64,000 nt of DNA from Diaminobutyricimonas sp. LJ205 (GTDB lineage: Bacteria > Actinomycetota > Actinomycetes > Actinomycetales > Microbacteriaceae), in assembly GCF_009755725.1 (NCBI RefSeq), contig NZ_CP046619.1:3100001-3164000 (forward strand), read 5' to 3'. A model generated the notes under the pieces. It did not search any database and was not told where the DNA came from. It was given only the letters and a program-made list of their open reading frames with translations. Both the position numbers and the translations under genes were made by a program. Positions 1-64,000 of the stretch are shown in pieces. The stretch's first letter is position 1. Each line of letters starts with the position of its first letter.

Positions 1-545
1 TATCAGTGCGGCGCCAGGCAATAATGACACCAGCCCCGCACGGGAAGTTCCGAGATGCTTCGCCTCCGAGGGTACAAACCCGTATGTGCCCCCGGAGGCA
101 AAGCGAGCGCCGCCCAGGGACCTCTACCCGAAGGCTGGGCGGAATTGCGCTCAACGTCCGCCTACCCGGGCGAACATCCAGATCAGCTTACCGGGGGACA
201 TCTGACAGCGAGAATGCATCAATCACCACGCCTGCGTTCAGTCCCCTAATGACAGTGGCGGGGTACAGATCCACACCGCGTCAGTTCCAGTCGCTTGGCA
301 GCAGTGGAAACTTCTGCCCGTGAACGCGAGTCAGGGCGGTCTGACGGTCGGCCTTCATGATCTAGTTCGAGACTCGACACCTCATCCGGCAATAATGCGC
401 TAGAGGTCGGGCTCGCGGGCACGGCAAGTTCATGAAACTGTCCGGGTTGGTCCCGCGCTGCATGAGATTCCCTATTGTCGTAAGGCGCCTCAATGGCCCG
501 CGGGGAGCTCACGGCCAAGAAGACGCCCTCCGAGCATCCCAGCTG
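1..545. other. No intact gene seen
   Basis: No reading frame in this stretch has both a plausible ribosome binding site and protein-like composition. It lies directly downstream (in minus-strand sense) of a broken ABC ATPase copy and looks like decayed accessory DNA. Confidence 0.5.
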
Positions 546-762
546 AGTCCATCCTTGGTGAGGCCGTGCAGCAGTTCGACACGCTGTCGGCGCTGCGCCG
601 GTCGAGGCTCGCGGTCGGTTCATCGACCATCAGGACTCGGGACTGAGCAGCAGGCTGCGAGCGAAGGCCACCCCGCTGACGTTCGCCGCCGCTCAGTTGC
701 TCCGGCCGGTGACGTGCGCGAGTACCGACGCCGAGCCGGTCCAGCAGGTCCTGTGGGTTGCC
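546..762 (-). pseudogene. Broken copy of an ABC transporter ATPase (C-terminal part)
   Basis: Read on the minus strand this stretch matches the last third of the intact ATPase at 32507-33205 almost base for base; compare 549-755 with about 32579-32789. It keeps the ABC signature LSGGERQR and the Walker B/D-loop region VDEPTASLDRRSADS. Single-base gains and losses break the frame: one G is lost in the GGACTCGGGACTGAG stretch and one C gained in CCACCCCGCTGACG. There is no N-terminal half, so no Walker A. It is a degraded duplicate of the distant gene or of a close relative and cannot make a working ATPase. Confidence 0.85.
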
Positions 763-847
763 GCGAAGCGGCGAACGTGACCTTTTCCCTTACGCCTATC
801 AGCGTTCAAGAGGAACCTTTCGTGAGGTCTCCTGCAAGAATGCGGGC

Positions 848-1234
848 ATGGCACCCTGGCCGCAGGTACTCGTCGTCTTCGTCGTCGCGCTCAGTGTCAC
901 CGCGTGCACGCAGGTCTACACCGAACGCTCTAGTGACGTGCCACCAGAGCTCTACGGCATCGCTGACCCCAACGACATGATGCCCGGGGTCAGTTGGGCT
1001 GACGGGGACACGGATGAATGGTTGCTGCTCACCTGCGGGAGCTCCTCATGCCCTTGGGAGCCGAAAGAGATCCGCAAGATCGACGACGCCACCTACGAGA
1101 TTCGGCCTGAGAAGACGGGCGGCTGGCCGTTCTGCACCGCCGACCTGACTCCAATGGTCTATCGCCTCCCGGCGCCCGTGACTCAGGGCACCCCGGTGAC
1201 CGTGCACCTCGGTTCAAGAACGGTAGAACTCTAG
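848..1234 (+). CDS. Small secreted lipoprotein, function unknown
   Basis: The 128-residue protein starts with a short hydrophobic signal (residues about 4-19) ending in a lipobox-like LSVTAC, so it should be lipid-anchored on the outer face of the membrane. The mature part contains the cysteine pair CGSSSC and a further Cys, compatible with a disulfide. I chose ATG 848 because it begins right before the signal peptide; the frame is open further upstream but that part reads like noncoding sequence. No family was recognised. It stands alone, downstream of the decayed ABC ATPase copy. Confidence 0.6.
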   Translation: MAPWPQVLVVFVVALSVTACTQVYTERSSDVPPELYGIADPNDMMPGVSWADGDTDEWLLLTCGSSSCPWEPKEIRKIDDATYEIRPEKTGGWPFCTADLTPMVYRLPAPVTQGTPVTVHLGSRTVEL

Positions 1235-1501
1235 ACAGAGAGCGGGACGGCCTTCGAGTGAACGATGGACGCAGATCCGCCGCATCGCTAGGTTCGGGCG
1301 CATCATTACTCACAGCCCCCCGAGAACCACTCAAACAGGCAGGCGCCCCAGCCTCATCTCGTTCCGTCCCGATGACGACGTCGTGATCCGGAACGGTTCC
1401 CATTGCTGGCCTGTTTAAACGGCACAATCGCCCTACGCATGCTGCAGCCGCCGACCGTCGTGAGTAATCAGCGACGTGCACGCTGCATTTCAGGACTACG
1501 C

Positions 1502-1735
1502 CTAAATCGGTTGTCTTGATTTGACGGGTTCTGAATCAAGAACGGCTGCATTCACTGAAAGCCAGCGCAGGAGGTTCCTGCGCTGGACGGTCTGCACATC
1601 CGCGGGGAGTGATTTTTCTCGTTCAACGATTCTCAGAGCTTCGAGCGCGAGTTCTTCGAACTCAACTGAATACTCGGAATCAGCAGCGTGGCGGAGGCTT
1701 GTGCCTTCCGCGGCTATTCTCACCATCTGCATCAC
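1502..1735 (-). CDS. Small acidic helical protein coupled to the GAF-domain gene
   Basis: A 77-residue protein, mostly charged helix, with no recognisable domain. Its GTG start overlaps the stop of the upstream gene by four bases (GTGA), and AGGAG sits just before it, so the two are probably translationally coupled. An ATG three bases further in is an equally good start. The tight coupling argues for a partner or regulator of the membrane/GAF protein. The function is unknown. Confidence 0.6.
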   Translation of the reverse strand: MMQMVRIAAEGTSLRHAADSEYSVEFEELALEALRIVEREKSLPADVQTVQRRNLLRWLSVNAAVLDSEPVKSRQPI

Positions 1736-2646
1736 GCTCCTGCTTCACCACTCGCGTTGATCGTAACGGCTTCCTGTGACACTTCACCAGATCCTGCTCG
1801 CGAGTTCATCGCTTGATTCACTTGCTGCGGTCCCATGGCCAGTACTTCAGCCGCCGCCAAGAGTCGTGCGAGTACCCGCATGGATGCGCGGTCGATCTCG
1901 CGTAAGTCGCCAGGTTCTGGCGAATTGATTGTTAGGAGTCCCAGAGGTATGCCTTTCGCGCGCACACCGACCGTGATGTAAGTCCGATAAGCACGCGGCT
2001 TCGATCGGTCGAAGCCGTCGGGCGCGTCCGTCTGGGTGTCGAGAACGAATCGATCGCCACCAGATTCGAGAAGCTCCCAAACATCTTGATCGCTATCCCC
2101 GTTCTCAATGAACACTGAGGTCGGCTCGTCCAGTCGGTTGCGCTTCGCGGACCGCTCATGCTCAAGGCGTCGAGGCACGGCTCCATCCACAAGCCTGAAG
2201 TAGGACGCCCTAGGCGCATCGGATTTCACCAAATCGCAAGCGTGCTGGACAATGTCGCGTCGAATACCATCTATCTTCGCGCGACGATCGAGAGGGCTTA
2301 GCGGCGCAAGTTCGACCATGTCGCCGGCGGCCGACGCCAACGCTCCTTGGGTTGTGGTGAGTGTCCTCACGCGCTCGGCGTCAAGTTCATCTTGAACGGC
2401 CTTGGTTTGCTGTCGAAGCTGGTCCTTCGCTCGGCTCTCCGAACGAAGCTTCACAAATGAGAGCACGGTGACGCTCAGCCCGCCGGCCGCAATCATGTAC
2501 CGACACAGCACTGCAAACCATTCCACTTGCCCTGGCAACGTTGCAATGAGCGTCGAAATGATTGTTACGGCCGAGGCGGCAGCGATCCACCCACCCAAAA
2601 CAGTGGGCCCGTCATGCGGCGTCTTGCCGCGGCCTTTTTCGTCCAC
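1732..2646 (-). CDS. Membrane-anchored coiled-coil/GAF-like sensor protein
   Basis: About 304 residues. The N-terminus has two hydrophobic segments (about residues 18-38 and 46-66, the second including AVLCRYMIAAGG). A charged coiled-coil follows (about 68-100), then a C-terminal region resembling a GAF-like sensor fold: predicted alternating strands with the end-of-fold pattern GIPLGLLTINS. The architecture suggests a cytoplasmic ligand-sensing module tethered to the membrane. The start is unclear: TTG 2652 and GTG 2646 are both possible and neither has a good ribosome site; an in-frame stop lies just upstream. It is followed by the coupled 77-residue gene. GAF assignment is by pattern only. 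Confidence 0.6.
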   Translation of the reverse strand: MDEKGRGKTPHDGPTVLGGWIAAASAVTIISTLIATLPGQVEWFAVLCRYMIAAGGLSVTVLSFVKLRSESRAKDQLRQQTKAVQDELDAERVRTLTTTQGALASAAGDMVELAPLSPLDRRAKIDGIRRDIVQHACDLVKSDAPRASYFRLVDGAVPRRLEHERSAKRNRLDEPTSVFIENGDSDQDVWELLESGGDRFVLDTQTDAPDGFDRSKPRAYRTYITVGVRAKGIPLGLLTINSPEPGDLREIDRASMRVLARLLAAAEVLAMGPQQVNQAMNSRAGSGEVSQEAVTINASGEAGA

Positions 2647-2932
2647 GGCCAAAAGAATGCCAGAAGGGAGGCATCACGTGCTGCGGCTGCGCGGGACACA
2701 TACAGGTGGGCTTAGGGAACGGGGTTAACTTCTGGTCGCGCACTCAGCCCAGGAAGTTGCCGGTAAGCGCGAGATGACACTGCCGACCACGCCATACGGC
2801 CTGCGTCTCGGCGACAGTTCGACGATCACTGACCCCACGCGCCTGAGACCAGCCTTCGCCACTCGACCCGTTCGCCGCCGCAAGCAGAGCCTCGGTCTCT
2901 TGGGACGCTTGGTCCCCCGTTAGACCCCACAG

Positions 2933-3034
2933 GTGCCTGACGGCGAGGACGAAGCGCTTCGCTGGCTGATCGCCGAACAATCTCGGTCTTTGCTCTCAAC
3001 ACCGCCGCTATCGCGGGATACATTTCGCCGATGA
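2933..3034 (+). CDS. Possible 33-residue leader ORF coupled to the next gene
   Basis: A GTG-started 33-codon frame ends in TGA exactly overlapping the ATG of the next gene (ATGA at 3031-3034). Its composition (DGEDEALRWLIAEQSR) is protein-like. Two readings are possible: a coupled leader peptide, or the true N-terminus of the next protein separated by a frameshift. No clear ribosome site precedes it. Confidence 0.25.
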   Translation: MPDGEDEALRWLIAEQSRSLLSTPPLSRDTFRR

Positions 3035-3624
3035 GCCCGGAGGCCTTCACGTCGTACGCCCGCGACCGCCTCGCCGAAGGCGTTGTGTCTGCTCCGAAGA
3101 TGCGCCAGCTGGCACCGCGCATCGACAAATACATTGCGGGTCTGCTGGCCGCAGCGAAGGCACCGGCCCTCTTGCGTACCCAAGCAATCGGCGCCTTTGA
3201 GCCGACACCGCCGGAATTCTCTGACTCATTGGCTGAATTGGCCCTGCGCATCAAACGCTCGCCGCAGGGTCATCAATTGGCGCGGCAGGTGGAGTACGTG
3301 ATCCACGAACGACTAGTTCGGCAACGGGAACCATCCGAATCGGCTCTGATCCGCCTAGGCGCTAACTTGCAGACAGCAATTCCTTCGGTGGCAGCCTTCT
3401 TGCGCACATACGCTGGGCTTCCTCCTGACTTGAGCGCCGCGTTGGTGGGAGCGGACGGCACAAGACCTGTTGCTTCAGATAGCCCGGTTACTTCTCACGA
3501 GCCGCTCGCAGACTTGGAAATGGACCTTGACGCCGTTTCTGCCCTGGAAGCGCTAGCTAGGCAGGACTACGAGGCGCTCTTTGAGTTTGACGAGCCACGG
3601 GAAGAAGGCTCAGCACTCACTTAG
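3031..3624 (+). CDS. Hypothetical protein, function unknown
   Basis: A 197-residue, mostly helical, soluble protein ending in an acidic tail (DEPREEGSALT). No domain was recognised. The ATG at 3031 has no Shine-Dalgarno sequence, but it overlaps the stop of a 33-codon upstream frame by ATGA, so translation may be coupled to it, or the gene may carry an N-terminal frameshift. It is convergent with the PLD-like gene at 3706. Confidence 0.55.
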   Translation: MSPEAFTSYARDRLAEGVVSAPKMRQLAPRIDKYIAGLLAAAKAPALLRTQAIGAFEPTPPEFSDSLAELALRIKRSPQGHQLARQVEYVIHERLVRQREPSESALIRLGANLQTAIPSVAAFLRTYAGLPPDLSAALVGADGTRPVASDSPVTSHEPLADLEMDLDAVSALEALARQDYEALFEFDEPREEGSALT

Positions 3625-3705
3625 GTCGGCTACGCCACGCACCGGACCGCCATGTCCGTGTGGAACCAGCTTTCAGAAGCTGAGCCGTCGAGTTGCCGAT
3701 GAACA

Positions 3706-4467
3706 TCATTGCTCGCTCAGCGGTACCGACGTTTGCCACAGCGCTTCGTAGTGCCGACGCAACGCGTCCGATGTGTCTGGGCCCACCGACGTGATTACCG
3801 AGAGCCGGCGAGTGATTGAGTTCAGGCTCGTGCTCAGCATCAACGCTGAGCCCACCGCAGGAATCACAACTCGATCATGGAGTTCGCCGCCTTCGAGAAC
3901 CCGGACGTTCGGGCCGGGTCGGCGCGCAGCGAGAACGGCAAGCATCTCAGTACGCCTCGTCTCGCGATCGGTTGCATTGCGGGTGGGCAGGGATGTGAGA
4001 ACGCGCGAGAGACGCGGTAGCCGCGTCAGCCACATCAGTTGATCGGGATCGATATACGGGTCAATCAAGAGGGAGTCAGCGAGCCGACCGACGTGACTGA
4101 TGAGCCTCGCGTATGCGAAAGCGTCGGAAGGATCAACCACCGCCTCTATCGCCGCACTGTCTTCCGTGGTGTCGCCTTTCGGCGCTGCGGCGAGGGTGGC
4201 TCGACCCGCCGGTGTCAGGGAGACGCCGTTCCCTTCCGCGGCGATCCAGCCCAGCCGATGCAGGTATGACGAGTACTCCTCCGACTGTTCACGCTCTGAT
4301 TGCAGCAAGTCCAGAAACAGGCCGGGTTCGATATACCCATCACCACGGAGCCTGTCCGGGGCAAGCCCGTACTCGTCCACCTCGACGAGAGACGGCTGGT
4401 AGCCGCGCTCGTTCAAGCTCGCAATGTATGCGAGCACTCGTTGCACATCACTCTCGATGATGTTCAT
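3706..4467 (-). CDS. PLD-like hypothetical protein divergent from the type ISP enzyme
   Basis: About 253 residues. The N-terminal 90 residues are winged-helix-like (ends in HRLGWIAAEGNGVSLTPAGR, typical of a replacement-domain HTH). The C-terminal half resembles a phospholipase-D-like fold: DSLLIDPYID, then LHDRVVIP followed by ALMLSTSLNS, which recalls the H-x-R strand and GS/N strand of PLD superfamily members. Only one such half is seen and the classical HKD motif is absent, so catalysis is doubtful. I chose ATG 4467, preceded by GGAG; the frame runs on to 4563. It is transcribed away from the type ISP restriction enzyme with about 250 bp between them, which suggests a shared defence locus. 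The function is inferred weakly. Confidence 0.6.
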   Translation of the reverse strand: MNIIESDVQRVLAYIASLNERGYQPSLVEVDEYGLAPDRLRGDGYIEPGLFLDLLQSEREQSEEYSSYLHRLGWIAAEGNGVSLTPAGRATLAAAPKGDTTEDSAAIEAVVDPSDAFAYARLISHVGRLADSLLIDPYIDPDQLMWLTRLPRLSRVLTSLPTRNATDRETRRTEMLAVLAARRPGPNVRVLEGGELHDRVVIPAVGSALMLSTSLNSITRRLSVITSVGPDTSDALRRHYEALWQTSVPLSEQ

Positions 4468-4719
4468 AGCAATACGACAGCTCCGCCCGTGATCGCGGCT
4501 CAGCGTGATATCGGTGACGCTCGTCCGCCAGTACGTCCGCAGTGTATTGCTACGCACAGACATTCGTTCTGCGTTGGCGGGAGCTGCGCCGGCCGGCCCT
4601 GTGTCGATAGCTCGGCGACTTGCCCGTCAGGCAGGGGATGCCGGTCGTTCGGCTGCAATAGCCTTTCCCTAGCGTTGCCGTCATTGGTAACGCAACGGGG
4701 ACCGAGCTGCGGAGCGAGT

Positions 4720-7700
4720 ATGACTACGATCCATGACCTTCTTGACGAGTACGCCTCGATGGCCAGGGACACCCGGGAGAAAGGCTTTCTCTTCGAACGT
4801 CTCGTGCGAGCTTTCCTCCTCACAGATCCGGTCTACGCCGCTCAGTACGACGAAGTGTGGCTATGGCAGGACTGGCCGGGGCGGGCAGGGAAAGCTGACA
4901 CGGGCATCGACCTGGTCGCTCGCGAGCGATACACGGGTGAACTGTGCGCGATCCAGTGCAAGTTCTATGCAGCCGACTACCACCTTCAGAAATCCGACAT
5001 CGATTCGTTCTTTACCGCATCTGGCAAGCATCCGTTCAGCAGCCGAATGGTGTTCTCGACGACAAACCACTGGTCCAAGCACGCCACGGACGCGCTCGAT
5101 AACCAGCAGATTCCGACCTGGCGGCTCGGCGTCGATGACCTCGCTGAGTCCGACATCGACTGGTCGCAGTACTCGTTAGCGAAACCCGACGACCTGAAAC
5201 GTGCGCCGCTGAAGGTTCTCCGTCCCCACCAGCAGGAGGCGCTGTCAAATGTGACGGCGGGCTTCCAAGACGCTGCGCGAGGCAAGCTCCTCATGGCCTG
5301 CGGCACCGGCAAGACCTTCACCAGCCTGCGAATCGCGGAGACCATCGCCGGACCGGGCTCGAACGTCCTGTTCCTGGTCCCCTCGATCGCACTGTTGTCT
5401 CAGACGCTGAAGGAATGGTCGGCCGAGAGCGAGCTGCCCATTAGAGCGTTCGCGATCTGCTCCGACAGCAAGGTCGGAAAGAACAACGAGGACTACTCCG
5501 TCTCGGACCTTGCCTTTCCGGCCACGACGAGCACACCGCAGCTCCTCAACGAGGTAGCCAAGGCCACGCTGGCCGACGGCATGACCGTCTTCTTCTCCAC
5601 GTATCAGTCGATCGATGTGGTTTCCCGCGCCCAGGCGGAAGGATTGCCAGCGTTCGATCTGGTGATCTGTGACGAGGCTCACCGGACTGCCGGTTTCACC
5701 TTGGCCAACAAGGACGAGTCCGCGTTCCTGCGGGTGCATGATGAGGCGGCAATCCAGGCGAAGAAGCGCCTTTACATGACGGCGACTCCGAAGATCTATA
5801 CCGACGCCGTGCGCACCAAGGCCAGCGAGAAGGACGCCGTGCTGGTCAGTATGGACGACGAGAACACCTTCGGACCCGTGTTCCACCGTCTCGGATTTGG
5901 CGAAGCCGTCGAACGCACCCTGCTCGCTGACTACCGGGTACTCGTGCTCGCAGTCGACGAAGGCACCATCGGCGCGAACTTCCAAGAGCAATGGGCAATT
6001 GACGGCGAGCTGAACATTCCCGACGCGGCCCGCATCGTCGGCATATACAACGGCTTGGCCAAGCGTGGAGTCGACGGTCTCGGTGCGAGCGCGGCTGAGC
6101 GGGCTCCGATGCGCAGGGCGGTGGCGTTCAGCCGCTCCATCAAGGACAGCCAGAAGGTGCAGTCGATGGTGAGCGGCTACGACGGCCAGTTCACCCGTCC
6201 CGCCGGCGTCTCCTTCGAAGATCCGGAGGATGAGGCATTCGAAGCGTCCGCCGAGAGACCCCTCCGGCTAGAGGCGAAGCACGTCGACGGAACAATGAAC
6301 GTCCTCCGACGCAACGAACTCCTCGACTGGCTCAAAGAAGAGACGGACCAGAACGATAACGTCTGCCGCATCCTCACCAATGCCCGCTGCCTGAGCGAAG
6401 GCGTCGACGTGCCGGCCCTCGACGCCGTCATCTTCCTCAACTCACGCGACAGCCAAGTCGACGTCGTGCAGTCCGTGGGCCGAGTCATGCGCAAGGCCGA
6501 CGGCAAGGACTACGGCTACATCATCCTGCCGATCGCGGTCTCGGCCGACAAAACACCGGAGCAGGCCCTCAACGACAACGTCAAGTACAAGGTCGTCTGG
6601 GACGTCCTCCGCGCCCTGCGAGCCCACGACGAACGGTTCGAGGCGAAGATCGAGCAGATCGACCTCAACGGGCGCAGCGACGACCAGATTCAAGTCATCG
6701 ACGTGCGCGACCGCTGGGACGGCGAACGGCCCGAGGGGGCGACATCCGACGGTCCCGACTCGGTGTCCGTGCCGATGGACTGGACGCAGATCGGCGCAGA
6801 CTGGCGCGAAGCCATTTACGCCAAGATCGTCGAAAAGGTCGGCGAGCGTGACTACTGGGAGAACTGGGCGAAGGACGTCGCAGACATCGCCTCCCGCCAA
6901 CAACTGCGCATCGAAGCTTTGGTCACTGGAGCACACGCGACCTTGCGCGAGGAGTTCGAGCGTTTCCTCGGAGGTCTGCGCGACAACCTCAATCCCAGCA
7001 TCAGCAAAGCCGACGCGATCGAGACCCTTAGCCAACACCTGATCACCCAACCGGTGTTTGAGGCGCTCTTCGATGGCTACTCGTTCAGCGCCCACAACCC
7101 GGTTAGCCAGGTCATGCAACGTATGGTCGACGCGCTGGAGAACAGCAAGCTCGACACCGAGACGGAGAGCCTCGAAGATTTTTATGCGAGCGTCCGGCGC
7201 AGCGTCACCGGCATTAAGGATGCGGGCGCTAAGCAGACCACGATCAAGCGGCTCTATGAGAAGTTCTTCTCCGGCGCCTTCCGCAACACCAGCGAACGGC
7301 TCGGCATCGTCTACACCCCGAATGAGATCGTCGACTTCATCCTTCGCAGCGCCGACGACGTGCTACGCAAGGAATTTGGCGCGACGCTCTCGGATGAGGG
7401 CGTGCATGTGCTCGACCCATTCACTGGAACCGGCACGTTCATCGTGCGGCTGCTGCAGTCCGGGCTAATCAAGCCAGCAGACCTCGAACGGAAATACCGG
7501 AGCGAGCTGCACGCGAACGAGATTGTCCTATTGGCGTACTACGTCGCCGCGATCAACATCGAAGAGACCTACCACGGGCTCAACGGCGGCAGTTACGAGC
7601 CTTTTCCTGGCATCGTTCTCACCGACACATTCCAAACGTCGGAGGACGACGACCGCTACGACGACCGGGGCATCTTCGGCGACAACAACGAACGCGTGAA

Positions 7701-9579
7701 GGCGCAGAACGCACTCGACATCCGAGTCATAGTCGGCAATCCTCCGTACTCGGCCGGCCAGGACTCCGCTAACGACAACAACCAAAACCTCAAGTATCCG
7801 TCTCTCGACGCGCGAATCGCTTCCACCTATGCGGCTCGGTCGACCGCCCAGAACAAGAACAGCCTGTATGACTCCTACATTCGGGCGATCCGCTGGGCGA
7901 GCGACCGGATCAAGGACAAGGGTGTCGTCGCATTCGTCTCCAACGGCGGTTTCCTCGATGGCAACACGGCTGATGGTTTGCGCAAGAGTCTTGTCGACGA
8001 GTTCAGTTCGCTCTATGTATTCAACCTGCGCGGAAATGCTCGCACGTCCGGCGAGCAGCGCCGCAGAGAAAAAGACAATGTGTTTGACTCAGGCAGCAGG
8101 GCAACCGTCGCTATCTCGCTGCTCGTGAAGAACCCAGATGCCGGAAAGCATGGGCGTCTGTATTACCGGGACATCGGCGACTATCTCACTCGCAGCGAGA
8201 AGCTTGCACTTATTGCCGAGTACGCAGGCGTTAGCGGTGTGCCGTGGGAACGCCTCAACCCGAATGAATCGGGCGATTGGGTTAATCAACGGAACGAGAC
8301 ATTCAGCGCTTTTACGCCTATCGGCGATAAAGAGTCTCCGCGAAACGCCGTCCTGTCTTCGTACTCGGGCGGACTAAAGACCAACCGAGATTCTTGGGTC
8401 TACGGCTCATCGAAGGTTCAGGTCGAAGCGAATGTGCGGAGAATGATCGCCTTCTACAACAGCCAAGTCGATGCATTCGCGAACGCGCCTTCCGCACCGG
8501 TCGACGATGTCATCGAGTTCGATGCGACCAAGATCAGCTGGAATCGAGCGGACAAGTTACGTCTTTCGCGAGGCGTGCGCTATAGATCGCGCGGCGACGC
8601 AGTGCGCACCAGCATCTACCGCCCCTTCAATAAGCAACATGTCTATTTTGATCGCGAGCTTAACGACATGGTCTACAAACTTGAGACAGTTTTCCCGAAT
8701 GCTACTGAGGTGAATCTGGGTTTCTACTATGTGGGAATGGGCTCAGCGGTGCCCTTCTCGGTATTGATGCTCGACAGCTTGCCCGATCTTCATGTAACAG
8801 GGGCAGGTAGCGGTGGCCAGTTCTTCCCGCGTTACACATACGAGCCTCGGACGGCAGAGGGTGAGCTCGACATCTTCGATGACGGGAGCGAGTACCGTCG
8901 CATCGACAACGTGACCGACGAGATCCATGCAGAGTATCGCCAGCTCTACGGCGGCGACGTCACCAAAGACGACATCTTCTACTTCGTTTACGGACTCCTG
9001 CACAGTCCCGACTATCGGGATCGGTATGCAGCTGACCTAAAGAAAATGTTGCCGCGTGTTCCAAAACTGAGCAGCGCTGGTGACTTCTGGCTTTTCGCAG
9101 AGGCTGGTCGTGAGCTTTCGAAGCTTCACATCGACTACGAGAGCGTGGATCAATTCCCACTGGAGGAGGCTTGGGGCGATTCAGTCGCTAATCGCGGAAA
9201 TACCGCCAGGCCCGAGCACCTTCACGTCAATAAAATGAAGTTCGGCGGCAAGGCAGGCTCATGGGACAAGTCCACCCTGGTCTACAACGAGCATTTGACA
9301 CTGCGAGGAATTCCCGCTGAAGCACACGAGTATGTGCTCGGTTCTCGCTCCGCAATCGAGTGGATCATCGAGCGTTACCAAGTCAAGACCGATAAAGCGA
9401 GCGGCATCGTCAATGATCCCAACGCTTGGGGAGAAGAGCATGGCAACCCGCGCTACATCGTCGAGCTCCTGAAGAGCATCGTCACGGTAAGCGTCGAGAC
9501 GGTGCGAATTGTGAAATCGCTACCCGTCTTGGCGATCGCGAGCGAGGGTTTCACGACCGCCGACGAGCGCGTTGCCTAG
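4720..9579 (+). CDS. Type ISP restriction-modification enzyme (nuclease-helicase-methyltransferase)
   Basis: A 1619-residue single-chain restriction-modification enzyme, the usual size for the type ISP family (LlaBIII/LlaGI-like). Domains in order: an Mrr-type nuclease at the N-terminus (E26, D64 in TGID, Q79-x-K81 in IQCKF); an SF2 helicase/translocase with Walker A GTGKT near residue 195, DEAH near 318, motif III TATPK and motif VI QSVGRVMR; a coupler; an N6-adenine methyltransferase with motif I DPFTGTGTF near 900 and motif IV NPPY near 1007; and a C-terminal target recognition region. All catalytic motifs look intact, so one protein should both methylate host sites and cut unmodified invading DNA after translocation. 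Start ATG 4720 follows GGAGCGAGT; the frame is open for 420 bases upstream but that extension overlaps the divergent gene and is not protein-like. Confidence 0.95.
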   Translation: MTTIHDLLDEYASMARDTREKGFLFERLVRAFLLTDPVYAAQYDEVWLWQDWPGRAGKADTGIDLVARERYTGELCAIQCKFYAADYHLQKSDIDSFFTASGKHPFSSRMVFSTTNHWSKHATDALDNQQIPTWRLGVDDLAESDIDWSQYSLAKPDDLKRAPLKVLRPHQQEALSNVTAGFQDAARGKLLMACGTGKTFTSLRIAETIAGPGSNVLFLVPSIALLSQTLKEWSAESELPIRAFAICSDSKVGKNNEDYSVSDLAFPATTSTPQLLNEVAKATLADGMTVFFSTYQSIDVVSRAQAEGLPAFDLVICDEAHRTAGFTLANKDESAFLRVHDEAAIQAKKRLYMTATPKIYTDAVRTKASEKDAVLVSMDDENTFGPVFHRLGFGEAVERTLLADYRVLVLAVDEGTIGANFQEQWAIDGELNIPDAARIVGIYNGLAKRGVDGLGASAAERAPMRRAVAFSRSIKDSQKVQSMVSGYDGQFTRPAGVSFEDPEDEAFEASAERPLRLEAKHVDGTMNVLRRNELLDWLKEETDQNDNVCRILTNARCLSEGVDVPALDAVIFLNSRDSQVDVVQSVGRVMRKADGKDYGYIILPIAVSADKTPEQALNDNVKYKVVWDVLRALRAHDERFEAKIEQIDLNGRSDDQIQVIDVRDRWDGERPEGATSDGPDSVSVPMDWTQIGADWREAIYAKIVEKVGERDYWENWAKDVADIASRQQLRIEALVTGAHATLREEFERFLGGLRDNLNPSISKADAIETLSQHLITQPVFEALFDGYSFSAHNPVSQVMQRMVDALENSKLDTETESLEDFYASVRRSVTGIKDAGAKQTTIKRLYEKFFSGAFRNTSERLGIVYTPNEIVDFILRSADDVLRKEFGATLSDEGVHVLDPFTGTGTFIVRLLQSGLIKPADLERKYRSELHANEIVLLAYYVAAINIEETYHGLNGGSYEPFPGIVLTDTFQTSEDDDRYDDRGIFGDNNERVKAQNALDIRVIVGNPPYSAGQDSANDNNQNLKYPSLDARIASTYAARSTAQNKNSLYDSYIRAIRWASDRIKDKGVVAFVSNGGFLDGNTADGLRKSLVDEFSSLYVFNLRGNARTSGEQRRREKDNVFDSGSRATVAISLLVKNPDAGKHGRLYYRDIGDYLTRSEKLALIAEYAGVSGVPWERLNPNESGDWVNQRNETFSAFTPIGDKESPRNAVLSSYSGGLKTNRDSWVYGSSKVQVEANVRRMIAFYNSQVDAFANAPSAPVDDVIEFDATKISWNRADKLRLSRGVRYRSRGDAVRTSIYRPFNKQHVYFDRELNDMVYKLETVFPNATEVNLGFYYVGMGSAVPFSVLMLDSLPDLHVTGAGSGGQFFPRYTYEPRTAEGELDIFDDGSEYRRIDNVTDEIHAEYRQLYGGDVTKDDIFYFVYGLLHSPDYRDRYAADLKKMLPRVPKLSSAGDFWLFAEAGRELSKLHIDYESVDQFPLEEAWGDSVANRGNTARPEHLHVNKMKFGGKAGSWDKSTLVYNEHLTLRGIPAEAHEYVLGSRSAIEWIIERYQVKTDKASGIVNDPNAWGEEHGNPRYIVELLKSIVTVSVETVRIVKSLPVLAIASEGFTTADERVA

Positions 9580-9593
9580 GTCGATGGAAGACG

Positions 9594-9622
9594 GTGCGCA
9601 CCGCTACGACCGCGGTGCGCAC
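9594..9622. terminator. Inverted repeat after the type ISP gene
   Basis: GTGCGCACCG (9594-9603) and CGGTGCGCAC (9613-9622) form a perfect 10-bp stem with a 9-nt loop, 14 bp after the stop codon. There is no T-tract, as is common for actinobacterial hairpin terminators. It also lies just after the small minus-strand gene at 9630, so it may serve both. Confidence 0.5.
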
Positions 9623-9629
9623 TACTTGG

Positions 9630-9740
9630 CTAGCCCTTTCCGACGGTGCTGCCGGCCTTTGACTTGGCCAGCTTAGAAGTTCCCTTGGTCGCAAGAGTCT
9701 TCCCAGCCTTCGAGAGTGCGGACTTTGACGGCTTCGCCAT
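9630..9740 (-). CDS. Small basic Lys/Ser/Gly-rich protein (36 aa)
   Basis: A 36-codon gene with 10 lysines and repeats of the pattern K-S-K or S-K (ALSKAGKTLATKG, KLAKSKAG). It starts with ATG 9740 preceded by AGAGGAAACCTT, an excellent ribosome site, which is the main reason to call it. The composition resembles a tiny DNA-binding or nucleoid-type peptide, but no family is recognised. It is convergent with the type ISP gene across a hairpin. Confidence 0.65.
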   Translation of the reverse strand: MAKPSKSALSKAGKTLATKGTSKLAKSKAGSTVGKG

Positions 9741-9956
9741 AAGGTTTCCTCTCTTAAGCGGCAACATGTGCTGCCGCGGTTAGGGTAGGCCGCACGGACG
9801 ACATGCAACGACGTGCCCACGGAAACGTGAGGTCTCCGCTGTTTGAGCGACCTTCGAATCGACGAAACTTACCCCAAGTCGGCCGAAGGCATTTCGAGGA
9901 GCATGAGCGATCCCTTACGTCTTGTCCTGTTATCGCGCCGATGCCAGACTCCGGGG

Positions 9957-10113
9957 ATGACCTTTCGTGAGCACTCGCCCGTGCACTGCTCCGAGTGTGG
10001 AGACAACTAGACCCCGAGGCTCTGGGACCGGAATGAGCGTACAGCTGGTCTATGCATGTGATGACCACGGAGTCGAGTCGATCGTCAACCCATTCCAGCA
10101 GGTGCCGTGCCGG
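9957..10113 (+). pseudogene. Decayed copy of the small zinc-binding protein at 14319
   Basis: The first 15 codons match the intact gene at 14319-14468 (MTFREH, then HCSECG), after which the copy hits TAG and has small indels. The similarity resumes to the C-terminus (HGVESIVNPFQQ against HGIESIVNPFQR) and extends upstream (GCGCCGATG, CAGACTCCGGGG). The duplicate therefore included the promoter region and has since decayed. Confidence 0.8.
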
Positions 10114-10141
10114 TAGCCGGCTTACTGAATGTCACGCGCAA

Positions 10142-10179
10142 CTTCGCACCAGCGCAAGCGAGCTTGCGCTGGTGCGAAG
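10142..10179. terminator. Strong hairpin at the end of the lyase operon
   Basis: A perfect 17-bp stem (10142-10158 with 10163-10179) and a CGAG loop. It lies 3 bp beyond the stop of the last gene of the minus-strand operon 10183-13443. There is no T-tract. Confidence 0.8.
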
Positions 10180-10182
10180 CAT

Positions 10183-11046
10183 TCAAAGCAGGTCGAAAGC
10201 TACAGCCAGTTCATGAACCTGTTCAATACCGAAGAACTCGTCCGACTCTCGCATTGTCGGCAGGCCGGCTGACTCCAGGTCAGTGAGCGACTGAGCCTCC
10301 CGAAGAGTGGCCAAGGTTCGGATCGCTGCCTGCTGGGCGGCGAACTGCGTCGTTCCCCAGTAGAGCACCGCATCCACACCGAACGCGCCGAGCTTTTTGG
10401 CCGTGTATCCATCGCGATTGATTGTGATGAGCGGTGTCCCAAGCTGCTGTCTGCGATTGATCCAGGTTTCGTCGGCCTCCGCCGCAATGAAGACAGCGTC
10501 CGCCCCGACGCTTTCAAAGGCAGCGGCCCGGTCGAAGGCCTCATCAACGCCCAGCGAGCCCGCCGAATCTGTTCGGCCGATGATGAGCGTATCCTCCGAC
10601 TCGCGGGCATCGAGAGCGGCTTTGAGCTTGTCAAGCATGGTGTTCAAGGGGGTCACCCGGGGCGCGTTGATGATGTGCTTCCCGAAGTCATGGTCCTCGA
10701 TATGGATAGCGTTCGCCCCGGCTCGTTCGAGCTCTCGGATTGTTCGGCCGACATGCAGAGGATTGCCGAATCCGCCCTCCCCATCGACGATAAGGGGAGC
10801 GTCGATAAGCGGAACTAGCCGGGAGACGACGCTCACCATGTCCTGCAAACCCAAATAGCCGGTGTCCGGGATGCCATACAGGGTTGTCGTCGCACCATAG
10901 CTGCCGATGTAGAGCGCGTCGAACCCGATCATGCTCGCTGCCCGGGCCGTTATTCCGTCATATATTCCAGGGACAACCAGGGGCTCAGGATGGGCAAGGA
11001 GATCCCGAAGCGACCGCGATGTTTGTGATTCAGTCTGCTTCGCCAT
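10183..11046 (-). CDS. Isocitrate lyase/PEP mutase family enzyme
   Basis: 287 residues, the usual length for the isocitrate lyase/PEP mutase superfamily (2-methylisocitrate lyase, oxaloacetate hydrolase, phosphonopyruvate hydrolase, 2,3-dimethylmalate lyase). The metal-binding motif reads VDGEGGFG at 88-94 and the ED pair is at 117-118. The catalytic loop reads FGKHI where lyases of the family have K-K/R-C-G-H, so the usual catalytic cysteine is absent. The C-C or C-P bond lyase or hydrolase substrate cannot be named. It is the last gene of an operon (MFS, dehydrogenase, lyase) and its ATG overlaps the stop of the dehydrogenase gene by one base (TGATG). Confidence 0.85.
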   Translation of the reverse strand: MAKQTESQTSRSLRDLLAHPEPLVVPGIYDGITARAASMIGFDALYIGSYGATTTLYGIPDTGYLGLQDMVSVVSRLVPLIDAPLIVDGEGGFGNPLHVGRTIRELERAGANAIHIEDHDFGKHIINAPRVTPLNTMLDKLKAALDARESEDTLIIGRTDSAGSLGVDEAFDRAAAFESVGADAVFIAAEADETWINRRQQLGTPLITINRDGYTAKKLGAFGVDAVLYWGTTQFAAQQAAIRTLATLREAQSLTDLESAGLPTMRESDEFFGIEQVHELAVAFDLL

Positions 11047-12104
11047 CAGATCAATTCCCCAGGGCAGATAGCAACCTTTAGGACATCCATGCTTGTGTCA
11101 ACTTCTTGGAAAGCGGTCTCCCAGTCTTCGAGGGGGTAGGCCTTACTGACCAGCGGTTCGAGATTCAGTTTCCCGGCGGCCGCCATCTTTGCTGTGAGTT
11201 CCCAAGTGGACCAAGTGTGCGCGTAGGTCGACTGGATCTTCAGTTCCTTGAGGAGCAGCGTCACCCAGTTCACCGTCGATTCCTTGGTCGAGCCACCGAT
11301 CATGGCAATCGTTCCCTGTGAGGCTGCGAGGTCGAGGGCCAGGGACATGGCGTTTTGGCCACCGCTCCCCTCAACCACCAGAGGGAACCCGTTCGGGAAG
11401 CGGTGTGCGAGTTGCTCCTTGAAGTCCGGGGCGTCGACGATCAAATGCTCGGTCACGCCCACCGAGCTGGCGATCTCGAAGCGCTCGACGTCTCGCTGCA
11501 TACCGAACAGCACCGGCGTGGCACCGCTTGCCTTGACCACTTGGGCAGCGATGTTACCGATTGGGCCCGGACCGATCACTGCCACATGACCGGACGCTGG
11601 GATCCCAACTACCTCGACCAGGTTCCGAACGACGACCGCCGCCATTTCAAAAAGAGTCGCGGCACGCCATGAGACGTTGTCGGGTATCGCGTGCACGAAT
11701 CGCTCGTGCACGGCGAAGTACTCCGCGAACGCGCCGTCGACGTTCCGGCCGATGTCCCAGCGTTCCTCCTGGAAGAGATAGGCGGCGTCCGAAGAGCCCT
11801 TGCCACCGCCGTCCTTCCCGACCACCACTTCGGAGACCACCCGGTCGCCGACGTGCCAGTCGGCTACCGCCTCGCCGACCGCGGCGACCTCTCCGCAGTT
11901 CTCAGCCCCGACCACCACTGGGATCTTGAATCGCATGGCCGGGTCAGATTTCCAGATGTACAGGTCGCCTCCCCGGTCCACCCCGCAGGCCTTCACGCGG
12001 ATGAGGACCTCGTGGGGACCGGGTTTGGGGATGGGCAGATCGCGGATTTCCATGTGCCCAGGGGAAGAATCAAACTTGACTAGGGCCTTCATCGTTTCAG
12101 TCAT
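11046..12104 (-). CDS. Zinc-type medium-chain alcohol/threonine dehydrogenase-like enzyme
   Basis: 352 residues of the medium-chain dehydrogenase/reductase family: an N-terminal GroES-like domain (CGVDRGGDLYIW in place of the usual CGxCGSDxH), the GAENCGEV segment, and a Rossmann domain with IGPGPIGN. The four-cysteine structural zinc cluster is missing and the catalytic zinc ligands are atypical, so the metal content is uncertain. It probably oxidises a hydroxy acid or polyol, taken up by the neighbouring MFS protein, to feed the lyase-family enzyme downstream. The ATG has GGAGCG upstream and lies 8 bp inside the end of the MFS gene, indicating one transcript. Confidence 0.85.
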   Translation of the reverse strand: MTETMKALVKFDSSPGHMEIRDLPIPKPGPHEVLIRVKACGVDRGGDLYIWKSDPAMRFKIPVVVGAENCGEVAAVGEAVADWHVGDRVVSEVVVGKDGGGKGSSDAAYLFQEERWDIGRNVDGAFAEYFAVHERFVHAIPDNVSWRAATLFEMAAVVVRNLVEVVGIPASGHVAVIGPGPIGNIAAQVVKASGATPVLFGMQRDVERFEIASSVGVTEHLIVDAPDFKEQLAHRFPNGFPLVVEGSGGQNAMSLALDLAASQGTIAMIGGSTKESTVNWVTLLLKELKIQSTYAHTWSTWELTAKMAAAGKLNLEPLVSKAYPLEDWETAFQEVDTSMDVLKVAICPGELI

Positions 12105-13443
12105 TGCTCGCTCCGATCTTGGTTTCGACGTTGACGTTGTTGGTTCGTTTCGCGGTGCGCACGGTCAGGACCAGGAGAGCTGAGGTCAACGCAAACAGCG
12201 CGAGGAACAGGATGGCGAAGTCATAAGAACCCGTTGCGTCTCTGACCAGGCCGAATACGATTGGGCTTACCGCCCCACCAAGGGTCCCCAGCGAGTTGGC
12301 GACTGCCACTCCAGCCGGCCGTAGCGCGGGCGCCAGTACGATCGTCGGGATCGGCCAGAACGCAACCAGCGCACCCGACAAGCAGACTTGGCCGAGCACT
12401 ACCGCAACTATCAGCCAGACCGGACCGTCGAGCACAACCATCCCAATCAGGCAGACGGTCAGGCCGATAAAGCCGACGCTCGCTACCCGCTCTCGTCGGC
12501 TGGACTTATCCGAGATGCGGCTCCAGATCAGCATCGTCATGAGCGCAGCGAGGGGCGGAAGCGCCATGATCCAGCCGGTCATCGAGGCGGAGAATCCGAA
12601 GTCCGCAACGATAGTAGGCAGGAAGAACGCGATCGCGTATGCGGAGAGCGTGAGGCCAAAGTAGACGCCGGACAGTTTGAGCACAGTCTTGTTGCTGAAC
12701 GTGAGCTTGAGGAGCTCTCCAACCCGAGCGTGAGGGAGCGTGGGCTGGTCCTTCTCATCTTCAGCGAGCCTCGCGGTCAGCGCGGTGAGCTCGTCACTCG
12801 TCAGCCACCGTGCGTCGCTGGGCTTGTCGCGGAGGAACATGAGGAACAGCACGCCGAGGATAACGGCGGGGAGCCCCTCAAGGATGAACATCCATTGCCA
12901 GCCGCCGAGGTCCGAGACTCCGTTGAATGCGTCCAAGATCCAGCCTGAAACGGGGGCCCCGAGGAGTACCGCGAATGACTGCGCCATGAGGAACAGCCCC
13001 AATGCGAGGCCGCGGTGTGAACGCGGGATCCACAGTGCGATCAACACAATTGCGCCGGGCGAGTAACCAGCTTCCATCGCGCCCAGGACGAAGCGGATGA
13101 TGAACAGTGACACATCGTTGAACGCGAATGCGGTCAGCGCCGAGACGATGCCCCAGGTGATCAGGATGCGCGCGAGCCACACTCGCGAGCCCACCTTCTG
13201 AAGGATCAGGTTGCTCGGCACCTCGAATATGCAATACGCGATGACACCAAGGGACGCTGCGATACCGAACGCCGTCGCCGTGAGGGCGAGCGCCTCGTTC
13301 ATCTGCAGAGCGGCAAAACCGAGATTGACCCGATCCAGGTAGTTGATCATGGAGCCGAGCATCAGCAACGGCAGAATCCTGAACAGCACCTTTCGTATTG
13401 CGGACTTCTCCGCGGAGGACTGCGTTGTCCCAATTGTCGTCAT
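12097..13443 (-). CDS. MFS transporter, anion:cation symporter type
   Basis: 448 residues with about 12 hydrophobic segments. The opening pattern (LPLLMLGSMINYLDRVNLGFA in part) is typical of the ACS family (tartrate, hexuronate, phthalate and similar organic-acid importers). Start ATG 13443 is preceded by GGGAAAG; the frame runs further upstream without a better start. First gene of the operon with the dehydrogenase and the lyase, and divergent from the TetR gene, which likely controls it. The substrate is probably an organic acid; this is inferred. Confidence 0.88.
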   Translation of the reverse strand: MTTIGTTQSSAEKSAIRKVLFRILPLLMLGSMINYLDRVNLGFAALQMNEALALTATAFGIAASLGVIAYCIFEVPSNLILQKVGSRVWLARILITWGIVSALTAFAFNDVSLFIIRFVLGAMEAGYSPGAIVLIALWIPRSHRGLALGLFLMAQSFAVLLGAPVSGWILDAFNGVSDLGGWQWMFILEGLPAVILGVLFLMFLRDKPSDARWLTSDELTALTARLAEDEKDQPTLPHARVGELLKLTFSNKTVLKLSGVYFGLTLSAYAIAFFLPTIVADFGFSASMTGWIMALPPLAALMTMLIWSRISDKSSRRERVASVGFIGLTVCLIGMVVLDGPVWLIVAVVLGQVCLSGALVAFWPIPTIVLAPALRPAGVAVANSLGTLGGAVSPIVFGLVRDATGSYDFAILFLALFALTSALLVLTVRTAKRTNNVNVETKIGASND

Positions 13444-13602
13444 TGACTTTCCCGTTTCTATGAGGGCATCGAATGTGGCCGCCGGAAGCGATGCTCCGTT
13501 GCAAGGCGATGTTTGTGGCCGCGAGCGCAATTATGGACAATGTTTGTACGAAAATGCAAGTGGGTCGGTGAACCGCCTTGGGACGAGGTGATGTGAGAGC
13601 CT
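13444..13602. promoter_or_regulatory. Divergent promoter region, MFS operon / tetR
   Basis: A 159-bp intergenic region between divergent starts. ATGTTTGT occurs twice (in CGATGTTTGTGGCC and CAATGTTTGTACGA), a possible pair of half-sites for the TetR protein. No clear -10/-35 could be fixed by eye. Confidence 0.4.
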
Positions 13603-14214
13603 GTGGGGGTGTCGAAGGATCAAGTAAATGACTCGTCATCGAGACGTGGCAGGCCGCGTGATCCGGCCATCCAATCGAAGGTGCTCGCCGCAGCCGTTGA
13701 GGTTTACGGTGAGTTCGGCTGGAGCGGGTTCACGCTCGACGCGGTGTCGAGTCGGGCGCTTGTCGGGCGCCCAGCCGTGTATCGGCGCTGGGAAAGCAAA
13801 GAGGCACTCTTGGTCGATGCGCTCCGTGAGCACACGCCCGGGTTGACGGAGGAGGACCACGGGTCGCTCCACGCAGATTTGATGGCAATCGCCGAGAACT
13901 ATGCGAGTGTCTCCCTGGGTACACGCGGCCTCGCAACACTTCGAACCATGATCGATCGACAGGCCGCCCCGGAGGTGTTTGCCGCAATCAGCAGCGCCAT
14001 CACCGAGCGGCGGTATGAACTCATCCGCTCCGCACTAAGAAGGGCAAGCGCGCGTGGGGAAATCGACGTTCATGTGCATTTCGACGCGATCGCCAACATG
14101 CTGCTCGGCGGGGTGCTTTTCTCCGTCTTCGGCGACAAATCGGAGGAGGCTCCCGAATCATGGCGACAAGTGCTTACGGAGCTAGTGGACATCATCGTTC
14201 TGTCGCTCCGTTGA
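13603..14214 (+). CDS. TetR/AcrR family transcriptional regulator
   Basis: 203 residues. The N-terminal helix-turn-helix is clear: GRPRDPAIQSKVL, then GFTLDAVSSRALVGRPAVYRRW and SKEALLVDAL, the standard TetR pattern. The C-terminal ligand-binding domain resembles the TetR_C_11/C_16 type found in actinobacteria. The start is GTG 13603 or GTG 13609. It is divergent from the MFS-dehydrogenase-lyase operon and most likely represses it until an inducer binds. Confidence 0.88.
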   Translation: MGVSKDQVNDSSSRRGRPRDPAIQSKVLAAAVEVYGEFGWSGFTLDAVSSRALVGRPAVYRRWESKEALLVDALREHTPGLTEEDHGSLHADLMAIAENYASVSLGTRGLATLRTMIDRQAAPEVFAAISSAITERRYELIRSALRRASARGEIDVHVHFDAIANMLLGGVLFSVFGDKSEEAPESWRQVLTELVDIIVLSLR

Positions 14215-14318
14215 TCGAAATCGAGCGAACGACGCCCGTCTAATGGGTTAGCCGGCACCGACGGCTGCGCGTTCTGTACTTCCTTGTGGACTCCCGGCGC
14301 CGATGTCAGACTCCGGGG

Positions 14319-14468
14319 ATGACCTTTCGTGAGCACCCAGCCGTGCACTGCTCCGAGTGTGGGAGGCGGCTGGATCCCGAGACTCTAGAGACCGGTGTGA
14401 CCGTTCAGATTGTTTTCGCGTGCGAGGAGCACGGAATCGAGTCGATCGTCAATCCGTTCCAACGGTGA
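14319..14468 (+). CDS. Small zinc-ribbon-like protein (49 aa)
   Basis: A 49-residue protein with HCSECG near the N-terminus and CEEH in the middle, which could bind one zinc ion (C-x2-C with C-x2-H). The start ATG is conserved in a decayed duplicate at 9957, which supports the annotation. The function is unknown; similar tiny zinc proteins recur in this window at 43094 and 43561. Confidence 0.65.
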   Translation: MTFREHPAVHCSECGRRLDPETLETGVTVQIVFACEEHGIESIVNPFQR

Positions 14469-14620
14469 GCGTCCGCGGAGCGCCGACGCTCGTCACCCGG
14501 AAGCGGGTTGCGCGGAGGCGATGGGCGCGTGCAGTCGGGCTGGATTCTGAAGCGACACCTCTCGAAATGATGTTGTTTTTACGCATCCCCAAGTTAGCCA
14601 GCACCGATAACGTAGTTTCG

Positions 14621-15286
14621 TTACTTTCGGCGCCCACTAGAAGCGCTCTGGTCGATCCTTGGATCCCCGTGCTCAGGCAACGAGTAAACGGCGACATCGC
14701 CGAGTGCGGCAAGCTCCTGAGGTATCTTGATGCGAACGGCGCTCAGCCGCCTTTCTAGCGCACGGGCATGCCGCTCGCACAAGGCTAGAAATGCCTCAGC
14801 AGATTTGCGGTCCATCCGGCTCAGCGAGGTGTGAACGTGACCAATACCCGTGATCGCGCGTTCTAGATGCGGTGACGCGGTAAGGAATGCGATTGCCTCG
14901 ACCTGCTCAAACCCATTGACCGAATGGGCGAGGTACTTGTTGCGAACATCGAGGATGTATTGGTGCAGACGCGCCTCGTCGGGGGAGATTCGGTTGAGAT
15001 CTGGCCCACGCGTGGCGCGAACTCCTTTGGAGAAAGCGCGCGAGTAAAGGAGGATCGATGTCATCCACAGCGCATCAAGGGGCGACGCATACTCTTTATC
15101 GCCCTCAATATTGCCCGCGAGATAGTGGCGCAAGTAGCCAGCCGCGAGTTCAAGATCCCGCGCGTAGCTAGCGAGATCGCGAAGCTCGGTTGCCGACTTT
15201 GTATCGATGACGACCGTCCGCTCATGAGGTCCCGCCTGCTCGCGATGACCGCGAAGGTCCAACAGCGGTTTCGTGCGCCCGTTCAC
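14621..15286 (-). CDS. HEPN-like protein, possible RNase or defence component
   Basis: Helical protein of about 222 residues. It contains DVRNKYLAHS, which fits the R-N-x4-H signature of HEPN domains (many are RNases in toxin-antitoxin and abortive-infection systems). The start is uncertain: GTG 15286 is used here and the frame is open to 15415. No partner antitoxin is obvious, but the neighbours include a DUF488 protein and a defence-island-type gene. The HEPN call rests on one motif. Confidence 0.5.
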   Translation of the reverse strand: MNGRTKPLLDLRGHREQAGPHERTVVIDTKSATELRDLASYARDLELAAGYLRHYLAGNIEGDKEYASPLDALWMTSILLYSRAFSKGVRATRGPDLNRISPDEARLHQYILDVRNKYLAHSVNGFEQVEAIAFLTASPHLERAITGIGHVHTSLSRMDRKSAEAFLALCERHARALERRLSAVRIKIPQELAALGDVAVYSLPEHGDPRIDQSASSGRRK

Positions 15287-15411
15287 ATCAGGACTGTAGC
15301 GCAGGGGTGCCTGGGCGAGACGCGGACTTTGTGTGCGCTGAGCGACAGGTAAGCGGCGCAATAAGCGGTGACAGCAGCTACTGAGCCGTACGCACTTCGC
15401 CCGTTCGGGCA

Positions 15412-15642
15412 TCACGCATTGGCGCAGGGTCGTGGGCGTGAAAATTTCACAATGGCGAGGGGAACGACTTCACGAGCACGCCGAAATTGGTCTTTGATGT
15501 CCGCCCATGGATCAGGATTCGCTTCGGAGGCGTCGGCGTCTGACCAGAGGTGCTCGGACTGCGCGAGGATGCGATCCAGGCCAGGGACCCCGAGGGGAGC
15601 ATCGTGAGCGAGTAAGACGTCTGCATGCTCAGTAGGTGTCGG
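15412..15642 (-). pseudogene. Fragment of a calcineurin-like metallophosphoesterase
   Basis: The minus strand reads ADVLLAHDAPLGVPGLD and then QSEHLW, matching the internal segment ADVLIAHDAPLHVPALD and TDRYW of the intact phosphoesterase at 22187-23086. The segments before (GDxH, GNHD) and after (GHYH) are missing: the C-terminal end switches to unrelated sequence (AIVKFSRPRP). It is a remnant truncated on both sides. Confidence 0.75.
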
Positions 15643-15693
15643 AGCGGCAATTCCTACCGAGGATTCATAAACTCCTGTTGTCGAGGAGGCTTC

Positions 15694-16515
15694 ATGGTCA
15701 GTGAACGAGCCCGCGTTCTTATTACCGTCAAGGCGTCGCCCGAGCCGTCGAAGACGTATGGCGACACAGTATGTGTCGCCGGAGTAAAGCTGAGCGGGGA
15801 TGATCAGGCTGAGTGGGTACGGATCTATCCGGTTGCGTTCCGGCATCTGCAGAGTGAACAGCAATTCAACAAGTATGAGGTCGTTGACGTTCACCTCAAT
15901 CCGTCCCCGACCGACTCGCGGAAAGAGAGCCGCCGCCCGGTCTGGGACTCTCTGAAGAGGGACCCACGTGGGCCTATACCGCTCAGAGCCCGCGGACCGA
16001 TTCTGGAGAAGTTGATTGGCCTGACGATGTGTGACCTGCGGACAGGCGTTGAGAAGGACCTCACCGCGCAGTCTCTAGGACTGGTTGAGGTACGCGAGTT
16101 GAAGCCTCTGGTGTTCGAGGACCACGGTCAGTGGACTGAGGCCCAGATCGCGAGCATGACTGCAGCCATGAATCAGCCGGATCTGTTTGGCGAATCCGAT
16201 GACGCACCTTTACTCATCGCACCCCGATTCAAGGTCAAGTACCGGTATCAGTGCGCGTCACTAGGTTGCGCGGGTCATGAACAGCGGATCTTGGATTGGG
16301 AATTGAATGCCCTGCAGTTCCACAATCGCCGGATGAGTGACAATGACTTGCGCGAACTGATCACAACGAAGTTTTTCGACGAGATGTGGAACGACAGCGT
16401 CCGTACTTACTTCTTTGTTGGCAACTTCGCCGCCATCGTGAAGCGAAAGAGCTTTTCGGTGCTCGGGGTATACAAACCGCCCCGTGAATCTAGCTGGGGA
16501 GCGACTCTGTTCTAG
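15694..16515 (+). CDS. Conserved hypothetical protein paired with DUF488 gene
   Basis: 273 residues, starting at ATG 15694 after GAGGAGG. The N-terminal pattern (VLITVKASPEPSKTYGDTVC, then EWVRIYPVAFRHL, then D-x-R-x-E-S) is a conserved protein family I associate with DUF488-type genes and mobile or defence islands. A cysteine/histidine set (CASLGCAGHEQ) may bind metal. The C-terminal part ends in FFVGNFAAIVKRKSFSVLG. Its stop overlaps the stop of the convergent DUF488 gene by 4 bp. No enzymatic function is known to me. Confidence 0.75.
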   Translation: MVSERARVLITVKASPEPSKTYGDTVCVAGVKLSGDDQAEWVRIYPVAFRHLQSEQQFNKYEVVDVHLNPSPTDSRKESRRPVWDSLKRDPRGPIPLRARGPILEKLIGLTMCDLRTGVEKDLTAQSLGLVEVRELKPLVFEDHGQWTEAQIASMTAAMNQPDLFGESDDAPLLIAPRFKVKYRYQCASLGCAGHEQRILDWELNALQFHNRRMSDNDLRELITTKFFDEMWNDSVRTYFFVGNFAAIVKRKSFSVLGVYKPPRESSWGATLF

Positions 16516-16949
16516 ATATTTGCGGTATCGCTTTGATGCAATGCGGCCAACACGAGCTCTCGGTGACAAGACTGCTCATCCGCCTCAAAACAAAGCAGCG
16601 CAACGCCGCCCTTGCGGGCGAGAGTACGGACGCGTTCGAGGCTCTCCTTCGCAGCAGTCGATTCCAGAATTTGCTCGAAACGAGTTCTTGCTGCGCGCCC
16701 TGCCTCGCCGCGCGTATCAGCGAAGCCCTCACGATTGTCTCGCGGATTCCCCAGGGCCGGGAGATGCTCATAGTCGATGCCAGCCGCCCGGAGCCGGGCA
16801 GCAAGCGCCGTTTTTGACAACCCGCGCTTCCGCGAAATTGGACTGAGCCGGACGTCCACGACTGTGGCGACGCCGCGAAGGCTGAGGCGCGAGAGGAGGC
16901 CGTCCTGATCAAGGCCCTCATAGCCGATCCCGATCACGTCACTCACCAC
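16512..16949 (-). CDS. DUF488 family protein
   Basis: 145 residues. It opens with the family pattern IGIGYEGLDQDG, followed by VVDVRLSPISRKRG and LPALGNPR, and later VALLCFEADEQSCHRELV, which contains the conserved cysteine and C-H-R. DUF488 proteins are uncharacterised, small alpha/beta proteins common in genomic islands. It is convergent with the gene at 15694 with overlapping stops, an arrangement that suggests the two travel together. Confidence 0.9.
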   Translation of the reverse strand: MVSDVIGIGYEGLDQDGLLSRLSLRGVATVVDVRLSPISRKRGLSKTALAARLRAAGIDYEHLPALGNPRDNREGFADTRGEAGRAARTRFEQILESTAAKESLERVRTLARKGGVALLCFEADEQSCHRELVLAALHQSDTANI

Positions 16950-17163
16950 AGTTACTAGTCTCGCATCCGCACGTCGTCAGCCTGCTCACAGCACCTGCCG
17001 GACCTCGTGCAACGCGACGCGGAATCCGCTCACGGACTCAGCGTCGTCCCAAACAGTTTGATGCCGACTCGGTTGTTCTTGAGGGGGCTCGGTCGCAAGG
17101 TTCAAGCCACGGCGGACGACGGACTCCCTTCGGTACCCCGCGCGCCGCGCGCCGGAGTCAGCT

Positions 17164-17207
17164 GCGAAGCGGCGATGACATCGAACATAATGCCATCGCC
17201 GCTTCGC
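17164..17207. terminator. Hairpin terminator of the second MFS operon
   Basis: GCGAAGCGGCGATG (17164-17177) pairs perfectly with 17194-17207, with a 16-nt loop. It lies 9 bp past the stop of the MFS gene at 17217 on the minus strand. Confidence 0.75.
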
Positions 17208-17216
17208 CAATTCGGA

Positions 17217-18611
17217 TTAGCCCTGGAGGACTTCGTCACCCGGAGCGGCAGCCGCTGAGAGAGCCGCGCGCTTTCGGATACGGTCCGCGTAGCGGTCGAT
17301 CAAGAACATTGCTGAACCGCCCAGCACAAGCAGAGCCGCGATCAGGATGAACGGCAATGTCTCGCTCCCGGATGCCGTGATGATCGCGCCGGTCAGGTAC
17401 GGTCCCGCGAATCCGCCGAGGCTGCAGATCGAGTTCACCAGCGCGATCGCCGTCGCGGCAGCGGCGACGGCGAACAGCTTCGGCACGATGCTGAACAAGG
17501 CTGCCGCGACGGACGATGTGCACACCGCGAGCATGCACAGGCCAGCAAGCATCATGAATGGCGAGTTCGAGAATGTCACGATCAGTGCACCGAGGGCTCC
17601 GAACGACGTGAGTCCGAGCGCCCAGGCGCCATAGCGGAGCGAGCGGCCGATCAAACGGGAGGTAACGAGAGCGGCGGTGACGCCCGCAACGGCGGGGATT
17701 GCCACGATCCATGCGACTTGCACCGGATCGAGGCTGAATCCGTATTGCACGTTGAAATTCGTCACCATGGTGGGGAGGAAGAACGTTGTCGTGTACGCGG
17801 CGTAAGGCACCGTGAAATACGCGAAGCCCAAGACCCAGGTGCGCCAGTCCTTCAGCCCCTGTGCGATGCTGCTGTGTTCACCGCCAGGGATTTCGCTCTG
17901 TTCCTTTGCCAGGTCTGCCTCGACAAGTTCCGCTTCGGAGTTCGAAAGCCAGGTTGCGCGCCTCGGGTTATCCGGGAGCAGGAACAGGACCATGATGCCG
18001 AGAACGATCGGGACAATTCCAGTGACGAGGAACATGAAGCGCCAACCAGAGAGGCCGAGGACCTGTGTGGCTTCGCCCCACTGGATGAGGGCGGACATCA
18101 CCGGTCCACCGAAGATTGCCATGCTTCCCGCACTCGCGAAGAATATGCCGTAGGCCCAGGCCCGCGTTCTTGCAGGAAGCCAAAGCGTGAGGTAGAACAA
18201 CACACCCGGCGCGAACCCCGCCTCGCAGATGCCCAGCAGGACGCGGAAGATGCCCAGCGTCCATTCGTTGGGTGCCCACGCGGAAATCGCCTGGACGATC
18301 CCCCAGGTGATGATGATCCGCGAGATCCAGCGTCGTGCGCCGAACTTCTGCAGGAGCATGCTGCTGGGCACTTCAAAGAACACGTAGCCGATGAAGAACA
18401 CACCGGAGACGATTCCAAAGGCTGCGGCCGTGAGCGCTAGTTCCTGGTTCATGCCGGCGGGGCCCGCATAGGCGAGGGCCGCGCGATCTGCATTGGCGAT
18501 GAAGTACAGCACGCACAGGAACGGCATTAGCCGCCACAGGATCTTGGTGTAGACGGCCTTCTGGGCGGGGGATTGCTCCCCTGCGCGCTTGTCGAGGGAA
18601 ACGGTATTCAT
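17217..18611 (-). CDS. MFS transporter, anion:cation symporter type
   Basis: 464 residues with about 12 membrane segments, of the same ACS-type organic-acid importer class as the one at 12097, judged by the N-terminal LMPFLCVLYFIANADRAAL pattern and the central loop layout. Start ATG 18611 follows AGAGAAGAGAAACC. It is the third gene of a minus-strand operon (lyase-family enzyme, SDR, MFS), 34 bp after the SDR gene. It probably imports the substrate that the two enzymes process. Confidence 0.88.
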   Translation of the reverse strand: MNTVSLDKRAGEQSPAQKAVYTKILWRLMPFLCVLYFIANADRAALAYAGPAGMNQELALTAAAFGIVSGVFFIGYVFFEVPSSMLLQKFGARRWISRIIITWGIVQAISAWAPNEWTLGIFRVLLGICEAGFAPGVLFYLTLWLPARTRAWAYGIFFASAGSMAIFGGPVMSALIQWGEATQVLGLSGWRFMFLVTGIVPIVLGIMVLFLLPDNPRRATWLSNSEAELVEADLAKEQSEIPGGEHSSIAQGLKDWRTWVLGFAYFTVPYAAYTTTFFLPTMVTNFNVQYGFSLDPVQVAWIVAIPAVAGVTAALVTSRLIGRSLRYGAWALGLTSFGALGALIVTFSNSPFMMLAGLCMLAVCTSSVAAALFSIVPKLFAVAAAATAIALVNSICSLGGFAGPYLTGAIITASGSETLPFILIAALLVLGGSAMFLIDRYADRIRKRAALSAAAAPGDEVLQG

Positions 18612-18645
18612 GGTTTCTCTTCTCTTCTTTGAGCTGAGCGGCGGG

Positions 18646-19554
18646 TTACGCCAGGGAGGAAACGAGGTTCGCCGGACGATACGACCGGGCAAGTTCCTCG
18701 GCGTGCCGAGAAACGGATTCCGGGGTTGGGTGGGTGATTACGTAGGGGTGGTTGTTCAGGACCGCATCGAGCACCATCGGCCCGACCCAGTCCGGGTCGA
18801 TTGCCTGGGAGAAATAGGTAACCTCGGCCTGGTCGGTGACGATCTCCTTGCCTTCGGCGCCTGCCATTAGCCCGGCGTTCTGGGTGTAGGTTTCCCACGG
18901 GATTACATGGCGTGTTGCCGCTTGTTCTGCCTTGGGACGCAGCCGTTCGCTTGTGGAGATGCGGGTTTTCACCGAGCCCGGATACAGGACGGAAACCCCG
19001 ATGTTGAAACCGGCGGCCTCGTATTCAGCGCGGGTTGCCAGTGATAGCCCGTCAACCGCGGCTTTAGCTGCGGTGTAGGCGGCGTGCCCGGGTGACGCGT
19101 GCAGGGTCGCCAACGACGAGGTGTTGATGATGTGCTTAGGCGCGGTGACCTGACGCATCCGCGGGACGAATGCCCGGTGGCCGTTCAGGACGCCCCAGAA
19201 GTTGACGTTCATCATCCACTCGAAGTCTTCGATGCTGGCGTCCCAGCTGGCGCGGAACGGACGCCAGGTGACACCGGCGTTGTTCGCGAGCACCGCGATG
19301 TCGCCGAACTCGTCGTAGGCGGTGGCGGCGAGCGCCTCGACTTGGTCGAGCTTCGAAACATCCGTTGGTACGGCGATGCTCCGGACTCCGAGGGCTTCGG
19401 CTTCCGCGCTCACCTTCGCTGCGGCCTCCGGGTCGATGTCGGCGATGACGACGTTCACGCCGTTCTTGGCGAGGGTGAGCGCAATTGAGCGGCCCATGCC
19501 GCCGCCGGAGCCGGTGATTACCGCGCCGCGGCCTTGGAGTTCCTCTAGTTTCAT
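18646..19554 (-). CDS. Short-chain dehydrogenase/reductase
   Basis: 302 residues, classical SDR. Cofactor motif TGSGGGMG at 14-21, D at 39-41 suggesting NAD preference, NNAG at 91-94, catalytic Ser about 146-147, and Tyr160-x3-Lys164 (YTAAK). The C-terminal extension past residue 250 is longer than in minimal SDRs. The ATG is preceded by AAAGGA. It lies between the lyase-family gene (23-bp gap) and the MFS gene, so it most likely oxidises the imported hydroxy acid. Confidence 0.92.
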   Translation of the reverse strand: MKLEELQGRGAVITGSGGGMGRSIALTLAKNGVNVVIADIDPEAAAKVSAEAEALGVRSIAVPTDVSKLDQVEALAATAYDEFGDIAVLANNAGVTWRPFRASWDASIEDFEWMMNVNFWGVLNGHRAFVPRMRQVTAPKHIINTSSLATLHASPGHAAYTAAKAAVDGLSLATRAEYEAAGFNIGVSVLYPGSVKTRISTSERLRPKAEQAATRHVIPWETYTQNAGLMAGAEGKEIVTDQAEVTYFSQAIDPDWVGPMVLDAVLNNHPYVITHPTPESVSRHAEELARSYRPANLVSSLA

Positions 19555-19577
19555 GTCAGGGTCCTTTCCTTTCGCCG

Positions 19578-20528
19578 TCAGGCGTTGACGTTGTTGACGT
19601 AGTCGCGTTGCTGTTCCTCAGGGAGGAATGCCTCTTCCATGCGCCGTACGTCGGCGTAGGAGGGGCGCGCGAATCCGTCGCCCCAGCCGACTCCGTACTC
19701 GGTTCCTTGGGCGGCGGCGATCTTCTTGATGTAGTCATCCATCGGCTCGTAGGTGCCCGCCTTCTTGACATCCAGAAGCAACCGCCAGGCTTCATGCACT
19801 CCGGGGAGGATGAACGGGACGATCTCTATCGACTGACCCATCGCAGAGAGTTCCGCCATCGGGGGACGCGGTTCGATGCTGGGGGAGGGAATCGCGTAGG
19901 CGGGTCCGGGCGTCTCGGAGAGCGCGAGGCGAATTTGGTCCCAGGTGTGAAAGCCTTCGTAGAAGATGACGTCGACGCCGGTCTCCTCCCGGTATAGCTG
20001 GCCGCGTCGGATGGCCTCTTCGACGCTTCCACCGGCGGCACCGTAGCCGTCGGTGCGGGCGACAAGGACAAAGTCGGGGTCATACTTGTCCCGTGCTTCG
20101 ACGGCCGCGTTGAGCCTGCCGATCGCTTCCGCGTCGGACACCAACGCAATTCCAGGCTGGCCGCCGGCTTTCTTGGGCTCCTTTTGGTCCTCGATGTGAA
20201 TGCCGGCGACACCGGCGTCGATGAACTCCCGAACCGTTCGGACAACGTTGACCGGAGCGCCGTATCCCGTGTCTGCGTCGCAGTAGACCGGGATGTCGAC
20301 CGAGCGTGCGACGCGACGCGCGTGATCAACCACCTCGGTGAGCGTGACGTAGCCGACATCGGCAACGCCATGCTCCCACCATGCTGAGATTCCGCCTGAA
20401 ACCTCGAATGCCTCGAAACCGGCGGCCTCCGCCATCTGAGCGTGGATAGGCAGCACTCCGAACGGCACGAGAGTGGTTTGAGAATCTTGGAACAACGCTC
20501 TCAGTCGAGCGCCCTTGGTCTGGGTCAT
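19578..20528 (-). CDS. Isocitrate lyase/PEP mutase family enzyme
   Basis: 316 residues of the isocitrate lyase/PEP mutase superfamily. The metal site is DADTGYG at 84-90 and IEDQ at 112-115. Its catalytic loop reads KKAGGQPG where isocitrate and methylisocitrate lyases have KKCGH or KRCGH, so the catalytic cysteine is replaced by alanine. This argues against a simple lyase identity and for a hydrolase, decarboxylase or other member. First gene of the operon, divergent from a LysR regulator 106 bp away, with AAGGAGG before the ATG. It is the functional counterpart of the enzyme at 10183, but the two are not close in sequence. Confidence 0.88.
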   Translation of the reverse strand: MTQTKGARLRALFQDSQTTLVPFGVLPIHAQMAEAAGFEAFEVSGGISAWWEHGVADVGYVTLTEVVDHARRVARSVDIPVYCDADTGYGAPVNVVRTVREFIDAGVAGIHIEDQKEPKKAGGQPGIALVSDAEAIGRLNAAVEARDKYDPDFVLVARTDGYGAAGGSVEEAIRRGQLYREETGVDVIFYEGFHTWDQIRLALSETPGPAYAIPSPSIEPRPPMAELSAMGQSIEIVPFILPGVHEAWRLLLDVKKAGTYEPMDDYIKKIAAAQGTEYGVGWGDGFARPSYADVRRMEEAFLPEEQQRDYVNNVNA

Positions 20529-20633
20529 ATTGCCATCGCCTCCTTCTGACTGGATGTGAATCTACGGGGGCAGTTCCGTTGTGTCCAATGCATTCTCATG
20601 GCGGATGTGATGCAATTGACTCATGAGGACGCC
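20529..20633. promoter_or_regulatory. Divergent lyase operon / LysR control region
   Basis: Intergenic region between divergent genes. CAATGCAT and ATGCAATTG form an imperfect dyad with about 17 bp between the halves, a possible LysR-type site. No promoter hexamers could be assigned with confidence. Confidence 0.35.
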
Positions 20634-21545
20634 ATGCTGGACCTGAATAAGCTCAATCACTTCGCGGTGCTCGCTCGCACACTGAACTACACGCATGCCG
20701 CCGACGAGCTGGCCCTGTCCCAATCGGCACTCACGCGCAGCATCCAATCGTTAGAGAAGTCGCTGAGCCTTCGCCTGCTTGACCGGTCCCGGTCAGGCGT
20801 CACATTGACATCGGCAGGGGTGGATGCCCTTCGAATTGCTGATGAATTACTTGCCCGGGGGAAGGCAGCCGAGGACTCAATGCGGGCAACGGCCAAGGGC
20901 TCCGGAGGTCGGGTCGCCTTCGGCATCGGCCCAATCGCGGCCATGCACATCCTGCCGAAAATGATGGCTGAGTTCGAGACGGAACTCTTGGGGATGTCGG
21001 TCGATGTCCGCACCGAGATTCCTCAGATCCTGGAACGTCAGTTACTCACCGGTGAGATTGACTTCTTCCTAGCAAGGTTCCCAGAGGGAGGCGTATCTCC
21101 GGGCATCGAAGTGGACTGGCTGGACAAGACCATCCCAAACGCGATCGTGCGCCGCGAGCACCCACTCGCCGGTAGCGCCGAACTCGATCCATTCGAGCTC
21201 AAACACTTCCCCAAGGTGGCTGGCCATGGGTTCAAAGAGACGATCAGCCGTGTTCCAGACACTGCTCGACGGGCCTGCTACCAGCCGAACATCGAGTACG
21301 ACGTGCTCGGAATGTTCTACGAGTCCGCTGCAAAATCCGACCTCGTTCTGTTCGGAGCGTTCCAAACCGCAACTGATGTCTTCGTGAATCTTGAGATTCC
21401 GGCCATTGACGCGGCCTACATGGTCAACGACGTCGCGATATTTCGCATGGAGGGAAGGACCCTGAGCCGTACGACGGTGAAGGTTCAGGAGTTTGTCCGG
21501 CAAAATTACGCTCGGATCGCCAGGCCGGCTTCTACGGTCCGCTGA
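20634..21545 (+). CDS. LysR family transcriptional regulator
   Basis: 303 residues. The N-terminal winged HTH is typical: LNKLNHFAVLARTLNYTHAA, then LALSQSALTRSIQSLEKSL and LLDRSRSGVTLT. The rest is the LysR substrate-binding domain. I chose ATG 20634 because GAGGA precedes it and the HTH begins right there; earlier ATGs at 20610 and 20598 exist. It is divergent from the lyase/SDR/MFS operon and is likely its activator, using a pathway intermediate as co-inducer. Confidence 0.92.
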   Translation: MLDLNKLNHFAVLARTLNYTHAADELALSQSALTRSIQSLEKSLSLRLLDRSRSGVTLTSAGVDALRIADELLARGKAAEDSMRATAKGSGGRVAFGIGPIAAMHILPKMMAEFETELLGMSVDVRTEIPQILERQLLTGEIDFFLARFPEGGVSPGIEVDWLDKTIPNAIVRREHPLAGSAELDPFELKHFPKVAGHGFKETISRVPDTARRACYQPNIEYDVLGMFYESAAKSDLVLFGAFQTATDVFVNLEIPAIDAAYMVNDVAIFRMEGRTLSRTTVKVQEFVRQNYARIARPASTVR

Positions 21546-21554
21546 TACCTTGCC

Positions 21555-21785
21555 CTATGTCTCGGGCATCGTAAGTACGCGGTCGGGATTCCCGGAGCGG
21601 AGTAGTTCCACCGGTGCGTGACCGTCGAGAACCTCGCTTGGGGTTACGAGCCATTGGGCGACTGTCCACGCGAATCGGCGTTCCGGGTCGATCAGTGTGA
21701 GCACCTCGGCTAGATGCGGAAGCGGTTCGCCGCTCGGACTGAATTGGAACACCGCGCTGGGCAGCCGCGGATAGCTCAGGTCCTC
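21555..21785 (-). pseudogene. Truncated tandem copy of the antitoxin-like gene
   Basis: The minus strand reads YPRLPSAVFQFSPSGEPLP, LTLIDPER, WTVAQWLV and APVELLRSG, paralogous to the C-terminal half (YPSFQFEETPLPE, LDTLDPAR, WTIAAWLV, SPAELMRSG) of the intact gene at 21810. The N-terminal half is gone and its junction is a 21-bp direct repeat. A short GTG-started frame (21752) survives but would make only the C-terminal part. Confidence 0.7.
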
Positions 21786-21823
21786 GGGTTAGTACCTCAT
21801 GGCCTCGGGTTAGTACCTCATGG
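21782..21823. repeat. Two tandem copies of a 21-bp repeat
   Basis: The 21-bp unit at 21782-21802 is repeated without change at 21803-21823 and its first 6 bp occur again at 21824-21829. The unit contains the last codons and stop of the gene at 21810 (EAMRY then TAA), so the stop region was duplicated, probably by slippage or in the event that made the truncated copy. Confidence 0.9.
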
Positions 21824-22187
21824 CCTCGGCGATAAGGGCCGACTCCTGCAGGACTACTGCCACGTGGCCGCTGCGCATGAGTTCCGCGGGCGATGAGCCA
21901 TTGAAGATATCGTGCTTGGAAACGAGCCATGCGGCGATGGTCCAGCTATCCAAGCGAGCTGGATCGAGGGTGTCGAGTACGGCACTGAGCTCGGGGAGAG
22001 GGGTTTCCTCGAACTGGAAGCTTGGGTACACCAGGTGGCCATCCGCGAGTGGGACCGCGAGGAGATCCCGGCTCTTTGTATGTGTGATGACGTCTTCAAC
22101 CGAGGTGTGGAGCAGTCGCGCGACTCCCCCGGTCGTATAGAACGGGCCAACTTTCCTGTCCCAGAACTGGGCCGGCGTCTCGTACAT
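21810..22187 (-). CDS. Antitoxin-like protein (MbcA/ParS/Xre C-terminal type)
   Basis: 125 residues. The N-terminal part resembles a degenerate HTH (YTTGGVARLLHTSVEDVITHT). The C-terminal part has the pattern WTIAAWLV-x8-NGSSPAELMRSG, similar to the DUF2384 domain that ends MbcA/ParS/Xre antitoxins. A RES-domain toxin normally partners these, but none is here; instead the upstream gene is a metallophosphoesterase whose stop overlaps this start (TAATG). The phosphoesterase may be the functional partner. The antitoxin call is pattern-based. Confidence 0.6.
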   Translation of the reverse strand: MYETPAQFWDRKVGPFYTTGGVARLLHTSVEDVITHTKSRDLLAVPLADGHLVYPSFQFEETPLPELSAVLDTLDPARLDSWTIAAWLVSKHDIFNGSSPAELMRSGHVAVVLQESALIAEAMRY

Positions 22188-23086
22188 TAATCAGCCCCCG
22201 ACCCTGACGGAGTTGAGTCGGAAATACGCACGGCGTGGCCGTTGAGGTTCAGGATCTGGACGTCGAGTGTGGCCACGTCGAGGATGGCCTGACTAGCGGA
22301 GCGTGAGTCACCGGCCGCCATGTCGAGAACCACGACACGGCAGCTGAACTTCGGGTCCGCGTCATATGTCACCGTTTCGTCCACCGGGTAGTGGTAGTGC
22401 CCACTCAGACTGACGCGTGGACGTACGCGGAGGAATCCTTCATGGAATTTCCTCCGGCCGGCGGCCGCGTATGCCCGCCCTTCGGGGCTCCAGTAGCGGT
22501 CGGTGCGGGCAAGCATGGCGTCCAACGCGGGCACATGCAGGGGCGCATCGTGTGCGATGAGAACATCGGCGGAATCTGTTCCGAGAACGTCGAGGTCCAC
22601 GTCGGTGATTGATTCCTCCGGCCACCAGCTCGCGGCGTTGGCGTGTCTGCCTGCGGCAGCGGGCGATACGCGGTGCTCGCGGTCGATCGAGTTCGCGCCA
22701 CCCAGGGCGGCCAAGGTGCTGCCGGAGGCAAGGCGCACCCTGTAACCGCGGGGGACGTAGCCGACGTTGCTTCGGACCCAACGGATGCCATCCTCGCCTT
22801 GATCGAACTCGCGCAAGCGCGGGTGCCAGTCGTGATTTCCATCGACGAAGAACAGCGTCTGCTGCTGGTCGGCGAGGCGTCTCTCCAGCTTGTCGAGGTC
22901 ACGCCCCCAATCAACGCCAGGCCAGACGAAACCGAAGTCGCCGAGCACCGTGACGACCGCGATGCCATGAGATTTGAACAGGCGGGAGGCCGCAAGCAGG
23001 TGTCCGAGGTTGCCGTGGGTATCGCCGACGAAACCAATTCTTGGGACAGTCCCAAACGTTTGCATCGCGTACGGCATGGATGTCAT
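22187..23086 (-). CDS. Calcineurin-like metallophosphoesterase
   Basis: 299 residues with the complete metal-binding set: GDTHGN at 21-26, VLGDFG at 48-52, GNHDW at 83-87, IAHDAP, and GHYHYP near residue 220. This makes it a probable two-metal phosphoesterase, perhaps on nucleic acids or nucleotides. It overlaps by one base the antitoxin-like gene downstream, so both are one unit. A second, broken relative lies at 15412. It starts at ATG 23086; a further in-frame ATG is at 23077. Confidence 0.88.
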   Translation of the reverse strand: MTSMPYAMQTFGTVPRIGFVGDTHGNLGHLLAASRLFKSHGIAVVTVLGDFGFVWPGVDWGRDLDKLERRLADQQQTLFFVDGNHDWHPRLREFDQGEDGIRWVRSNVGYVPRGYRVRLASGSTLAALGGANSIDREHRVSPAAAGRHANAASWWPEESITDVDLDVLGTDSADVLIAHDAPLHVPALDAMLARTDRYWSPEGRAYAAAGRRKFHEGFLRVRPRVSLSGHYHYPVDETVTYDADPKFSCRVVVLDMAAGDSRSASQAILDVATLDVQILNLNGHAVRISDSTPSGSGAD

Positions 23087-23184
23087 GAATTCCTCCGGCG
23101 ACTCGTCTGACCTGCGGATCGTTCCGGTAACGACCGACCGCGGGACTGCGTGTCACGCTAGTTGGATGTCGCGTTATGTCGCGC

Positions 23185-23200
23185 CCCGTGCAGGAAGACA
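23185..23200 (+). repeat. Left copy of a 16-bp inverted repeat pair
   Basis: CCCGTGCAGGAAGACA is found here and, inverted, at 23990-24005. A near copy (CCCGTGCGGGAAGAC) lies at 23299-23313 next to the stop of the gene at 23315. The two perfect copies flank the helicase-associated gene. Confidence 0.8.
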
Positions 23201-23241
23201 TTCGTTGAGAAGAGAGATGCTGCGGTATGAATCGGTGGGAT

Positions 23242-23294
23242 GGGCGTCTCACGCGGCCTGTAGCGCTGAAAGCTACCGGCCGCGTGAGACGCCC
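23242..23294. repeat. Large hairpin downstream of the helicase-associated gene
   Basis: A perfect 17-bp inverted repeat (23242-23258 with 23278-23294) followed, after one mismatch, by a 5-bp inner stem (GTAGC/GCTAC) and a 7-nt loop. It sits 21 bp past the stop of the gene at 23315 and 155 bp upstream of the phosphoesterase start, so it may terminate the former and insulate the latter. No T-tract. Confidence 0.8.
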
Positions 23295-23314
23295 ACTACC
23301 CGTGCGGGAAGACG

Positions 23315-23917
23315 CTATTGGGTCGGCGGCCGGCTGCCCCAGGTCCAAGTTGGTAGTTGCTCAAGGCTCCTGACGCGACGATCGGGCAGGGTCTTCTTCC
23401 AGTAGTACATGCGCTGCTTGTCCGCCCACGCCGCGAGACTCCGCTCAGCTTGATCGATGCTGCGGTAAGCGGGCGCATGCCCGCGCGTGACGGTGAAGTC
23501 GCGGTAGGTGTCGCGCCTCGCGTTCCATCGTTCGTCGAGTGGAGAGTGGCTATATCCGGGGACGCAATCGAGCCGTTCAATCTGGTACGAAACGAGCTGC
23601 TGAAGCCCGATGGCTTTCCGCTGGTCGCGCACCCAGGCTGCCGCGCGACGTTCAGCGACCGAGATATGCGCACGAGGAAGCCTGTTGTTCTCGCGGGGCA
23701 TCCGCCCCGCGCGGGCAACGAAGGCATCGAGCTCCCGGATCCGCCGCACCCATAGGGCAGGGCCAGACCCCGATTCCATCGAGCTTTGCTCCGGGGTGAT
23801 GTCGGCCCGGTAGTAGAGGAGCGATCGTCGGTCATCCGGGGTGAGATCGCGATCGTCTCGAAGACTGATCTCGGCATACTTGGCGTGCAGACGGCCCAGC
23901 GGCGTGGTGCCGGACAT
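23315..23917 (-). CDS. Helicase-associated (HA) domain protein
   Basis: 200 residues with ATG 23917 after GGAAGGGAA. It has an internal W-x2-R-x-R repeat style (RIRELDAFVARAGRMPRENN) and a C-terminal repeat (TRGHAPAYRSIDQAERSLAAW then DKQRMYYWKKTLPDRRVRSLEQL), the pattern of helicase-associated domains often found alone in actinobacteria. These are thought to bind nucleic acids. No helicase is fused or adjacent. The gene lies between perfect 16-bp inverted repeats. Confidence 0.7.
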   Translation of the reverse strand: MSGTTPLGRLHAKYAEISLRDDRDLTPDDRRSLLYYRADITPEQSSMESGSGPALWVRRIRELDAFVARAGRMPRENNRLPRAHISVAERRAAAWVRDQRKAIGLQQLVSYQIERLDCVPGYSHSPLDERWNARRDTYRDFTVTRGHAPAYRSIDQAERSLAAWADKQRMYYWKKTLPDRRVRSLEQLPTWTWGSRPPTQ

Positions 23918-23989
23918 CGTGTTCCCTTCCGACGCGCGCACCGTGCGCAGCGTCGAACGGTCTATGCGCGGCACGATTCGCGTCGGATC

Positions 23990-24005
23990 TGTCTTCCTGC
24001 ACGGG
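23990..24005 (-). repeat. Right copy of the 16-bp inverted repeat pair
   Basis: TGTCTTCCTGCACGGG is the exact reverse complement of 23185-23200. Locally it also forms a small GTCTTCC/GGAAGAC hairpin with a 6-nt loop. Confidence 0.8.
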
Positions 24006-24077
24006 AAGACAGCACGAGCTCTCATCGCTACGGTCGGAGGCCCCGGATCCCGCCCGGCGAACTGTCAGGGAGGAATC

Positions 24078-24395
24078 ATGGGCACTTCACGATCAACGGG
24101 CAACGGCGAGGTCGCAGAACTTACAGGCGGCGAAGGCGGCCGATGGCGGGTCGTCACACTGCATTCTGAGTATCACTTCGATCTCGACATGGCCACGGTT
24201 GAGCGGGTTCCGGGACCGAATGCGGCGCCCACGGTCAATGACGTCAAACGACCGATTCGCAGCATCGGCGCCTGCCAGGTGGGCGAACGAGGCAGGTGGA
24301 CGATGCACCCGGACGATTTCGAAATCGACTACTACTGGCAGATCTCCGGCGAGATCCAGCAGATCGAGCGCATCAGCGAGCGCGCTCATGACTAA
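24078..24395 (+). CDS. Small hypothetical protein, first of a related pair
   Basis: 105 residues with ATG 24078 after GGGAGGAA. The pattern WRVVTLHSEYHFDLDMATVERVPG near the start is a small beta-strand unit that recurs in the second half of the next protein (VRVHTVSGSRYEIDFDAMRLRRLP in part). No known domain. The next gene starts inside its last codons, so they are translationally coupled. Confidence 0.65.
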   Translation: MGTSRSTGNGEVAELTGGEGGRWRVVTLHSEYHFDLDMATVERVPGPNAAPTVNDVKRPIRSIGACQVGERGRWTMHPDDFEIDYYWQISGEIQQIERISERAHD

Positions 24396-25020
24396 CGCCA
24401 GCGGCATCTTCTATCGGATCGGCGCCGGTGACCCCGAGCCGCTGGCCTCCTGGGCACAAGCCGCCGAGCTGATCACCACCACGGGGGTGGCGGCAGTGAC
24501 ATTCCTCCGCCAAAGCGACCCGCTGAACCTTCGGCGCGAGGTGATCGTTACACGCGAGAAGGATGGGTACGCCGCAGCCTTCACCTCCGTCGTCGGCGAC
24601 ATGCCAATGCCGTCCATCCGGGTTCGCACGGGCGTGCCCGACGATCAGCTGTTCCGCGGAATCGAGGCGTTTCTCGCGCCGGTTCGCCGTCCGAGTGAAC
24701 CTGATGACGAGCCAACCGAACCCGCACGCCGCCGGGGCTCGGTGCGAGTGCACACCGTCAGCGGCTCCCGCTACGAGATTGACTTCGACGCCATGCGCCT
24801 CCGGCGCCTTCCATCCGAGCCGTCACCTCAAGGACCTGATGCGCCGGAGTCCGCATGCCTTCGACGCGACTTCGAATGGGTGAAGATGTTGCGGGTCATC
24901 CGCCTAGTCGTGGGCGAGTCGGCCGTGTTCAGGCTGGAACCGCTGGGGCACCCGCGTGCTGTCGCCTTCACGACTCGTGCGACCACCCGTGTGCTGATGA
25001 TCGAGCCGCTCGCGGAATAG
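24388..25020 (+). CDS. Hypothetical two-part protein related to the preceding gene
   Basis: 210 residues. The N-terminal ~100 residues are a separate unit of unknown fold; the C-terminal ~100 residues share a strand pattern with the gene before (RVHTVSGSRYEIDFD). ATG 24388 overlaps the upstream stop by 8 bp. It is convergent with the transposon-associated HTH gene at 25073. The function is unknown; possibly cargo of the transposon. Confidence 0.65.
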   Translation: MTNASGIFYRIGAGDPEPLASWAQAAELITTTGVAAVTFLRQSDPLNLRREVIVTREKDGYAAAFTSVVGDMPMPSIRVRTGVPDDQLFRGIEAFLAPVRRPSEPDDEPTEPARRRGSVRVHTVSGSRYEIDFDAMRLRRLPSEPSPQGPDAPESACLRRDFEWVKMLRVIRLVVGESAVFRLEPLGHPRAVAFTTRATTRVLMIEPLAE

Positions 25021-25072
25021 ATCGGGCGGTCATCGCATGCCAAGACGGCGCATCTCCGAAGCTGACACGTCC

Positions 25073-25468
25073 CTAGCCCGGCGCGGCGCGTCCGTCGAGG
25101 CGGGTAAGCGAGTTAGTCCCCACCCACGTGGTTGGGGGCGGCAGCACCTTGAGTTCGACGCCGGTGATGTCTCCGAGTACGGACTCCGCGCGGGCAATGT
25201 CTTCCAGTCGCATTACGGCGGTTCCGCGCAGAACTCTGGATACTCGGTTGACCGAGTCGCCGACCGCAGCGGCGTATGCCCGAACAGAGCCGAATCTCAG
25301 GATCGCGGCCCGCCTGATGCGGGTCGCGTAAAGGTGTTGCAACTGGGCAGCGCGGATCAGGACGGCCTCCCCGGGGTAGGCGGGCGTCTTCCAGTGGAGC
25401 GCTTCGCTGGATCCGAAGGTGAAGTCATCGAAGGCGTAGTCGCGGGGTCTATAGCGGGGAGTGGACAT
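25073..25468 (-). CDS. HTH regulator of the Tn7-like element
   Basis: 131 residues, starting at ATG 25468. A helix-turn-helix region is visible: AAAVGDSVNRVSRVLRGTAV followed by RLEDIARAESVLG, which resembles an Xre-type HTH. It is divergent from tnsA with 100 bp between them, and that gap holds two inverted repeats that are probably its operators. It probably represses transposase expression. A similar location of a small HTH gene next to tnsA is seen in other Tn7-like elements. Confidence 0.65.
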   Translation of the reverse strand: MSTPRYRPRDYAFDDFTFGSSEALHWKTPAYPGEAVLIRAAQLQHLYATRIRRAAILRFGSVRAYAAAVGDSVNRVSRVLRGTAVMRLEDIARAESVLGDITGVELKVLPPPTTWVGTNSLTRLDGRAAPG

Positions 25469-25473
25469 GCTTC

Positions 25474-25529
25474 GAGCAATTCTACGAGAAATTGGGGCTA
25501 ATTGCTCCTTTAGTGGAGCTAAAAGCTCC
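25474..25529. promoter_or_regulatory. Probable operators between the HTH gene and tnsA
   Basis: GAGCAATT (25474-25481) is inverted as AATTGCTC (25500-25507), and GGAGCTAAAAGCTCC (25515-25529) is a tight dyad. The half-site core AGCWATT/GAGCT recurs. Both lie between divergent starts, as expected for autoregulation by the HTH protein. Confidence 0.6.
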
Positions 25530-25568
25530 GTTCTGCAGCGGCAGCACTCTGTCGCCCACAGGTAGAGC

Positions 25569-26324
25569 ATGAACAACTCACTTACACAGGCCGCAGAGGC
25601 CGCCGCACGCTCCGCATCCCTGCAATGGAAATCCCCCGTCACGGGTCTGAGAGCGAAAGCAGCCAGCCCCGCGCTCCTGCTTGACGAGCTCTATCTCGCT
25701 TCTCCGATTCGGACCGGGAACAGGTACCCGCGCCAACGGAACTACCACGGGCACCACTACTTCGCTCAGACCGGGGCGCTTGTCGAGCACGAGTCGCTGC
25801 TTGAGGCCACGACGTTGGCGTGGCTCGATATGCATTGCGACATCGTCGCCATCGCAGCGCAGCCAATGAAGATGACGTTCGCTGATGGCTCGGTCCACTT
25901 CCCCGACTTCTTCGCCCTGCATGGCGACTACAGCCAGGTCGTCTACGACGTGAAACCGAAAGAGCTCATCACCGAGAAAGTCCAACTGCAGTTCGCGAAG
26001 ACGCGCGCTTTGTGCGCCCGTATCGGCTGGGAGTACGAAGTCCACTCGGAACTGCCGAATCAGGTCCGCGTGAACCTGAACTGGATTAGCGCGTTCAAAC
26101 ACCATGGCTACCACCCCGGAGCCGAGCGAACCGCGCAGCTGACCGCGGCTCTGACCGAGCCGCTTCCGTTGAAGGCAGCGGCCGAGCTGCTCCAACAGGC
26201 ACGGCTACCCGACGCGCGTGCCGCTCTTTACCACCTCGTGTGGAACCGCGAACTTCGGCTCGACCTCACCCAACGACTCTCCGACCGCACCCTGATTGAA
26301 CGGAACACTAATGCCCACGCTTAA
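25569..26324 (+). CDS. tnsA: TnsA-like transposition endonuclease
   Basis: 251 residues. The restriction-enzyme-like core is intact: E75 or E79 in HESLLEATTLAWLD, D113 in HFPDFFAL, and D127-V-K129 in VYDVKP (E, D, and a lysine of the type seen in TnsA). In Tn7, TnsA cuts the 5' ends while TnsB cuts the 3' ends, giving clean excision. The C-terminal part (residues 180-245) is probably a winged helix that contacts TnsB or C. The ATG lies 100 bp after the start of the divergent HTH gene; the end overlaps tnsB by 14 bp. Confidence 0.88.
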   Translation: MNNSLTQAAEAAARSASLQWKSPVTGLRAKAASPALLLDELYLASPIRTGNRYPRQRNYHGHHYFAQTGALVEHESLLEATTLAWLDMHCDIVAIAAQPMKMTFADGSVHFPDFFALHGDYSQVVYDVKPKELITEKVQLQFAKTRALCARIGWEYEVHSELPNQVRVNLNWISAFKHHGYHPGAERTAQLTAALTEPLPLKAAAELLQQARLPDARAALYHLVWNRELRLDLTQRLSDRTLIERNTNAHA

Positions 26325-28230
26325 CACCGCCGAAGTCATCCAGCTCACCGATGGCGACCACCAGTACGTTGACCGCCGCGACAACATCGTGCGGTTGCGT
26401 CGCCTCGCCGACAACCAGTACATCGACATGGACACGGCCGAACTGTCGCGTCGCGTCGTCGGACTCACTCCAGCACTGCCCAAGCCCCTGCACCTGTACG
26501 CCGAGGTCACGGACAAGCAGGTCGACGCCGGCAACACCTGGGCCATCCACCTCCGCGAGCTCACCACCGGCATCCATCCCATCACCAACGAACGGCGACC
26601 CGAGTACGACATCGACAAGCGCACACAGGATGAACGCATCGCCGAGAAGGTCCTCGAACTGCAACGGGCCAACATCAAGGCGTCTCGCCGCACGGTGATG
26701 CGCAAGCTGCAGAAGTTCCGTCAGCTCGGGGACGTCGGTGTCATCGACGGCCGCGCGCTTCGCGACCACGGCACCCTCGGCAATTTGGACCCTCGGGTGC
26801 GCGACGCACTTTGCGTGAGCATCGAGCGCCAGACCAACCGCTCAACCGGAACGCAGTCCCGAATCATCGCGGAGGCCAAGGGCGAGCTTCGCCACCGGTT
26901 CGGAGCGGACGAAGCCGACGCGATGCTCCCGCACGATTCCACCCTGTATCGCCATCTCACCGCTCTCACAGCGGGGAAGTACACCACCGGGAGCGCCAAG
27001 ACGCGGCGCTCCACCGCCAACCGACCGAGAAGGACCATGACCACTCAAACCGAAATCCTCCCAGGAGCCCAAATGCAAATCGACTCAACCGTGCTGGACG
27101 TGCTGGTCCGCACCAGCAACCCTGAAAAGCCAGCGCGACCGACGCTGACCATCATGATGGACGTCGCGACCCGCAGCATCGTCGCCTACACGATGCGGTT
27201 GAAGGCAGCAAAGGGCGTTGACCACGTCACCCTGCTCGCACAAGCGCTGACCCCTGCCCAGAATCGACCCGACAAGTCACTGTTCCGTCAGGCCCTCCAA
27301 GCGGCGAACAGCCAGTGCAGCCTGATGAGCCCGGAGGAACGCGCAGCGTTGGACCGTCAGCGGCCGTACATCCACCCGCGTCGAATCATGATGGACAACG
27401 GTAAGGACTTCCTCAGCGAGGTCTTCAAAGCCGCAACGCGGAAGTACGGCGTGTCCACGGTCCTGTCCGCTCCTCACACCCCAACGGACAAGGGCATCGT
27501 TGAGCGGACCTTCGGCTCCATCAACACGCTGTTCTCGCAGTACCGCCCGGGATACGTCGGTCGTTCCCCGGAACACCGCGGATTCAAGGTCGAAAAAGAG
27601 AACCTGCTCGACCTGCACACACTGTTCGAGCTGTTCGACGACTGGGTGGTCCGCGATTGGCAGAACCGTCCACACAGTTCATTGCGCGACCAGCGCAACC
27701 CCAGCATCAAGCTGTCCCCGAATCAGGCATTCGCCCAGGCCGCGGCGGTCACCGGCAACCTTCATATTCCCATCGCCGCGGACGACTACATCGACCTGCT
27801 GCCGACCAAGTACGTCCGCATTCAGAGCGTGGGCGTTCAGGTGAACAGTCTCAAGTACGACTCGGTCGAAATCCATCCCTTGCGCGGAACGAAGTCGAAC
27901 CTGACCGCACACAAGGGGAAGTGGGCCGTCAAATATGACCCCTACAACCGGCAGACCGTGTGGGTCGCCGGACCCGACAACACCTGGATTGCCTGCCCGC
28001 TCCGCGATATGGAGCTGATGGCCCAGCCAGCCGGATTCGACGACGAACCCGACAATCCCAGCGTCGCCTCCGAGCGCGACGACGTCGCTGTAGTCAACGC
28101 CGTCACGAACGGCACCCCGATGCACAACCCAGCAGCGGCTACGTCTGAAAGCGACGAACCAACTGCGGCGGACATCCCAATCGTCCGCATTACCAACATC
28201 GATATCGAGGAGAGCCCCTATGCCTATTAA
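26311..28230 (+). CDS. tnsB: TnsB-like DDE transposase
   Basis: 639 residues. An N-terminal HTH region (RRTVMRKLQKFRQLG) is followed by the integrase core with D258 (QIDSTVLD), D362 (RRIMMDNGKD) and E398 (GIVERTFGS); 35 residues separate the last two, the classic DD-35-E spacing. The beta-barrel Mu-type C-terminal domain comes next, ending in an acidic tail. It should bind the end iterons, cut the 3' ends and join them to the target. I chose ATG 26311 inside tnsA rather than 26296 because it lies where homologs start; both are possible. Confidence 0.93.
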   Translation: MPTLNTAEVIQLTDGDHQYVDRRDNIVRLRRLADNQYIDMDTAELSRRVVGLTPALPKPLHLYAEVTDKQVDAGNTWAIHLRELTTGIHPITNERRPEYDIDKRTQDERIAEKVLELQRANIKASRRTVMRKLQKFRQLGDVGVIDGRALRDHGTLGNLDPRVRDALCVSIERQTNRSTGTQSRIIAEAKGELRHRFGADEADAMLPHDSTLYRHLTALTAGKYTTGSAKTRRSTANRPRRTMTTQTEILPGAQMQIDSTVLDVLVRTSNPEKPARPTLTIMMDVATRSIVAYTMRLKAAKGVDHVTLLAQALTPAQNRPDKSLFRQALQAANSQCSLMSPEERAALDRQRPYIHPRRIMMDNGKDFLSEVFKAATRKYGVSTVLSAPHTPTDKGIVERTFGSINTLFSQYRPGYVGRSPEHRGFKVEKENLLDLHTLFELFDDWVVRDWQNRPHSSLRDQRNPSIKLSPNQAFAQAAAVTGNLHIPIAADDYIDLLPTKYVRIQSVGVQVNSLKYDSVEIHPLRGTKSNLTAHKGKWAVKYDPYNRQTVWVAGPDNTWIACPLRDMELMAQPAGFDDEPDNPSVASERDDVAVVNAVTNGTPMHNPAAATSESDEPTAADIPIVRITNIDIEESPYAY

Positions 28231-29317
28231 ATTCCACACCGACAACCGTCCCGGCCGCATCGACCGCCTGGAGCCGCTGACCAACTACCTCAAGTCAGCT
28301 GAGCCGGTCATGCCTGAAGCTCTGAGTGATAGCGCGTACAGGAAGTTGAGCGATGCAGCTCGCAACGAGTATGACGACGCCCGCGCCGCCTACCTCTCCG
28401 GCGGCATCTTCCTGAGGACCGGGTACTACTCCGAGGCGCGCCGTATGCTCTTCGACTGCTTCGAGAACAACCATGCGAACAACACGGGCAACACCGGCAC
28501 CATGCTCAGCGGAGAGGGCACGGTGGGCAAGACCACCATCGCTAAGAAGCTTATGAAGTGGGTTTATGCCGACTACAAGCGGGTGTTCCCGGACTTCGAG
28601 CGGCACAACCGAATCCCAGTCGTCTACGTCGAAGTTCCCACCTCGTCGACGGGGAAAGCATTGATGGTCGGGTTCGCCGACTTCTTGGGGCTCACCTATC
28701 GTCCAGGCGATTCGATGACGAGCCTGCGGGGCCGTGTGACCCAAGCGCTGAACGACGCTGGCACCCAACTGGTCGTTGTTGATGAACTCCATAACCTGTC
28801 CCGAAGTACCGTCGCCACGGGCGAGACGGTGCAGATTCTGAAGGAACTCCACGACGACCTGCCCGCCACCTTCATGTACGCGGGCGTGAAGCTGACGACC
28901 GAGGGAAAGCTTCTCGACGGACCGCTCGGCCAACAGGTGGCCGGTCGGTTCTCCATCCTCGAAATGCACAGGTACAGCATCGGGAACCCCCAGAGCAAAG
29001 CAGTGTGGAACGGAGTTGTCGAAGGCTTCGCCCGCAATCTCACCCTCCGCCATCAAGAGCCGGACGCGTTGTTGGAGATGGCGACGTATCTGTGGGAACG
29101 AACCAACGGAAACATCAGCAGCCTGTCGAGCCTGCTGACCGGGACCGCCCAACATGTCATCCGAAACCCTCACATAACGGAGGAGCGCCTCGACAAAGCA
29201 CTTCTAGACACACGCGTGCTCGACTTCGCCGCCGAAACAGCTCGCCGGGCACGCATCAAGCGGAAAGCAGACCCAATGTCGGTCGAGAACATCACGAAGG
29301 GGCTGGCGTACGCATGA
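28220..29317 (+). CDS. tnsC: TnsC/TniB-like AAA ATPase
   Basis: 365 residues. Walker A GEGTVGKT at 98-105 and Walker B LVVVDELHNL with D188 and E189 mark an AAA ATPase of the TniB/TnsC group, which links the target selector to the transposase and provides target immunity in Tn7-like systems. It overlaps tnsB by 11 bp, and its stop overlaps the tniQ-like start by ATGA. At 365 residues it is longer than typical Tn5053 TniB (about 300). Confidence 0.92.
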   Translation: MPIKFHTDNRPGRIDRLEPLTNYLKSAEPVMPEALSDSAYRKLSDAARNEYDDARAAYLSGGIFLRTGYYSEARRMLFDCFENNHANNTGNTGTMLSGEGTVGKTTIAKKLMKWVYADYKRVFPDFERHNRIPVVYVEVPTSSTGKALMVGFADFLGLTYRPGDSMTSLRGRVTQALNDAGTQLVVVDELHNLSRSTVATGETVQILKELHDDLPATFMYAGVKLTTEGKLLDGPLGQQVAGRFSILEMHRYSIGNPQSKAVWNGVVEGFARNLTLRHQEPDALLEMATYLWERTNGNISSLSSLLTGTAQHVIRNPHITEERLDKALLDTRVLDFAAETARRARIKRKADPMSVENITKGLAYA

Positions 29318-31275
29318 ACATCCTCGAACGGCTCTATCCATTCGACGTTCGCCCCCGCCACCGGGAAACGGTCGAGAGCTACACGCAGCGACTCCTCCGC
29401 GCCAACTTCGACACGCCAGAACACCGGACCTACTTGACCGGACTAGTCACGACATCGATGAAGCGGGCCGAGCGGGCGGAAGCCTGGTTGGAAGTACTTC
29501 GGATGAAGACCAAGCGCGCGGTGCGTTACTTGGTCGGCGACCGCACTGCATGGCTCACCCATTCAGATGGCGAAAACTGCGAACAGTGTTCCGCTGGTCT
29601 GACGAACCGCTGGATGTGCACTCTGTGCTCACAGGGGGAGCCCATCGAGCAGCACCCGCACTTCGACGAGCTCGTGTGTGTTCGCCACTCCCGCTGGGTC
29701 GGTTTGGATACCGACGTTGAAGCACAGCACTCGGTGGGACAGGGGCACGTCGAGGCTGCGTTGCAGTTCCGAAAACTCCGGCGCAGGCGCCTCTTGGACG
29801 TCCGTCTGTTCAAGATGCTGACTGCCACCGTGTCGACTGCAATGTCAACGCCGGACTCGCCTGCGACCGATTCCTCGACCTTTCCGACAGTCATCGCGCT
29901 GGCACGAGTAATCACCGGTGAGTCGTTCGCTAAGCGGTTCTTCGACCCGGCCGTGCCGTTCGCAGACGCGTACCAGCGGCTCGGCGAAGTGGTGGCCGAC
30001 GCGCTGGGGTTCGCTTCTGCTTCGGTGACGCGGGCAGTGTGGCTTCATGCGCGTCCCACGGTGTTCGCCGTTCGCCACAGCATCATCAGCGGCGAACCAT
30101 TCACGCTCGCGTGGCCGCATGACCTTCCCCTGCACAGGCACATCGTCGAAGGGTTCAGCGCTCGCGTGGCGGACCTTGAACCGTTCGCGAACTACCTCGC
30201 CGCCAGCGGTGACACTGACCTGAGTGCAGTGCTGTTCGGCATCGAAACCGGACAACGAGTCACTCTCGGCCCCGCAATGCGGACGGTCCGACGGCGTGCG
30301 GCCCTCGCCATCTGCACCATGGGTCACCAATTCGAAACCGACTCGACCGGCCCCTACCAAGTGACGCCGCAAGAAGCGCCGCGGTGCCCGGTCTGCAACA
30401 ACCGAATAGTTCAGCCGGGCTACAACGACCTCGCAACGACGCATAGCGATGTCGGACGGGAGCTCGCGGTCGACCAGAATGGCGGCCTAACCGCCGAAGA
30501 CGTCACCGCCAGCTCGAAAACGCAATACATATGGCGTTGCCCCTCCGCCGGTCATCTCTACCCTGCGACCCCATCGAATCGAACCGCTGGACGTTCGAAG
30601 TGTCCCGTGTGCCTCGGGAGACTAATCATCCCCGGCGTCAACGACATCACCAGTACCCATCCAGAACTGGTAGCGGAATGGCACCCGAGCTGGCTCGCGC
30701 TGATTCCGCCGACATCGGTTGGAGCGGGGAGTGACAAGCAGGTGCTGTGGCTCTGCAAGGAGCAGCACATCTTCCTCATGAAGATATGGGACAGGACCCA
30801 CGGACACGGGTGCGACAGCTGCGCGAGAGCACGGACGAGAGCCTCCAAGACAAACCTGGCAGTGACTCATCCTGAGCTGGCGGCCGAGTGGCATCCGACT
30901 TGGAACGGTGCCCACACGCCGGCTGACTACTCGCGCGGTTCCCGAGACGAGATGGCTTGGCTTTGTCCCTTCGGGCACGGATACCGCATGCGCATTGAGC
31001 GGAGAGTAGCCGGATACAAGTGCAAGGTTTGCTCCCGACGGGAGCTCGTCCCAAACGTGAACGACCTCGGCACAACAGACCCTGTTCTGTCCGAGGAATG
31101 GCACCCCTACCTGAATGGGCTCAAAGAGCCGGGCCGTCTCATCGCTGGAACAACCAAGTACTGGTGGCGCTGCCTCACCAACCGGCATGAGGAACAGCAA
31201 AGCGTTCCGCACCGGCGCAAGTCCAACGGTTGCATCAAGTGCTCTCCCGCGGAGCGCATCTTGAACCGAACGTAG
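29314..31275 (+). CDS. tniQ: TniQ-like target selector with C-terminal zinc-ribbon array
   Basis: 653 residues. The N-terminal part has the TniQ pattern: ESYTQRLLRANF, then a zinc finger CEQC with CTLC and VCVRHSRWVG. From about residue 320 a series of zinc ribbons begins. About five repeat units can be seen (ICTMGH with CPVC; WRCPSAGH with CPVC; WLCKEQH with CDSC; WLCPFGH with CKVC; WRCLTNRH with CIKC), separated by spacers of the type N-x6-THPEL-x2-EWHP. This is the treble-clef/DUF4379 type. TniQ/TnsD proteins choose the target site, so these ribbons may recognise a specific DNA or a structural target. The start ATG overlaps the tnsC stop. Confidence 0.85.
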   Translation: MNILERLYPFDVRPRHRETVESYTQRLLRANFDTPEHRTYLTGLVTTSMKRAERAEAWLEVLRMKTKRAVRYLVGDRTAWLTHSDGENCEQCSAGLTNRWMCTLCSQGEPIEQHPHFDELVCVRHSRWVGLDTDVEAQHSVGQGHVEAALQFRKLRRRRLLDVRLFKMLTATVSTAMSTPDSPATDSSTFPTVIALARVITGESFAKRFFDPAVPFADAYQRLGEVVADALGFASASVTRAVWLHARPTVFAVRHSIISGEPFTLAWPHDLPLHRHIVEGFSARVADLEPFANYLAASGDTDLSAVLFGIETGQRVTLGPAMRTVRRRAALAICTMGHQFETDSTGPYQVTPQEAPRCPVCNNRIVQPGYNDLATTHSDVGRELAVDQNGGLTAEDVTASSKTQYIWRCPSAGHLYPATPSNRTAGRSKCPVCLGRLIIPGVNDITSTHPELVAEWHPSWLALIPPTSVGAGSDKQVLWLCKEQHIFLMKIWDRTHGHGCDSCARARTRASKTNLAVTHPELAAEWHPTWNGAHTPADYSRGSRDEMAWLCPFGHGYRMRIERRVAGYKCKVCSRRELVPNVNDLGTTDPVLSEEWHPYLNGLKEPGRLIAGTTKYWWRCLTNRHEEQQSVPHRRKSNGCIKCSPAERILNRT

Positions 31276-31291
31276 TACTCAAACCACATCT

Positions 31292-31324
31292 AACGCCGAT
31301 GGGACTTCATGTCCCGTCGGCGTT
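31292..31324 (+). terminator. Intrinsic terminator of the tns operon
   Basis: AACGCCGATGGGAC (31292-31305) pairs with GTCCCGTCGGCGTT (31311-31324) with one G-U pair, loop TTCAT, followed by CTTTG. A complete rho-independent terminator 16 bp after tniQ. Confidence 0.9.
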
Positions 31325-31340
31325 CTTTGCATTCCCGCGC

Positions 31341-31440
31341 AAACAAGTGCCACATTGTTTGAGAGAAAAGATGCCGCGGGCGATAGATGGCACTTCAGTG
31401 TTTACGCGGATTTCGACGGTACAGAAGTGTCACTCTGGCA
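31341..31440. repeat. Short repeats of AAGTGYCA type
   Basis: CAAGTGCCACA (31344), inverted TGGCACTTCA (31388) and GAAGTGTCACT (31424) are three versions of AAGTGYCAC within 100 bp. They may be internal protein-binding sites at the transposon end, or a remnant of an IS21-type element, whose ends carry multiple such repeats. Confidence 0.55.
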
Positions 31441-31568
31441 AATAATTCACACCAGTTGTCGTTCGCCAAGTGTTTGTTCCTTCTCTCTCATAGCTGGACT
31501 TGTCTCACGCAAAGTCGGACTAAGTGAGCAAAAACGGTGGTTTACACGCACGTTTACCCGTCGTGTTG

Positions 31569-31640
31569 ATCGCAAACCTAGATTTCGGAACGCAAGGATA
31601 GCTTTCGTAACGCAGGATAGTTTCCGTTGAGCGTTCAACA
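31569..31640 (+). repeat. Probable transposon end with three 20-bp iterons
   Basis: Three contiguous 20-bp units: ATCGCAAACCTAGATTTCGG (31569-31588), AACGCAAGGATAGCTTTCGT (31589-31608) and AACGCAGGATAGTTTCCGTT (31609-31628), followed by GAGCGTTCAACA. Units 2 and 3 match at 18 of 20 with two one-base gaps. Read inward the end begins TGTTGAACGCTC, a TGT start as in Tn7-family ends. This is the expected layout of TnsB-binding sites. Confidence 0.7.
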
Positions 31641-31888
31641 GCCCCGCCCCCGGCGCGTCGCGGTTGAGGCTCGTCAACCGGGCATTTCAGCGGGCGGGTC
31701 TTGCGGGATTGTCGGTGAGGTCGGGCTTTCCTACAGCCTTGGTTGCACTCGTGCACTCGTGCCGTCTCTGCTCGCCAAGCAATGAAGATCGCCCTATCGG
31801 ACCACCATGGTGCGTGTATCGACGGCCACGGACCGCCCGCTAACGGTCCGTCACTCGGTCACGCTCAGCCGCTCCGGACCCGCGAGAC
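31641..31888. other. Noncoding flank after the transposon end
   Basis: No gene seen. It contains CGGTTGA/TCAACCG (31661-31680), a 7-bp hairpin, and a short open frame on the minus strand that ends just inside it. It may be the tail of a gene interrupted by the insertion, but the frame is too short to recognise. Confidence 0.5.
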
Positions 31889-32281
31889 CTACGCGCTTTC
31901 GCGGGCAGAAGCGTCGTTGCGTCGGTCCGCTAACCGCCGGCCTTCCCGCAAGCGCGCCGCTGCCGCGACGATGAAAAGGCACGCGGATGCCGTGATCCAT
32001 ACAGCCCCGTGATCGTGGGAGACGATCACGTGCGTCGGGCTGGCGGGGTCCCCGACCGGATAGCTGCAAATAAGTTGCGGCGGCAGCAATGTCACTTCGC
32101 CCGTAACGGCCAATTCCGCGCTCTCGCTGATGATGGTGCCTTCTGGCAGCGGGTAGCGTTCACACGTTGACGAACCGTCCCGCTCCGAGAACGCCAGCTG
32201 CCACACGACCGGGATCAGACATAAGACGGCAGCCAAGACGGCGACCCTGCTTAACCGGCGGAGATTCGGCTTTCTATGCAT
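31889..32281 (-). CDS. Two-TM membrane protein, function unknown
   Basis: 130 residues, ATG 32281 after AAGGGACGAG. One hydrophobic segment near residues 10-30 (RVAVLAAVLCLIPVVWQLAF), an extracellular loop with a single C-x-R and C-S-Y, a second segment (AVWITASACLFIVAAAA) and a charged tail. The predicted topology leaves about 65 residues outside. Not recognised. Confidence 0.65.
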   Translation of the reverse strand: MHRKPNLRRLSRVAVLAAVLCLIPVVWQLAFSERDGSSTCERYPLPEGTIISESAELAVTGEVTLLPPQLICSYPVGDPASPTHVIVSHDHGAVWITASACLFIVAAAARLREGRRLADRRNDASARESA

Positions 32282-32506
32282 CTCGTCCCTTGATCCGTGG
32301 CTAGATCGCCGCCTCGCGCCCAATAATCCACTTGGCTGTCGTCCGAGTGCAGTCTGATCTGAGCTGGCCTAACCAGTCAAGGTCGAAGCACTATGCGTGA
32401 CGGGGCCCATCGAGCAGCAACCAACCGCTTTGTTCCGCCTTCCCTCGCGTGTCCGTTGAGGGTCCCCGCTGAGTCACCTCATTTCGGAGTCTCGCGCCGG
32501 TTGGCG
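32282..32506. other. Intergenic, no feature seen
   Basis: Between the membrane protein start and the ABC ATPase stop there is no convincing gene or hairpin. Confidence 0.4.
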
Positions 32507-33205
32507 TCAGCTGAGCATGGTTCTGCTGTCGGCCACCTCGATGAGGTTCTGATCGTGCGCAGAGACGAGCACCGCGATCCCATCTTTGGTGAGTCCGCGC
32601 AGCAGTTCGATCACGCTGTCGGCACTGCGACGATCGAGGCTCGCGGTCGGTTCATCGACGATCAGGACTCGGGGACTGAGCAGCAGGCTGCGGGCGAAGG
32701 CCACCCGCTGACGTTCGCCCCCGCTCAGCTGTTCCGGCCGGTGACGCGCGCGGCCGCCGACGCCGAGCCGGTCCAGCAGGTCCTGGGCGACGGGTGCAAG
32801 TTGTTTGGTGCGCCGCGCTGGCACGGCCGGCAGCAGCACGTTCTCGATCGCAGTCAGCCCCGCAATTAGAGTGCCGCCTTGGTCGAGGTAGCCGACGAAG
32901 TCGCGCCGCAAGCCGGTGATGCGGGCATCCGACAGGCGTGCGATGCTCTCGCCCGCCCAGCGGACGTCGCCAGATGTCGGGGCGGCAAGGCCCGCAGCAA
33001 CCCGCAGGATGCTCGTCTTGCCCGACCCGCTGCGCCCGGCCAGGCAGTGCATCTGCCCCGCGCCGAGCGCCAGGTCGTAGTCGGAGACGATGTCAAGTGT
33101 GTGCCCGTTCGCTCCGACGTAGCGGATTGTGACGTCCTCCAGTTGCACAACTGTCGAAGTCTGCGACGTCACCGCCGACTCGGTCGACGTCTCGTTGAGT
33201 GTCAT
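32507..33205 (-). CDS. ABC transporter ATP-binding protein
   Basis: 232 residues, LolD/MacB-type ATPase. Walker A GRSGSGKTS, signature LSGGERQRVA, Walker B VLIVDEPTASLD and switch His in SAHD are intact. ATG 33205 overlaps the permease stop by ATGA, so the two are translationally coupled. With the FtsX-like permease it should form an exporter that acts on an envelope substrate. A decayed second copy of the 3' part is at 546-762. Confidence 0.93.
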   Translation of the reverse strand: MTLNETSTESAVTSQTSTVVQLEDVTIRYVGANGHTLDIVSDYDLALGAGQMHCLAGRSGSGKTSILRVAAGLAAPTSGDVRWAGESIARLSDARITGLRRDFVGYLDQGGTLIAGLTAIENVLLPAVPARRTKQLAPVAQDLLDRLGVGGRARHRPEQLSGGERQRVAFARSLLLSPRVLIVDEPTASLDRRSADSVIELLRGLTKDGIAVLVSAHDQNLIEVADSRTMLS

Positions 33206-36123
33206 CGGTTCTGCTTCCACCGTGTCTCCCTCCAGCCAGTCAGCACAACCGTGACCACCAGTAGGCCAGCCGCGCTGAGCGCGACCGGGATCGTCTGCTC
33301 AGCGAGTTCGGGCGTTGCCCAGTTCAGATACAGCCAGGACAGTCCGCCGGCAGCGGCCACCGACGGTACGCCGATCATGAGGCCCTCGATCATTTGGACG
33401 CCACGCACCCCTCCGGCGCTCCATCCCATCGCCCGCATGAGCCGCCACTGCTCGCTTCGCCGGTCGAGGTCGATGCGGCGCGCGATAACGGCAAGCACGA
33501 CGCCGGCGATGAGCGCGATCGCGCCGAGCGCGAGCTGTGCTATCAGCGCCTGATCGGCGGCAACCGCGCCGAGGATGGTGGGGCCGACGGCTGCCTGCCC
33601 CTCGATGACCGTCACGGTCACCGCGGATGCTGCGACCGCCACGACGGCGGTGGCGATGAACTGGACGATTGCGTTCGTTCTGTGCACGACCAGTTGGCGA
33701 GCGGCGAACCGCAAGGAGGAAGTGACCCAGGCGGTGACGCGAGCAGCGCTGTGCCGGGTGCGTCCGCCGGATGCGGTCGTGGTGCGAGGTGGCCGCGCTC
33801 CGAGCGTGACGGCGAGAGCGGATGTGGCGATCAGGGCGGCCAGTGATACCGCGACAATGCCGCCGACGATGCTGCGGGAGCTGGCGAGCGCCAGCGCAGC
33901 GGTCCCGGCGAGGGCAACGACTGTCAGGGAGACGGTTTCCTCTGCCGCCATCCAGCGGACGATCCGTCGTCGGCGCCAGCCGATGGTGCGCAGCACGGCG
34001 GCCTGTGCCCGTCTGCCGGGCACCGATGCGAACTGCACCGCCGCGAGCAGCAGGGCGGATGCCGCGAGCGCGACCGCGAGCACCGACAAGCTAGTGCCGG
34101 ACACAGTCAGATCCACTTGGGCTGCGGCACCGAGAGACGACCAGCTCTGATTCACATACCCAAGGTCACCGACCGTTTGGGTGCCGTTCGGGTCCAGTGT
34201 GCCGAAGGCCCAGTCCCGCACCAACACACTCACGTCCTGCGGGCTGGACCCGGCAACCACCGTAGCGACATAACCCAGTTCTTCGATCTGCTGCGCAACG
34301 GCCGCGACGCGGGCCACAGTATCCGGGGTGTACGCCTCGATCCCGCCGACGCGGACCCTGATTGCCGACACTGGCAAGGTAGAACCGAACTCCGGTGCAC
34401 GGGTGATGTCGGCGATCGCGCTGGTGTTCGCATTGACCAGGCCGAAGCCGCTCAGCGACGGCGCCAGTTCGACCGGATCCACTGGTTTGCCGTCAGGATC
34501 GGCGACGAGTGTGGAGGCGGGAATCTCGTATGCGCCGAGCGGAACGTGTCCGAGTTCGGTCTGCGGCGGCACGATCTCTTCAGGGTTGAATGAGCCGATC
34601 GGGACGCCCGCGGGGTATCCGCTCTGCTGAGCAGGCGTCGCCGGTGTGAAGTACACCGATTCCAGTCCGGTGGCGGTCCCATCCGAGACCACCTTGCCGA
34701 ATGTACCGCTCGACATGTCGACCGGCGCCGGGGAGATGAAACCAGCTGCGGTCAGCTCGGCAACCCGCTTGCCATCCTCGCCGGCTTCTCGGAGCGTAAT
34801 CTGCGGCGCAGCGGCACCCGCCATTCCAGGCAGATGGGACATCGTAGGGATGGGTGCACTATCGATCACCAATCCACTGCCCGCCCACGGTACGTAAACG
34901 GACTGGCTGGTGAACGGTGTGAGCAGAGGGCTGGGGTCTGCGGTCACCTCACCCACGGGCACGCCCGGCTGCCCAGCCAGGAGCGCATCCGGGAGAGGCA
35001 CAATCCCCGGGGGGCCGTGGGGGTCAAAAGCGACCGGGCCGAATCCCTCAAGCGCGAGTGTGAGCTTCAGCGGAACCATCTTCTGCTCAGCAACAAGCAC
35101 CGGAACCGTTGCCAGGGCGTCGAAGGAGTCTGCGTCGGGAGCATTGATCTCCAGCCCGAGCCGTTCGTACTCGGCTTTGAGTGCTTCGTCCAGTTCGGAA
35201 TCACGCATGCCGTTCGTGTAGGCATCCGCTGCTTCCGAGTAGGAAGGCAGGGCATTCGCCTTCATCCACGTGCGGAGCGGTCCCAGGGACGCTCCGGTTT
35301 CGCCGCGCACGTCGACCAGTGGCGACAGGAAATCTCCCGCCGCACCGAGTAGTGCTCGCTCCGCCTCGGGATCGATCAAAGTGATGCGCGAGGCCAACAC
35401 GGGCGTCCCGGGCAGCGTGATAACGACACTGCCCTCGATCTCGTCGACCCGGGAGTTACCAATCCCCGACCCGTCGGATAGCGAGACGAATGATTTCTCG
35501 AAGTGACGGGTTCTGCAGAGGTAGGACTCATTGGCCGAGACGGATGCAACCTTGCCGGAAGCATCTTGGAATTCGCAGGTCCAGTTCTCCATCTCGGGCG
35601 ATGGATCCAGCACGATTGACGACGGCGAATTCGTCGCGTCCACCCACAGATTCAGCTGGTTCCTAGCGACGATCCGTTCACCCAGGCCGTCGTCGGTGAC
35701 GAAAGTCATCGTTGCCCGGTACGCCTGCCGGTCCGGCTCGGTGCGGGCCATGTCCAGCGGGATAACGAAGCGCACCCGATCGCTGGTCGACATCGGATAG
35801 GACACCGAGCCGATCGGAGCGGCAACCTCGACACCGTCGATCCCGCGAACTTCATCGATCGCGCTGAGCGGCAGACCCCGAATGTCTGAGGAGACAAGTG
35901 CTGTCGGCGTCAGTACGCCGTCGAACATCTCCGAGACATCCGACTTCGTGACCAGGATGTCATAGGCGCCGCGCCAGTTCTCGTCGAGCAAAGCCTGCAG
36001 CCGCTCCGCAGCCGTACCGTTGACTCCCGCTGCCGCGATACTGACGAGCGCGAGCAGCGCTACAGCAACGGTGCGGGGTCGGTCGCGAAGAACGCGACGC
36101 ACTGCTCTCGGAACAACCGCCAC
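33202..36123 (-). CDS. Large ABC transporter permease, FtsX-like
   Basis: 973 residues starting at GTG 36123 after AAGGGGGGCGC. One N-terminal membrane segment, a long extracytoplasmic region (about 40-650) without recognised domain, then several C-terminal segments of FtsX type (two blocks: around 690-820 and 860-960). It is an MacB-like or lipoprotein/antimicrobial-type exporter permease. The C-terminus overlaps the ATPase start. The large external domain may sense or bind the substrate. Confidence 0.85.
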   Translation of the reverse strand: MAVVPRAVRRVLRDRPRTVAVALLALVSIAAAGVNGTAAERLQALLDENWRGAYDILVTKSDVSEMFDGVLTPTALVSSDIRGLPLSAIDEVRGIDGVEVAAPIGSVSYPMSTSDRVRFVIPLDMARTEPDRQAYRATMTFVTDDGLGERIVARNQLNLWVDATNSPSSIVLDPSPEMENWTCEFQDASGKVASVSANESYLCRTRHFEKSFVSLSDGSGIGNSRVDEIEGSVVITLPGTPVLASRITLIDPEAERALLGAAGDFLSPLVDVRGETGASLGPLRTWMKANALPSYSEAADAYTNGMRDSELDEALKAEYERLGLEINAPDADSFDALATVPVLVAEQKMVPLKLTLALEGFGPVAFDPHGPPGIVPLPDALLAGQPGVPVGEVTADPSPLLTPFTSQSVYVPWAGSGLVIDSAPIPTMSHLPGMAGAAAPQITLREAGEDGKRVAELTAAGFISPAPVDMSSGTFGKVVSDGTATGLESVYFTPATPAQQSGYPAGVPIGSFNPEEIVPPQTELGHVPLGAYEIPASTLVADPDGKPVDPVELAPSLSGFGLVNANTSAIADITRAPEFGSTLPVSAIRVRVGGIEAYTPDTVARVAAVAQQIEELGYVATVVAGSSPQDVSVLVRDWAFGTLDPNGTQTVGDLGYVNQSWSSLGAAAQVDLTVSGTSLSVLAVALAASALLLAAVQFASVPGRRAQAAVLRTIGWRRRRIVRWMAAEETVSLTVVALAGTAALALASSRSIVGGIVAVSLAALIATSALAVTLGARPPRTTTASGGRTRHSAARVTAWVTSSLRFAARQLVVHRTNAIVQFIATAVVAVAASAVTVTVIEGQAAVGPTILGAVAADQALIAQLALGAIALIAGVVLAVIARRIDLDRRSEQWRLMRAMGWSAGGVRGVQMIEGLMIGVPSVAAAGGLSWLYLNWATPELAEQTIPVALSAAGLLVVTVVLTGWRETRWKQNR

Positions 36124-36349
36124 GCGCCCCCCTTAGACCCGAGTAGGTTTCATTACACTATCGACGATGGTGAGTCCGCGCTAGAGCCGCGCGACTGGGT
36201 GGAAGCAGACCACGCACTCAAGACAGGAAGTCCGGTTCTAGCGTCTTGGATCGCTGCAGTTCTGCAGCCGGTGGAGCATTCAGCGGATGATGCTTGCACT
36301 TAGTTCGAACGGCTGCCCGTTCAGCGTGCGGGCAACCCGGGCCGTTCGC

Positions 36350-36526
36350 TCACCAAGCATGCGATGGGCCTCCAACACGGATCGTGAGAGGCAACGCGAT
36401 CACCAAGGTCTTATCAACAGGGAGGGGCTCAACCGTCTCGTTCCCGAGCGCTGTCGATTGAATCTCAACCGAGGTGGTGCATGGCAGGTCAATGGCTGCT
36501 GGATCGATCGGGTGAAGACCAATCAT
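36350..36526 (-). CDS. Small ORF coupled to the sigma factor gene
   Basis: 58 residues; the ATG overlaps the sigma stop by ATGA. Composition is protein-like (VEIQSTALGNETVEPLPVDK in part, with a beta-strand pattern), and no other gene lies there. It may be a real third cistron or the truncated start of a former gene. No ribosome site of its own is obvious. Confidence 0.45.
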   Translation of the reverse strand: MIGLHPIDPAAIDLPCTTSVEIQSTALGNETVEPLPVDKTLVIALPLTIRVGGPSHAW

Positions 36527-37038
36527 CGGACGACCTCGCTGAGCGGGCCGAGAACTTTGGCCAACTCTTGTTTCGCGCGGTGATAGCGGCTGCGGACCGT
36601 CGACGCGGGAAACCCAAGGTACTGGCTGATCTCTGCGAGGGTGAACCCATCCCAGTGCACCGCACGTACTATCTCGGCGAGATCGGGATGGAGGCGTTGG
36701 ATCGCGTCCTGGACGTCTAGACCTGTCGAGGCGTCGTTCTCCCGAGGAACTGTCCCGGCGGACTCGCTGATCCGGTCGGCCAGACGTGAACGGCGCAGCT
36801 CGCCACGTGAGTGGTTGAGGACGATGTTGCGCGCGATCCCGAAGAGCCACATTCGCGCCTCGACGTCATTGGCTGGAAGTCGCGTTGCTCCCTTCCATGC
36901 GGCGATCATGGTCTCCGACAGGGCGTCCGGTGCGTCGTTGGTTCCGACACGGCGCTCAAGGTAACGGAGCAGATCCCTCGCGTTCTCGTCGAGGGCGGCG
37001 GTAAGGCGTTGGTCCCGCTTCCGATTCAGCGCGGCCAT
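36523..37038 (-). CDS. ECF-family RNA polymerase sigma factor
   Basis: 171 residues with the two sigma-70 regions: region 2 (ALSETMIAAWKGA and MWLFGIARNIVLNHSR) and region 4 (DGFTLAEISQYLGFPASTV then RSRYHRAKQEL). No C-terminal extension. Its ATG overlaps the stop of the upstream membrane protein gene by one base (TGATG), the common sigma/anti-sigma layout, here with the membrane partner first. Confidence 0.93.
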   Translation of the reverse strand: MAALNRKRDQRLTAALDENARDLLRYLERRVGTNDAPDALSETMIAAWKGATRLPANDVEARMWLFGIARNIVLNHSRGELRRSRLADRISESAGTVPRENDASTGLDVQDAIQRLHPDLAEIVRAVHWDGFTLAEISQYLGFPASTVRSRYHRAKQELAKVLGPLSEVVR

Positions 37039-37637
37039 CAGTTCGCGCCCTGGCAGGAGATGACTCCCTCGAATGCCGGGCGCTCGGTGACGTCAAACCC
37101 CTGCCGGTGAAGCTCCGCGTCCAGTTCGTCGCCGATCACCCCCACCACACCCAGCGCGTAGCGATCGTCGCGCGCGGAAACTGGGGATTCCGCGAGGGTC
37201 TCGCCGTGGACCGCAACGATGCGCGCGTCGACCTGCTCGCGAGTTGGAACCGAGGCGGAGGCCATGAACGCGCGAGCTGCATCCGTGATGCTCGGGTCGG
37301 CGCCACCGAGGCCACCGATCAGGTATTCGCACTGCGTCCCACTGGGAAGGGTGATCTTGAGTGTCGCGTCGGGTTGCTGTGCCCACAGCGGCCACTGGTT
37401 GGTGGTTGCCGCGACCGCGACGCCCGCTCCGCCAAGAACCAGCGCGATCGCCGCCCCGGTCACAACAAGTCGCGGCGCCCGCTGACGCCTAACATCGCGA
37501 GCAGCCTCAAGCCGTGTGGCGCGCACTGCCTCGTGCAATGCGTCGTCTGTCACAAGCGCAGAGAGCGGCGCATCGGCCGCGGATCGGTCGAGCAGGTCAT
37601 ACAGTGGCTCGTCGCGTGAACTCAACAGCGTATCCAT
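37038..37637 (-). CDS. Membrane protein, probable partner of the ECF sigma factor
   Basis: 199 residues; ATG 37637 follows GGGAGGAGAT. A cytoplasmic N-terminus (about 65 residues) precedes one membrane segment (VVTGAAIALVLGGAGVAVAA) and an external domain with two cysteines (CEYLIGG and ISCQG). This is the topology of a single-pass anti-sigma factor, although no ZAS-type zinc motif is seen. It is the first gene of the operon with the sigma factor. Confidence 0.7.
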   Translation of the reverse strand: MDTLLSSRDEPLYDLLDRSAADAPLSALVTDDALHEAVRATRLEAARDVRRQRAPRLVVTGAAIALVLGGAGVAVAATTNQWPLWAQQPDATLKITLPSGTQCEYLIGGLGGADPSITDAARAFMASASVPTREQVDARIVAVHGETLAESPVSARDDRYALGVVGVIGDELDAELHRQGFDVTERPAFEGVISCQGAN

Positions 37638-37797
37638 CAAGATCTCCTCCCATCGGTATCGTGCGTACACCCTGAACATGTCCGCCTAGTACCGAAATGA
37701 CGATGTCCCTCGCAACTCGTTAGGTTCGAGCAGTTGGGCCGCAGCAGGGAAGGCATCGCGCGCGGTTGGGTATCGGCCGACGTGGGCTGCCTAGCTA

Positions 37798-38319
37798 GTG
37801 CCCGAGCCTGCGCCCGTTCAAGGTCGGTCGAACGCGTACGCTGAGCTCGTGATGACCCTGGCGAGTCCCCCCTGTTTCATTTGGGGTCGTGCCGTGGGCT
37901 GGTCCGTGCTTGCCGGCGTATTTGTTGGCCTACTCACCGCCACGGCCCTCATTGCTCAGATCACCTTGAGCCAATCAAATTTCGTGCCGTTGTCATTTTT
38001 GTGGTCGGCGTGGTATCTCGGCCCCTATGGCTTTGTCCTAGGTCTAACGACAGGTGCCACCATGGGACTCGCGGTCGGCGTTCTGTCCCGGCCAATCGCC
38101 GCGATCCCATCGAGACCCGCGCGGGTACTGGTCTACGCGAGCGCGTTAGCCTTCGGAACCGTTGCACTTTTCGCGGCGTTCGCGTCTTTAGGGATGGCGT
38201 GGACAGTCGTTCCGACAGGAATCGTAAGTGTGCTCATCACTCTTGGTGTTGGTGCTGCAATCGGGAACTTCGCAGTGTTCGCGAGCCCCGCGCCCTCGGC
38301 GCGTATCGCGCGTCGCTGA
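37798..38319 (+). CDS. Four-TM membrane protein, function unknown
   Basis: 173 residues from GTG 37798, with four hydrophobic segments (about 34-56, 72-94, 109-131, 138-162). The start may instead be GTG 37849 (followed by ATG) since GAGCTC lies close there. No domain was recognised. It stands alone between the sigma operon and the truncated TlpA-like gene. Confidence 0.6.
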   Translation: MPEPAPVQGRSNAYAELVMTLASPPCFIWGRAVGWSVLAGVFVGLLTATALIAQITLSQSNFVPLSFLWSAWYLGPYGFVLGLTTGATMGLAVGVLSRPIAAIPSRPARVLVYASALAFGTVALFAAFASLGMAWTVVPTGIVSVLITLGVGAAIGNFAVFASPAPSARIARR

Positions 38320-38445
38320 TGCGCATCCTCGCGTTGAATCAGCGCAACGTCGCCGCCATGACCGTAGTTCTGCCCGCTGAACTATTTTGCTGAAGTATCG
38401 TTACGAGGATCAGTCGAAACCGGAGAATTTTCACGGAGGGCTCTT

Positions 38446-38706
38446 GTGCGTCAATGCAACGTCGCATTGATGGTTCTGAGTGCACTTCTGGTCCTCTCTC
38501 TGGCGGCGTGTACCGATGATCCGCTCGCGCAGCAGTACCGCGAGGGAACAGAGAAGGGTTACGTGGCCGGCTACGGCAACGTCATCACAACTCCTCCGGC
38601 GGAACGCGGCGATCCAATAGCTTTCGACGCGAAGCTCAGCGATGGCACCTCGATATCACTGGATACGTATGCGGGCAGAGTCGTGGTTGTTAACTTCTGG
38701 TGGGCG
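38446..38706 (+). pseudogene. Truncated TlpA-type thioredoxin-like lipoprotein
   Basis: The first 87 codons read as a lipoprotein (signal VLSALLVLSLAAC) and the start of a TlpA/ResA thioredoxin domain (DPIAFDAKLSDGTSISLDTY, then AGRVVVVNFW). In intact members the C-x2-C motif follows directly after VNFW; here the sequence turns into unrelated residues at about 38706, so the active site and the remaining domain are missing. The frame runs on to 38931, but the tail is not thioredoxin. An insertion or deletion has broken the gene at that point. Confidence 0.75.
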
Positions 38707-38878
38707 CTATGCGTTGTCATCAGGTCTGGTCTCGGGCAGAACCGGACTTGTCTCACGCGTTACTGGGCTAATTACTCGAATTCGCTTCTCGTCATGTTGC
38801 GTTTGTGGCACCCTGACGGGGCATATCACCGGGCGGCCACCGCGAGCGGAACGGCCGGGCGAATCGACCCGACGGAGG
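38707..38878. other. Insertion-type junction DNA after the truncated gene
   Basis: This DNA is AT-richer than its surroundings, and it contains GGACTTGTCTCACGC (38744-38758), which also occurs at 31496-31510 next to the transposon end. It probably is a remnant of an insertion element that truncated the TlpA-like gene. Confidence 0.5.
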
Positions 38879-39697
38879 CTACAGCCGCGCGTACTTTGCG
38901 CGGGCGAAGCAGTACACGCCGTATGCCATGAGTCCGAGAGCGACGACCGTGAGGATCACCGGGCCGAGCGGCAGTTCGACGAGGGTCTTGAGCGCGCCGT
39001 CGAGTCCGGTGGCTTCGCTGGGGGCGGAGGTGATCGCTGCGGCACAGAAGAGGATGCCGACGACAGAGATCGCGACGCCCTTGGCGATGTATCCGATGCG
39101 ACCGAGTGTTGTGATCGAGCGGCCGGTCTTGCCATCTGGGGCGGAGATGTCCTGCAGGAACTTCTTCTTCACACCCTTGACGATGAAGTACACACCAATG
39201 GCAAGTACGCCGAGGCCGAGGAGAACGACGAGGAACACACCACCGGGCGTGGAGAGCAGTGTCGCCGTGATGCCCTGCGTCTGGCCCGAGCTGCCGCTTC
39301 CGCTGCCCATGGCAACAGTTGCCGCGGAGAACCCGATGGCGAGGTAGGCGATCGCCTTGCCGCCCTCCTTGGCCCGGTCGGCCCAGGCATCCTTGTCGGT
39401 GCCGCGAACGAGGAATGCCTCGAGCACCTGGAACAGCCCGAGCGCGAACAGCCCGATGGCGACGACCCAGAGCACGAAGACACCGCCGGGGCTCGACGCG
39501 AGTCCGCTCAACGCACCACCCTGATCGGCTTCCCCGCCGGAGCCGAAGGCAACGCCGAGCGCGATTCCACCGATGAGCAGGTGGAGCAGGCCGTTGACTG
39601 CGAACCCCGTGCGGGCGGCGAGCTGGAACGCGTGGTTGTCCTGCAGTCGTGACGCGGCAGAGCGAGCGGACGCCGCCGAGGAAGAAGAGCGAGACAT
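38879..39697 (-). CDS. DUF1206 membrane protein
   Basis: 272 residues with six membrane segments in three repeats of the DUF1206 unit (G-F-A-V-N-G-L-L-H-L-L-I-G, GKAIAYLAIGFS, GYIAKGVAISVVG). The N-terminus is a basic/Ser-rich start. Family members are widespread in actinobacteria without known function. No partner gene is obvious. Confidence 0.93.
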   Translation of the reverse strand: MSRSSSSAASARSAASRLQDNHAFQLAARTGFAVNGLLHLLIGGIALGVAFGSGGEADQGGALSGLASSPGGVFVLWVVAIGLFALGLFQVLEAFLVRGTDKDAWADRAKEGGKAIAYLAIGFSAATVAMGSGSGSSGQTQGITATLLSTPGGVFLVVLLGLGVLAIGVYFIVKGVKKKFLQDISAPDGKTGRSITTLGRIGYIAKGVAISVVGILFCAAAITSAPSEATGLDGALKTLVELPLGPVILTVVALGLMAYGVYCFARAKYARL

Positions 39698-39884
39698 GGT
39701 TTCACCCTAAGCCGGTCGCTGGGAACATCGGTGCCCCTGGCACTCCCGGCCAACGGTTGGTCTCGTTTGGTCAGTCCGTGCCGAGGAACGCAAGCGCAGC
39801 GCGCCGAGAGTCCTTCGACGTCGGCGCGTTGAAGTGGTTCCGCCCGGTTTGGTGCCGGAACTCGACGTCGGTTCTGATTGGCCC

Positions 39885-40304
39885 CTAACGCGGCGCCGAC
39901 ACACCAAACAGCTCCAGCGATCCTTCGCAATCGGCGTCACCGAAGGTTCCCTCGTCGAAGTACTGCGCGTAGGCACGGGCGAAATGGACCGGCTCTTCGA
40001 AGCGGTACGCCTGGCCGTCCTCGGCCCGCACCGAGTCGGCCGTCACCTCCACGTCCGGTGGGACTACAACTCGATACAGACCAGTCGGGCCATCCACAAC
40101 TTCGACATACAGGCAGTTATCATCACCGACGATAAGGACCCCCTCGTAGTGAACGTCGTCGATGGCGGTTTCTGCGCCGGTGTCGCGAACAAATGTGATG
40201 CCGGCGCTCGTCTCCACCACCAACAAATCACGCGGCTCCGTGCTGCACGAGGCAAGCGCGGGTGCAAGCAGGGAAGCTAGCAGCACAGAAATTGCCGCTT
40301 TCAC
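39885..40304 (-). CDS. Lipoprotein, function unknown
   Basis: 139 residues if the GTG at 40304 is used, which is preceded by GAGG and followed directly by the signal (ISVLLASLLAPALASC, lipobox LASC). The mature part contains two cysteines (NCLYV, DCEGS) and acidic strands (ITFVRDTGAETAIDDV). No family was recognised. Confidence 0.65.
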   Translation of the reverse strand: MKAAISVLLASLLAPALASCSTEPRDLLVVETSAGITFVRDTGAETAIDDVHYEGVLIVGDDNCLYVEVVDGPTGLYRVVVPPDVEVTADSVRAEDGQAYRFEEPVHFARAYAQYFDEGTFGDADCEGSLELFGVSAPR

Positions 40305-40581
40305 CGAGCGTTGCCTCGACCAATGACCCGCCAACTTACTGACCACCTTCGGTTCCCCAGCGATAGCGAGCCTGTTCCGTATCGGCGCCGTACGGTTTCG
40401 CCAAAGCCTCGCCGATACTCGGCGATCCGACAACTGGCTTGCGCACTTCCGTCGATTGAGGCGCATCGAAGGCGGCGTTCACATGAGCCGTGGCGCACCA
40501 CGGCCGACAAGACGATCGCTGTCGCATTGGCGTCCGCCATCCGTCCGTGGGCTGTCGCTTCTCAATGCCGGTGCAATTGTG

Positions 40582-40695
40582 GTTGAACGGTTGATACACG
40601 GTGGATTGTGCCACGTAGAACAGCTCGGCTAGTTCCGTCGTCGTGTGGGTGCCTGCGTTGTATACCTCTCGTCGTTTTATCGGCGCGGCATACTC
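40582..40695 (-). pseudogene. Remnant of a resolvase/invertase-type C-terminal HTH
   Basis: The minus strand reads RREVYNAGTHTTTELAELF then VAQSTVYQ, close to the C-terminal HTH of serine recombinases (hin-type: TTTEIAELL-x-VARSTVYR). No catalytic domain is present. It may be the remains of a mobile element. The rest of the ORF is noise. Confidence 0.45.
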
Positions 40696-40788
40696 ATCGC
40701 CCTGTAATGTTCGAGCCGAGGACAGAAGTTCGTCCCCAGATCGCACCCGATAGCCCTATCCGCTAGCTCGATATTTCTGGAGGACCTC

Positions 40789-41238
40789 ATGGTCACTAAC
40801 GACACTGCCCGAGCGCCTAAACTCACCGGCGCCACCGGCCCGGAACTTCCGCTGTACCGGCTGCACATACTCAGGTTCGGCTACGCCTTCATGACGGTCG
40901 GCCTCATCATCGTGAAATGGCCTCTGTTCTTCAACCACATTGAGCGCATGCCGGTCTTCGAAGGCGTTGTTGCCTGCATCCTGACCGCGATGTCTCTGCT
41001 GACACTACTCGGCTTGCGGTATCCGATTCGGATGCTGCCGGTGCTGCTTCTGGAGGTGCTGTGGAAGGTGATCTGGCTGGCGGCCGTTGCCTTGCCGACT
41101 GCGCTGGCGGGCGAAATGGGCGGGGCGATGGGGGCAGTGGTGTCCAGCTGCGCTGTGGTTGTCGTGATCGCTGCTGTGGTGCCGTGGGATCAGGTGTGGC
41201 GGCAGTACGTCACCGCGAAGGGCGAACGCTGGCGGTGA
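40789..41238 (+). CDS. Four-TM membrane protein, function unknown
   Basis: 149 residues; ATG 40789 follows GGAGG. Four hydrophobic segments (about 34-50, 60-76, 84-103, 112-131). Followed 34 bp later by the DUF2306 gene, likely one transcript. Not recognised. Confidence 0.75.
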   Translation: MVTNDTARAPKLTGATGPELPLYRLHILRFGYAFMTVGLIIVKWPLFFNHIERMPVFEGVVACILTAMSLLTLLGLRYPIRMLPVLLLEVLWKVIWLAAVALPTALAGEMGGAMGAVVSSCAVVVVIAAVVPWDQVWRQYVTAKGERWR

Positions 41239-41272
41239 CAGGTCAGAACCTGCACACACCCCAACGACAGAA

Positions 41273-41950
41273 ATGAGCAGCCCGACCGGGCGCAGACCTT
41301 CCCCGTGGCTTGCGCCCACCGGGTTGATCCTGCTCAGCCTCTTCCCGATCGTGGGCGGGGCGATGCGTCTCACGGAGTTGACGGCCGGTGCGGAGATCAC
41401 ACCGGACAACGAGCGATTCTTTGGTGCACCTGTCCCGGTGTTTCTTCACATTATCAGTGTCACCGTATTTTGCCTGCTCGGCGCCATCCAGTTCATTCCC
41501 TCGCTGCGTGCTCGACGCTGGCACCGGGTCGCCGGCCGCGTGCTCGTGCCTGCTGGTCTCATGGCAGCCTTCTCCGGCCTGTGGTTAGCGCTCCTCTACT
41601 TCCTGGCGATTGACGGCGCCATACTGCTTATCCTGCGGTTGACCATCGGCATATCAATGGTGCTGAGCATCAGCCTCGGACTGTTCTACATGATTCGGTT
41701 CCGGGACATCGTTCGGCACAGTGCGTGGATGACCCGTTCTTACGCAATAGGTGCAGCCGCCGGCACTGAGGCTCTCCTCATCATCGGACCCGAAATCCTT
41801 GACAGCCCACCGGATAGCGCAGGCCAGGTTGTGTTCACCAGCGCGGCGTGGATCATCAACCTCGCCGTGGCCGAGTACGTCATCCGCCGTCGGGCTCGCG
41901 TGGCTGCCCCGGACGTTCCAAGCGTCCGTGCGATCACCGCCGTCGACTGA
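41273..41950 (+). CDS. DUF2306 membrane protein
   Basis: 225 residues with about seven membrane segments. The central HIISVTVFCLLGAIQFIPSL, the R-x2-HRVAGR pattern and HSAWMTRSYAIGAAAGTEALL fit DUF2306, an uncharacterised membrane family (members have conserved H and R residues). In an operon with the four-TM gene upstream. Confidence 0.85.
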   Translation: MSSPTGRRPSPWLAPTGLILLSLFPIVGGAMRLTELTAGAEITPDNERFFGAPVPVFLHIISVTVFCLLGAIQFIPSLRARRWHRVAGRVLVPAGLMAAFSGLWLALLYFLAIDGAILLILRLTIGISMVLSISLGLFYMIRFRDIVRHSAWMTRSYAIGAAAGTEALLIIGPEILDSPPDSAGQVVFTSAAWIINLAVAEYVIRRRARVAAPDVPSVRAITAVD

Positions 41951-42107
41951 GTCTGCAGCCGTTCAGCGTCGGCGCAACGGGCGGCGAGCTCTTGATCGGT
42001 CATGTCGACCCCACCGGGTGCCGCGACATCGGCCCAACGTTTTCCGACGCCAGCTCGTCTTAGAGCGTGAGGGGTATGTCGGCTAGGTCGGGATGGAGGC
42101 GGGAGCC

Positions 42108-42680
42108 ATGAGCAGGACGGGCGCACCGCGACGACGCACGGGCCTGGCCGCCGTGGCGGCCGTTGCGGGGCTTGTGGTCAGCGGCTGCGCGCAGAACGCG
42201 CCGTTGCTCCCCGAGGCTGAGCTCCATGATGCCATCGACTGCCGTTCGGAGCCGACTTCGCTGATACCGAACGTGGGAGAGCCAAGGGTCGACCCGTCGA
42301 TTCCCGTGCCTGGTAGGGTACCGGCCGGATTCGAAGCCACCACCGCTGCCGTTCGCTGCTCCCTGACGTTCAGCAAACTTGGGCCGGTCGGTGGGGCTGG
42401 CGCGGACATTTTCTGGCGGGTCGAACGATTCGAGGGCGACCTCGGGCCATTGCTGACTGCCCTTGCCGCGTCGGATGACGTGCCACCCGACGGGCTCGTT
42501 TGCTCCCTCGACATGGAGGTGGTGCCGGCGCTCTGGCTTGAGACGCGAGCCGGAGGCTTGGCACCTGTGCGTTATCCGCGCGACGGCTGCGGTAAGACGA
42601 AGCCGGCGGTGCGGAATGCGCTCGACGGGTTGCAAGTCACGATGGTCGAGCGTATCGAGTGGGACTCGTTCGACGAATGA
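42108..42680 (+). CDS. Secreted lipoprotein, function unknown
   Basis: 190 residues. ATG 42108 follows GGCGGGAGCC. Signal with basic start (RTGAPRRRTG), hydrophobic core and lipobox VVSGC. Mature part has paired cysteines (IDCRS, VRCSL, LVCSL, DGCGK), suggesting disulfides in the envelope. No domain was recognised. Confidence 0.7.
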   Translation: MSRTGAPRRRTGLAAVAAVAGLVVSGCAQNAPLLPEAELHDAIDCRSEPTSLIPNVGEPRVDPSIPVPGRVPAGFEATTAAVRCSLTFSKLGPVGGAGADIFWRVERFEGDLGPLLTALAASDDVPPDGLVCSLDMEVVPALWLETRAGGLAPVRYPRDGCGKTKPAVRNALDGLQVTMVERIEWDSFDE

Positions 42681-43093
42681 GTGCACCGCGCCGCCTGACG
42701 GTCGATGGCTAGGTTTTCATGGTCAACAAGGCGTCTTACATGTCTCCGGATGTGGCACATCCGCCCCGCGTCCTGATCACACATGTTGCTGTGGATGCGC
42801 AGCAACGCCATCGATAGCATCAAGCGACGCCAGTGGCGGATCGAAGGGGATCTGTTGTTCCCAGCCCTGTCGTTCGTTCCGGCTCCCATGAATGTCAGCT
42901 TCATGGCCTGGTTTATCGCGATTGGTGTGTGGGCAACTTCTTCGGCGGCCTCAACACATCGACGAACTCGAACCGCAAGACAAGCACGACGCGGACGTCG
43001 TACAAGGATCGAGCTTCGCGACCACGAGGGTGTCCGCCTGCAGGCCAATCGGTTCTCTGGCGTGTCGTCTTCTGCAGCACGCACACTGGCGGC
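42681..43093. other. No clear gene
   Basis: A plus-strand frame (42783-43142) has a short hydrophobic piece but overlaps the small zinc gene out of frame and lacks a ribosome site. No other feature was seen. Confidence 0.45.
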
Positions 43094-43213
43094 ATGCAAC
43101 CCGAATCGCGACCCTGCCCGACCTGTGGGCGTTCCCTTTTGATCGGCGGGCCGCCGGGCCACAACTACTTGTACTGCACGCGCTGCGGAATCTCACTCCT
43201 CAACGTCAGGTGA
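43094..43213 (+). CDS. Small zinc-ribbon protein (39 aa)
   Basis: A 39-residue protein with two C-x2-C pairs (CPTC and CTRC) 20 residues apart, the pattern of a zinc ribbon. Weak ribosome site. Similar tiny zinc proteins occur at 14319 and 43561. The function is unknown. Confidence 0.5.
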   Translation: MQPESRPCPTCGRSLLIGGPPGHNYLYCTRCGISLLNVR

Positions 43214-43560
43214 GACGTAGGGAGCAGCCGGATGCCGCGTAGCATCAAAGCCGGTTCGGCACCGCGTCGGCCCATAACTCATGGTGTGTGCAACGATGCG
43301 GTGCCGAGCTCTCACATCTGAACGTGCTGACGGTTCCGCGATCTCGACCGCGTGCGCCGAGTCACGCGGGGTCCGTTTTGTCCCGGACAAGCGCTTGAGC
43401 TCGTAATAGGGAACGTCGTTCCCAGTGCCGGTCCCCAGGGTCGACGAGGTAAAACGACTACCAGCCTGACAGCGACCCCCGTGATCAGACCCGACCGAGC
43501 GGTCTGCCCCCATCAGGGTGGGTTCGCGCACGAGGCGGACGGAACGCCATTCCCGTCGAG
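43214..43560. other. No gene seen
   Basis: Between two small zinc-ribbon genes. No frame has protein-like composition or a ribosome site. Confidence 0.45.
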
Positions 43561-43770
43561 TTACCTCCGGCGAAAGATGGATGCCCAGGAACGTTTGCGG
43601 GTGGCCGACTGCACCTGGAGCGGTTCCGTCTCTGCTGCACCGGGGACGAACGTGACCCGCTTGCAAGTGGGGCAATCGATTATGAATTCGTGGACTGATA
43701 ATCCGGTGCCGAAGAAGGGATTGACGACCTTTCTTGCCAGAGCCTTACAAGCAGGGCACCGAGTCACCAT
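43561..43770 (-). CDS. Small zinc-ribbon protein (69 aa)
   Basis: 69 residues with CPAC near the N-terminus and CPTC at 33-36, a zinc-ribbon with a 24-residue insert, plus a basic C-terminus (RKRSWASIFRRR) that could bind nucleic acid or membrane. Starts at 43770 (ATG). Not assigned to a family. Confidence 0.6.
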   Translation of the reverse strand: MVTRCPACKALARKVVNPFFGTGLSVHEFIIDCPTCKRVTFVPGAAETEPLQVQSATRKRSWASIFRRR

Positions 43771-44188
43771 GGAACTGTACCCCGTATTGGCGCGGTACCC
43801 CTCGAAAGCGGGAATGAGTCCAAGCCGCTTGTACCCCTAGGCTTGGCCGTCGTTCGCCTTTTCCCCGAGAGGTTCCCCCAACCCTTGCGCGGTCCCGAAG
43901 GCGGACGGGTAGTTGGCTTCGTCCCGCGTCTTGTCGGTGCATTCGGGTTGCCCGCGACGCGGGACGAAGCCCCACAGCGCTACCCCGAGGCAACGCGTCG
44001 AGAAGGCCGCACTGGACTCCACTCCCTAGAGCGAAGCGGCTCGGGCGCCTAGGGCAAGGCCACAGTTTCCGGCCACGTAACTCTCCCTTGACTCACCGCG
44101 GAGCGAGGGTGACACTGGCGGCCCGACCTGTTGCGAGGCCCCGTGTGAGCCATGAGAAACCGCGGGTCGGCGCCGTGACGGAGGAGCC
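43771..44188. other. Long intergenic region with an inverted repeat
   Basis: No gene seen between the divergent starts at 43770 and 44189. It contains the 16-bp inverted repeat at 43915-43971, reported separately. Confidence 0.5.
43915..43971. repeat. Perfect 16-bp inverted repeat between divergent genes
   Basis: GGCTTCGTCCCGCGTC (43915-43930) pairs with 43956-43971, with a 25-nt loop. Because both flanking genes point away from it, it is not a terminator of either; it could be a regulatory site or an element remnant. Confidence 0.7.
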
Positions 44189-46378
44189 ATGACTTACGCG
44201 GAGCCAGGCGTTGGACGGCAGTCTCTGAGCCTCCGAGAGCCACTGAGCAGATCCCGAGTCGCCATCGGTCTTATGGCGTGTGTCGCCGTGGCGGCGCCCG
44301 CGGCCGTGGTCGCGATGGGCGGTATGCGGGCGGAGGTCGTCGCACGGTATCCGGGGCACGCAACACAGGGCGTTCCGGGTTCAGCAGAGATCCATGTGCA
44401 GTTAGGGCTTGGATGGCTCCACGCCCACAAGGACTACGACATTGAAGTCACCGGGTCAGACGGGCAGATCGTCGAGGGACACAGTGACCTGGACGAGAAC
44501 GGAGTGTTGTCCTTCACTCCCGAACACCCCCTGCACGCGGGGCAGTTTGCGGTAGAGGTCCACCAGCACGAATCACCGTCGTCCGAGAGGAACATCCTCG
44601 ATTCCTGGACTATCACCGTGGAGCCCGCGCCGAGTCTCTCCGACGGCTCCGGAGGCAGCATCCTGCTGGTTGCGCGAGAAGGGACCAGGGATGCCTATGT
44701 CGCCGAGATCCTGCGGGCCGAGGGATTCACCGGTTTCGTCACGGTGACGCCCGAGCAGGTGTCAAGCGACCTGCTGGCGGGGCATGCAGTCGTCATCCTC
44801 GGCGCCATGAGTTCCACAGGACAGCACCTTCCCGACGTGGAGTCCTGGGTGCTGGCCGGCGGTGAGCTGATCACCATGAAGCCGGAAGGGCGACTGGCCG
44901 AGCTGGCTGGGCTGGAGCCGAACGCCGAGACGCTCGAGGACGCCTATCTGGAGATCGACACCACACAGACCCCGGGAGACGGTCTCACGGCCGAGCGCAT
45001 GCAGATCCATGGAGACGCGTTGCTGTACACCCGCGGGCCGGAAAGCCAAATCGTCGCGACCCTGTGGTCTGGTCAGGAGCGCTCCAGCCGGGACCCCGCG
45101 CTAACGCTGACAGAAGTCGGTGCCGCCGGCGGGCATATAGCCGTCTTCAGCTACGACCTGGCGACCTCGGTCATGTATACCAGGCAGGGGAACCCGGCCG
45201 CCGCAGGGAAAGAGCGTGACGGGTCGGCCCCCATCCGGCCGAATGACCTCTTCATGGGATCAGACGGTGAACCCGACTACCTCGATCTGTCCAATATCGG
45301 CATTCCCCAGGCTGACGAGCAGATGCGGCTGCTGAGCAACGTGCTGGTGGAACTGCACGGAGACACGTCCCCGCTGCCGCGGTTCTGGTATCTGCCCAAT
45401 GGTGAGAAGGCGGCATTGGTGATGACTGCAGACGACCACGGGACCGAGGGCGGGACCCGCCAGTCCTTCGATCGAATGCTCTCCCTGGCCAAGCCCGGAT
45501 GTGATGTCGAGCGGTGGGAGTGCCCGCGAGCAACTTCTTGGATGTCCTTATCGACGCCAGTCACCGCAGCAGAGGCGAAGCATTACACCGATCTCGGATT
45601 CGATCTGGGGGTGCACGTCTCCACGGGGTGTGCGGACTGGACCGAGGAGTCACTCGGCGCGGCGTTCGCGACTTCCATGCTGGAATTCCGCAGAAGGTAT
45701 CCCGCCCTTCCCGGCCAGACGGGCCACCGCCTGCACTGTATCGCCTACAGCGATTGGTTGGGCCTGCCGATTGAGGAACAGCAGTGGGGTATGCGCCTCG
45801 ATATGAACTACTACAACTGGCCACCGGACTGGATCCAGGACCGGCCCGGATACATGACCGGTTCGGCAATGCCCATGCGGTTCAGCGACGAGAACGGCCG
45901 AATGCTCGATGTCTTCCAGCAGGAGACACATCTGGTGAATGAGACCTGGAAGGGATCCACTCTCGCCATCGAGGAGTTGATCAATGCAGCCGAGGACGAA
46001 CGCGGCTACTACGGGGTGTTCGGCACCCACTACGACTTCAGCGATGACTTTGATCAGAAGCTGATGAACGTCGCTATCCGGAGGGATGTGCCGATGATCT
46101 CCGCGCAACAGCTGCTCGACTTCACCGAGGGGCGCCATGCGTCATCGTTTATGAACGTGAAGCAGACCGGTGTCGGCGACGTGACGTTCGACGTCGACGT
46201 GGATCCGCGGGCCGACGACCTGCTCACCGGCATGCTGCCGGTGCACTCTGGCGACAGGGTCTTGACGTCGCTCACGGCACACGGGGAACCGGTTGATTAC
46301 GACGTCAAACGCATCAAGGGGATCCGCTACGCCTTCTTCGAGGTGGATGACCTCCGCTATGAGGTCGGATATCGCTGA
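44189..46378 (+). CDS. Secreted polysaccharide-deacetylase-like protein
   Basis: 729 residues, ATG 44189 after GGAGGAG. One N-terminal membrane segment/signal (about 26-45), an Ig-like (CopC/SbsA-type) domain around 60-150, a glutamine-amidotransferase-like region in the middle (SILLVAREGT to VVILGAMSS), and from about 405 a NodB-like segment: ALVMTADDHGTEGGT (the first D-D-H motif) and DLGVHVSTGC. A C-terminal beta domain follows. It likely acts on cell-surface or external polysaccharide. The deacetylase call rests on these motifs. It has no obvious partners. Confidence 0.65.
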   Translation: MTYAEPGVGRQSLSLREPLSRSRVAIGLMACVAVAAPAAVVAMGGMRAEVVARYPGHATQGVPGSAEIHVQLGLGWLHAHKDYDIEVTGSDGQIVEGHSDLDENGVLSFTPEHPLHAGQFAVEVHQHESPSSERNILDSWTITVEPAPSLSDGSGGSILLVAREGTRDAYVAEILRAEGFTGFVTVTPEQVSSDLLAGHAVVILGAMSSTGQHLPDVESWVLAGGELITMKPEGRLAELAGLEPNAETLEDAYLEIDTTQTPGDGLTAERMQIHGDALLYTRGPESQIVATLWSGQERSSRDPALTLTEVGAAGGHIAVFSYDLATSVMYTRQGNPAAAGKERDGSAPIRPNDLFMGSDGEPDYLDLSNIGIPQADEQMRLLSNVLVELHGDTSPLPRFWYLPNGEKAALVMTADDHGTEGGTRQSFDRMLSLAKPGCDVERWECPRATSWMSLSTPVTAAEAKHYTDLGFDLGVHVSTGCADWTEESLGAAFATSMLEFRRRYPALPGQTGHRLHCIAYSDWLGLPIEEQQWGMRLDMNYYNWPPDWIQDRPGYMTGSAMPMRFSDENGRMLDVFQQETHLVNETWKGSTLAIEELINAAEDERGYYGVFGTHYDFSDDFDQKLMNVAIRRDVPMISAQQLLDFTEGRHASSFMNVKQTGVGDVTFDVDVDPRADDLLTGMLPVHSGDRVLTSLTAHGEPVDYDVKRIKGIRYAFFEVDDLRYEVGYR

Positions 46379-46589
46379 GCGCCAAACACACGGACGACGC
46401 CCATGGCTGCCCGTTCAACGTCCGTCATCCGGGAGTGGCCCCCATCCTGACTTTCGCCCTCGTTTCCGGAGTTGCTGTTTGAGCCGGTGCTGACCGACCC
46501 TGTCCAGATCACATTCAGCCGGCGGACTCGCTACTTCCACGAGCCACGGGAGGGGGTGTACAAAGGAGAGTGGAGCGAAGGAGCGCGAT

Positions 46590-47408
46590 ATGGCGACATC
46601 GGCATCAGGCGCCGCTCCCAACACGATCCTGCTGATCCACGGCTTTTGGGTCACGCCTCGCAGCTGGGAGCATTGGAAGCGGCACTTCGAGGCTAGGGGC
46701 TACACGGTGCTGACGCCCGCGTATCCAGGCTTCGAGGTTGAGGTCGAGGCGCTCCGCGCAGATCCGACTCCGATCGAGCAGCTCGAGGTGCCAGAGATCA
46801 TTGGCATGCTCGAGAAGATGATCGGGAAACTCGACCGCCCGCCCATCATCATGGGCCATTCCGCTGGTGGGGCTTTCACTCAAATCCTGCTCGACCACGG
46901 GTTCGGCGCGGCCGGGGTGGCGATTAACTCGGCGCCGACCGAGGGCGTGAAGGTAGTCCCGCTCTCTCAGATCAAGTCCTCGTTCCCCATTCTGAAGAAC
47001 CCTGCGAACCGGCATCGAGCGGTCGGCCTGACTCCGGAGCAGTGGTACTACGTGTTCGCGAACACGTTCAGCGAGGAGGAGTCGCTGGCACTGTACGAGC
47101 GGTACCACATTCCTGCCTCGGGCAAACTCTTCTGGGGGAGCGCGCTCGCGAACATCCATCCTGGGAAGGATGACACCTACGTCGACTACCACAACGACGC
47201 TCGGCCGCCCCTCCTGTTCATCTCGGGGAAGCAGGATCCTCTGTTCCCGCCGAAGGTGGGCCACTCGAACGTCAAGCACTACGAGTCGAACACGGTGACC
47301 GAGATCGTCGAGTTTGACGGACCACATCTGTTGCCTGCAGTTCCAGAGTGGGAGGCCGTCGCAGACTTCGCGCTCGACTGGGCCGTGAAGCACGCGACGA
47401 CTCGTTAA
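46590..47408 (+). CDS. Alpha/beta hydrolase
   Basis: 272 residues, ATG 46590 after AAGGAG. HGFW (oxyanion hole), nucleophile GHSAGG, acid in KQDPLF and His in DGPHLL are present, giving a full triad. It resembles the family of lipase/esterase-like hydrolases with unknown substrate in actinobacteria. It stands next to the TIR-like gene, 39 bp away on the same strand; cotranscription is possible. Confidence 0.88.
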   Translation: MATSASGAAPNTILLIHGFWVTPRSWEHWKRHFEARGYTVLTPAYPGFEVEVEALRADPTPIEQLEVPEIIGMLEKMIGKLDRPPIIMGHSAGGAFTQILLDHGFGAAGVAINSAPTEGVKVVPLSQIKSSFPILKNPANRHRAVGLTPEQWYYVFANTFSEEESLALYERYHIPASGKLFWGSALANIHPGKDDTYVDYHNDARPPLLFISGKQDPLFPPKVGHSNVKHYESNTVTEIVEFDGPHLLPAVPEWEAVADFALDWAVKHATTR

Positions 47409-47447
47409 GCAATCGCCACCTGCGCAGCGAGCTTGTTGGGAGGGCAC

Positions 47448-48371
47448 GTGGACAAGCCGCGCATCTTCATAGGGTCCTCGGGAGGGCAAGCGAAGCTCGT
47501 CCAAGCCCTGACTCGGGGCCTCGGCGATGTCGCACAGGTGGATCCGTGGACGACATCCTTCGATCTCGGAAGTACCGCGATCGAACGGCTCGTCGAACTC
47601 ACCCGTGAGGTCGACTTCGCCGCATTCGTTTTCGCCGGCGACGACTGGACGAAAACCAGCACGACAACTCCGGCGACCGCAGCCGGCCAGCCCTCTCCGC
47701 GGGACAACGTCGTCTTCGAAGCGGGCCTGTTTGGAGGGGTTCTGGGCATGCGCCGGACTTTCATTCTTCATGCGAGGGCCGCGAAGCTACCGTCCGACCT
47801 GCTCGGCCTGACGTCCCTGCGGTATGAGGACGCGACGGGCACCGCAGAAGTGAAAGGCATGGTCAAGAAGCTTCGTGACGCGATCGAGAGCCAAGGCCGC
47901 GCAGCCCGCATCGAAGGCTGGTGGTGGCAGTTCGCGCTGACGGAGCGCAGCCGCGAACCGTCCGCGGTGAGCCTTCTCCGAATCTCGCGCGATCGTTCCG
48001 GGGCGTTGCAACTTGCCGGTCGGGCCTGGCGCGAGGACGGCGGCCTGTCGGCCCGGTATTGGAGTGAGGCGACGAAGGAGCGAACGGACGTGCCCGGCAT
48101 CTTCTTCTACTTCAGGGGTGAACGCCCGCGCGATCCTGACGCGCCGACAATCGAAGGCACCGGACAATTCCTGTTGGAGTCAGCCGATCGTGGTGCGGGA
48201 TACTTCACCACGCGCTCCGACCTTCACCCGGATGTGGAATCACGCACATCCGGCGTCGTCGTCCGCGCGGACAGCCAAGATGCGGACATCCTGGACTCGG
48301 GCGACAACGCGTCGCGCGCCGCGCTTCTTGCGGAGAGACTGGGCCGCTGGAAAGAGATCCTCGACTTCTGA
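47448..48371 (+). CDS. TIR-like (CAP12/PF10137-type) protein with C-terminal beta-barrel-like domain
   Basis: 307 residues, GTG 47448 after GGGAGGG. The N-terminal ~135 residues are a TIR-like domain: RIFIGSSGG start, FAAFVFAGDDW, and SPRDNVVFEAGLFGG with E91, the position of the NADase glutamate in this group. The remaining part begins EGWWWQFA (about 153) and shows a strand-rich G-x-W pattern with spaced glycines (LAGRAW, GIFFYFRGE, EGTGQFLLE), which suggests a small beta-barrel, perhaps lipocalin-like, that could sense a ligand. TIR-like proteins of this type act as effectors in cyclic-nucleotide signalling defence (CBASS, Pycsar-like). No cyclase is nearby. The barrel assignment is inference. 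Confidence 0.75.
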   Translation: MDKPRIFIGSSGGQAKLVQALTRGLGDVAQVDPWTTSFDLGSTAIERLVELTREVDFAAFVFAGDDWTKTSTTTPATAAGQPSPRDNVVFEAGLFGGVLGMRRTFILHARAAKLPSDLLGLTSLRYEDATGTAEVKGMVKKLRDAIESQGRAARIEGWWWQFALTERSREPSAVSLLRISRDRSGALQLAGRAWREDGGLSARYWSEATKERTDVPGIFFYFRGERPRDPDAPTIEGTGQFLLESADRGAGYFTTRSDLHPDVESRTSGVVVRADSQDADILDSGDNASRAALLAERLGRWKEILDF

Positions 48372-48524
48372 GTCGATACTGGACAGCCGCGCATCTCGAC
48401 GCTTCTCAACCTTGGGTCGGGGCGGCACGGCCGCTGCGCCACTGCTGCCCGCTCAGGGTCCGGCATCCGGTCCCTGACCTCGCTCTATTCGGCGACGTCG
48501 TGTGAACTGGATTGCTAAGCGCTC

Positions 48525-48570
48525 GAACGAGGGACACCCCGAGCAAAGCTGCTCGGGGTGTCCCTCGTTC
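48525..48570. terminator. Very strong bidirectional terminator hairpin
   Basis: A perfect 21-bp stem (48525-48545 with 48550-48570) and an AAGC loop, between two convergent genes (ends 48371 and 48582). It is the strongest hairpin of the window. Confidence 0.9.
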
Positions 48571-48581
48571 ATCGATGGGCA

Positions 48582-49517
48582 TTAGCCAAGAAGTGCGACT
48601 GCCCGTCCGGTGAGTTCGCCGCGCTCCAAGCGGGCCATGGCGTCCCCGATTTCATCAAACGTGACCGTCGTGACGTTCGACTTCACCTTGCCGGCCGCGA
48701 TCAGGTCGAGCACATCCGCAACGTCCTCTGGGGTTCCACCCAGGGAGCCGAGGTAGCGAACCTGCTTCAGGACCACGGCCTGCGATGAGATCGTTGCGTG
48801 TTCGCGGCCCAGGCCGATCTGGACGACTGTCCCACGATCGCCGATCACGTCGATAGCTTCGGCCGTGGTTGTGCCGAATCCCGCGTAGTCAACGATCACT
48901 TCAAGGTTCTTGTCGGCGAATTCAGTGATCGAAGTAGCGACCTGCACGTCGCCGTAGCCGCGGATGGTGTCGTGCACCTTCTCGTTGACCTCGGCGACAT
49001 AGACCTCCGCACCCATTCCAACCGCGAACTGGATGGCAAGCGACCCAAGGCCACCAGCACCGATGATGCCGAGCCTGGTCCCTTCCTTGACGCCGCCGAC
49101 CTTCAGCGCATGAATCGAAGTCATCCCTGCATCGGTTGCCGGCGCAGCCTGCTCCCACGGAACTCCGTCGGGGAGCGGCACGATGAGTTCCGCTGGAACC
49201 ATCACCTGTGAGGCAAATCCACCGTGGTACCGGGTTCCAGGGCCGTCCTGGTGACCTGCGGCCGCAACCTTCTGGCCGGGTGAGAACTCGGTGACGCCCT
49301 CGCCAACGCTGGCAATGGTTCCCGCGATTTCATGGCCGAGGGTGATCGGCCGGTATCCGACGTAGTGGGTCAGGGTTCCGTCGAGGTAGCTGACGTCGGT
49401 GTGGCAAAGCCCGGCGGCTTTCACGTTGATCACTACCTGGCCGGGGCCGGCAGTCGGCGCCTCGACATCCTTCAGAGTAAGTGGCTGTTTCGCTTCAATC
49501 AGCTGCCATGCCTTCAT
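48582..49517 (-). CDS. Zinc-dependent alcohol dehydrogenase
   Basis: 311 residues, medium-chain dehydrogenase. Catalytic zinc residues C38 and H-E of GHE (LGHEIAG), Rossmann motif GAGGLGS. The structural four-cysteine zinc loop is absent and the segment there reads AAAGHQDGPGT, as in shorter family members. Probably converts primary alcohols to aldehydes with NAD(P). Convergent with the TIR gene. Confidence 0.9.
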   Translation of the reverse strand: MKAWQLIEAKQPLTLKDVEAPTAGPGQVVINVKAAGLCHTDVSYLDGTLTHYVGYRPITLGHEIAGTIASVGEGVTEFSPGQKVAAAGHQDGPGTRYHGGFASQVMVPAELIVPLPDGVPWEQAAPATDAGMTSIHALKVGGVKEGTRLGIIGAGGLGSLAIQFAVGMGAEVYVAEVNEKVHDTIRGYGDVQVATSITEFADKNLEVIVDYAGFGTTTAEAIDVIGDRGTVVQIGLGREHATISSQAVVLKQVRYLGSLGGTPEDVADVLDLIAAGKVKSNVTTVTFDEIGDAMARLERGELTGRAVALLG

Positions 49518-49668
49518 TTCAGAACCTACCTTTTACGCTCGAGATCCCGAGGAATTGCGACGTCGCGGCGAAGTCCGACCGTGACGTTTGCTCCTTCTGG
49601 ACCTGCACCGGATTGCCCCGACGCCGATTATGTGACGGAATGGTTCGCCGTCACATATATGCAACCGT

Positions 49669-50397
49669 ATGAAGTCGGTTCTATTCCAAACCAGTCCCCG
49701 AACGGCTCGAAGAACCCTGCCGACCTCGCTACTTGAACGGACCACCACCGGCCGTCATACCTGTCTGGCCGTGCCTGTCGGTCAGATCTGGTGGGGCCTC
49801 ACCGACCCTGAGGCGCTGCCATGCTGGCTGGGCAAGCTGACTTCCGGCACCTTCGTTGTCCACCATTCCGTGACAATTCAGCACGCTGAAGGGTATCTCT
49901 GCAGAAGCCTCATTCAGGAGTGTGAGCCGAAACGACTTCTCAGCATGACGTGGGAGTTACCGGACGAACCACCCTCCCAGGTGAGGATTGTGCTGACTCC
50001 GGCCGGCGAGTCAACGCACGTTGCGCTGAAACACGACGGTCTCGGGGACAACGCTGCTGGCTACCTGCCCGGCTGGCACACACACCTTCTCTACCTTGAA
50101 GCGCTGCTCCTGGGCCAGCCCCGCTCCATGGTCCACTTCTGGTCCACATATGACGGACTCACCGACTCAAAAGGTTTGGTGAGCGCCGGCCACGGCCGAC
50201 TGTGTGTTTGTGGGGTGACGCTGACGCCGACACAATCCCGCCGTTCCACATTGAGCGGGGCCTTCGCAGAATTGCGGGCACACGTCGCACTGCAGGCGAA
50301 AGGGCCGGTCAGCCCAGCTGCGGATTCCGCGGCGCGCGACGGTGCGGAGGGAGCGGCACCGCTTTCGCCGCGGTCACATCGTCCAGCCGGATGGTGA
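49669..50397 (+). CDS. SRPBCC/AHSA1-type protein, possibly degraded
   Basis: The central part reads as an activator-of-Hsp90-ATPase homolog-like SRPBCC domain: PVGQIWWGLTDPEALPCW, then LSMTWELPDE, VRIVLTPAGESTHVALKHDGL and WHTHLLYLEALL. A short stretch before PVGQIW that is present in most members looks shortened, and the last ~70 residues (after FWSTYDG) do not fit and overlap the next gene on the opposite strand. It may have an internal deletion and a late stop, so the real functional state is uncertain. Confidence 0.55.
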   Translation: MKSVLFQTSPRTARRTLPTSLLERTTTGRHTCLAVPVGQIWWGLTDPEALPCWLGKLTSGTFVVHHSVTIQHAEGYLCRSLIQECEPKRLLSMTWELPDEPPSQVRIVLTPAGESTHVALKHDGLGDNAAGYLPGWHTHLLYLEALLLGQPRSMVHFWSTYDGLTDSKGLVSAGHGRLCVCGVTLTPTQSRRSTLSGAFAELRAHVALQAKGPVSPAADSAARDGAEGAAPLSPRSHRPAGW

Positions 50398-50548
50398 CTA
50401 GCCCGCGCCGCGTTTCCACCACACATTCATTGTCGCGGCACTCCCGCAGATAGACGACGGCGTCGGTGAAGCCGCCGGGAATCTGCTTGCGCACGGTCAT
50501 CCGTGTTCCCAGAGATGCATTGCGGATGAACTCGATGGCGCCAGACAT
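50309..50548 (-). CDS. SH3-like domain protein, Rv0428c-type
   Basis: 79 residues. LGTRMTVRKQIPGG, then ECVVETRRGLVTIRLDDVTAAK and VPLPP match the N-terminal SH3-like domain that precedes an acetyltransferase in Rv0428c-related proteins. Here the domain stands alone, so it may be a truncated gene or a free module. GGGGCC precedes the ATG. Confidence 0.65.
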   Translation of the reverse strand: MSGAIEFIRNASLGTRMTVRKQIPGGFTDAVVYLRECRDNECVVETRRGLVTIRLDDVTAAKAVPLPPHRRAPRNPQLG

Positions 50549-50825
50549 GGCCCCAGCCTAAACGCGTCCTCGCGCTCGGCTAAGGGCGCTTCAGCACGGC
50601 TCGACCTCGACCCACTCGTCGCCGATCGGCACGGCACCTCGACCATCGTCAACGGCCCCTTGAGTGCCCGTGCAGCTGCTCGTGGTGCGATTTCCGGTTC
50701 GTCAATGCTGGCTCTGCCGATGATTGATCCGCAGTCCGGCCCGTTCTCGAAATGGGCTGCCAAGTGTCGATTAATCAGCCACATCGGAGGAGGATTAAAG
50801 GACGTCCACCGTAAGGAGGCTGGTG

Positions 50826-51026
50826 ATGTGCTACTCGTGGCATGAGGATGTCGAGAAGAGTGTGCAGAACGATGTTGCTCAGGAAGATCTCCGGAGGACA
50901 GCGCCTGAAACGCGCCCGGAGACCCGGGTCCGGTCAGAACTTCTGAGATTCTGGACCGTCCGAGTTGGTCGGCGCGACCGCACGACCGAAGAGGCGACAG
51001 CGGACCGCATCCTCGAGAAGATTTAG
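50826..51026 (+). CDS. Small charged protein, function unknown
   Basis: 66 residues, ATG 50826 (codon MCYSWHED) after GGAGG with correct spacing. Very charged, helical. The start MCYSWHE with the C-terminal RILEKI resembles a small conserved protein of actinobacteria without known role. Followed by a strong hairpin. Confidence 0.6.
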   Translation: MCYSWHEDVEKSVQNDVAQEDLRRTAPETRPETRVRSELLRFWTVRVGRRDRTTEEATADRILEKI

Positions 51027-51036
51027 CGACAGGAGA

Positions 51037-51070
51037 CAGGTAGGCCTCGCCCACGGGCGAGGCCTACCTG
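51037..51070. terminator. Hairpin terminator after the small gene
   Basis: CAGGTAGGCCTCGCC (51037-51051) pairs perfectly with 51056-51070, loop CACG. 10 bp after the stop codon. Confidence 0.8.
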
Positions 51071-51278
51071 CACTATGCGCAGCCAATGTTCGACGATGCG
51101 GACCCCTAGCCAAACCTGGTGAAGCTGGTGAAGCGGCGTATGCCCAAGGGAAGGAGATCATCACGGTTTTTGCTCGCGAGATCCCCGTCGCCGGGCGCAA
51201 CGTGGCCGGTCATTCAGCCGGCAGCCCGACGGTCGAGGATCTACAACGGCCGTAGTGAATGATGACAAAGGAGCAGAG

Positions 51279-51638
51279 ATGACTACCGCATGGGAACCAT
51301 GGTCCTACCGCAAGACGGCCGCTCGTACGCCCGGGGCCGCCAGCCTGGTCGGCTACCACGTGCACGCCACCGACGGCGACATCGGCAAGATCGACGAGGC
51401 CACGGACGAGGTCGGCAGCAGCCGTATCGTCGTTGATACCGGCCCGTGGATCTTCGGCCGGAAGGTAATCCTTCCTGCCGGGACAATCGAACGCGTCGAT
51501 GACGCGGACGAGAAGGTCTACGTTGACCTGACCAAGGACCAGATCAAGGACTCTCCAGAGTTGGATGAGGCCGCCACCTTCGACGACGCCACCTACCGAG
51601 AGCGCCTCGGGACGTATTACGGCGGGTTCTACAGGTAA
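51279..51638 (+). CDS. PRC-barrel domain protein
   Basis: 119 residues. A PRC-barrel core is visible: GYHVHATDGDIGKIDEATDE, then SRIVVDTGPWIFGRKVILP and GTIERVDDADEKVYVDLTKDQI. ATG 51279 follows AAAGGAGC; an earlier in-frame ATG at 51255 exists. Such proteins occur in stress and envelope clusters and as RNA-binding adaptors. Confidence 0.88.
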   Translation: MTTAWEPWSYRKTAARTPGAASLVGYHVHATDGDIGKIDEATDEVGSSRIVVDTGPWIFGRKVILPAGTIERVDDADEKVYVDLTKDQIKDSPELDEAATFDDATYRERLGTYYGGFYR

Positions 51639-51814
51639 CCCCCTTAGCGGTCCCGGCTCCCGGCCGGGCACCGCGGGGCTTGGTCCCGTTAGCCGCCGTT
51701 GCCGTACCTGGTCCTCACCCTTGGGGCCAGACCTCGCCAACCTTCCTCCGGAGCCCGGCCCGCGAGTCCGTCAGAGGCCCGCTAGTCCGTCAGGCTTGAC
51801 CGAGATCCTGCCGG

Positions 51815-53116
51815 TTAGGCACCGAACTCGTCCCGCCCGGCAGCTGGATCGTCGGGACGTCGTGCGAAGAGCTCAGCAAGCACGAGCGCTGCCTGAGTCT
51901 CGGCCGGGCGCTCGGCGACACCGTGTCCGAGTGCGGCCTGAATCCGGTCGAGCCGGTTGATCAACGTGTTTCGATGCAGAAAGAGACGGTCAGCTGCGGG
52001 AGCGATGCGCATCCGCGTGTCGAAAAATGTCCGGAGGGTGTTGCGCATGTCGGCCATTTCTGGGTTGTCAGCGGCGAGATCACGAAGCTCATGCTCGACG
52101 AACCAGCGGGCGCGTTCCTCGTCCCGGCTAAGTACGATCGCTAACGCAGCGTCGCCGTAGGAGACTCCGCCGTTGGCGCGCAGACGGGCGGCCAGCCGCA
52201 GCGCATCGGACGCTTCCAGAAAGGTGCGCCGAAATCCGTCGGCTCCCGGGTGTGGTTCGCCAATGCCAACGAGCAGCGGTGCCGGCACGCGTAGATCCTC
52301 GACTCGGGGTGTGCGCCCAGGGCGATCTGTGGTCACCCAGAGGTGAATCGTCCCAGCACTCGTTTCGTATCGCAGCATTTGTTCGCTGCCGACTACGCGA
52401 GCGAACAAGTGAACGGGGCCATCCAGGACTCGCCGTTCGACCGTGCCTCCCGGAGGTACTCCGATGGCACAACTTATATGCCAGCCGATCAGCGGGATCC
52501 GCAGCAACTGTGTGGCCGCCTCGACATCCACGGGCTCTGCCTTCACCAGCGATTCAATCGCGCTCCGAATGCGAACCTGCTCAGCCAGGTAGACACGCCG
52601 GCGCTCCTCGATGATCGCATCGGTTGCTGCGCCGATCCACGCATCCACGGTTCCGGTAACAGAGGTCGCCAAGGCCGGGACGACGCTGATGCCGTCTGGA
52701 CGCACGCCAACGGCGGCATCGATCAGGAGCGACAGCCACTCATGCTGGATGCGACGCATTGTTTGGGTGATATCCGTCAAAGGGATGTCCCGCGCAACGA
52801 TGTCTTCGGCGAGATCACGATCGATCGCCCCCGTGTCGACCGGCGGGCTGTCCTCGTCAGCGAGGTGAAGCAAGGTCGCGGTGAGAACATGCTGGGCAAA
52901 CGTTCGAATGAGCGGCCACGGTGCGAGCGAGTCGTGAATCTCCTCTTGCAATGCGGCGAGGGATTGTTCCACGGCGCCGGCCACCCACCGGGTCGCGCCG
53001 TCTCCCAGTCTCGACCGTAGTTTCTCGGCCTCATGTCCCGGCAGCGAAACCGGTCCGAGGTCACCGTCCCAATCGAGCGTGGCAATGACCTTCGCCATCG
53101 AGTCTGCGGTCGACAC
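51815..53116 (-). CDS. PucR-type transcriptional regulator
   Basis: 433 residues, GTG start at 53116. The C-terminal PucR-type HTH is visible: NTLRTFFDTRMRIAPAADRLF, FLHRNTLINRLDRI. The upstream part contains the middle sensor-like region (GGDEF-related CdaR fold) but with low similarity. It is divergent from the DUF1269-like gene and may regulate the following envelope group or its own operon. Confidence 0.85.
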   Translation of the reverse strand: MSTADSMAKVIATLDWDGDLGPVSLPGHEAEKLRSRLGDGATRWVAGAVEQSLAALQEEIHDSLAPWPLIRTFAQHVLTATLLHLADEDSPPVDTGAIDRDLAEDIVARDIPLTDITQTMRRIQHEWLSLLIDAAVGVRPDGISVVPALATSVTGTVDAWIGAATDAIIEERRRVYLAEQVRIRSAIESLVKAEPVDVEAATQLLRIPLIGWHISCAIGVPPGGTVERRVLDGPVHLFARVVGSEQMLRYETSAGTIHLWVTTDRPGRTPRVEDLRVPAPLLVGIGEPHPGADGFRRTFLEASDALRLAARLRANGGVSYGDAALAIVLSRDEERARWFVEHELRDLAADNPEMADMRNTLRTFFDTRMRIAPAADRLFLHRNTLINRLDRIQAALGHGVAERPAETQAALVLAELFARRPDDPAAGRDEFGA

Positions 53117-53275
53117 GCGGTCAGTTTAAGCCCCGGAGTGCAGAGTGCACATCGTTGCGTCGAGGGCAGCGACAGAGCGCACGATGACCCGACTGCCAAT
53201 CCACGGGAGGGTTGATGAGTCGCGGACAAAGCCGCGCAAATTCAAACAAAGAATCAACGTGATCTGGAGGTCACT

Positions 53276-53881
53276 ATGTCCGAACACAACGTAATCGCCG
53301 TCCCCTTCGAGGACCGGAGCAACGCGTACCAGGCGCTCAGCGAGCTCAGGGGCGCCGGGCTGGAGGGGCGAGTCGAGGTGCTCGCCGCGAGCATCGTCAC
53401 CCGTGACGAGCAGGGCCGACTCGACGCCCCGGAGGGAGGCGACACCGTGGGTGGCGCCGCCACTTTGGGAGGCAGCCTGATTGGCAGCATGATCGGCGTC
53501 ATCGGCGGCCCGATCGGGATGCTGTTCGGGTGGACCGGAGGCCTGCTGGTTGGAGGGGCCTTCGACATCCGTCGCGCAGATCACTCCGACAGCGTGCTCG
53601 GCGAGATCAGCGGCTACATCCCCGTGGGCGGCACGGCCGTTGTCGCGGAGGTCAACGAGTACGCCGCCGAGGTCGTGGACAAGCTGATGACTGAGCTGGA
53701 CGGGACTGTGTACCGGCGTTCCGCCGAGGTGGTGCTCGCCGAGCTTGAGGCGGCAGAGGACGCCTATCTGAAGGCGCAGGAGGAAGCCGACCGAGCGGCG
53801 CACGAACAGCGGAAGGCTGACCGCCGCCAGAGGGTCGAGGAGTTCAAGGCGACCCTCAAGGAGAAGCTCGACATCCACTGA
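53276..53881 (+). CDS. DUF1269/DUF6325-type protein
   Basis: 201 residues, ATG 53276 after GGAGG. Gly-rich central region (GGAATLGGSLIGSMIGVIGGPIG in part, hydrophobic), followed by a charged coiled-coil from about 145 (EVVLAELEAAEDAYLKAQEE). The N-terminal part resembles DUF1269. Members are membrane-associated and stress-related by context. Followed by a hairpin. Confidence 0.75.
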   Translation: MSEHNVIAVPFEDRSNAYQALSELRGAGLEGRVEVLAASIVTRDEQGRLDAPEGGDTVGGAATLGGSLIGSMIGVIGGPIGMLFGWTGGLLVGGAFDIRRADHSDSVLGEISGYIPVGGTAVVAEVNEYAAEVVDKLMTELDGTVYRRSAEVVLAELEAAEDAYLKAQEEADRAAHEQRKADRRQRVEEFKATLKEKLDIH

Positions 53882-53891
53882 GTCGCCCGGC

Positions 53892-53938
53892 CGATCGGGG
53901 CACCGAGCGCGTTCCGACGCGCACGGCTGCCCCGATCG
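53892..53938. terminator. Hairpin terminator after the DUF1269-like gene
   Basis: CGATCGGGGCA (53892-53902) pairs with TGCCCCGATCG (53928-53938); inner stems are possible. 11 bp after the stop. Confidence 0.65.
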
Positions 53939-54016
53939 CCGTGACTCCTGGGGGAATCGGCGAGCAGGTGCTCTGTTGGCCACGCAACCGAAACCAAAGC
54001 GAACGGATGGCAAATC

Positions 54017-54586
54017 ATGGAGACCGAACGAGAAGTGCTCGTCACCGGCCGCGATCGCGGCGAGGCGGTACCAGAGGAGTTCGCACCCGAAGGACACGGC
54101 CTACGACCGGCGCGGATGACGCAGGAAGTCCGGGAGGCGCTATATGCGTCCATCACTGGCGTCGCCACCCTCTTGGTCATGATCCCGCTGTCTGAGGCGT
54201 TCACCGGGCGATCCGCCGCGAGCAGCCTCCTCGGCACTATGGGAGGACTGTTCGCCGCAAGCCTTGTCGCCGAAACGATCGCACACGCCAGCGAGCGTGG
54301 AGGAGCAACGCGGCGCAGCACGATGCGCCGGATCCTTGGAGTGTCGCTCCGCGCTCTCGAAATCACCGTCGTGCCCGCCGTTCTGCTGCTGCTCAGCGAC
54401 ACCGGCATCTGGAGCCTGAGGACGGGGCTGACTCTCGCGATTGCGGCGCTCACCATCTCCCAGCTTCTGCTCGTTCTCTGGGGTTTGCGCGGGAGCGCGA
54501 CCTCGAAGCGGCAGAAAGCGCGGTACCTACTGCTCCAGTTGGCAGCAGTCGGCGGAGTCGTCCTGCTCAAAGTCGTCGTCCATTAG
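54017..54586 (+). CDS. Membrane protein, function unknown
   Basis: 189 residues with four hydrophobic segments (about 48-63, 75-95, 118-136, 144-164, with the tail LLLQLAAVGGVVLLKVVV being possibly a fifth). No domain. The AI-2E gene follows 29 bp downstream, likely cotranscribed. Weak ribosome site. Confidence 0.7.
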   Translation: METEREVLVTGRDRGEAVPEEFAPEGHGLRPARMTQEVREALYASITGVATLLVMIPLSEAFTGRSAASSLLGTMGGLFAASLVAETIAHASERGGATRRSTMRRILGVSLRALEITVVPAVLLLLSDTGIWSLRTGLTLAIAALTISQLLLVLWGLRGSATSKRQKARYLLLQLAAVGGVVLLKVVVH

Positions 54587-54615
54587 CCCACCCATCCTGC
54601 AAACGAAGGAGCAGC

Positions 54616-55833
54616 ATGCGATCCCGAACTAGGTACCTGGACCGACTCACGACCGAAATCGCCCGAAGCGGACAGCAGGATCACGCGAACCTGGAGACTG
54701 CGGGCTCCGCGCCTGCCAACACACCCCGGGCATCCCTTTCGCAACTTTGGAGCGATGGTCTTGGGCGCGCCGGGACCCGCGGAGCGCAGATACTCCTCAT
54801 CGGCGCGCTCCTCGCGGCACTGGTCTGGCTGCTCACCCGCCTGTCGATCGTCACGATCCCTCTTGTGCTCGCGCTTATCTTGGCAGCGGCGTTCACCCCG
54901 TGGATGACCTGGACGCGACGACACGGTGTCCCGCCCGCCGTTGGCGCCGCGCTCGCACTCTTGTCCCTCCTCGCGGTGATCACCGTCGCTCTCGTCTTCG
55001 TCGGGGGATCCGTCAGCGACGAATGGCGCGAGCTCGCGATCAAGGCGGAGGATGGCTTCCAGCGCGTTGTGGCCTGCTTGCAGACTCTGCCGTTTTCACC
55101 GGACCAGCGTCAGCTAGATGACTTCAAGGAGCAGATCAGCGGTTGGGTCACGAGCGCCGAGTTCGGATCCGGCGCGCTGGGCGGAATCGGCGCCGTTGGC
55201 GAAGTGGGCGCGAGCCTCGGAATGATGGCGATCATCCTCTTCTTTTTGCTCAAAGACGGTCCGCAGATGTGGGAGTTCCTCGTCCGACCCTTCGAGGGAA
55301 TCGCCTACGCTCGCGCAGAGCGCATCAGGCGGAAGACCGTCGCAGTCTTCGGTGGCTACATCCGTAGCACCGCCGCCGCTGCACTATTCGACGCCGTGGG
55401 AATCCTCATCGGTCTGCTCATTCTGCAGGTCCCCCTCGCGGTACCGCTGGCGATTCTCACGCTCCTCCTCGCCTTCATCCCGATCATTGGCGCTGTGAGC
55501 GGGGGTGCGGTCGCCGCCCTGGTTGCCCTCGTCAGCAACGGACCGCTCAACGCGGCACTGGTCGTGATCGTCGTGATCATCGTCAATCAGCTCGAAGGGA
55601 ACGTCCTGAAGCCGATCCTGATGGGCAAGACGGTCAGCCTCCATGCATTGGTCGTGCTCGTCGTCATCGCCGCGGGCACGGCGGTCGGCGGAATCACAGG
55701 AGCCCTCCTCGCCGTCCCTCTTACTGCCGCAGCCTGGGGCGTCGTACAAGTGTGGGACGGCGACAACCTGCCCGCTCGTTGGGCGCGCCCGAAGGCGCGT
55801 GATCGGCGAACACTCCGCTCGGGTGAAACGTAA
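54616..55833 (+). CDS. AI-2E family permease
   Basis: 405 residues, ATG 54616 after GAAGGAGCAGC. Typical AI-2E layout: two N-terminal segments (LLIGALLAALVWLLTRL, then the block LVLALILAAAFTPWM), a cytoplasmic stretch with DEWRELAIKAEDG, and C-terminal segments including LLAFIPIIGAVSGG and VNQLEGNVLKPILMG. Family members are permeases with varied roles (autoinducer, Na+/H+ antiport); the substrate is open. Confidence 0.88.
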   Translation: MRSRTRYLDRLTTEIARSGQQDHANLETAGSAPANTPRASLSQLWSDGLGRAGTRGAQILLIGALLAALVWLLTRLSIVTIPLVLALILAAAFTPWMTWTRRHGVPPAVGAALALLSLLAVITVALVFVGGSVSDEWRELAIKAEDGFQRVVACLQTLPFSPDQRQLDDFKEQISGWVTSAEFGSGALGGIGAVGEVGASLGMMAIILFFLLKDGPQMWEFLVRPFEGIAYARAERIRRKTVAVFGGYIRSTAAAALFDAVGILIGLLILQVPLAVPLAILTLLLAFIPIIGAVSGGAVAALVALVSNGPLNAALVVIVVIIVNQLEGNVLKPILMGKTVSLHALVVLVVIAAGTAVGGITGALLAVPLTAAAWGVVQVWDGDNLPARWARPKARDRRTLRSGET

Positions 55834-55948
55834 TGGACGCTCGTTCTCGCGACGATCGCAGTTCCGATCGTGATCTACGGCCTCATGCCAACCCTGCAAA
55901 GGTGCGGCGAAGTAGACCCGACCTCGCACGAGGGTGCACTTGCGCCGC

Positions 55949-56461
55949 TTACTCGATTCGCAGCTTGAATCCCCGGTGCGACCCGACAAACCCCAGCCGC
56001 TCGTAAAAGCGATGGGCATCTTTCCGGGCTTCGTCGGACGTGAGCTGCACAAGCGAGGCGCCGACCGCGGGCGCTGCTGCGTCAATGACCCAGCGCATCA
56101 TGGCGGATCCGATCCCTGCCGACCGGCGGCTACTCGCGACCCGCACAGCTTCGATCAGGAGACGAGTGGCGCCACGCCTGGCCATGCCTGGGATGCGAGT
56201 GAGTTGCATGGTGGCCAGGATCTCCTGAGTCTCGCCGATGACCACGAGGAGCTCGTTGGATTGGTCCTCGATGAGCTCGACAAGAGCGGCGCGGTAGGCC
56301 GCCGTATCGGACTCCATTGCACGGTCGCCCCTCGCAGCGCTGATCGGGTCATCGGAAAGAAGAACCATCAGCGGGCCTAGATCGTCCGCGGTGGCACGGC
56401 GGAGGATGAAGTCTCCCGCCCTGGTGCTGAGCACGGTGGGGAGGGTTACGGACCTAATCAC
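55949..56461 (-). CDS. GNAT family acetyltransferase
   Basis: 170 residues. Patterns FILRRATADDLGPLMVLLSD, VIGETQEILATMQLTRIPGM, RGATRLLIEAVRV, RSAGIGSAMMRW (CoA-binding R-x2-G-x-G/A) and FYERLGFVGSHRGF are standard GNAT. The GTG at 56461 is used, with AGGAA upstream; the frame continues further but enters the neighbouring divergent gene. The substrate is unknown. Confidence 0.85.
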   Translation of the reverse strand: MIRSVTLPTVLSTRAGDFILRRATADDLGPLMVLLSDDPISAARGDRAMESDTAAYRAALVELIEDQSNELLVVIGETQEILATMQLTRIPGMARRGATRLLIEAVRVASSRRSAGIGSAMMRWVIDAAAPAVGASLVQLTSDEARKDAHRFYERLGFVGSHRGFKLRIE

Positions 56462-56597
56462 GATTTCGAATTCCTGAGGTCTGTCATTGAAACTCCTAAG
56501 CGCATTCGCTCGAACTAGAGCAGCTTTCAATTCAGCATGGTGAGCGGCTAGGGTGTCGCTCAGCGCCACCCGACAACGCGACTTCAACAAGGATTTC

Positions 56598-57293
56598 ATG
56601 CCCAGCTCGCGCGCACGCCTTGGCTTCGCAGTCACGATCCTGGCCGCGTTCGCCGTCGCCGGCTGCGCCACAGACCCGGAACCGGTTCCGGCTCCGGCTT
56701 CGGCACCGAGCGAGACGCCCGCGCCACTCGCCGTATCGGTGCCGATGCCGGACCTTGGTCCACCCCCACCTCGGCCTGAGCTCACCGACGAGCAACGCGA
56801 AACCCTTCGCTTGGAACGACTGGACTCCGCCTGGGAACGCGTGGTGACCCATCACCCCGGCGCAGTGCGCCCTGACCTCGTGTTCGCCGGCTATCTGGAG
56901 CCCGAGGATCGGACGAACGCGCTGACCACCTGCTTCACCGAGAAGGGCGTTCAGTTCGGCCTCGGCCCCGACGCTGAAGGCAAGGTAACCATCGAGGAGG
57001 TGTCCACTAGCACGGAGGAGGAGGCGGTTGGCGCCTACCTCTGCGAGGGCCGGTATCCGGTCCGCACCCTGGGCCCGCCGAGCGATGCACAACTCTCCTG
57101 GATGTACGACTACCTGACCCAGTTCCTGGTGCCGTGCTACGAAGCCAACGGGATCGAGAACCCTCCGGCGCCTCCACGGGCAGACTTCATCGCCAGCTGG
57201 GGGAGATTGATCTGGTTCCCCGACATGCGCAGCCTGCCGATGGATTCGCCGGAGGCCATCGCGATTAGGGAAGCGTGCCCGCCTCCGGCGTGA
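56598..57293 (+). CDS. Secreted proline-rich lipoprotein
   Basis: 231 residues. Signal (LGFAVTILAAFAVAGC), lipobox VAGC, then a Pro/Ala-rich linker (PEPVPAPASAPSETPAP) and a C-terminal domain with four cysteines (TTCFTEKG, YLCEGR, VPCYEANG, REACPPPA). The ATG at 56598 is used, with AAGGA upstream. No family recognised. Confidence 0.75.
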   Translation: MPSSRARLGFAVTILAAFAVAGCATDPEPVPAPASAPSETPAPLAVSVPMPDLGPPPPRPELTDEQRETLRLERLDSAWERVVTHHPGAVRPDLVFAGYLEPEDRTNALTTCFTEKGVQFGLGPDAEGKVTIEEVSTSTEEEAVGAYLCEGRYPVRTLGPPSDAQLSWMYDYLTQFLVPCYEANGIENPPAPPRADFIASWGRLIWFPDMRSLPMDSPEAIAIREACPPPA

Positions 57294-57333
57294 CAGAAGC
57301 GGTGATCTCCGCTGAGCGGAGCTAGTCCTGAGT

Positions 57334-57828
57334 TCACGCAGTAGCTCTCGTGAGGAAATCGTCGATCTGGTTGATGGACTCGCGCGAGCCCTCCTCAACG
57401 CCCATGTCGAGCACCTTTTGCAGGTCCTCGGCGGAGTCGTATGTGGAGACAAAGGTCGCGCGGGTGCCACCGGCCACCGGGGCGAAGGAGTAGACGTTGT
57501 GCGAGACCGGCAGGTCGGGGTTCGGTGTGAGGTCGGCCTCGGCGAAGCCGTCGTCGAAACTGAAACTGTGCGGCTCGTCGACCGCGGTGATCTGCCACCA
57601 TCCGCCGTACTTTTCGCCTTCAGGACTGGTCATGTAGTAGGTGCATCGGCCACCTGGGGTCAGGTCGTGGTCAACGAAGGTCGCCGGGTAGGTCGGCGGC
57701 CCCCAGACCTTCTCGAGCTGACGCGGGTCGGCGTAAAGCGCCCACACCCGGTCGACCGGCGCTGCGAATTCTGCGGTGATGGTGAGGGTGCGGTTGTCGA
57801 CGTCCTTGGCGATGTCGATGACAGGCAT
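57334..57828 (-). CDS. SRPBCC/AHSA1-type protein
   Basis: 164 residues. LTITAEFAAPVDRVWALYADPRQLEKVWGPP and GGRCTYYMTSPEGEKYGGWW, then SFSFDDGFAE and the closing helix EEGSRESINQIDDFL are typical of this family. The gene follows the ArsR gene with a one-base gap (TAA, C, ATG) and is its likely target, as is common for ArsR-AHSA1 pairs. It may bind a hydrophobic ligand. Confidence 0.92.
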   Translation of the reverse strand: MPVIDIAKDVDNRTLTITAEFAAPVDRVWALYADPRQLEKVWGPPTYPATFVDHDLTPGGRCTYYMTSPEGEKYGGWWQITAVDEPHSFSFDDGFAEADLTPNPDLPVSHNVYSFAPVAGGTRATFVSTYDSAEDLQKVLDMGVEEGSRESINQIDDFLTRATA

Positions 57829-57829
57829 G

Positions 57830-58174
57830 TTAGTTCTCCTCTTTGAGTGCTTGGTCGGCAAACAGGTCGTCGATCCGGTCGATGCGTCCGCGCCAGATTG
57901 CCTCGAACTCGCCGAGCAACGACGCGACCGACCGGATCGCCTCCACGTCTCCGCTGGCGAGCTGTTCGCGCCCGCTGCGTCGCTTGACCAGCAGGCTCGC
58001 GCGCTCAAGTACGGCGACGTGTTTCTGTACCGCGGCGAAACTCATGTCGTACTTCGCCGCGAGGTTTGTGACCGAGTGCTCTCCGGCCAGCACCCGCCGC
58101 AGGATGTCGCGGCGGGTCCGATCGGACAGCGCGTGGAAGAAGGCGTCCGCCCGCTCCTCGGTGTCCTCAATCAC
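57830..58174 (-). CDS. ArsR-type transcriptional regulator, probably leaderless
   Basis: 114 residues. FFHALSDRTRRDILRRVLAGEHSVTNLAAKYDMSFAAVQKHVAVL is a clear winged HTH (no metal-binding cysteines visible). I chose GTG 58174: the TTG 58189 that extends the frame falls on the -10 box. With TTGACA and TACAAT placed at 58206-58211 and 58181-58186, transcription should start at about 58174, so the message appears leaderless. Confidence 0.88.
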   Translation of the reverse strand: MIEDTEERADAFFHALSDRTRRDILRRVLAGEHSVTNLAAKYDMSFAAVQKHVAVLERASLLVKRRSGREQLASGDVEAIRSVASLLGEFEAIWRGRIDRIDDLFADQALKEEN

Positions 58175-58180
58175 AGATTC

Positions 58181-58211
58181 ATTGTACAACCGAAAGGTTG
58201 TAGGTTGTCAA
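58181..58211 (-). promoter_or_regulatory. Promoter and operator of the ArsR-SRPBCC operon
   Basis: Minus-strand TTGACA (58206-58211) and TACAAT (58181-58186), 19 bp apart. Between them lies the dyad ACAACCGAAAGGTTGT (58186-58201) and a further GGTTGT at 58203-58208, a typical place for an autoregulating ArsR protein. Confidence 0.7.
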
Positions 58212-58267
58212 GCGGGTGTCATCCATACGTCAGGGCCCCGACGCCTACGACGTAGAGCGGGTGCCTT

Positions 58268-58286
58268 TTAGGCTACCCTTACCTTC
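58268..58286 (+). promoter_or_regulatory. Putative iron box (DtxR/IdeR type)
   Basis: TTAGGCTACCCTTACCTTC matches 13 of 19 positions of the DtxR/IdeR consensus TTAGGTTAGGCTAACCTAA, and better the variant TTAGGTTAGCCTTACCTAA. It lies 31 bp upstream of the GTG start of the adenylation/acyltransferase gene. Confidence 0.65.
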
Positions 58287-58316
58287 TTTAGCTCCTGTCG
58301 TCCGGAGGCATCCACC

Positions 58317-60920
58317 GTGCTCACCACGCTGCCTGCACCACTTCTTACCTTGCGTGGTGGCGCCGACGAAGACGTCGCGCTTGTCACCGACGCGGGCACG
58401 CTGAGCTACGCCGAACTTGCCGACCGAGTCACGGAAAGACGCCACGAGCTCGGGACAACCCGTCGACTGGTGATGCTCCAGGGCTCGAACGCCATTCAAC
58501 CGGTGGTCACCTACCTTGCAGCTCTGGAGGGCGGGCACCCTGTGCTGCTGGTCGCACCGGGTGACGACGAAGCCTCGGTCCGTCACCGTGCGGCGCTGGC
58601 CGAGCGATTCGATCCCGATGTCATCGCGGCTGGGTCCGGCGACGGTCCTGCGCTTCATGAAGTGCGTGTCGGCAGCGCGCATGAGTTCGGGCCAGACCTG
58701 GCGCTGCTGATCAGCACCTCCGGCTCGACCGGGTCACCGAAGCTGGTCCGGCTGTCGCGGGACAACGTGCTGAGTAACGCCCGGGCCATCGCCGAGTACC
58801 TGCGGCTCAGCCCGGCAGACCGGGCAGCAACCACGCTGCCGATGCACTACTGCTACGGCCTGTCGGTGATCAACAGCCACCTGGTCGCCGGCGCCAGCAT
58901 CGCGCTCACGGAGCGCTCGGTGACCGACCCGGCATTCTGGGATGACGCGTCCGCCAACCAGATCACGTCCTTCGCCGGCGTTCCGTACACCTTTGAACTG
59001 CTCGAGACCGGCGGGTTCCTGGACCGGCTGCCGGCCGGGATCAGGTACCTCACCCAGGCCGGCGGCCGTCTCGCGCCCGAAGCCGTGCGTCGCTTCGCCC
59101 GCCTCGGCGACCGCCGCGGATTCGAGTTCTTCGTTATGTACGGCCAGACCGAAGCGACCGCGCGCATGGCCTACGTTCCCGCGGAACTTGCCGAACAGGC
59201 GGCAGGCAGCATCGGCAGGCCGATTCCGGGCGGCCGATTCCGCATCGATTCGGAGCCCGGCGCCGAGATCGGCGAGCTGGTCTACGAAGGCCCGAACGTG
59301 ATGCTCGGCTACGCCATGTCCCCATCTGACTTCGCCCTCGGCCGCACCGTTCATGAGCTGCGCACCGGCGACCTCGCCAGGCAGCGCAGCGACGGCCTGT
59401 TCGAGGTCGTGGGCCGGCTGAACCGGTTCGTGAAGGTGTACGGGTTGCGGGTCGATCTCGACGAGGTCCAACGACTGCTCGCTGAGGAGGGCATCGAGAC
59501 TCGAACGGCCAGTGCCGGCGAGAGGCTGCTGGTGTTCGTTCGCGCCGAACGGCAGGTCGAGGCCGCCCGCACGCGTGCTGCGGCCCTCCTCGGTATCCCC
59601 GCCCATTCGGTTCGCGCGTATCCGATCACCGAGTTCCCGTGCACCGCCAGCGGCAAGCCTGACTTCGGGGCACTGGTTCAATACGCGAGCCTGCTCGATG
59701 AGCCAGCGATGCCGGGCACTGCAGACCAGACGGTCACGGCCGAGACGATCCGGGCACTGTTCATCGAGCTGCTCGGCCGCTCCGACGCATCCGTTGACGA
59801 CAGCTTCGCCGGACTCGGCGGAGACTCCCTGAGTTACGTCGAAGTCTCGCTGCGGCTCGAAGAGCTGCTCGGCAAGCTGCCCCGGGACTGGCCATCCCGG
59901 TCGGCCAAAGAATTAGCTGCAGGCGCAGCATCCGCCCGTGAAGAAGCCGGCGAACCGCATCGAACCGCCGAAGACCCAGAGCGTCAGCTGAGGCGAGCGA
60001 AGGTGCGTCGACGCTTTCCCCACGTCGAAACCCCGGCGGCTCTCCGCGCCATCGCGATCATGCTGATCGTCGCCACTCATGCCGACCTGATCAGCCTCCA
60101 GGGCGGCGCCCACCTGCTGCTGGCCGTCGCCGGGTACAACCTCGCGCGCTTCCAGCTCGCCGACGTGGCGGGCGCCACCCGCGTACGCCGCCTGATGCGG
60201 AGCGCGGCTCAGATCGCGATACCCGCCGTGCTCTGGATCGGCGCGGTCGCACTGCTGAGCGGCAAGTACACCTGGACGACCGCGTTGCTGGTGAACAACG
60301 TGGTCACCGGAGGTGGCCGGTGGAACGAGCAATGGCAGTTCTGGTTCCTCGAAGCGGCCGTGTGGGCACTGCTCGGCCTCGCGCTACTCTTTGCGGTGCG
60401 CCCGATCGACCGGCTCGAACGCCGGTACCCGTGGGCCTTCGCGGTGGTCTTCCTCGGCGCTGCCCTCGCCGCTCGGTTGGCGCTGACGGGTGTCGAAGCA
60501 GATGGGATCGAGCGATATACGGTCGCCATCGTGCTGTGGTGCCTTGCGCTCGGCTGGGTCATCGCCCGCGCCGACACAGCAGGGAAGCGCGTCGCTGTGT
60601 CAGCCGCCGTCATCGCCGCCACCACCGGCTTCTTCGGCGACCCGGTGCGGGAAGCGGTCGTGATCGTGGGGCTGCTGCTATTGATCTGGGTGCCGCGGTT
60701 GCGCTTGCCGCGATCGATCGTTCCCGTCGTTCGACTGCTCGCCGGCGCGTCCCTGTTCATCTACCTGACGCACTGGGTGGTGTATCCGGCGTGGGAAGAG
60801 AGCGCGCCGTGGATCGGGACCGCGCTGTCGATGATCGTCGGCGTCGCCGCCTGGTACTGCTATCGGCTGGTCAACGGATGTCTCGGCGCGCTGCGCACGC
60901 GGCTTCGGCTCCTCCGATGA
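58317..60920 (+). CDS. Adenylation, carrier and membrane acyltransferase fusion protein
   Basis: 867 residues, GTG 58317 after GGAGG. Three parts: an AMP-binding adenylation domain (TSGSTGSPKLVRLS near 130, YGQTEATARMAYVP near 275, TGDLARQRSDGLFEVVGRLNRFVKVYGLRVD); a carrier domain with phosphopantetheine serine S504 in GLGGDSLSYVEV; and from about 560 a membrane acyltransferase-3-like domain with about nine segments (LRAIAIMLIVATHADLI at its start, where H is the expected catalytic position; FLFIYLTHWVVYPAW near the end). It could load an acyl or amino acid, hold it on the carrier and transfer it across or onto a membrane product. The iron box upstream suggests iron-controlled expression, perhaps a siderophore-related role. 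The substrate is unknown. Confidence 0.85.
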   Translation: MLTTLPAPLLTLRGGADEDVALVTDAGTLSYAELADRVTERRHELGTTRRLVMLQGSNAIQPVVTYLAALEGGHPVLLVAPGDDEASVRHRAALAERFDPDVIAAGSGDGPALHEVRVGSAHEFGPDLALLISTSGSTGSPKLVRLSRDNVLSNARAIAEYLRLSPADRAATTLPMHYCYGLSVINSHLVAGASIALTERSVTDPAFWDDASANQITSFAGVPYTFELLETGGFLDRLPAGIRYLTQAGGRLAPEAVRRFARLGDRRGFEFFVMYGQTEATARMAYVPAELAEQAAGSIGRPIPGGRFRIDSEPGAEIGELVYEGPNVMLGYAMSPSDFALGRTVHELRTGDLARQRSDGLFEVVGRLNRFVKVYGLRVDLDEVQRLLAEEGIETRTASAGERLLVFVRAERQVEAARTRAAALLGIPAHSVRAYPITEFPCTASGKPDFGALVQYASLLDEPAMPGTADQTVTAETIRALFIELLGRSDASVDDSFAGLGGDSLSYVEVSLRLEELLGKLPRDWPSRSAKELAAGAASAREEAGEPHRTAEDPERQLRRAKVRRRFPHVETPAALRAIAIMLIVATHADLISLQGGAHLLLAVAGYNLARFQLADVAGATRVRRLMRSAAQIAIPAVLWIGAVALLSGKYTWTTALLVNNVVTGGGRWNEQWQFWFLEAAVWALLGLALLFAVRPIDRLERRYPWAFAVVFLGAALAARLALTGVEADGIERYTVAIVLWCLALGWVIARADTAGKRVAVSAAVIAATTGFFGDPVREAVVIVGLLLLIWVPRLRLPRSIVPVVRLLAGASLFIYLTHWVVYPAWEESAPWIGTALSMIVGVAAWYCYRLVNGCLGALRTRLRLLR

Positions 60921-61000
60921 CGTGACGTTCATCCGCCGATGATCGAGCACAGGCGTCACTTGCCTTCACGACTCGGCACCGTCGGCGTACCGTAGCCGCC

Positions 61001-61270
61001 ATGTCGAGCATCGAGAACATTCAGACGCCGTCATCGGGCAAGGCGTGGTTCATCGCCGGGGCCGTTTCCCTCGTTCTCGGCGTGGCAGCGATCATCGCCC
61101 TCATTGTGATCGGCACCAGCACGCCTGTCGAGCAGGAAGGCGACACCACGGGGCAATTGCAGGGCCTGACAATTGTCGCCGCGGCAGTGTTCACGGGGTT
61201 GGGCCTGCTGTTGATAGCGGTCGGTGCGCTCAAGCGGCGTCGCGCACGAGTCGAGCGCGACGAGCAGTAG
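61001..61270 (+). CDS. Small two-TM membrane protein
   Basis: 89 residues with two hydrophobic segments (AWFIAGAVSLVLGVAAIIALIV and IVAAAVFTGLGLLLIAVGAL in part), a short loop outside and a basic tail (KRRRARVERD). Function unknown; it stands between the fusion gene and hutG. Confidence 0.65.
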   Translation: MSSIENIQTPSSGKAWFIAGAVSLVLGVAAIIALIVIGTSTPVEQEGDTTGQLQGLTIVAAAVFTGLGLLLIAVGALKRRRARVERDEQ

Positions 61271-61354
61271 TAGCGCCTCGATGGTCTTGTATGTGGGACA
61301 CGTCGAAGTCGGACATCCACCCGCGCCACGCGTCCGTTCGCTAGCGTCGGGAAC

Positions 61355-62314
61355 GTGAGCGATTCAGCGATGGCGCCAGACTCCAGCAGCCCCGCGCTGT
61401 CCGTCGATCCACGCTGGCCGCGCGCCGGTAGTTGGCCGACTCAGCTCGAGCCGCACCCCGGCCGGGCCCGGCTCGACGCGGCGATCGTTGGAGTCCCCAC
61501 CTGGCGCACCTCGCTCTCCCCCTCCGCCGCGCACACCACGCCGGCGGCGATCCGTGACGCACTTCGCCGCTACAGCACGTTCCGGGCGGAGTCCCAGGAC
61601 CACCCGGCGCGGGATCTTCGGGATCTGCGCATCGTCGACCTCGGGGATGCCGAGGAACCAGACGGCTCAGCCGGAGAGGCCCGCGCCACCGAACTGGTCG
61701 CGCAAGCAGCGCGACTAGCCGAACTCGTAATCGTGCTGGGCGGTGACAACGCCGCGACCGTCCCGGCCGCCCTGGGCGCCTGGGGGACGAGCATGGGCAC
61801 CGCTGGTCTCATCACGCTCGACGCCCACCATGATCTGCGCGACGGCGTCAGCAACGGCTCCCCGGTGCGCCGCCTGATTGAGGCCGGGCTGGCCGCGCAA
61901 CGCGTGGTGCAGATCGGCATTGCAGACTTCGCGAACTCCGCCGAGTACGCGGCGCGCGCCGCCGATCTGGAGATCACGGTGGTGCACCGCGACCTCCTGC
62001 ATCGCCGGCCCATCGACGACGTGATGGCTGAAGCCCTCGAGATCGCGGGAGTCGGCGGTGGACCCATCCATCTCGACATCGACGTCGACGTGTGCGACCG
62101 CTCGGTCGCACCAGGCTGCCCCGCGTCGGTGCCGGGCGGGCTGTCCGCCTGGGAGTTGCGGTCCGCGGTGCGCACCGCCGCCGGCGATCCGCGGCTGCGG
62201 TCAATGGATATCACCGAGGTCGATGCGTCCGCGGATGCCCCGGATGGCCGTACTGTGCGTCTCGCCGCGCTGTGCGTGCTTGAGGCTCTCGCCGCTCGGC
62301 CGATCTCGGCCTAG
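61355..62314 (+). CDS. hutG: Formimidoylglutamase (arginase family)
   Basis: 319 residues, GTG 61355. It belongs to the ureohydrolase family: GGDNAA at 129-134, DAHHD at 156-160, DIDVDVCD followed by [11 protein letters not shown]. In most members the first motif is GGDH, with His binding manganese; here Asn stands in its place. It should hydrolyse N-formimidoyl-L-glutamate to glutamate and formamide, the last step of histidine breakdown. It is convergent with hutI, with stops overlapping by 4 bp, and near hutU, which supports the Hut role over agmatinase or arginase. Confidence 0.85.
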
Positions 62315-63483
62315 CGCGCCCGCCGACCCCCCTTCCACACCTCACCGACGAGCGGAACCCCCGGTCGGTAGGCGAGGTGCACGTGCGATGGGGCAACGAG
62401 TTGCACCAGATCCGCGCGCGCACCGACGACGATCCGACCGACATCCGACCGGCGCAGTGCCGCCGCTCCCCCGGCGGTCGCCGCCCAGAGGGCCTCGGCG
62501 GGAGTCATCCCCATTTCTCGCACGGCCACCGCAATGCAGAACGCCATCGATGAGGTGAAGCTCGATCCCGGGTTGCAGTCACTGGCGACGGCGACGGTGA
62601 CGCCCGCGTCGAGCAGGCGCCGCGCATCCGGATAGGGCTGCCGGGTCGAGAACTCAACCCCGGGCAACAGGGTGAGCACCGTGGCCGACCCGGCAAGCGC
62701 GTCGATGTCGGCGTCGGTCAGATAGGTGCCGTGATCGATGCTTGCGGCATCCAGTTCGACGGCCAAGCGGACTCCATCGCCGGGACCGAGCTGGCTCGCG
62801 TGCAGCCGTAACCCAAGGCCGGCGTCCCGGCCGGCTTCGAGAATCCGGCGACTCTGCTCGACGCTGAATGCCCCGGTCTCGCAGAACACGTCGATCCACC
62901 GGCTGAACGGCGCGCACGCGGCGAGCATCGGGCCGACGACCAGGTCGACGTAGTCCTCCGGCCGTTCCTGATACTCCGCGGGCACGACATGGGCGCCGAG
63001 GAAGGTCACCTCATCGGTCACCTCCGCTGCGAGCCGGACGAGGCGAGCCTCTGCGTCGACACTGAGCCCATAGCCGCTCTTCACCTCGAAGGTGGTGGTG
63101 CCCTGCGCGGTCAGCTCCTCGACGAAGTGGCGCAGCCGCTGCCGCAATTCCTCATCGCTGGCGGCGCGCGTGGCCGCGACCGTGCTCCGTATGCCGCCCG
63201 CGGCATATGCCTCGCCGGCCATGCGCGCTTCGAACTCTGCGGCGCGGTCGCCGCCGAAAACCAGGTGCGTGTGGCTGTCCACGAAACCGGGGATCACTGC
63301 GGTGCCGTCGACATCGGTCACCACATCCGCCAAGGGGGCGGAGGCCGCCGGGCCGATCCAGACAATCCGCCCCTCATCGATCAGCACGGCCGCATCCATC
63401 AATCGGCCCAGGACGTCGCCTGAGGCGCCAATGTCCGGGTCATTGGTGACGAGTTCCGCGATGCCAGTGATGAGTTCCGACAT
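62311..63483 (-). CDS. hutI: Imidazolonepropionase
   Basis: 390 residues of the amidohydrolase family. [51 protein letters not shown] and ASDCNPGSS are HutI hallmarks. ATG 63483 follows GGGAGTAAGG, 2 bp after the hutU stop; the operon order is hutU then hutI. It opens the imidazolone ring to N-formimidoyl-glutamate. Confidence 0.96.
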
Positions 63484-63485
63484 CC

Positions 63486-64000
63486 TTACTCCCACATCGG
63501 AACGCGCAGCCCGCGCTCCCGGGCCACCTCGGCCGCGCGGGCGTATCCGGCGTCCACGTGCCGCATGACGCCGGTGCCGGGGTCATTGACCAGCACGCGT
63601 TCGATCTTCTGGGCGGCGAGCTCGGTGCCATCGGCGACCACCACCTGACCGGCGTGGATTGATCGGCCGATGCCCACGCCGCCGCCGTGGTGCAGCGACA
63701 CCCAGGTGGCACCGGATGCCGTGTTCAGCAGGGCATTCAGGATCGGCCAGTCGGCGATCGCGTCGGAGCCGTCGGCCATGCCCTCGGTCTCCCGGTAGGG
63801 CGAGGCGACCGATCCCGAGTCCAGGTGGTCGCGGCCGATGACGACCGGCGCGGTCAGCTCACCCGAGGCCACCATCTCGTTGAACCGCAGGCCGGCGAGG
63901 TGACGTTCCCGGTAGCCGAGCCAGCAGATTCGCGCGGGGAGCCCCTCGAAGTGGACCTTCTCGGCCGCCTGGGTGATCCATCGGCGCAGGTGCTCATCGT
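63486..64000 (-). CDS. hutU: Urocanate hydratase (3' part, runs off the window)
   Basis: The last ~171 codons of HutU are here; the gene continues beyond the window. [60 protein letters not shown] and [13 protein letters not shown] are HutU signatures. The enzyme hydrates urocanate to imidazolone propionate using NAD. hutI follows 2 bp downstream. Confidence 0.97.

Follow-up and report, generated by a model that had tools for sequence, protein, structure and literature searches.

How does a Tn7-like transposon that carries no CRISPR system choose its insertion site when its target selector ends in an array of zinc ribbons? The locus that raises this question lies in a 64,000-nucleotide stretch of DNA (the window, to whose positions all coordinates refer unless preceded by a genome or locus handle; G000 is the host genome), where the overlapping genes tnsA, tnsB and tnsC are followed by a gene, itself overlapping tnsC, for a 653-residue selector at 29314-31275. 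The core, described as conventional in the preliminary description of this DNA, is present. tnsA (25569..26324, plus strand) encodes a TnsA-like endonuclease of the actinobacterial subfamily (NCBIfam TnsA_like_Actin, NF033179, 4e-48; PF08722 at 1.3e-4, under its cut-off). The DDE transposase gene tnsB (26296..28230, plus strand) has its D-D-E residues within QIDST, MDNGKD and VERTF; its product scores under the cut-off for Pfam rve (2.2e-5), matches Mu-transpos_C weakly, and is 35-47% identical to TnsB of the delimited relatives discussed below. tnsC (28220..29317, plus strand) encodes an AAA ATPase with intact Walker A and B motifs (TniB 8.7e-16, AAA_22 2e-13). Read in translation, the catalytic motifs of all three proteins are intact.

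We found that the N-terminal half of the selector (residues 1 to about 326; 29314..30291, plus strand) resembles TniQ at the level of predicted structure. Its AlphaFold2 model matched TniQ chains 8fcu_P (Z 6.5) and 6v9q_J (Z 5.0 over residues 6-318) as well as TnsD chain 8v32_J (Z 4.8), and TniQ/TnsD was the only coherent N-terminal family among the structural matches listed, with model residues 1-157 and 6-318 aligning to these chains at modest Z values of 4.5-6.5. The TniQ core fold of Hel1, zinc finger and Hel2 is present on the predicted model, and the H-S-R-W-V-G motif pointed out earlier occupies residues 125-130. Pfam TniQ (PF06527) gave no match to the 653-residue protein and sub-threshold matches in the relatives L072 and L069 and in the copies in G403 (9.7e-4 and 0.0025). 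By hhalign the selector core aligned with the short TniQ of a sister element (E 9e-13), which itself weakly matches Pfam TniQ; against one classical TniQ of G403 the core profile aligned over 25 columns only. The model thus supports a TniQ identity for this half, with weak profile support from Pfam, and the similarity on which the preliminary description had staked its reading is there in structural form.

The C-terminal half of the selector (residues ~327-653; 30292..31275, plus strand) consists of five DUF4379 treble-clef zinc ribbons (PF14311, 1.8e-45; 153.4 bits vs a cut-off of 24.5), so that one of the two profile searches proposed for this protein succeeded outright and the other, for TniQ, did not. 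Pfam scores four ribbon stretches, and a fifth, degenerate ribbon at residues 327-361 completes the "about five" that had been counted by eye. The CxxC pairs fall at 358, 430, 500, 570 and 640, at spacings of 72, 70, 70 and 70, and the ligands (C-x3-H...C-x2-C) are the same in all 43 aligned units, while other positions of the unit, e.g. 55, 59, 60 and 65, are hypervariable. Across arrays, the number of ribbons ranges from 3 to 8.

To what element do these genes belong? The preliminary description had placed it at 25073-31640; in fact it is about 42 kb long (41,934 bp, G000:C1:3089518-3131451), starts 10,482 bp to the left of the window and takes up positions 1..31451 within it (no strand assigned), delimited by matched ends and by CCAGT on both sides. 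We refer to it as element A. It starts directly behind a tRNA-Gly(CCC) gene, the 3' end of which is the target; synteny with G002 breaks 30 bp past the tRNA, and the lead to the tRNA was an end-like repeat common to the element A locus and G002. The right terminal inverted repeat (31423..31451, minus strand; reading inward, TGTGAATTATTTGCCAGAGTGACACTTCT) has its partner at G000:3089518 (TGTCAATTCTCACGGTATGTGACACTTCT). The two ends, of the form TGT...ACA, are identical at 19 of 32 positions and come with the target-site duplication CCAGT, whose right copy lies at 31452..31456 (unstranded) and whose left copy (G000:3089513-3089517) overlaps the CCA end of the tRNA gene. No pair as good arose in 2000 shuffles when the control covered just the flanks of the tRNA and of tniQ; in a scan of the whole 104 kb for element A alone, equally good pairs arose in 9 of 60 shuffles. 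The alternative duplication CGCAC, with ends TGAAAG.../...TTTACA, was rejected, matching at 13 of 32 positions. Also rejected as the right end were the repeats at 31564-31640: in sequence and orientation they correspond to the left end of the element that follows tRNA-Gly in G002, and therefore begin a neighbouring element. A search for an empty site near the window by DNA-level flank comparison with same-genus genomes found none.

Insertion at a tRNA 3' end is also the usual habit of integrases, and element A might be read as a tyrosine-recombinase genomic island in which the tns genes are incidental. Beyond the site itself no feature favours this reading, which we regard as highly improbable: 5-bp duplications and TGT...ACA-type ends stand on both sides at eight loci (element A and seven others, the left end of the G974 element beginning TGA), the right end sits 176-223 bp past tniQ in G000 and G003, there is no long direct att repeat of the tRNA end, and none of the ORFs read in the part of the window between the ends stood out as an integrase. 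Judged from its sequence, element A is a complete Tn7-like transposon that is predicted to move by cut-and-paste.

Other genes lie within element A as well. A small helix-turn-helix protein encoded divergently from the tns operon (25073..25468, minus strand; weak match to HTH_31) has a counterpart at the same place in the G003 element (L025:16523-16990) with significant HTH matches, and is probably a regulator of the operon. Next to it, at 24388..25020 (plus strand), lies a conserved accessory protein of unknown function that is common to two elements in G002 and one in G922 (tblastn, 35-40% identity). A helicase-associated (HA) domain protein (23315..24025, minus strand; PF03457, 3.1e-12) is conserved on the tnsA side of relatives, with homologues in L026, L067, G974, G1101 and G1109. 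The cargo includes a fused restriction enzyme-methyltransferase of type IIG/ISP (4300..9579, plus strand; PADLOC PDLC03597, E 0). Across the whole of element A we found no short-spaced, CRISPR-like direct repeats of at least 22 bp, and no cas gene was recognized among the ORFs read, in agreement with the preliminary description; a reading as a CRISPR-associated transposon (CAST) is rejected on these grounds.

We then delimited eight elements with TniQ-ribbon selectors, element A included, by their ends and 5-bp duplications. Inspection of the genes adjoining their ends, the check that had been suggested, revealed a recurrent target: five of the eight (in G000, G003, L027, G974 and G1109) lie 5, 5, 22, 26 or 39 nt past the end of a tRNA-Gly gene, four with anticodon CCC and one with TCC. 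In all five the tnsA side faces the tRNA and the end near tniQ is the far one, and in G1109 the rejoined flanks restore the tRNA's own terminator hairpin. Since the distances vary, no fixed ruler as in Tn7 is seen, nor does ribbon number correlate with distance to the tRNA. The G922 element lies 19 bp past nrdF, and two elements are intergenic, without an evident common sequence. For G177, tRNA-Gly was rejected as the target: a tRNA-Gly(CCC) gene 31 kb upstream has an ordinary terminator behind it, and no end pair was found; nor was a site found for the G103 element. End-like sequences also stand behind tRNA-Gly(CCC) in G029 and G009; both lack tnsC as well as a partner end within 17 kb and are suggestive of remnants. 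Plasmid records gave no match to the TniQ core, two phage matches cover chiefly the DUF4379 part, and a first scan of genome contigs with a single protein returned no matches.

Which part of the selector reads the site? Of the relatives similar over the full length of tnsABC, all have the fusion of TniQ to ribbons apart from one sister clade, so the array is not a separate protein in these relatives. Because a short TniQ of ~260-281 residues, lacking ribbons, goes with the same tnsABC in the sister elements, the array is likely the site-reading module. Between G000 and G1109, both users of tRNA-Gly(CCC), the arrays are 51% identical and the TniQ cores 31%, vs 42% and 38% for G1101 at a different site, a comparison that rests on few pairs. 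The greater conservation of the array in the two tRNA-Gly(CCC) users argues against the ribbons being a general nucleic-acid-binding or dimerizing appendage, with the site chosen by the helical second half of the TniQ core or by another protein of the element. For such an arrangement, a core of ~325 residues is long enough to hold a DNA-contacting Hel2, and the HA-domain and 24388-25020 proteins are conserved at the tnsA side of several elements. However, no HA protein turned up in G003, G002/L027 or G922, although G003 and L027 target tRNA-Gly, and the 24388-25020 protein was not detected in G003, G974 or G1109, all tRNA-Gly users; we consider this explanation unlikely.

It is also conceivable that the array reads RNA (a nascent or mature tRNA, or an R-loop) instead of double-stranded DNA and so steers insertion to tRNA genes, which are most of the targets found. 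The only DUF4379 proteins of solved structure are kinetoplastid mitoribosomal or assembly-factor proteins, so RNA binding fits the domain as well as DNA binding does. Yet one element targets the nrdF 3' end and two others lie at intergenic sites, DUF4379 arrays elsewhere in the same order are fused to PDDEXK-type, DNA-nuclease-like domains, and in known Tn7-like elements the TnsD and TniQ selectors bind DNA, which together make RNA reading very unlikely. We favor, as the probable reading, a cut-and-paste Tn7-like transposon in which the TniQ core docks TnsC and the DUF4379 array reads the tRNA-Gly(CCC) site. By homology, TnsB and TnsA would process the TGT...ACA ends and TnsC would connect them with the selector, whose N-terminal core would dock onto TnsC. 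The five-ribbon array would stand where Tn7 TnsD has helix-turn-helix domains and would recognize the tRNA-Gly(CCC) gene in its 3' part, and insertion just downstream, with a 5-bp duplication, would leave the tRNA intact. We observed the order of the genes, a TniQ-like fold followed by the ribbon array, the ends with their duplication, and the tRNA-Gly target with its recurrence. We infer DNA contact by the ribbons, and likewise that the site is determined by them and not by the core; the earlier proposal that the array may set an attachment-site specificity is supported in that the genes next to the ends revealed a recurrent target, tRNA-Gly 3' ends, and stays inferential for their reading by the ribbons.

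Like Tn7 with its TnsD-directed attTn7 site at the glmS 3' end, element A combines a TnsABC core and a selector with an N-terminal TniQ fold, and inserts with a 5-bp duplication just downstream of a conserved gene; unlike Tn7, it has DUF4379 ribbons where TnsD has a helix-turn-helix C-terminus, a target that is mostly tRNA-Gly, and its tniQ end distal from the target. tRNA genes are already known as Tn7 attachment sites: TniQ/TnsD proteins of type I-B2 and I-D CAST and their relatives use protein-guided sites of this kind (PMC11406308), whereas element A lacks CRISPR-Cas, has separate TnsA and TnsB, and bears the array. Zinc fingers in a target selector working with TniQ have been described for TnsF of Tn6022 (PMC10293859); that protein is not joined to TniQ and includes an inactive tyrosine-recombinase portion, whereas here the zinc modules are DUF4379 ribbons fused to TniQ itself. 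Actinobacterial DUF4379-PDDEXK proteins carry arrays of the same ribbon, with an MTES_1575/DUF559-like nuclease as effector in place of TniQ. By host phylum and TnsA_like_Actin match, element A probably falls in the same broad clade as actinobacterial clade 2 of Tn7-like transposons, of which by that study's own account none had been tested (PMC8649781); the main text of that study contains no occurrence of "zinc" in a term search and no ribbon-array selector was found there, nor was a DUF4379 array as TniQ target selector found in the literature examined.

These findings suggest a new kind of DNA-reading module by which large DNA could be inserted at chosen sites without CRISPR, in an actinobacterial clade of Tn7-like elements that has received little study, and give DUF4379, a domain of unknown function, a candidate function. 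More speculatively, and with low probability, DUF4379 arrays may be modular DNA readers in transposons and related nucleases alike, the few hypervariable positions of each 70-residue ribbon contacting a set number of bases, with array length and composition encoding the site. With targets at two tRNA-Gly isoacceptors, at nrdF and in two intergenic regions, the eight elements offer material on which array sequence can be compared with insertion site.

The window (G000:C1:3100001-3164000, forward strand of the 3.22-Mb actinobacterial chromosome of the source genome G000) carries the tns operon of element A, a 41,934-bp Tn7-like transposon that starts 10,482 bp to its left. Four overlapping genes in + orientation encode TnsA (25569-26324; NCBIfam TnsA_like_Actin match, 4e-48), TnsB (26296-28230), TnsC (28220-29317; TniB match, 8.7e-16) and a 653-aa target selector (29314-31275; DUF4379 match, E 1.8e-45). 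TnsB matched Pfam rve below the cut-off only, and has D, D and E residues in QIDST, MDNGKD and VERTF. By homology, TnsA and TnsB would cut and join the ends, and TnsC would act as a bridge that TniQ brings to the site. A cargo gene at 15625-16515, a few kb from a IIG restriction-methylation gene (4300-9579), matched PDC-M19B, a candidate defence family of PADLOC, at 1.7e-38.

DUF4379 was the sole significant match of the selector in our profile search, with four scored stretches. A fifth, degenerate ribbon lies at residues 327-361, and CxxC pairs occur at residues 358, 430, 500, 570 and 640. When 43 ribbon units drawn from 14 proteins were aligned, the four ligands C, H, C, C were invariant; this is partly by construction because the units were chosen by a loose pattern already holding most of the ligands. 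Structure comparison matched this C-terminal part to DUF4379 proteins of kinetoplastid mitoribosomes. DUF4379 arrays without TniQ, fused to MTES_1575/DUF559-like nuclease domains, were seen at three loci from the same order as the host (L033, L049 and L029).

The Pfam TniQ model found no match in the selector, and gave sub-threshold matches at the expected place in two relatives and in the TniQ copies of G403, which are short. An AlphaFold2 model of the selector, built on 13 relatives (mean pLDDT 82.8), was compared with solved structures; low-scoring scattered rows aside, TniQ and TnsD were the sole matches of residues 1-157. The model matched 8fcu_P (Z 6.5), the TnsD 8v32_J (Z 4.8) and several V-K CAST TniQ proteins, and its residues 6-318 matched 6v9q_J (Z 5.0). 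The selector core aligned over 240 columns with a sister element's 281-aa TniQ (E 9e-13 in hhalign), but over 25 columns only with a classical actinobacterial TniQ from G403. We regard the N-terminus as a divergent TniQ; the Z values are modest and we rely on no single one.

The lead to the target was an end-like repeat at window 31564 that recurs in the related genome G002 behind a tRNA-Gly(CCC) gene. The G002 element at locus L027 (95.9 kb, duplication ACCGC) has ends TGTCGATCGCAAAGATAGTTTTCGTAACGC and TGTTGATCGCAAATATAGTTTTCGTAACGC, one being the sequence behind this tRNA gene and the other the far side of the element. Synteny between G000 and G002 stops 30 bp past the tRNA-Gly(CCC) gene (G000:3089442-3089515), where element A begins, CCAGT preceding TGTCAATTCTCACGGTATGTGACACTTCT; its right end, at window 31451, reads TGTGAATTATTTGCCAGAGTGACACTTCT inward and is followed by CCAGT, the second copy of the 5-bp duplication. 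Directly behind it, window 31457-31563 starts with TGTCGTTCGCC and resembles the left end of a further element of this type used at the same CCAGT. A third left end, TGTTGATCGCAAACC (31564-31708), is 83% identical to the G002 end behind tRNA-Gly, and patches of the sequence beyond 31564 match the G002 element interior at up to 91%. Stacked left ends of this kind form a tandem array, as expected if elements insert again and again at a single attachment site.

An unbiased scan of the 104-kb locus gave one end pair for element A, with 18/28 matches; as 9 of 60 composition-keeping shuffles also reached 18, the locus-wide scan is weak taken alone. When the scan was confined to the 85 bp that follow the tRNA and the 700 bp that follow tniQ, none of 2000 shuffles equalled the pair. 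End pairs of the other delimited elements have 21-29 matches. Chromosomes of 3.3 Mb carry only a handful of tRNA-Gly genes, and five of the eight delimited elements lie within 39 bp of one, in identical orientation. These include elements in G003 (48.9 kb, duplication TATTC, 26 nt behind tRNA-Gly(CCC)), G974 (20.6 kb, CCAAT, directly behind tRNA-Gly(TCC)) and G1109 (37.2 kb, GCCCG), the last in the loop of the tRNA terminator hairpin, which is restored by rejoining the flanks. About 30 tRNA-Gly(CCC) genes were inspected, and most were followed by unrelated sequence. Behind those of G029 and G009 we found end-like sequence and no transposase, possibly element remnants; here TGTC... directly follows the tRNA gene (L181:3095-3150 in G029; L182 in G009), with arsenic-resistance-like and restriction-like genes next and no tnsC.

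Three delimited elements use other sites. The G922 element (14.9 kb, GAAAG) lies 19 bp behind the stop codon of nrdF, identified by its translation, and the G1101 element (21.3 kb, CGAGA) is intergenic; 96 bp from it starts a gene for a substrate-binding lipoprotein, which we read as a zinc transporter gene. A second G002 element (36.2 kb, GGTGT) is also intergenic, and its right flank resembles another element end, so this site too has seen repeated use. Its left flank (outer end near 564851 of G002:C1) adjoins the DnaA-box-like TTATCCACAG, with a second CTATCCACAG ~30 bp off.

Relatives were sought by searching 199 related genomes with the selector protein, followed by tblastn on the fetched loci. 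The order tnsA-tnsB-tnsC-TniQ/ribbons was repeated in G003, G002 (twice), G103 and G177, and one of the two G002 copies, the 36.2-kb element, has two TniQ-ribbon selectors in tandem. A Frigoribacterium MAG (51% identity) and two further MAGs also hold copies, and a search with the TniQ core was positive in 13 of 400 family genomes, including G974, G1101, G1109 and G922. Conserved accessory genes on the tnsA side encode a small divergent HTH protein, a protein with an HA domain and the protein at 24388-25020. In G177, two tandem TniQ-DUF4379 selectors (L030:7108-11566) end in a DUF4096 domain, known from IS4/5-type transposases; a search for the attachment site of this element found none. Just upstream of tnsA in the G103 element, a type I-E-like repeat core, ACCCCCGCACGCGCGGGGA, recurs at 63-bp spacing with similar spacers (L028:14574-14720), and no cas gene was seen nearby.

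Ribbon number varies from 3 to 8 among relatives, and at three loci (Arthrobacter, Mycolicibacterium and Pseudarthrobacter) the same tnsABC accompanies a ribbon-less TniQ of ~260-281 aa. A target-selector survey (PMC10293859) suggests that TniQ/TnsD proteins of the long form bind their site unaided and short forms via a partner. Tn7 TnsD reads DNA by C-terminal helix-turn-helix domains, whereas the element A selector has a long ribbon array in their place. Element A and the G1109 element, which share a target, have arrays 51% and cores 31% identical; for element A and the G1101 element, with another target, the values are 42% and 38%. The ribbon-less sisters, these identities and the nuclease-fused DUF4379 arrays support, but do not prove, a site-reading role of the array. 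This model accounts neither for the varying distance from the tRNA (5 to 39 nt) nor for the intergenic sites.

It has been previously reported that tRNA genes serve as TniQ/TnsD attachment sites, for example in I-B2 and I-D CAST elements (PMC11406308), and PMC8649781 mentions Tn7-like elements downstream of tRNAs and describes an untested actinobacterial clade. Our literature search found no paper joining TniQ to DUF4379 or "zinc ribbon", and such ribbons are absent from the main text of PMC10293859. The anatomy of these elements is that of ordinary Tn7, but the selector module is, as far as can be seen, new; the insertion sites collected here open the code of this selector to testing.
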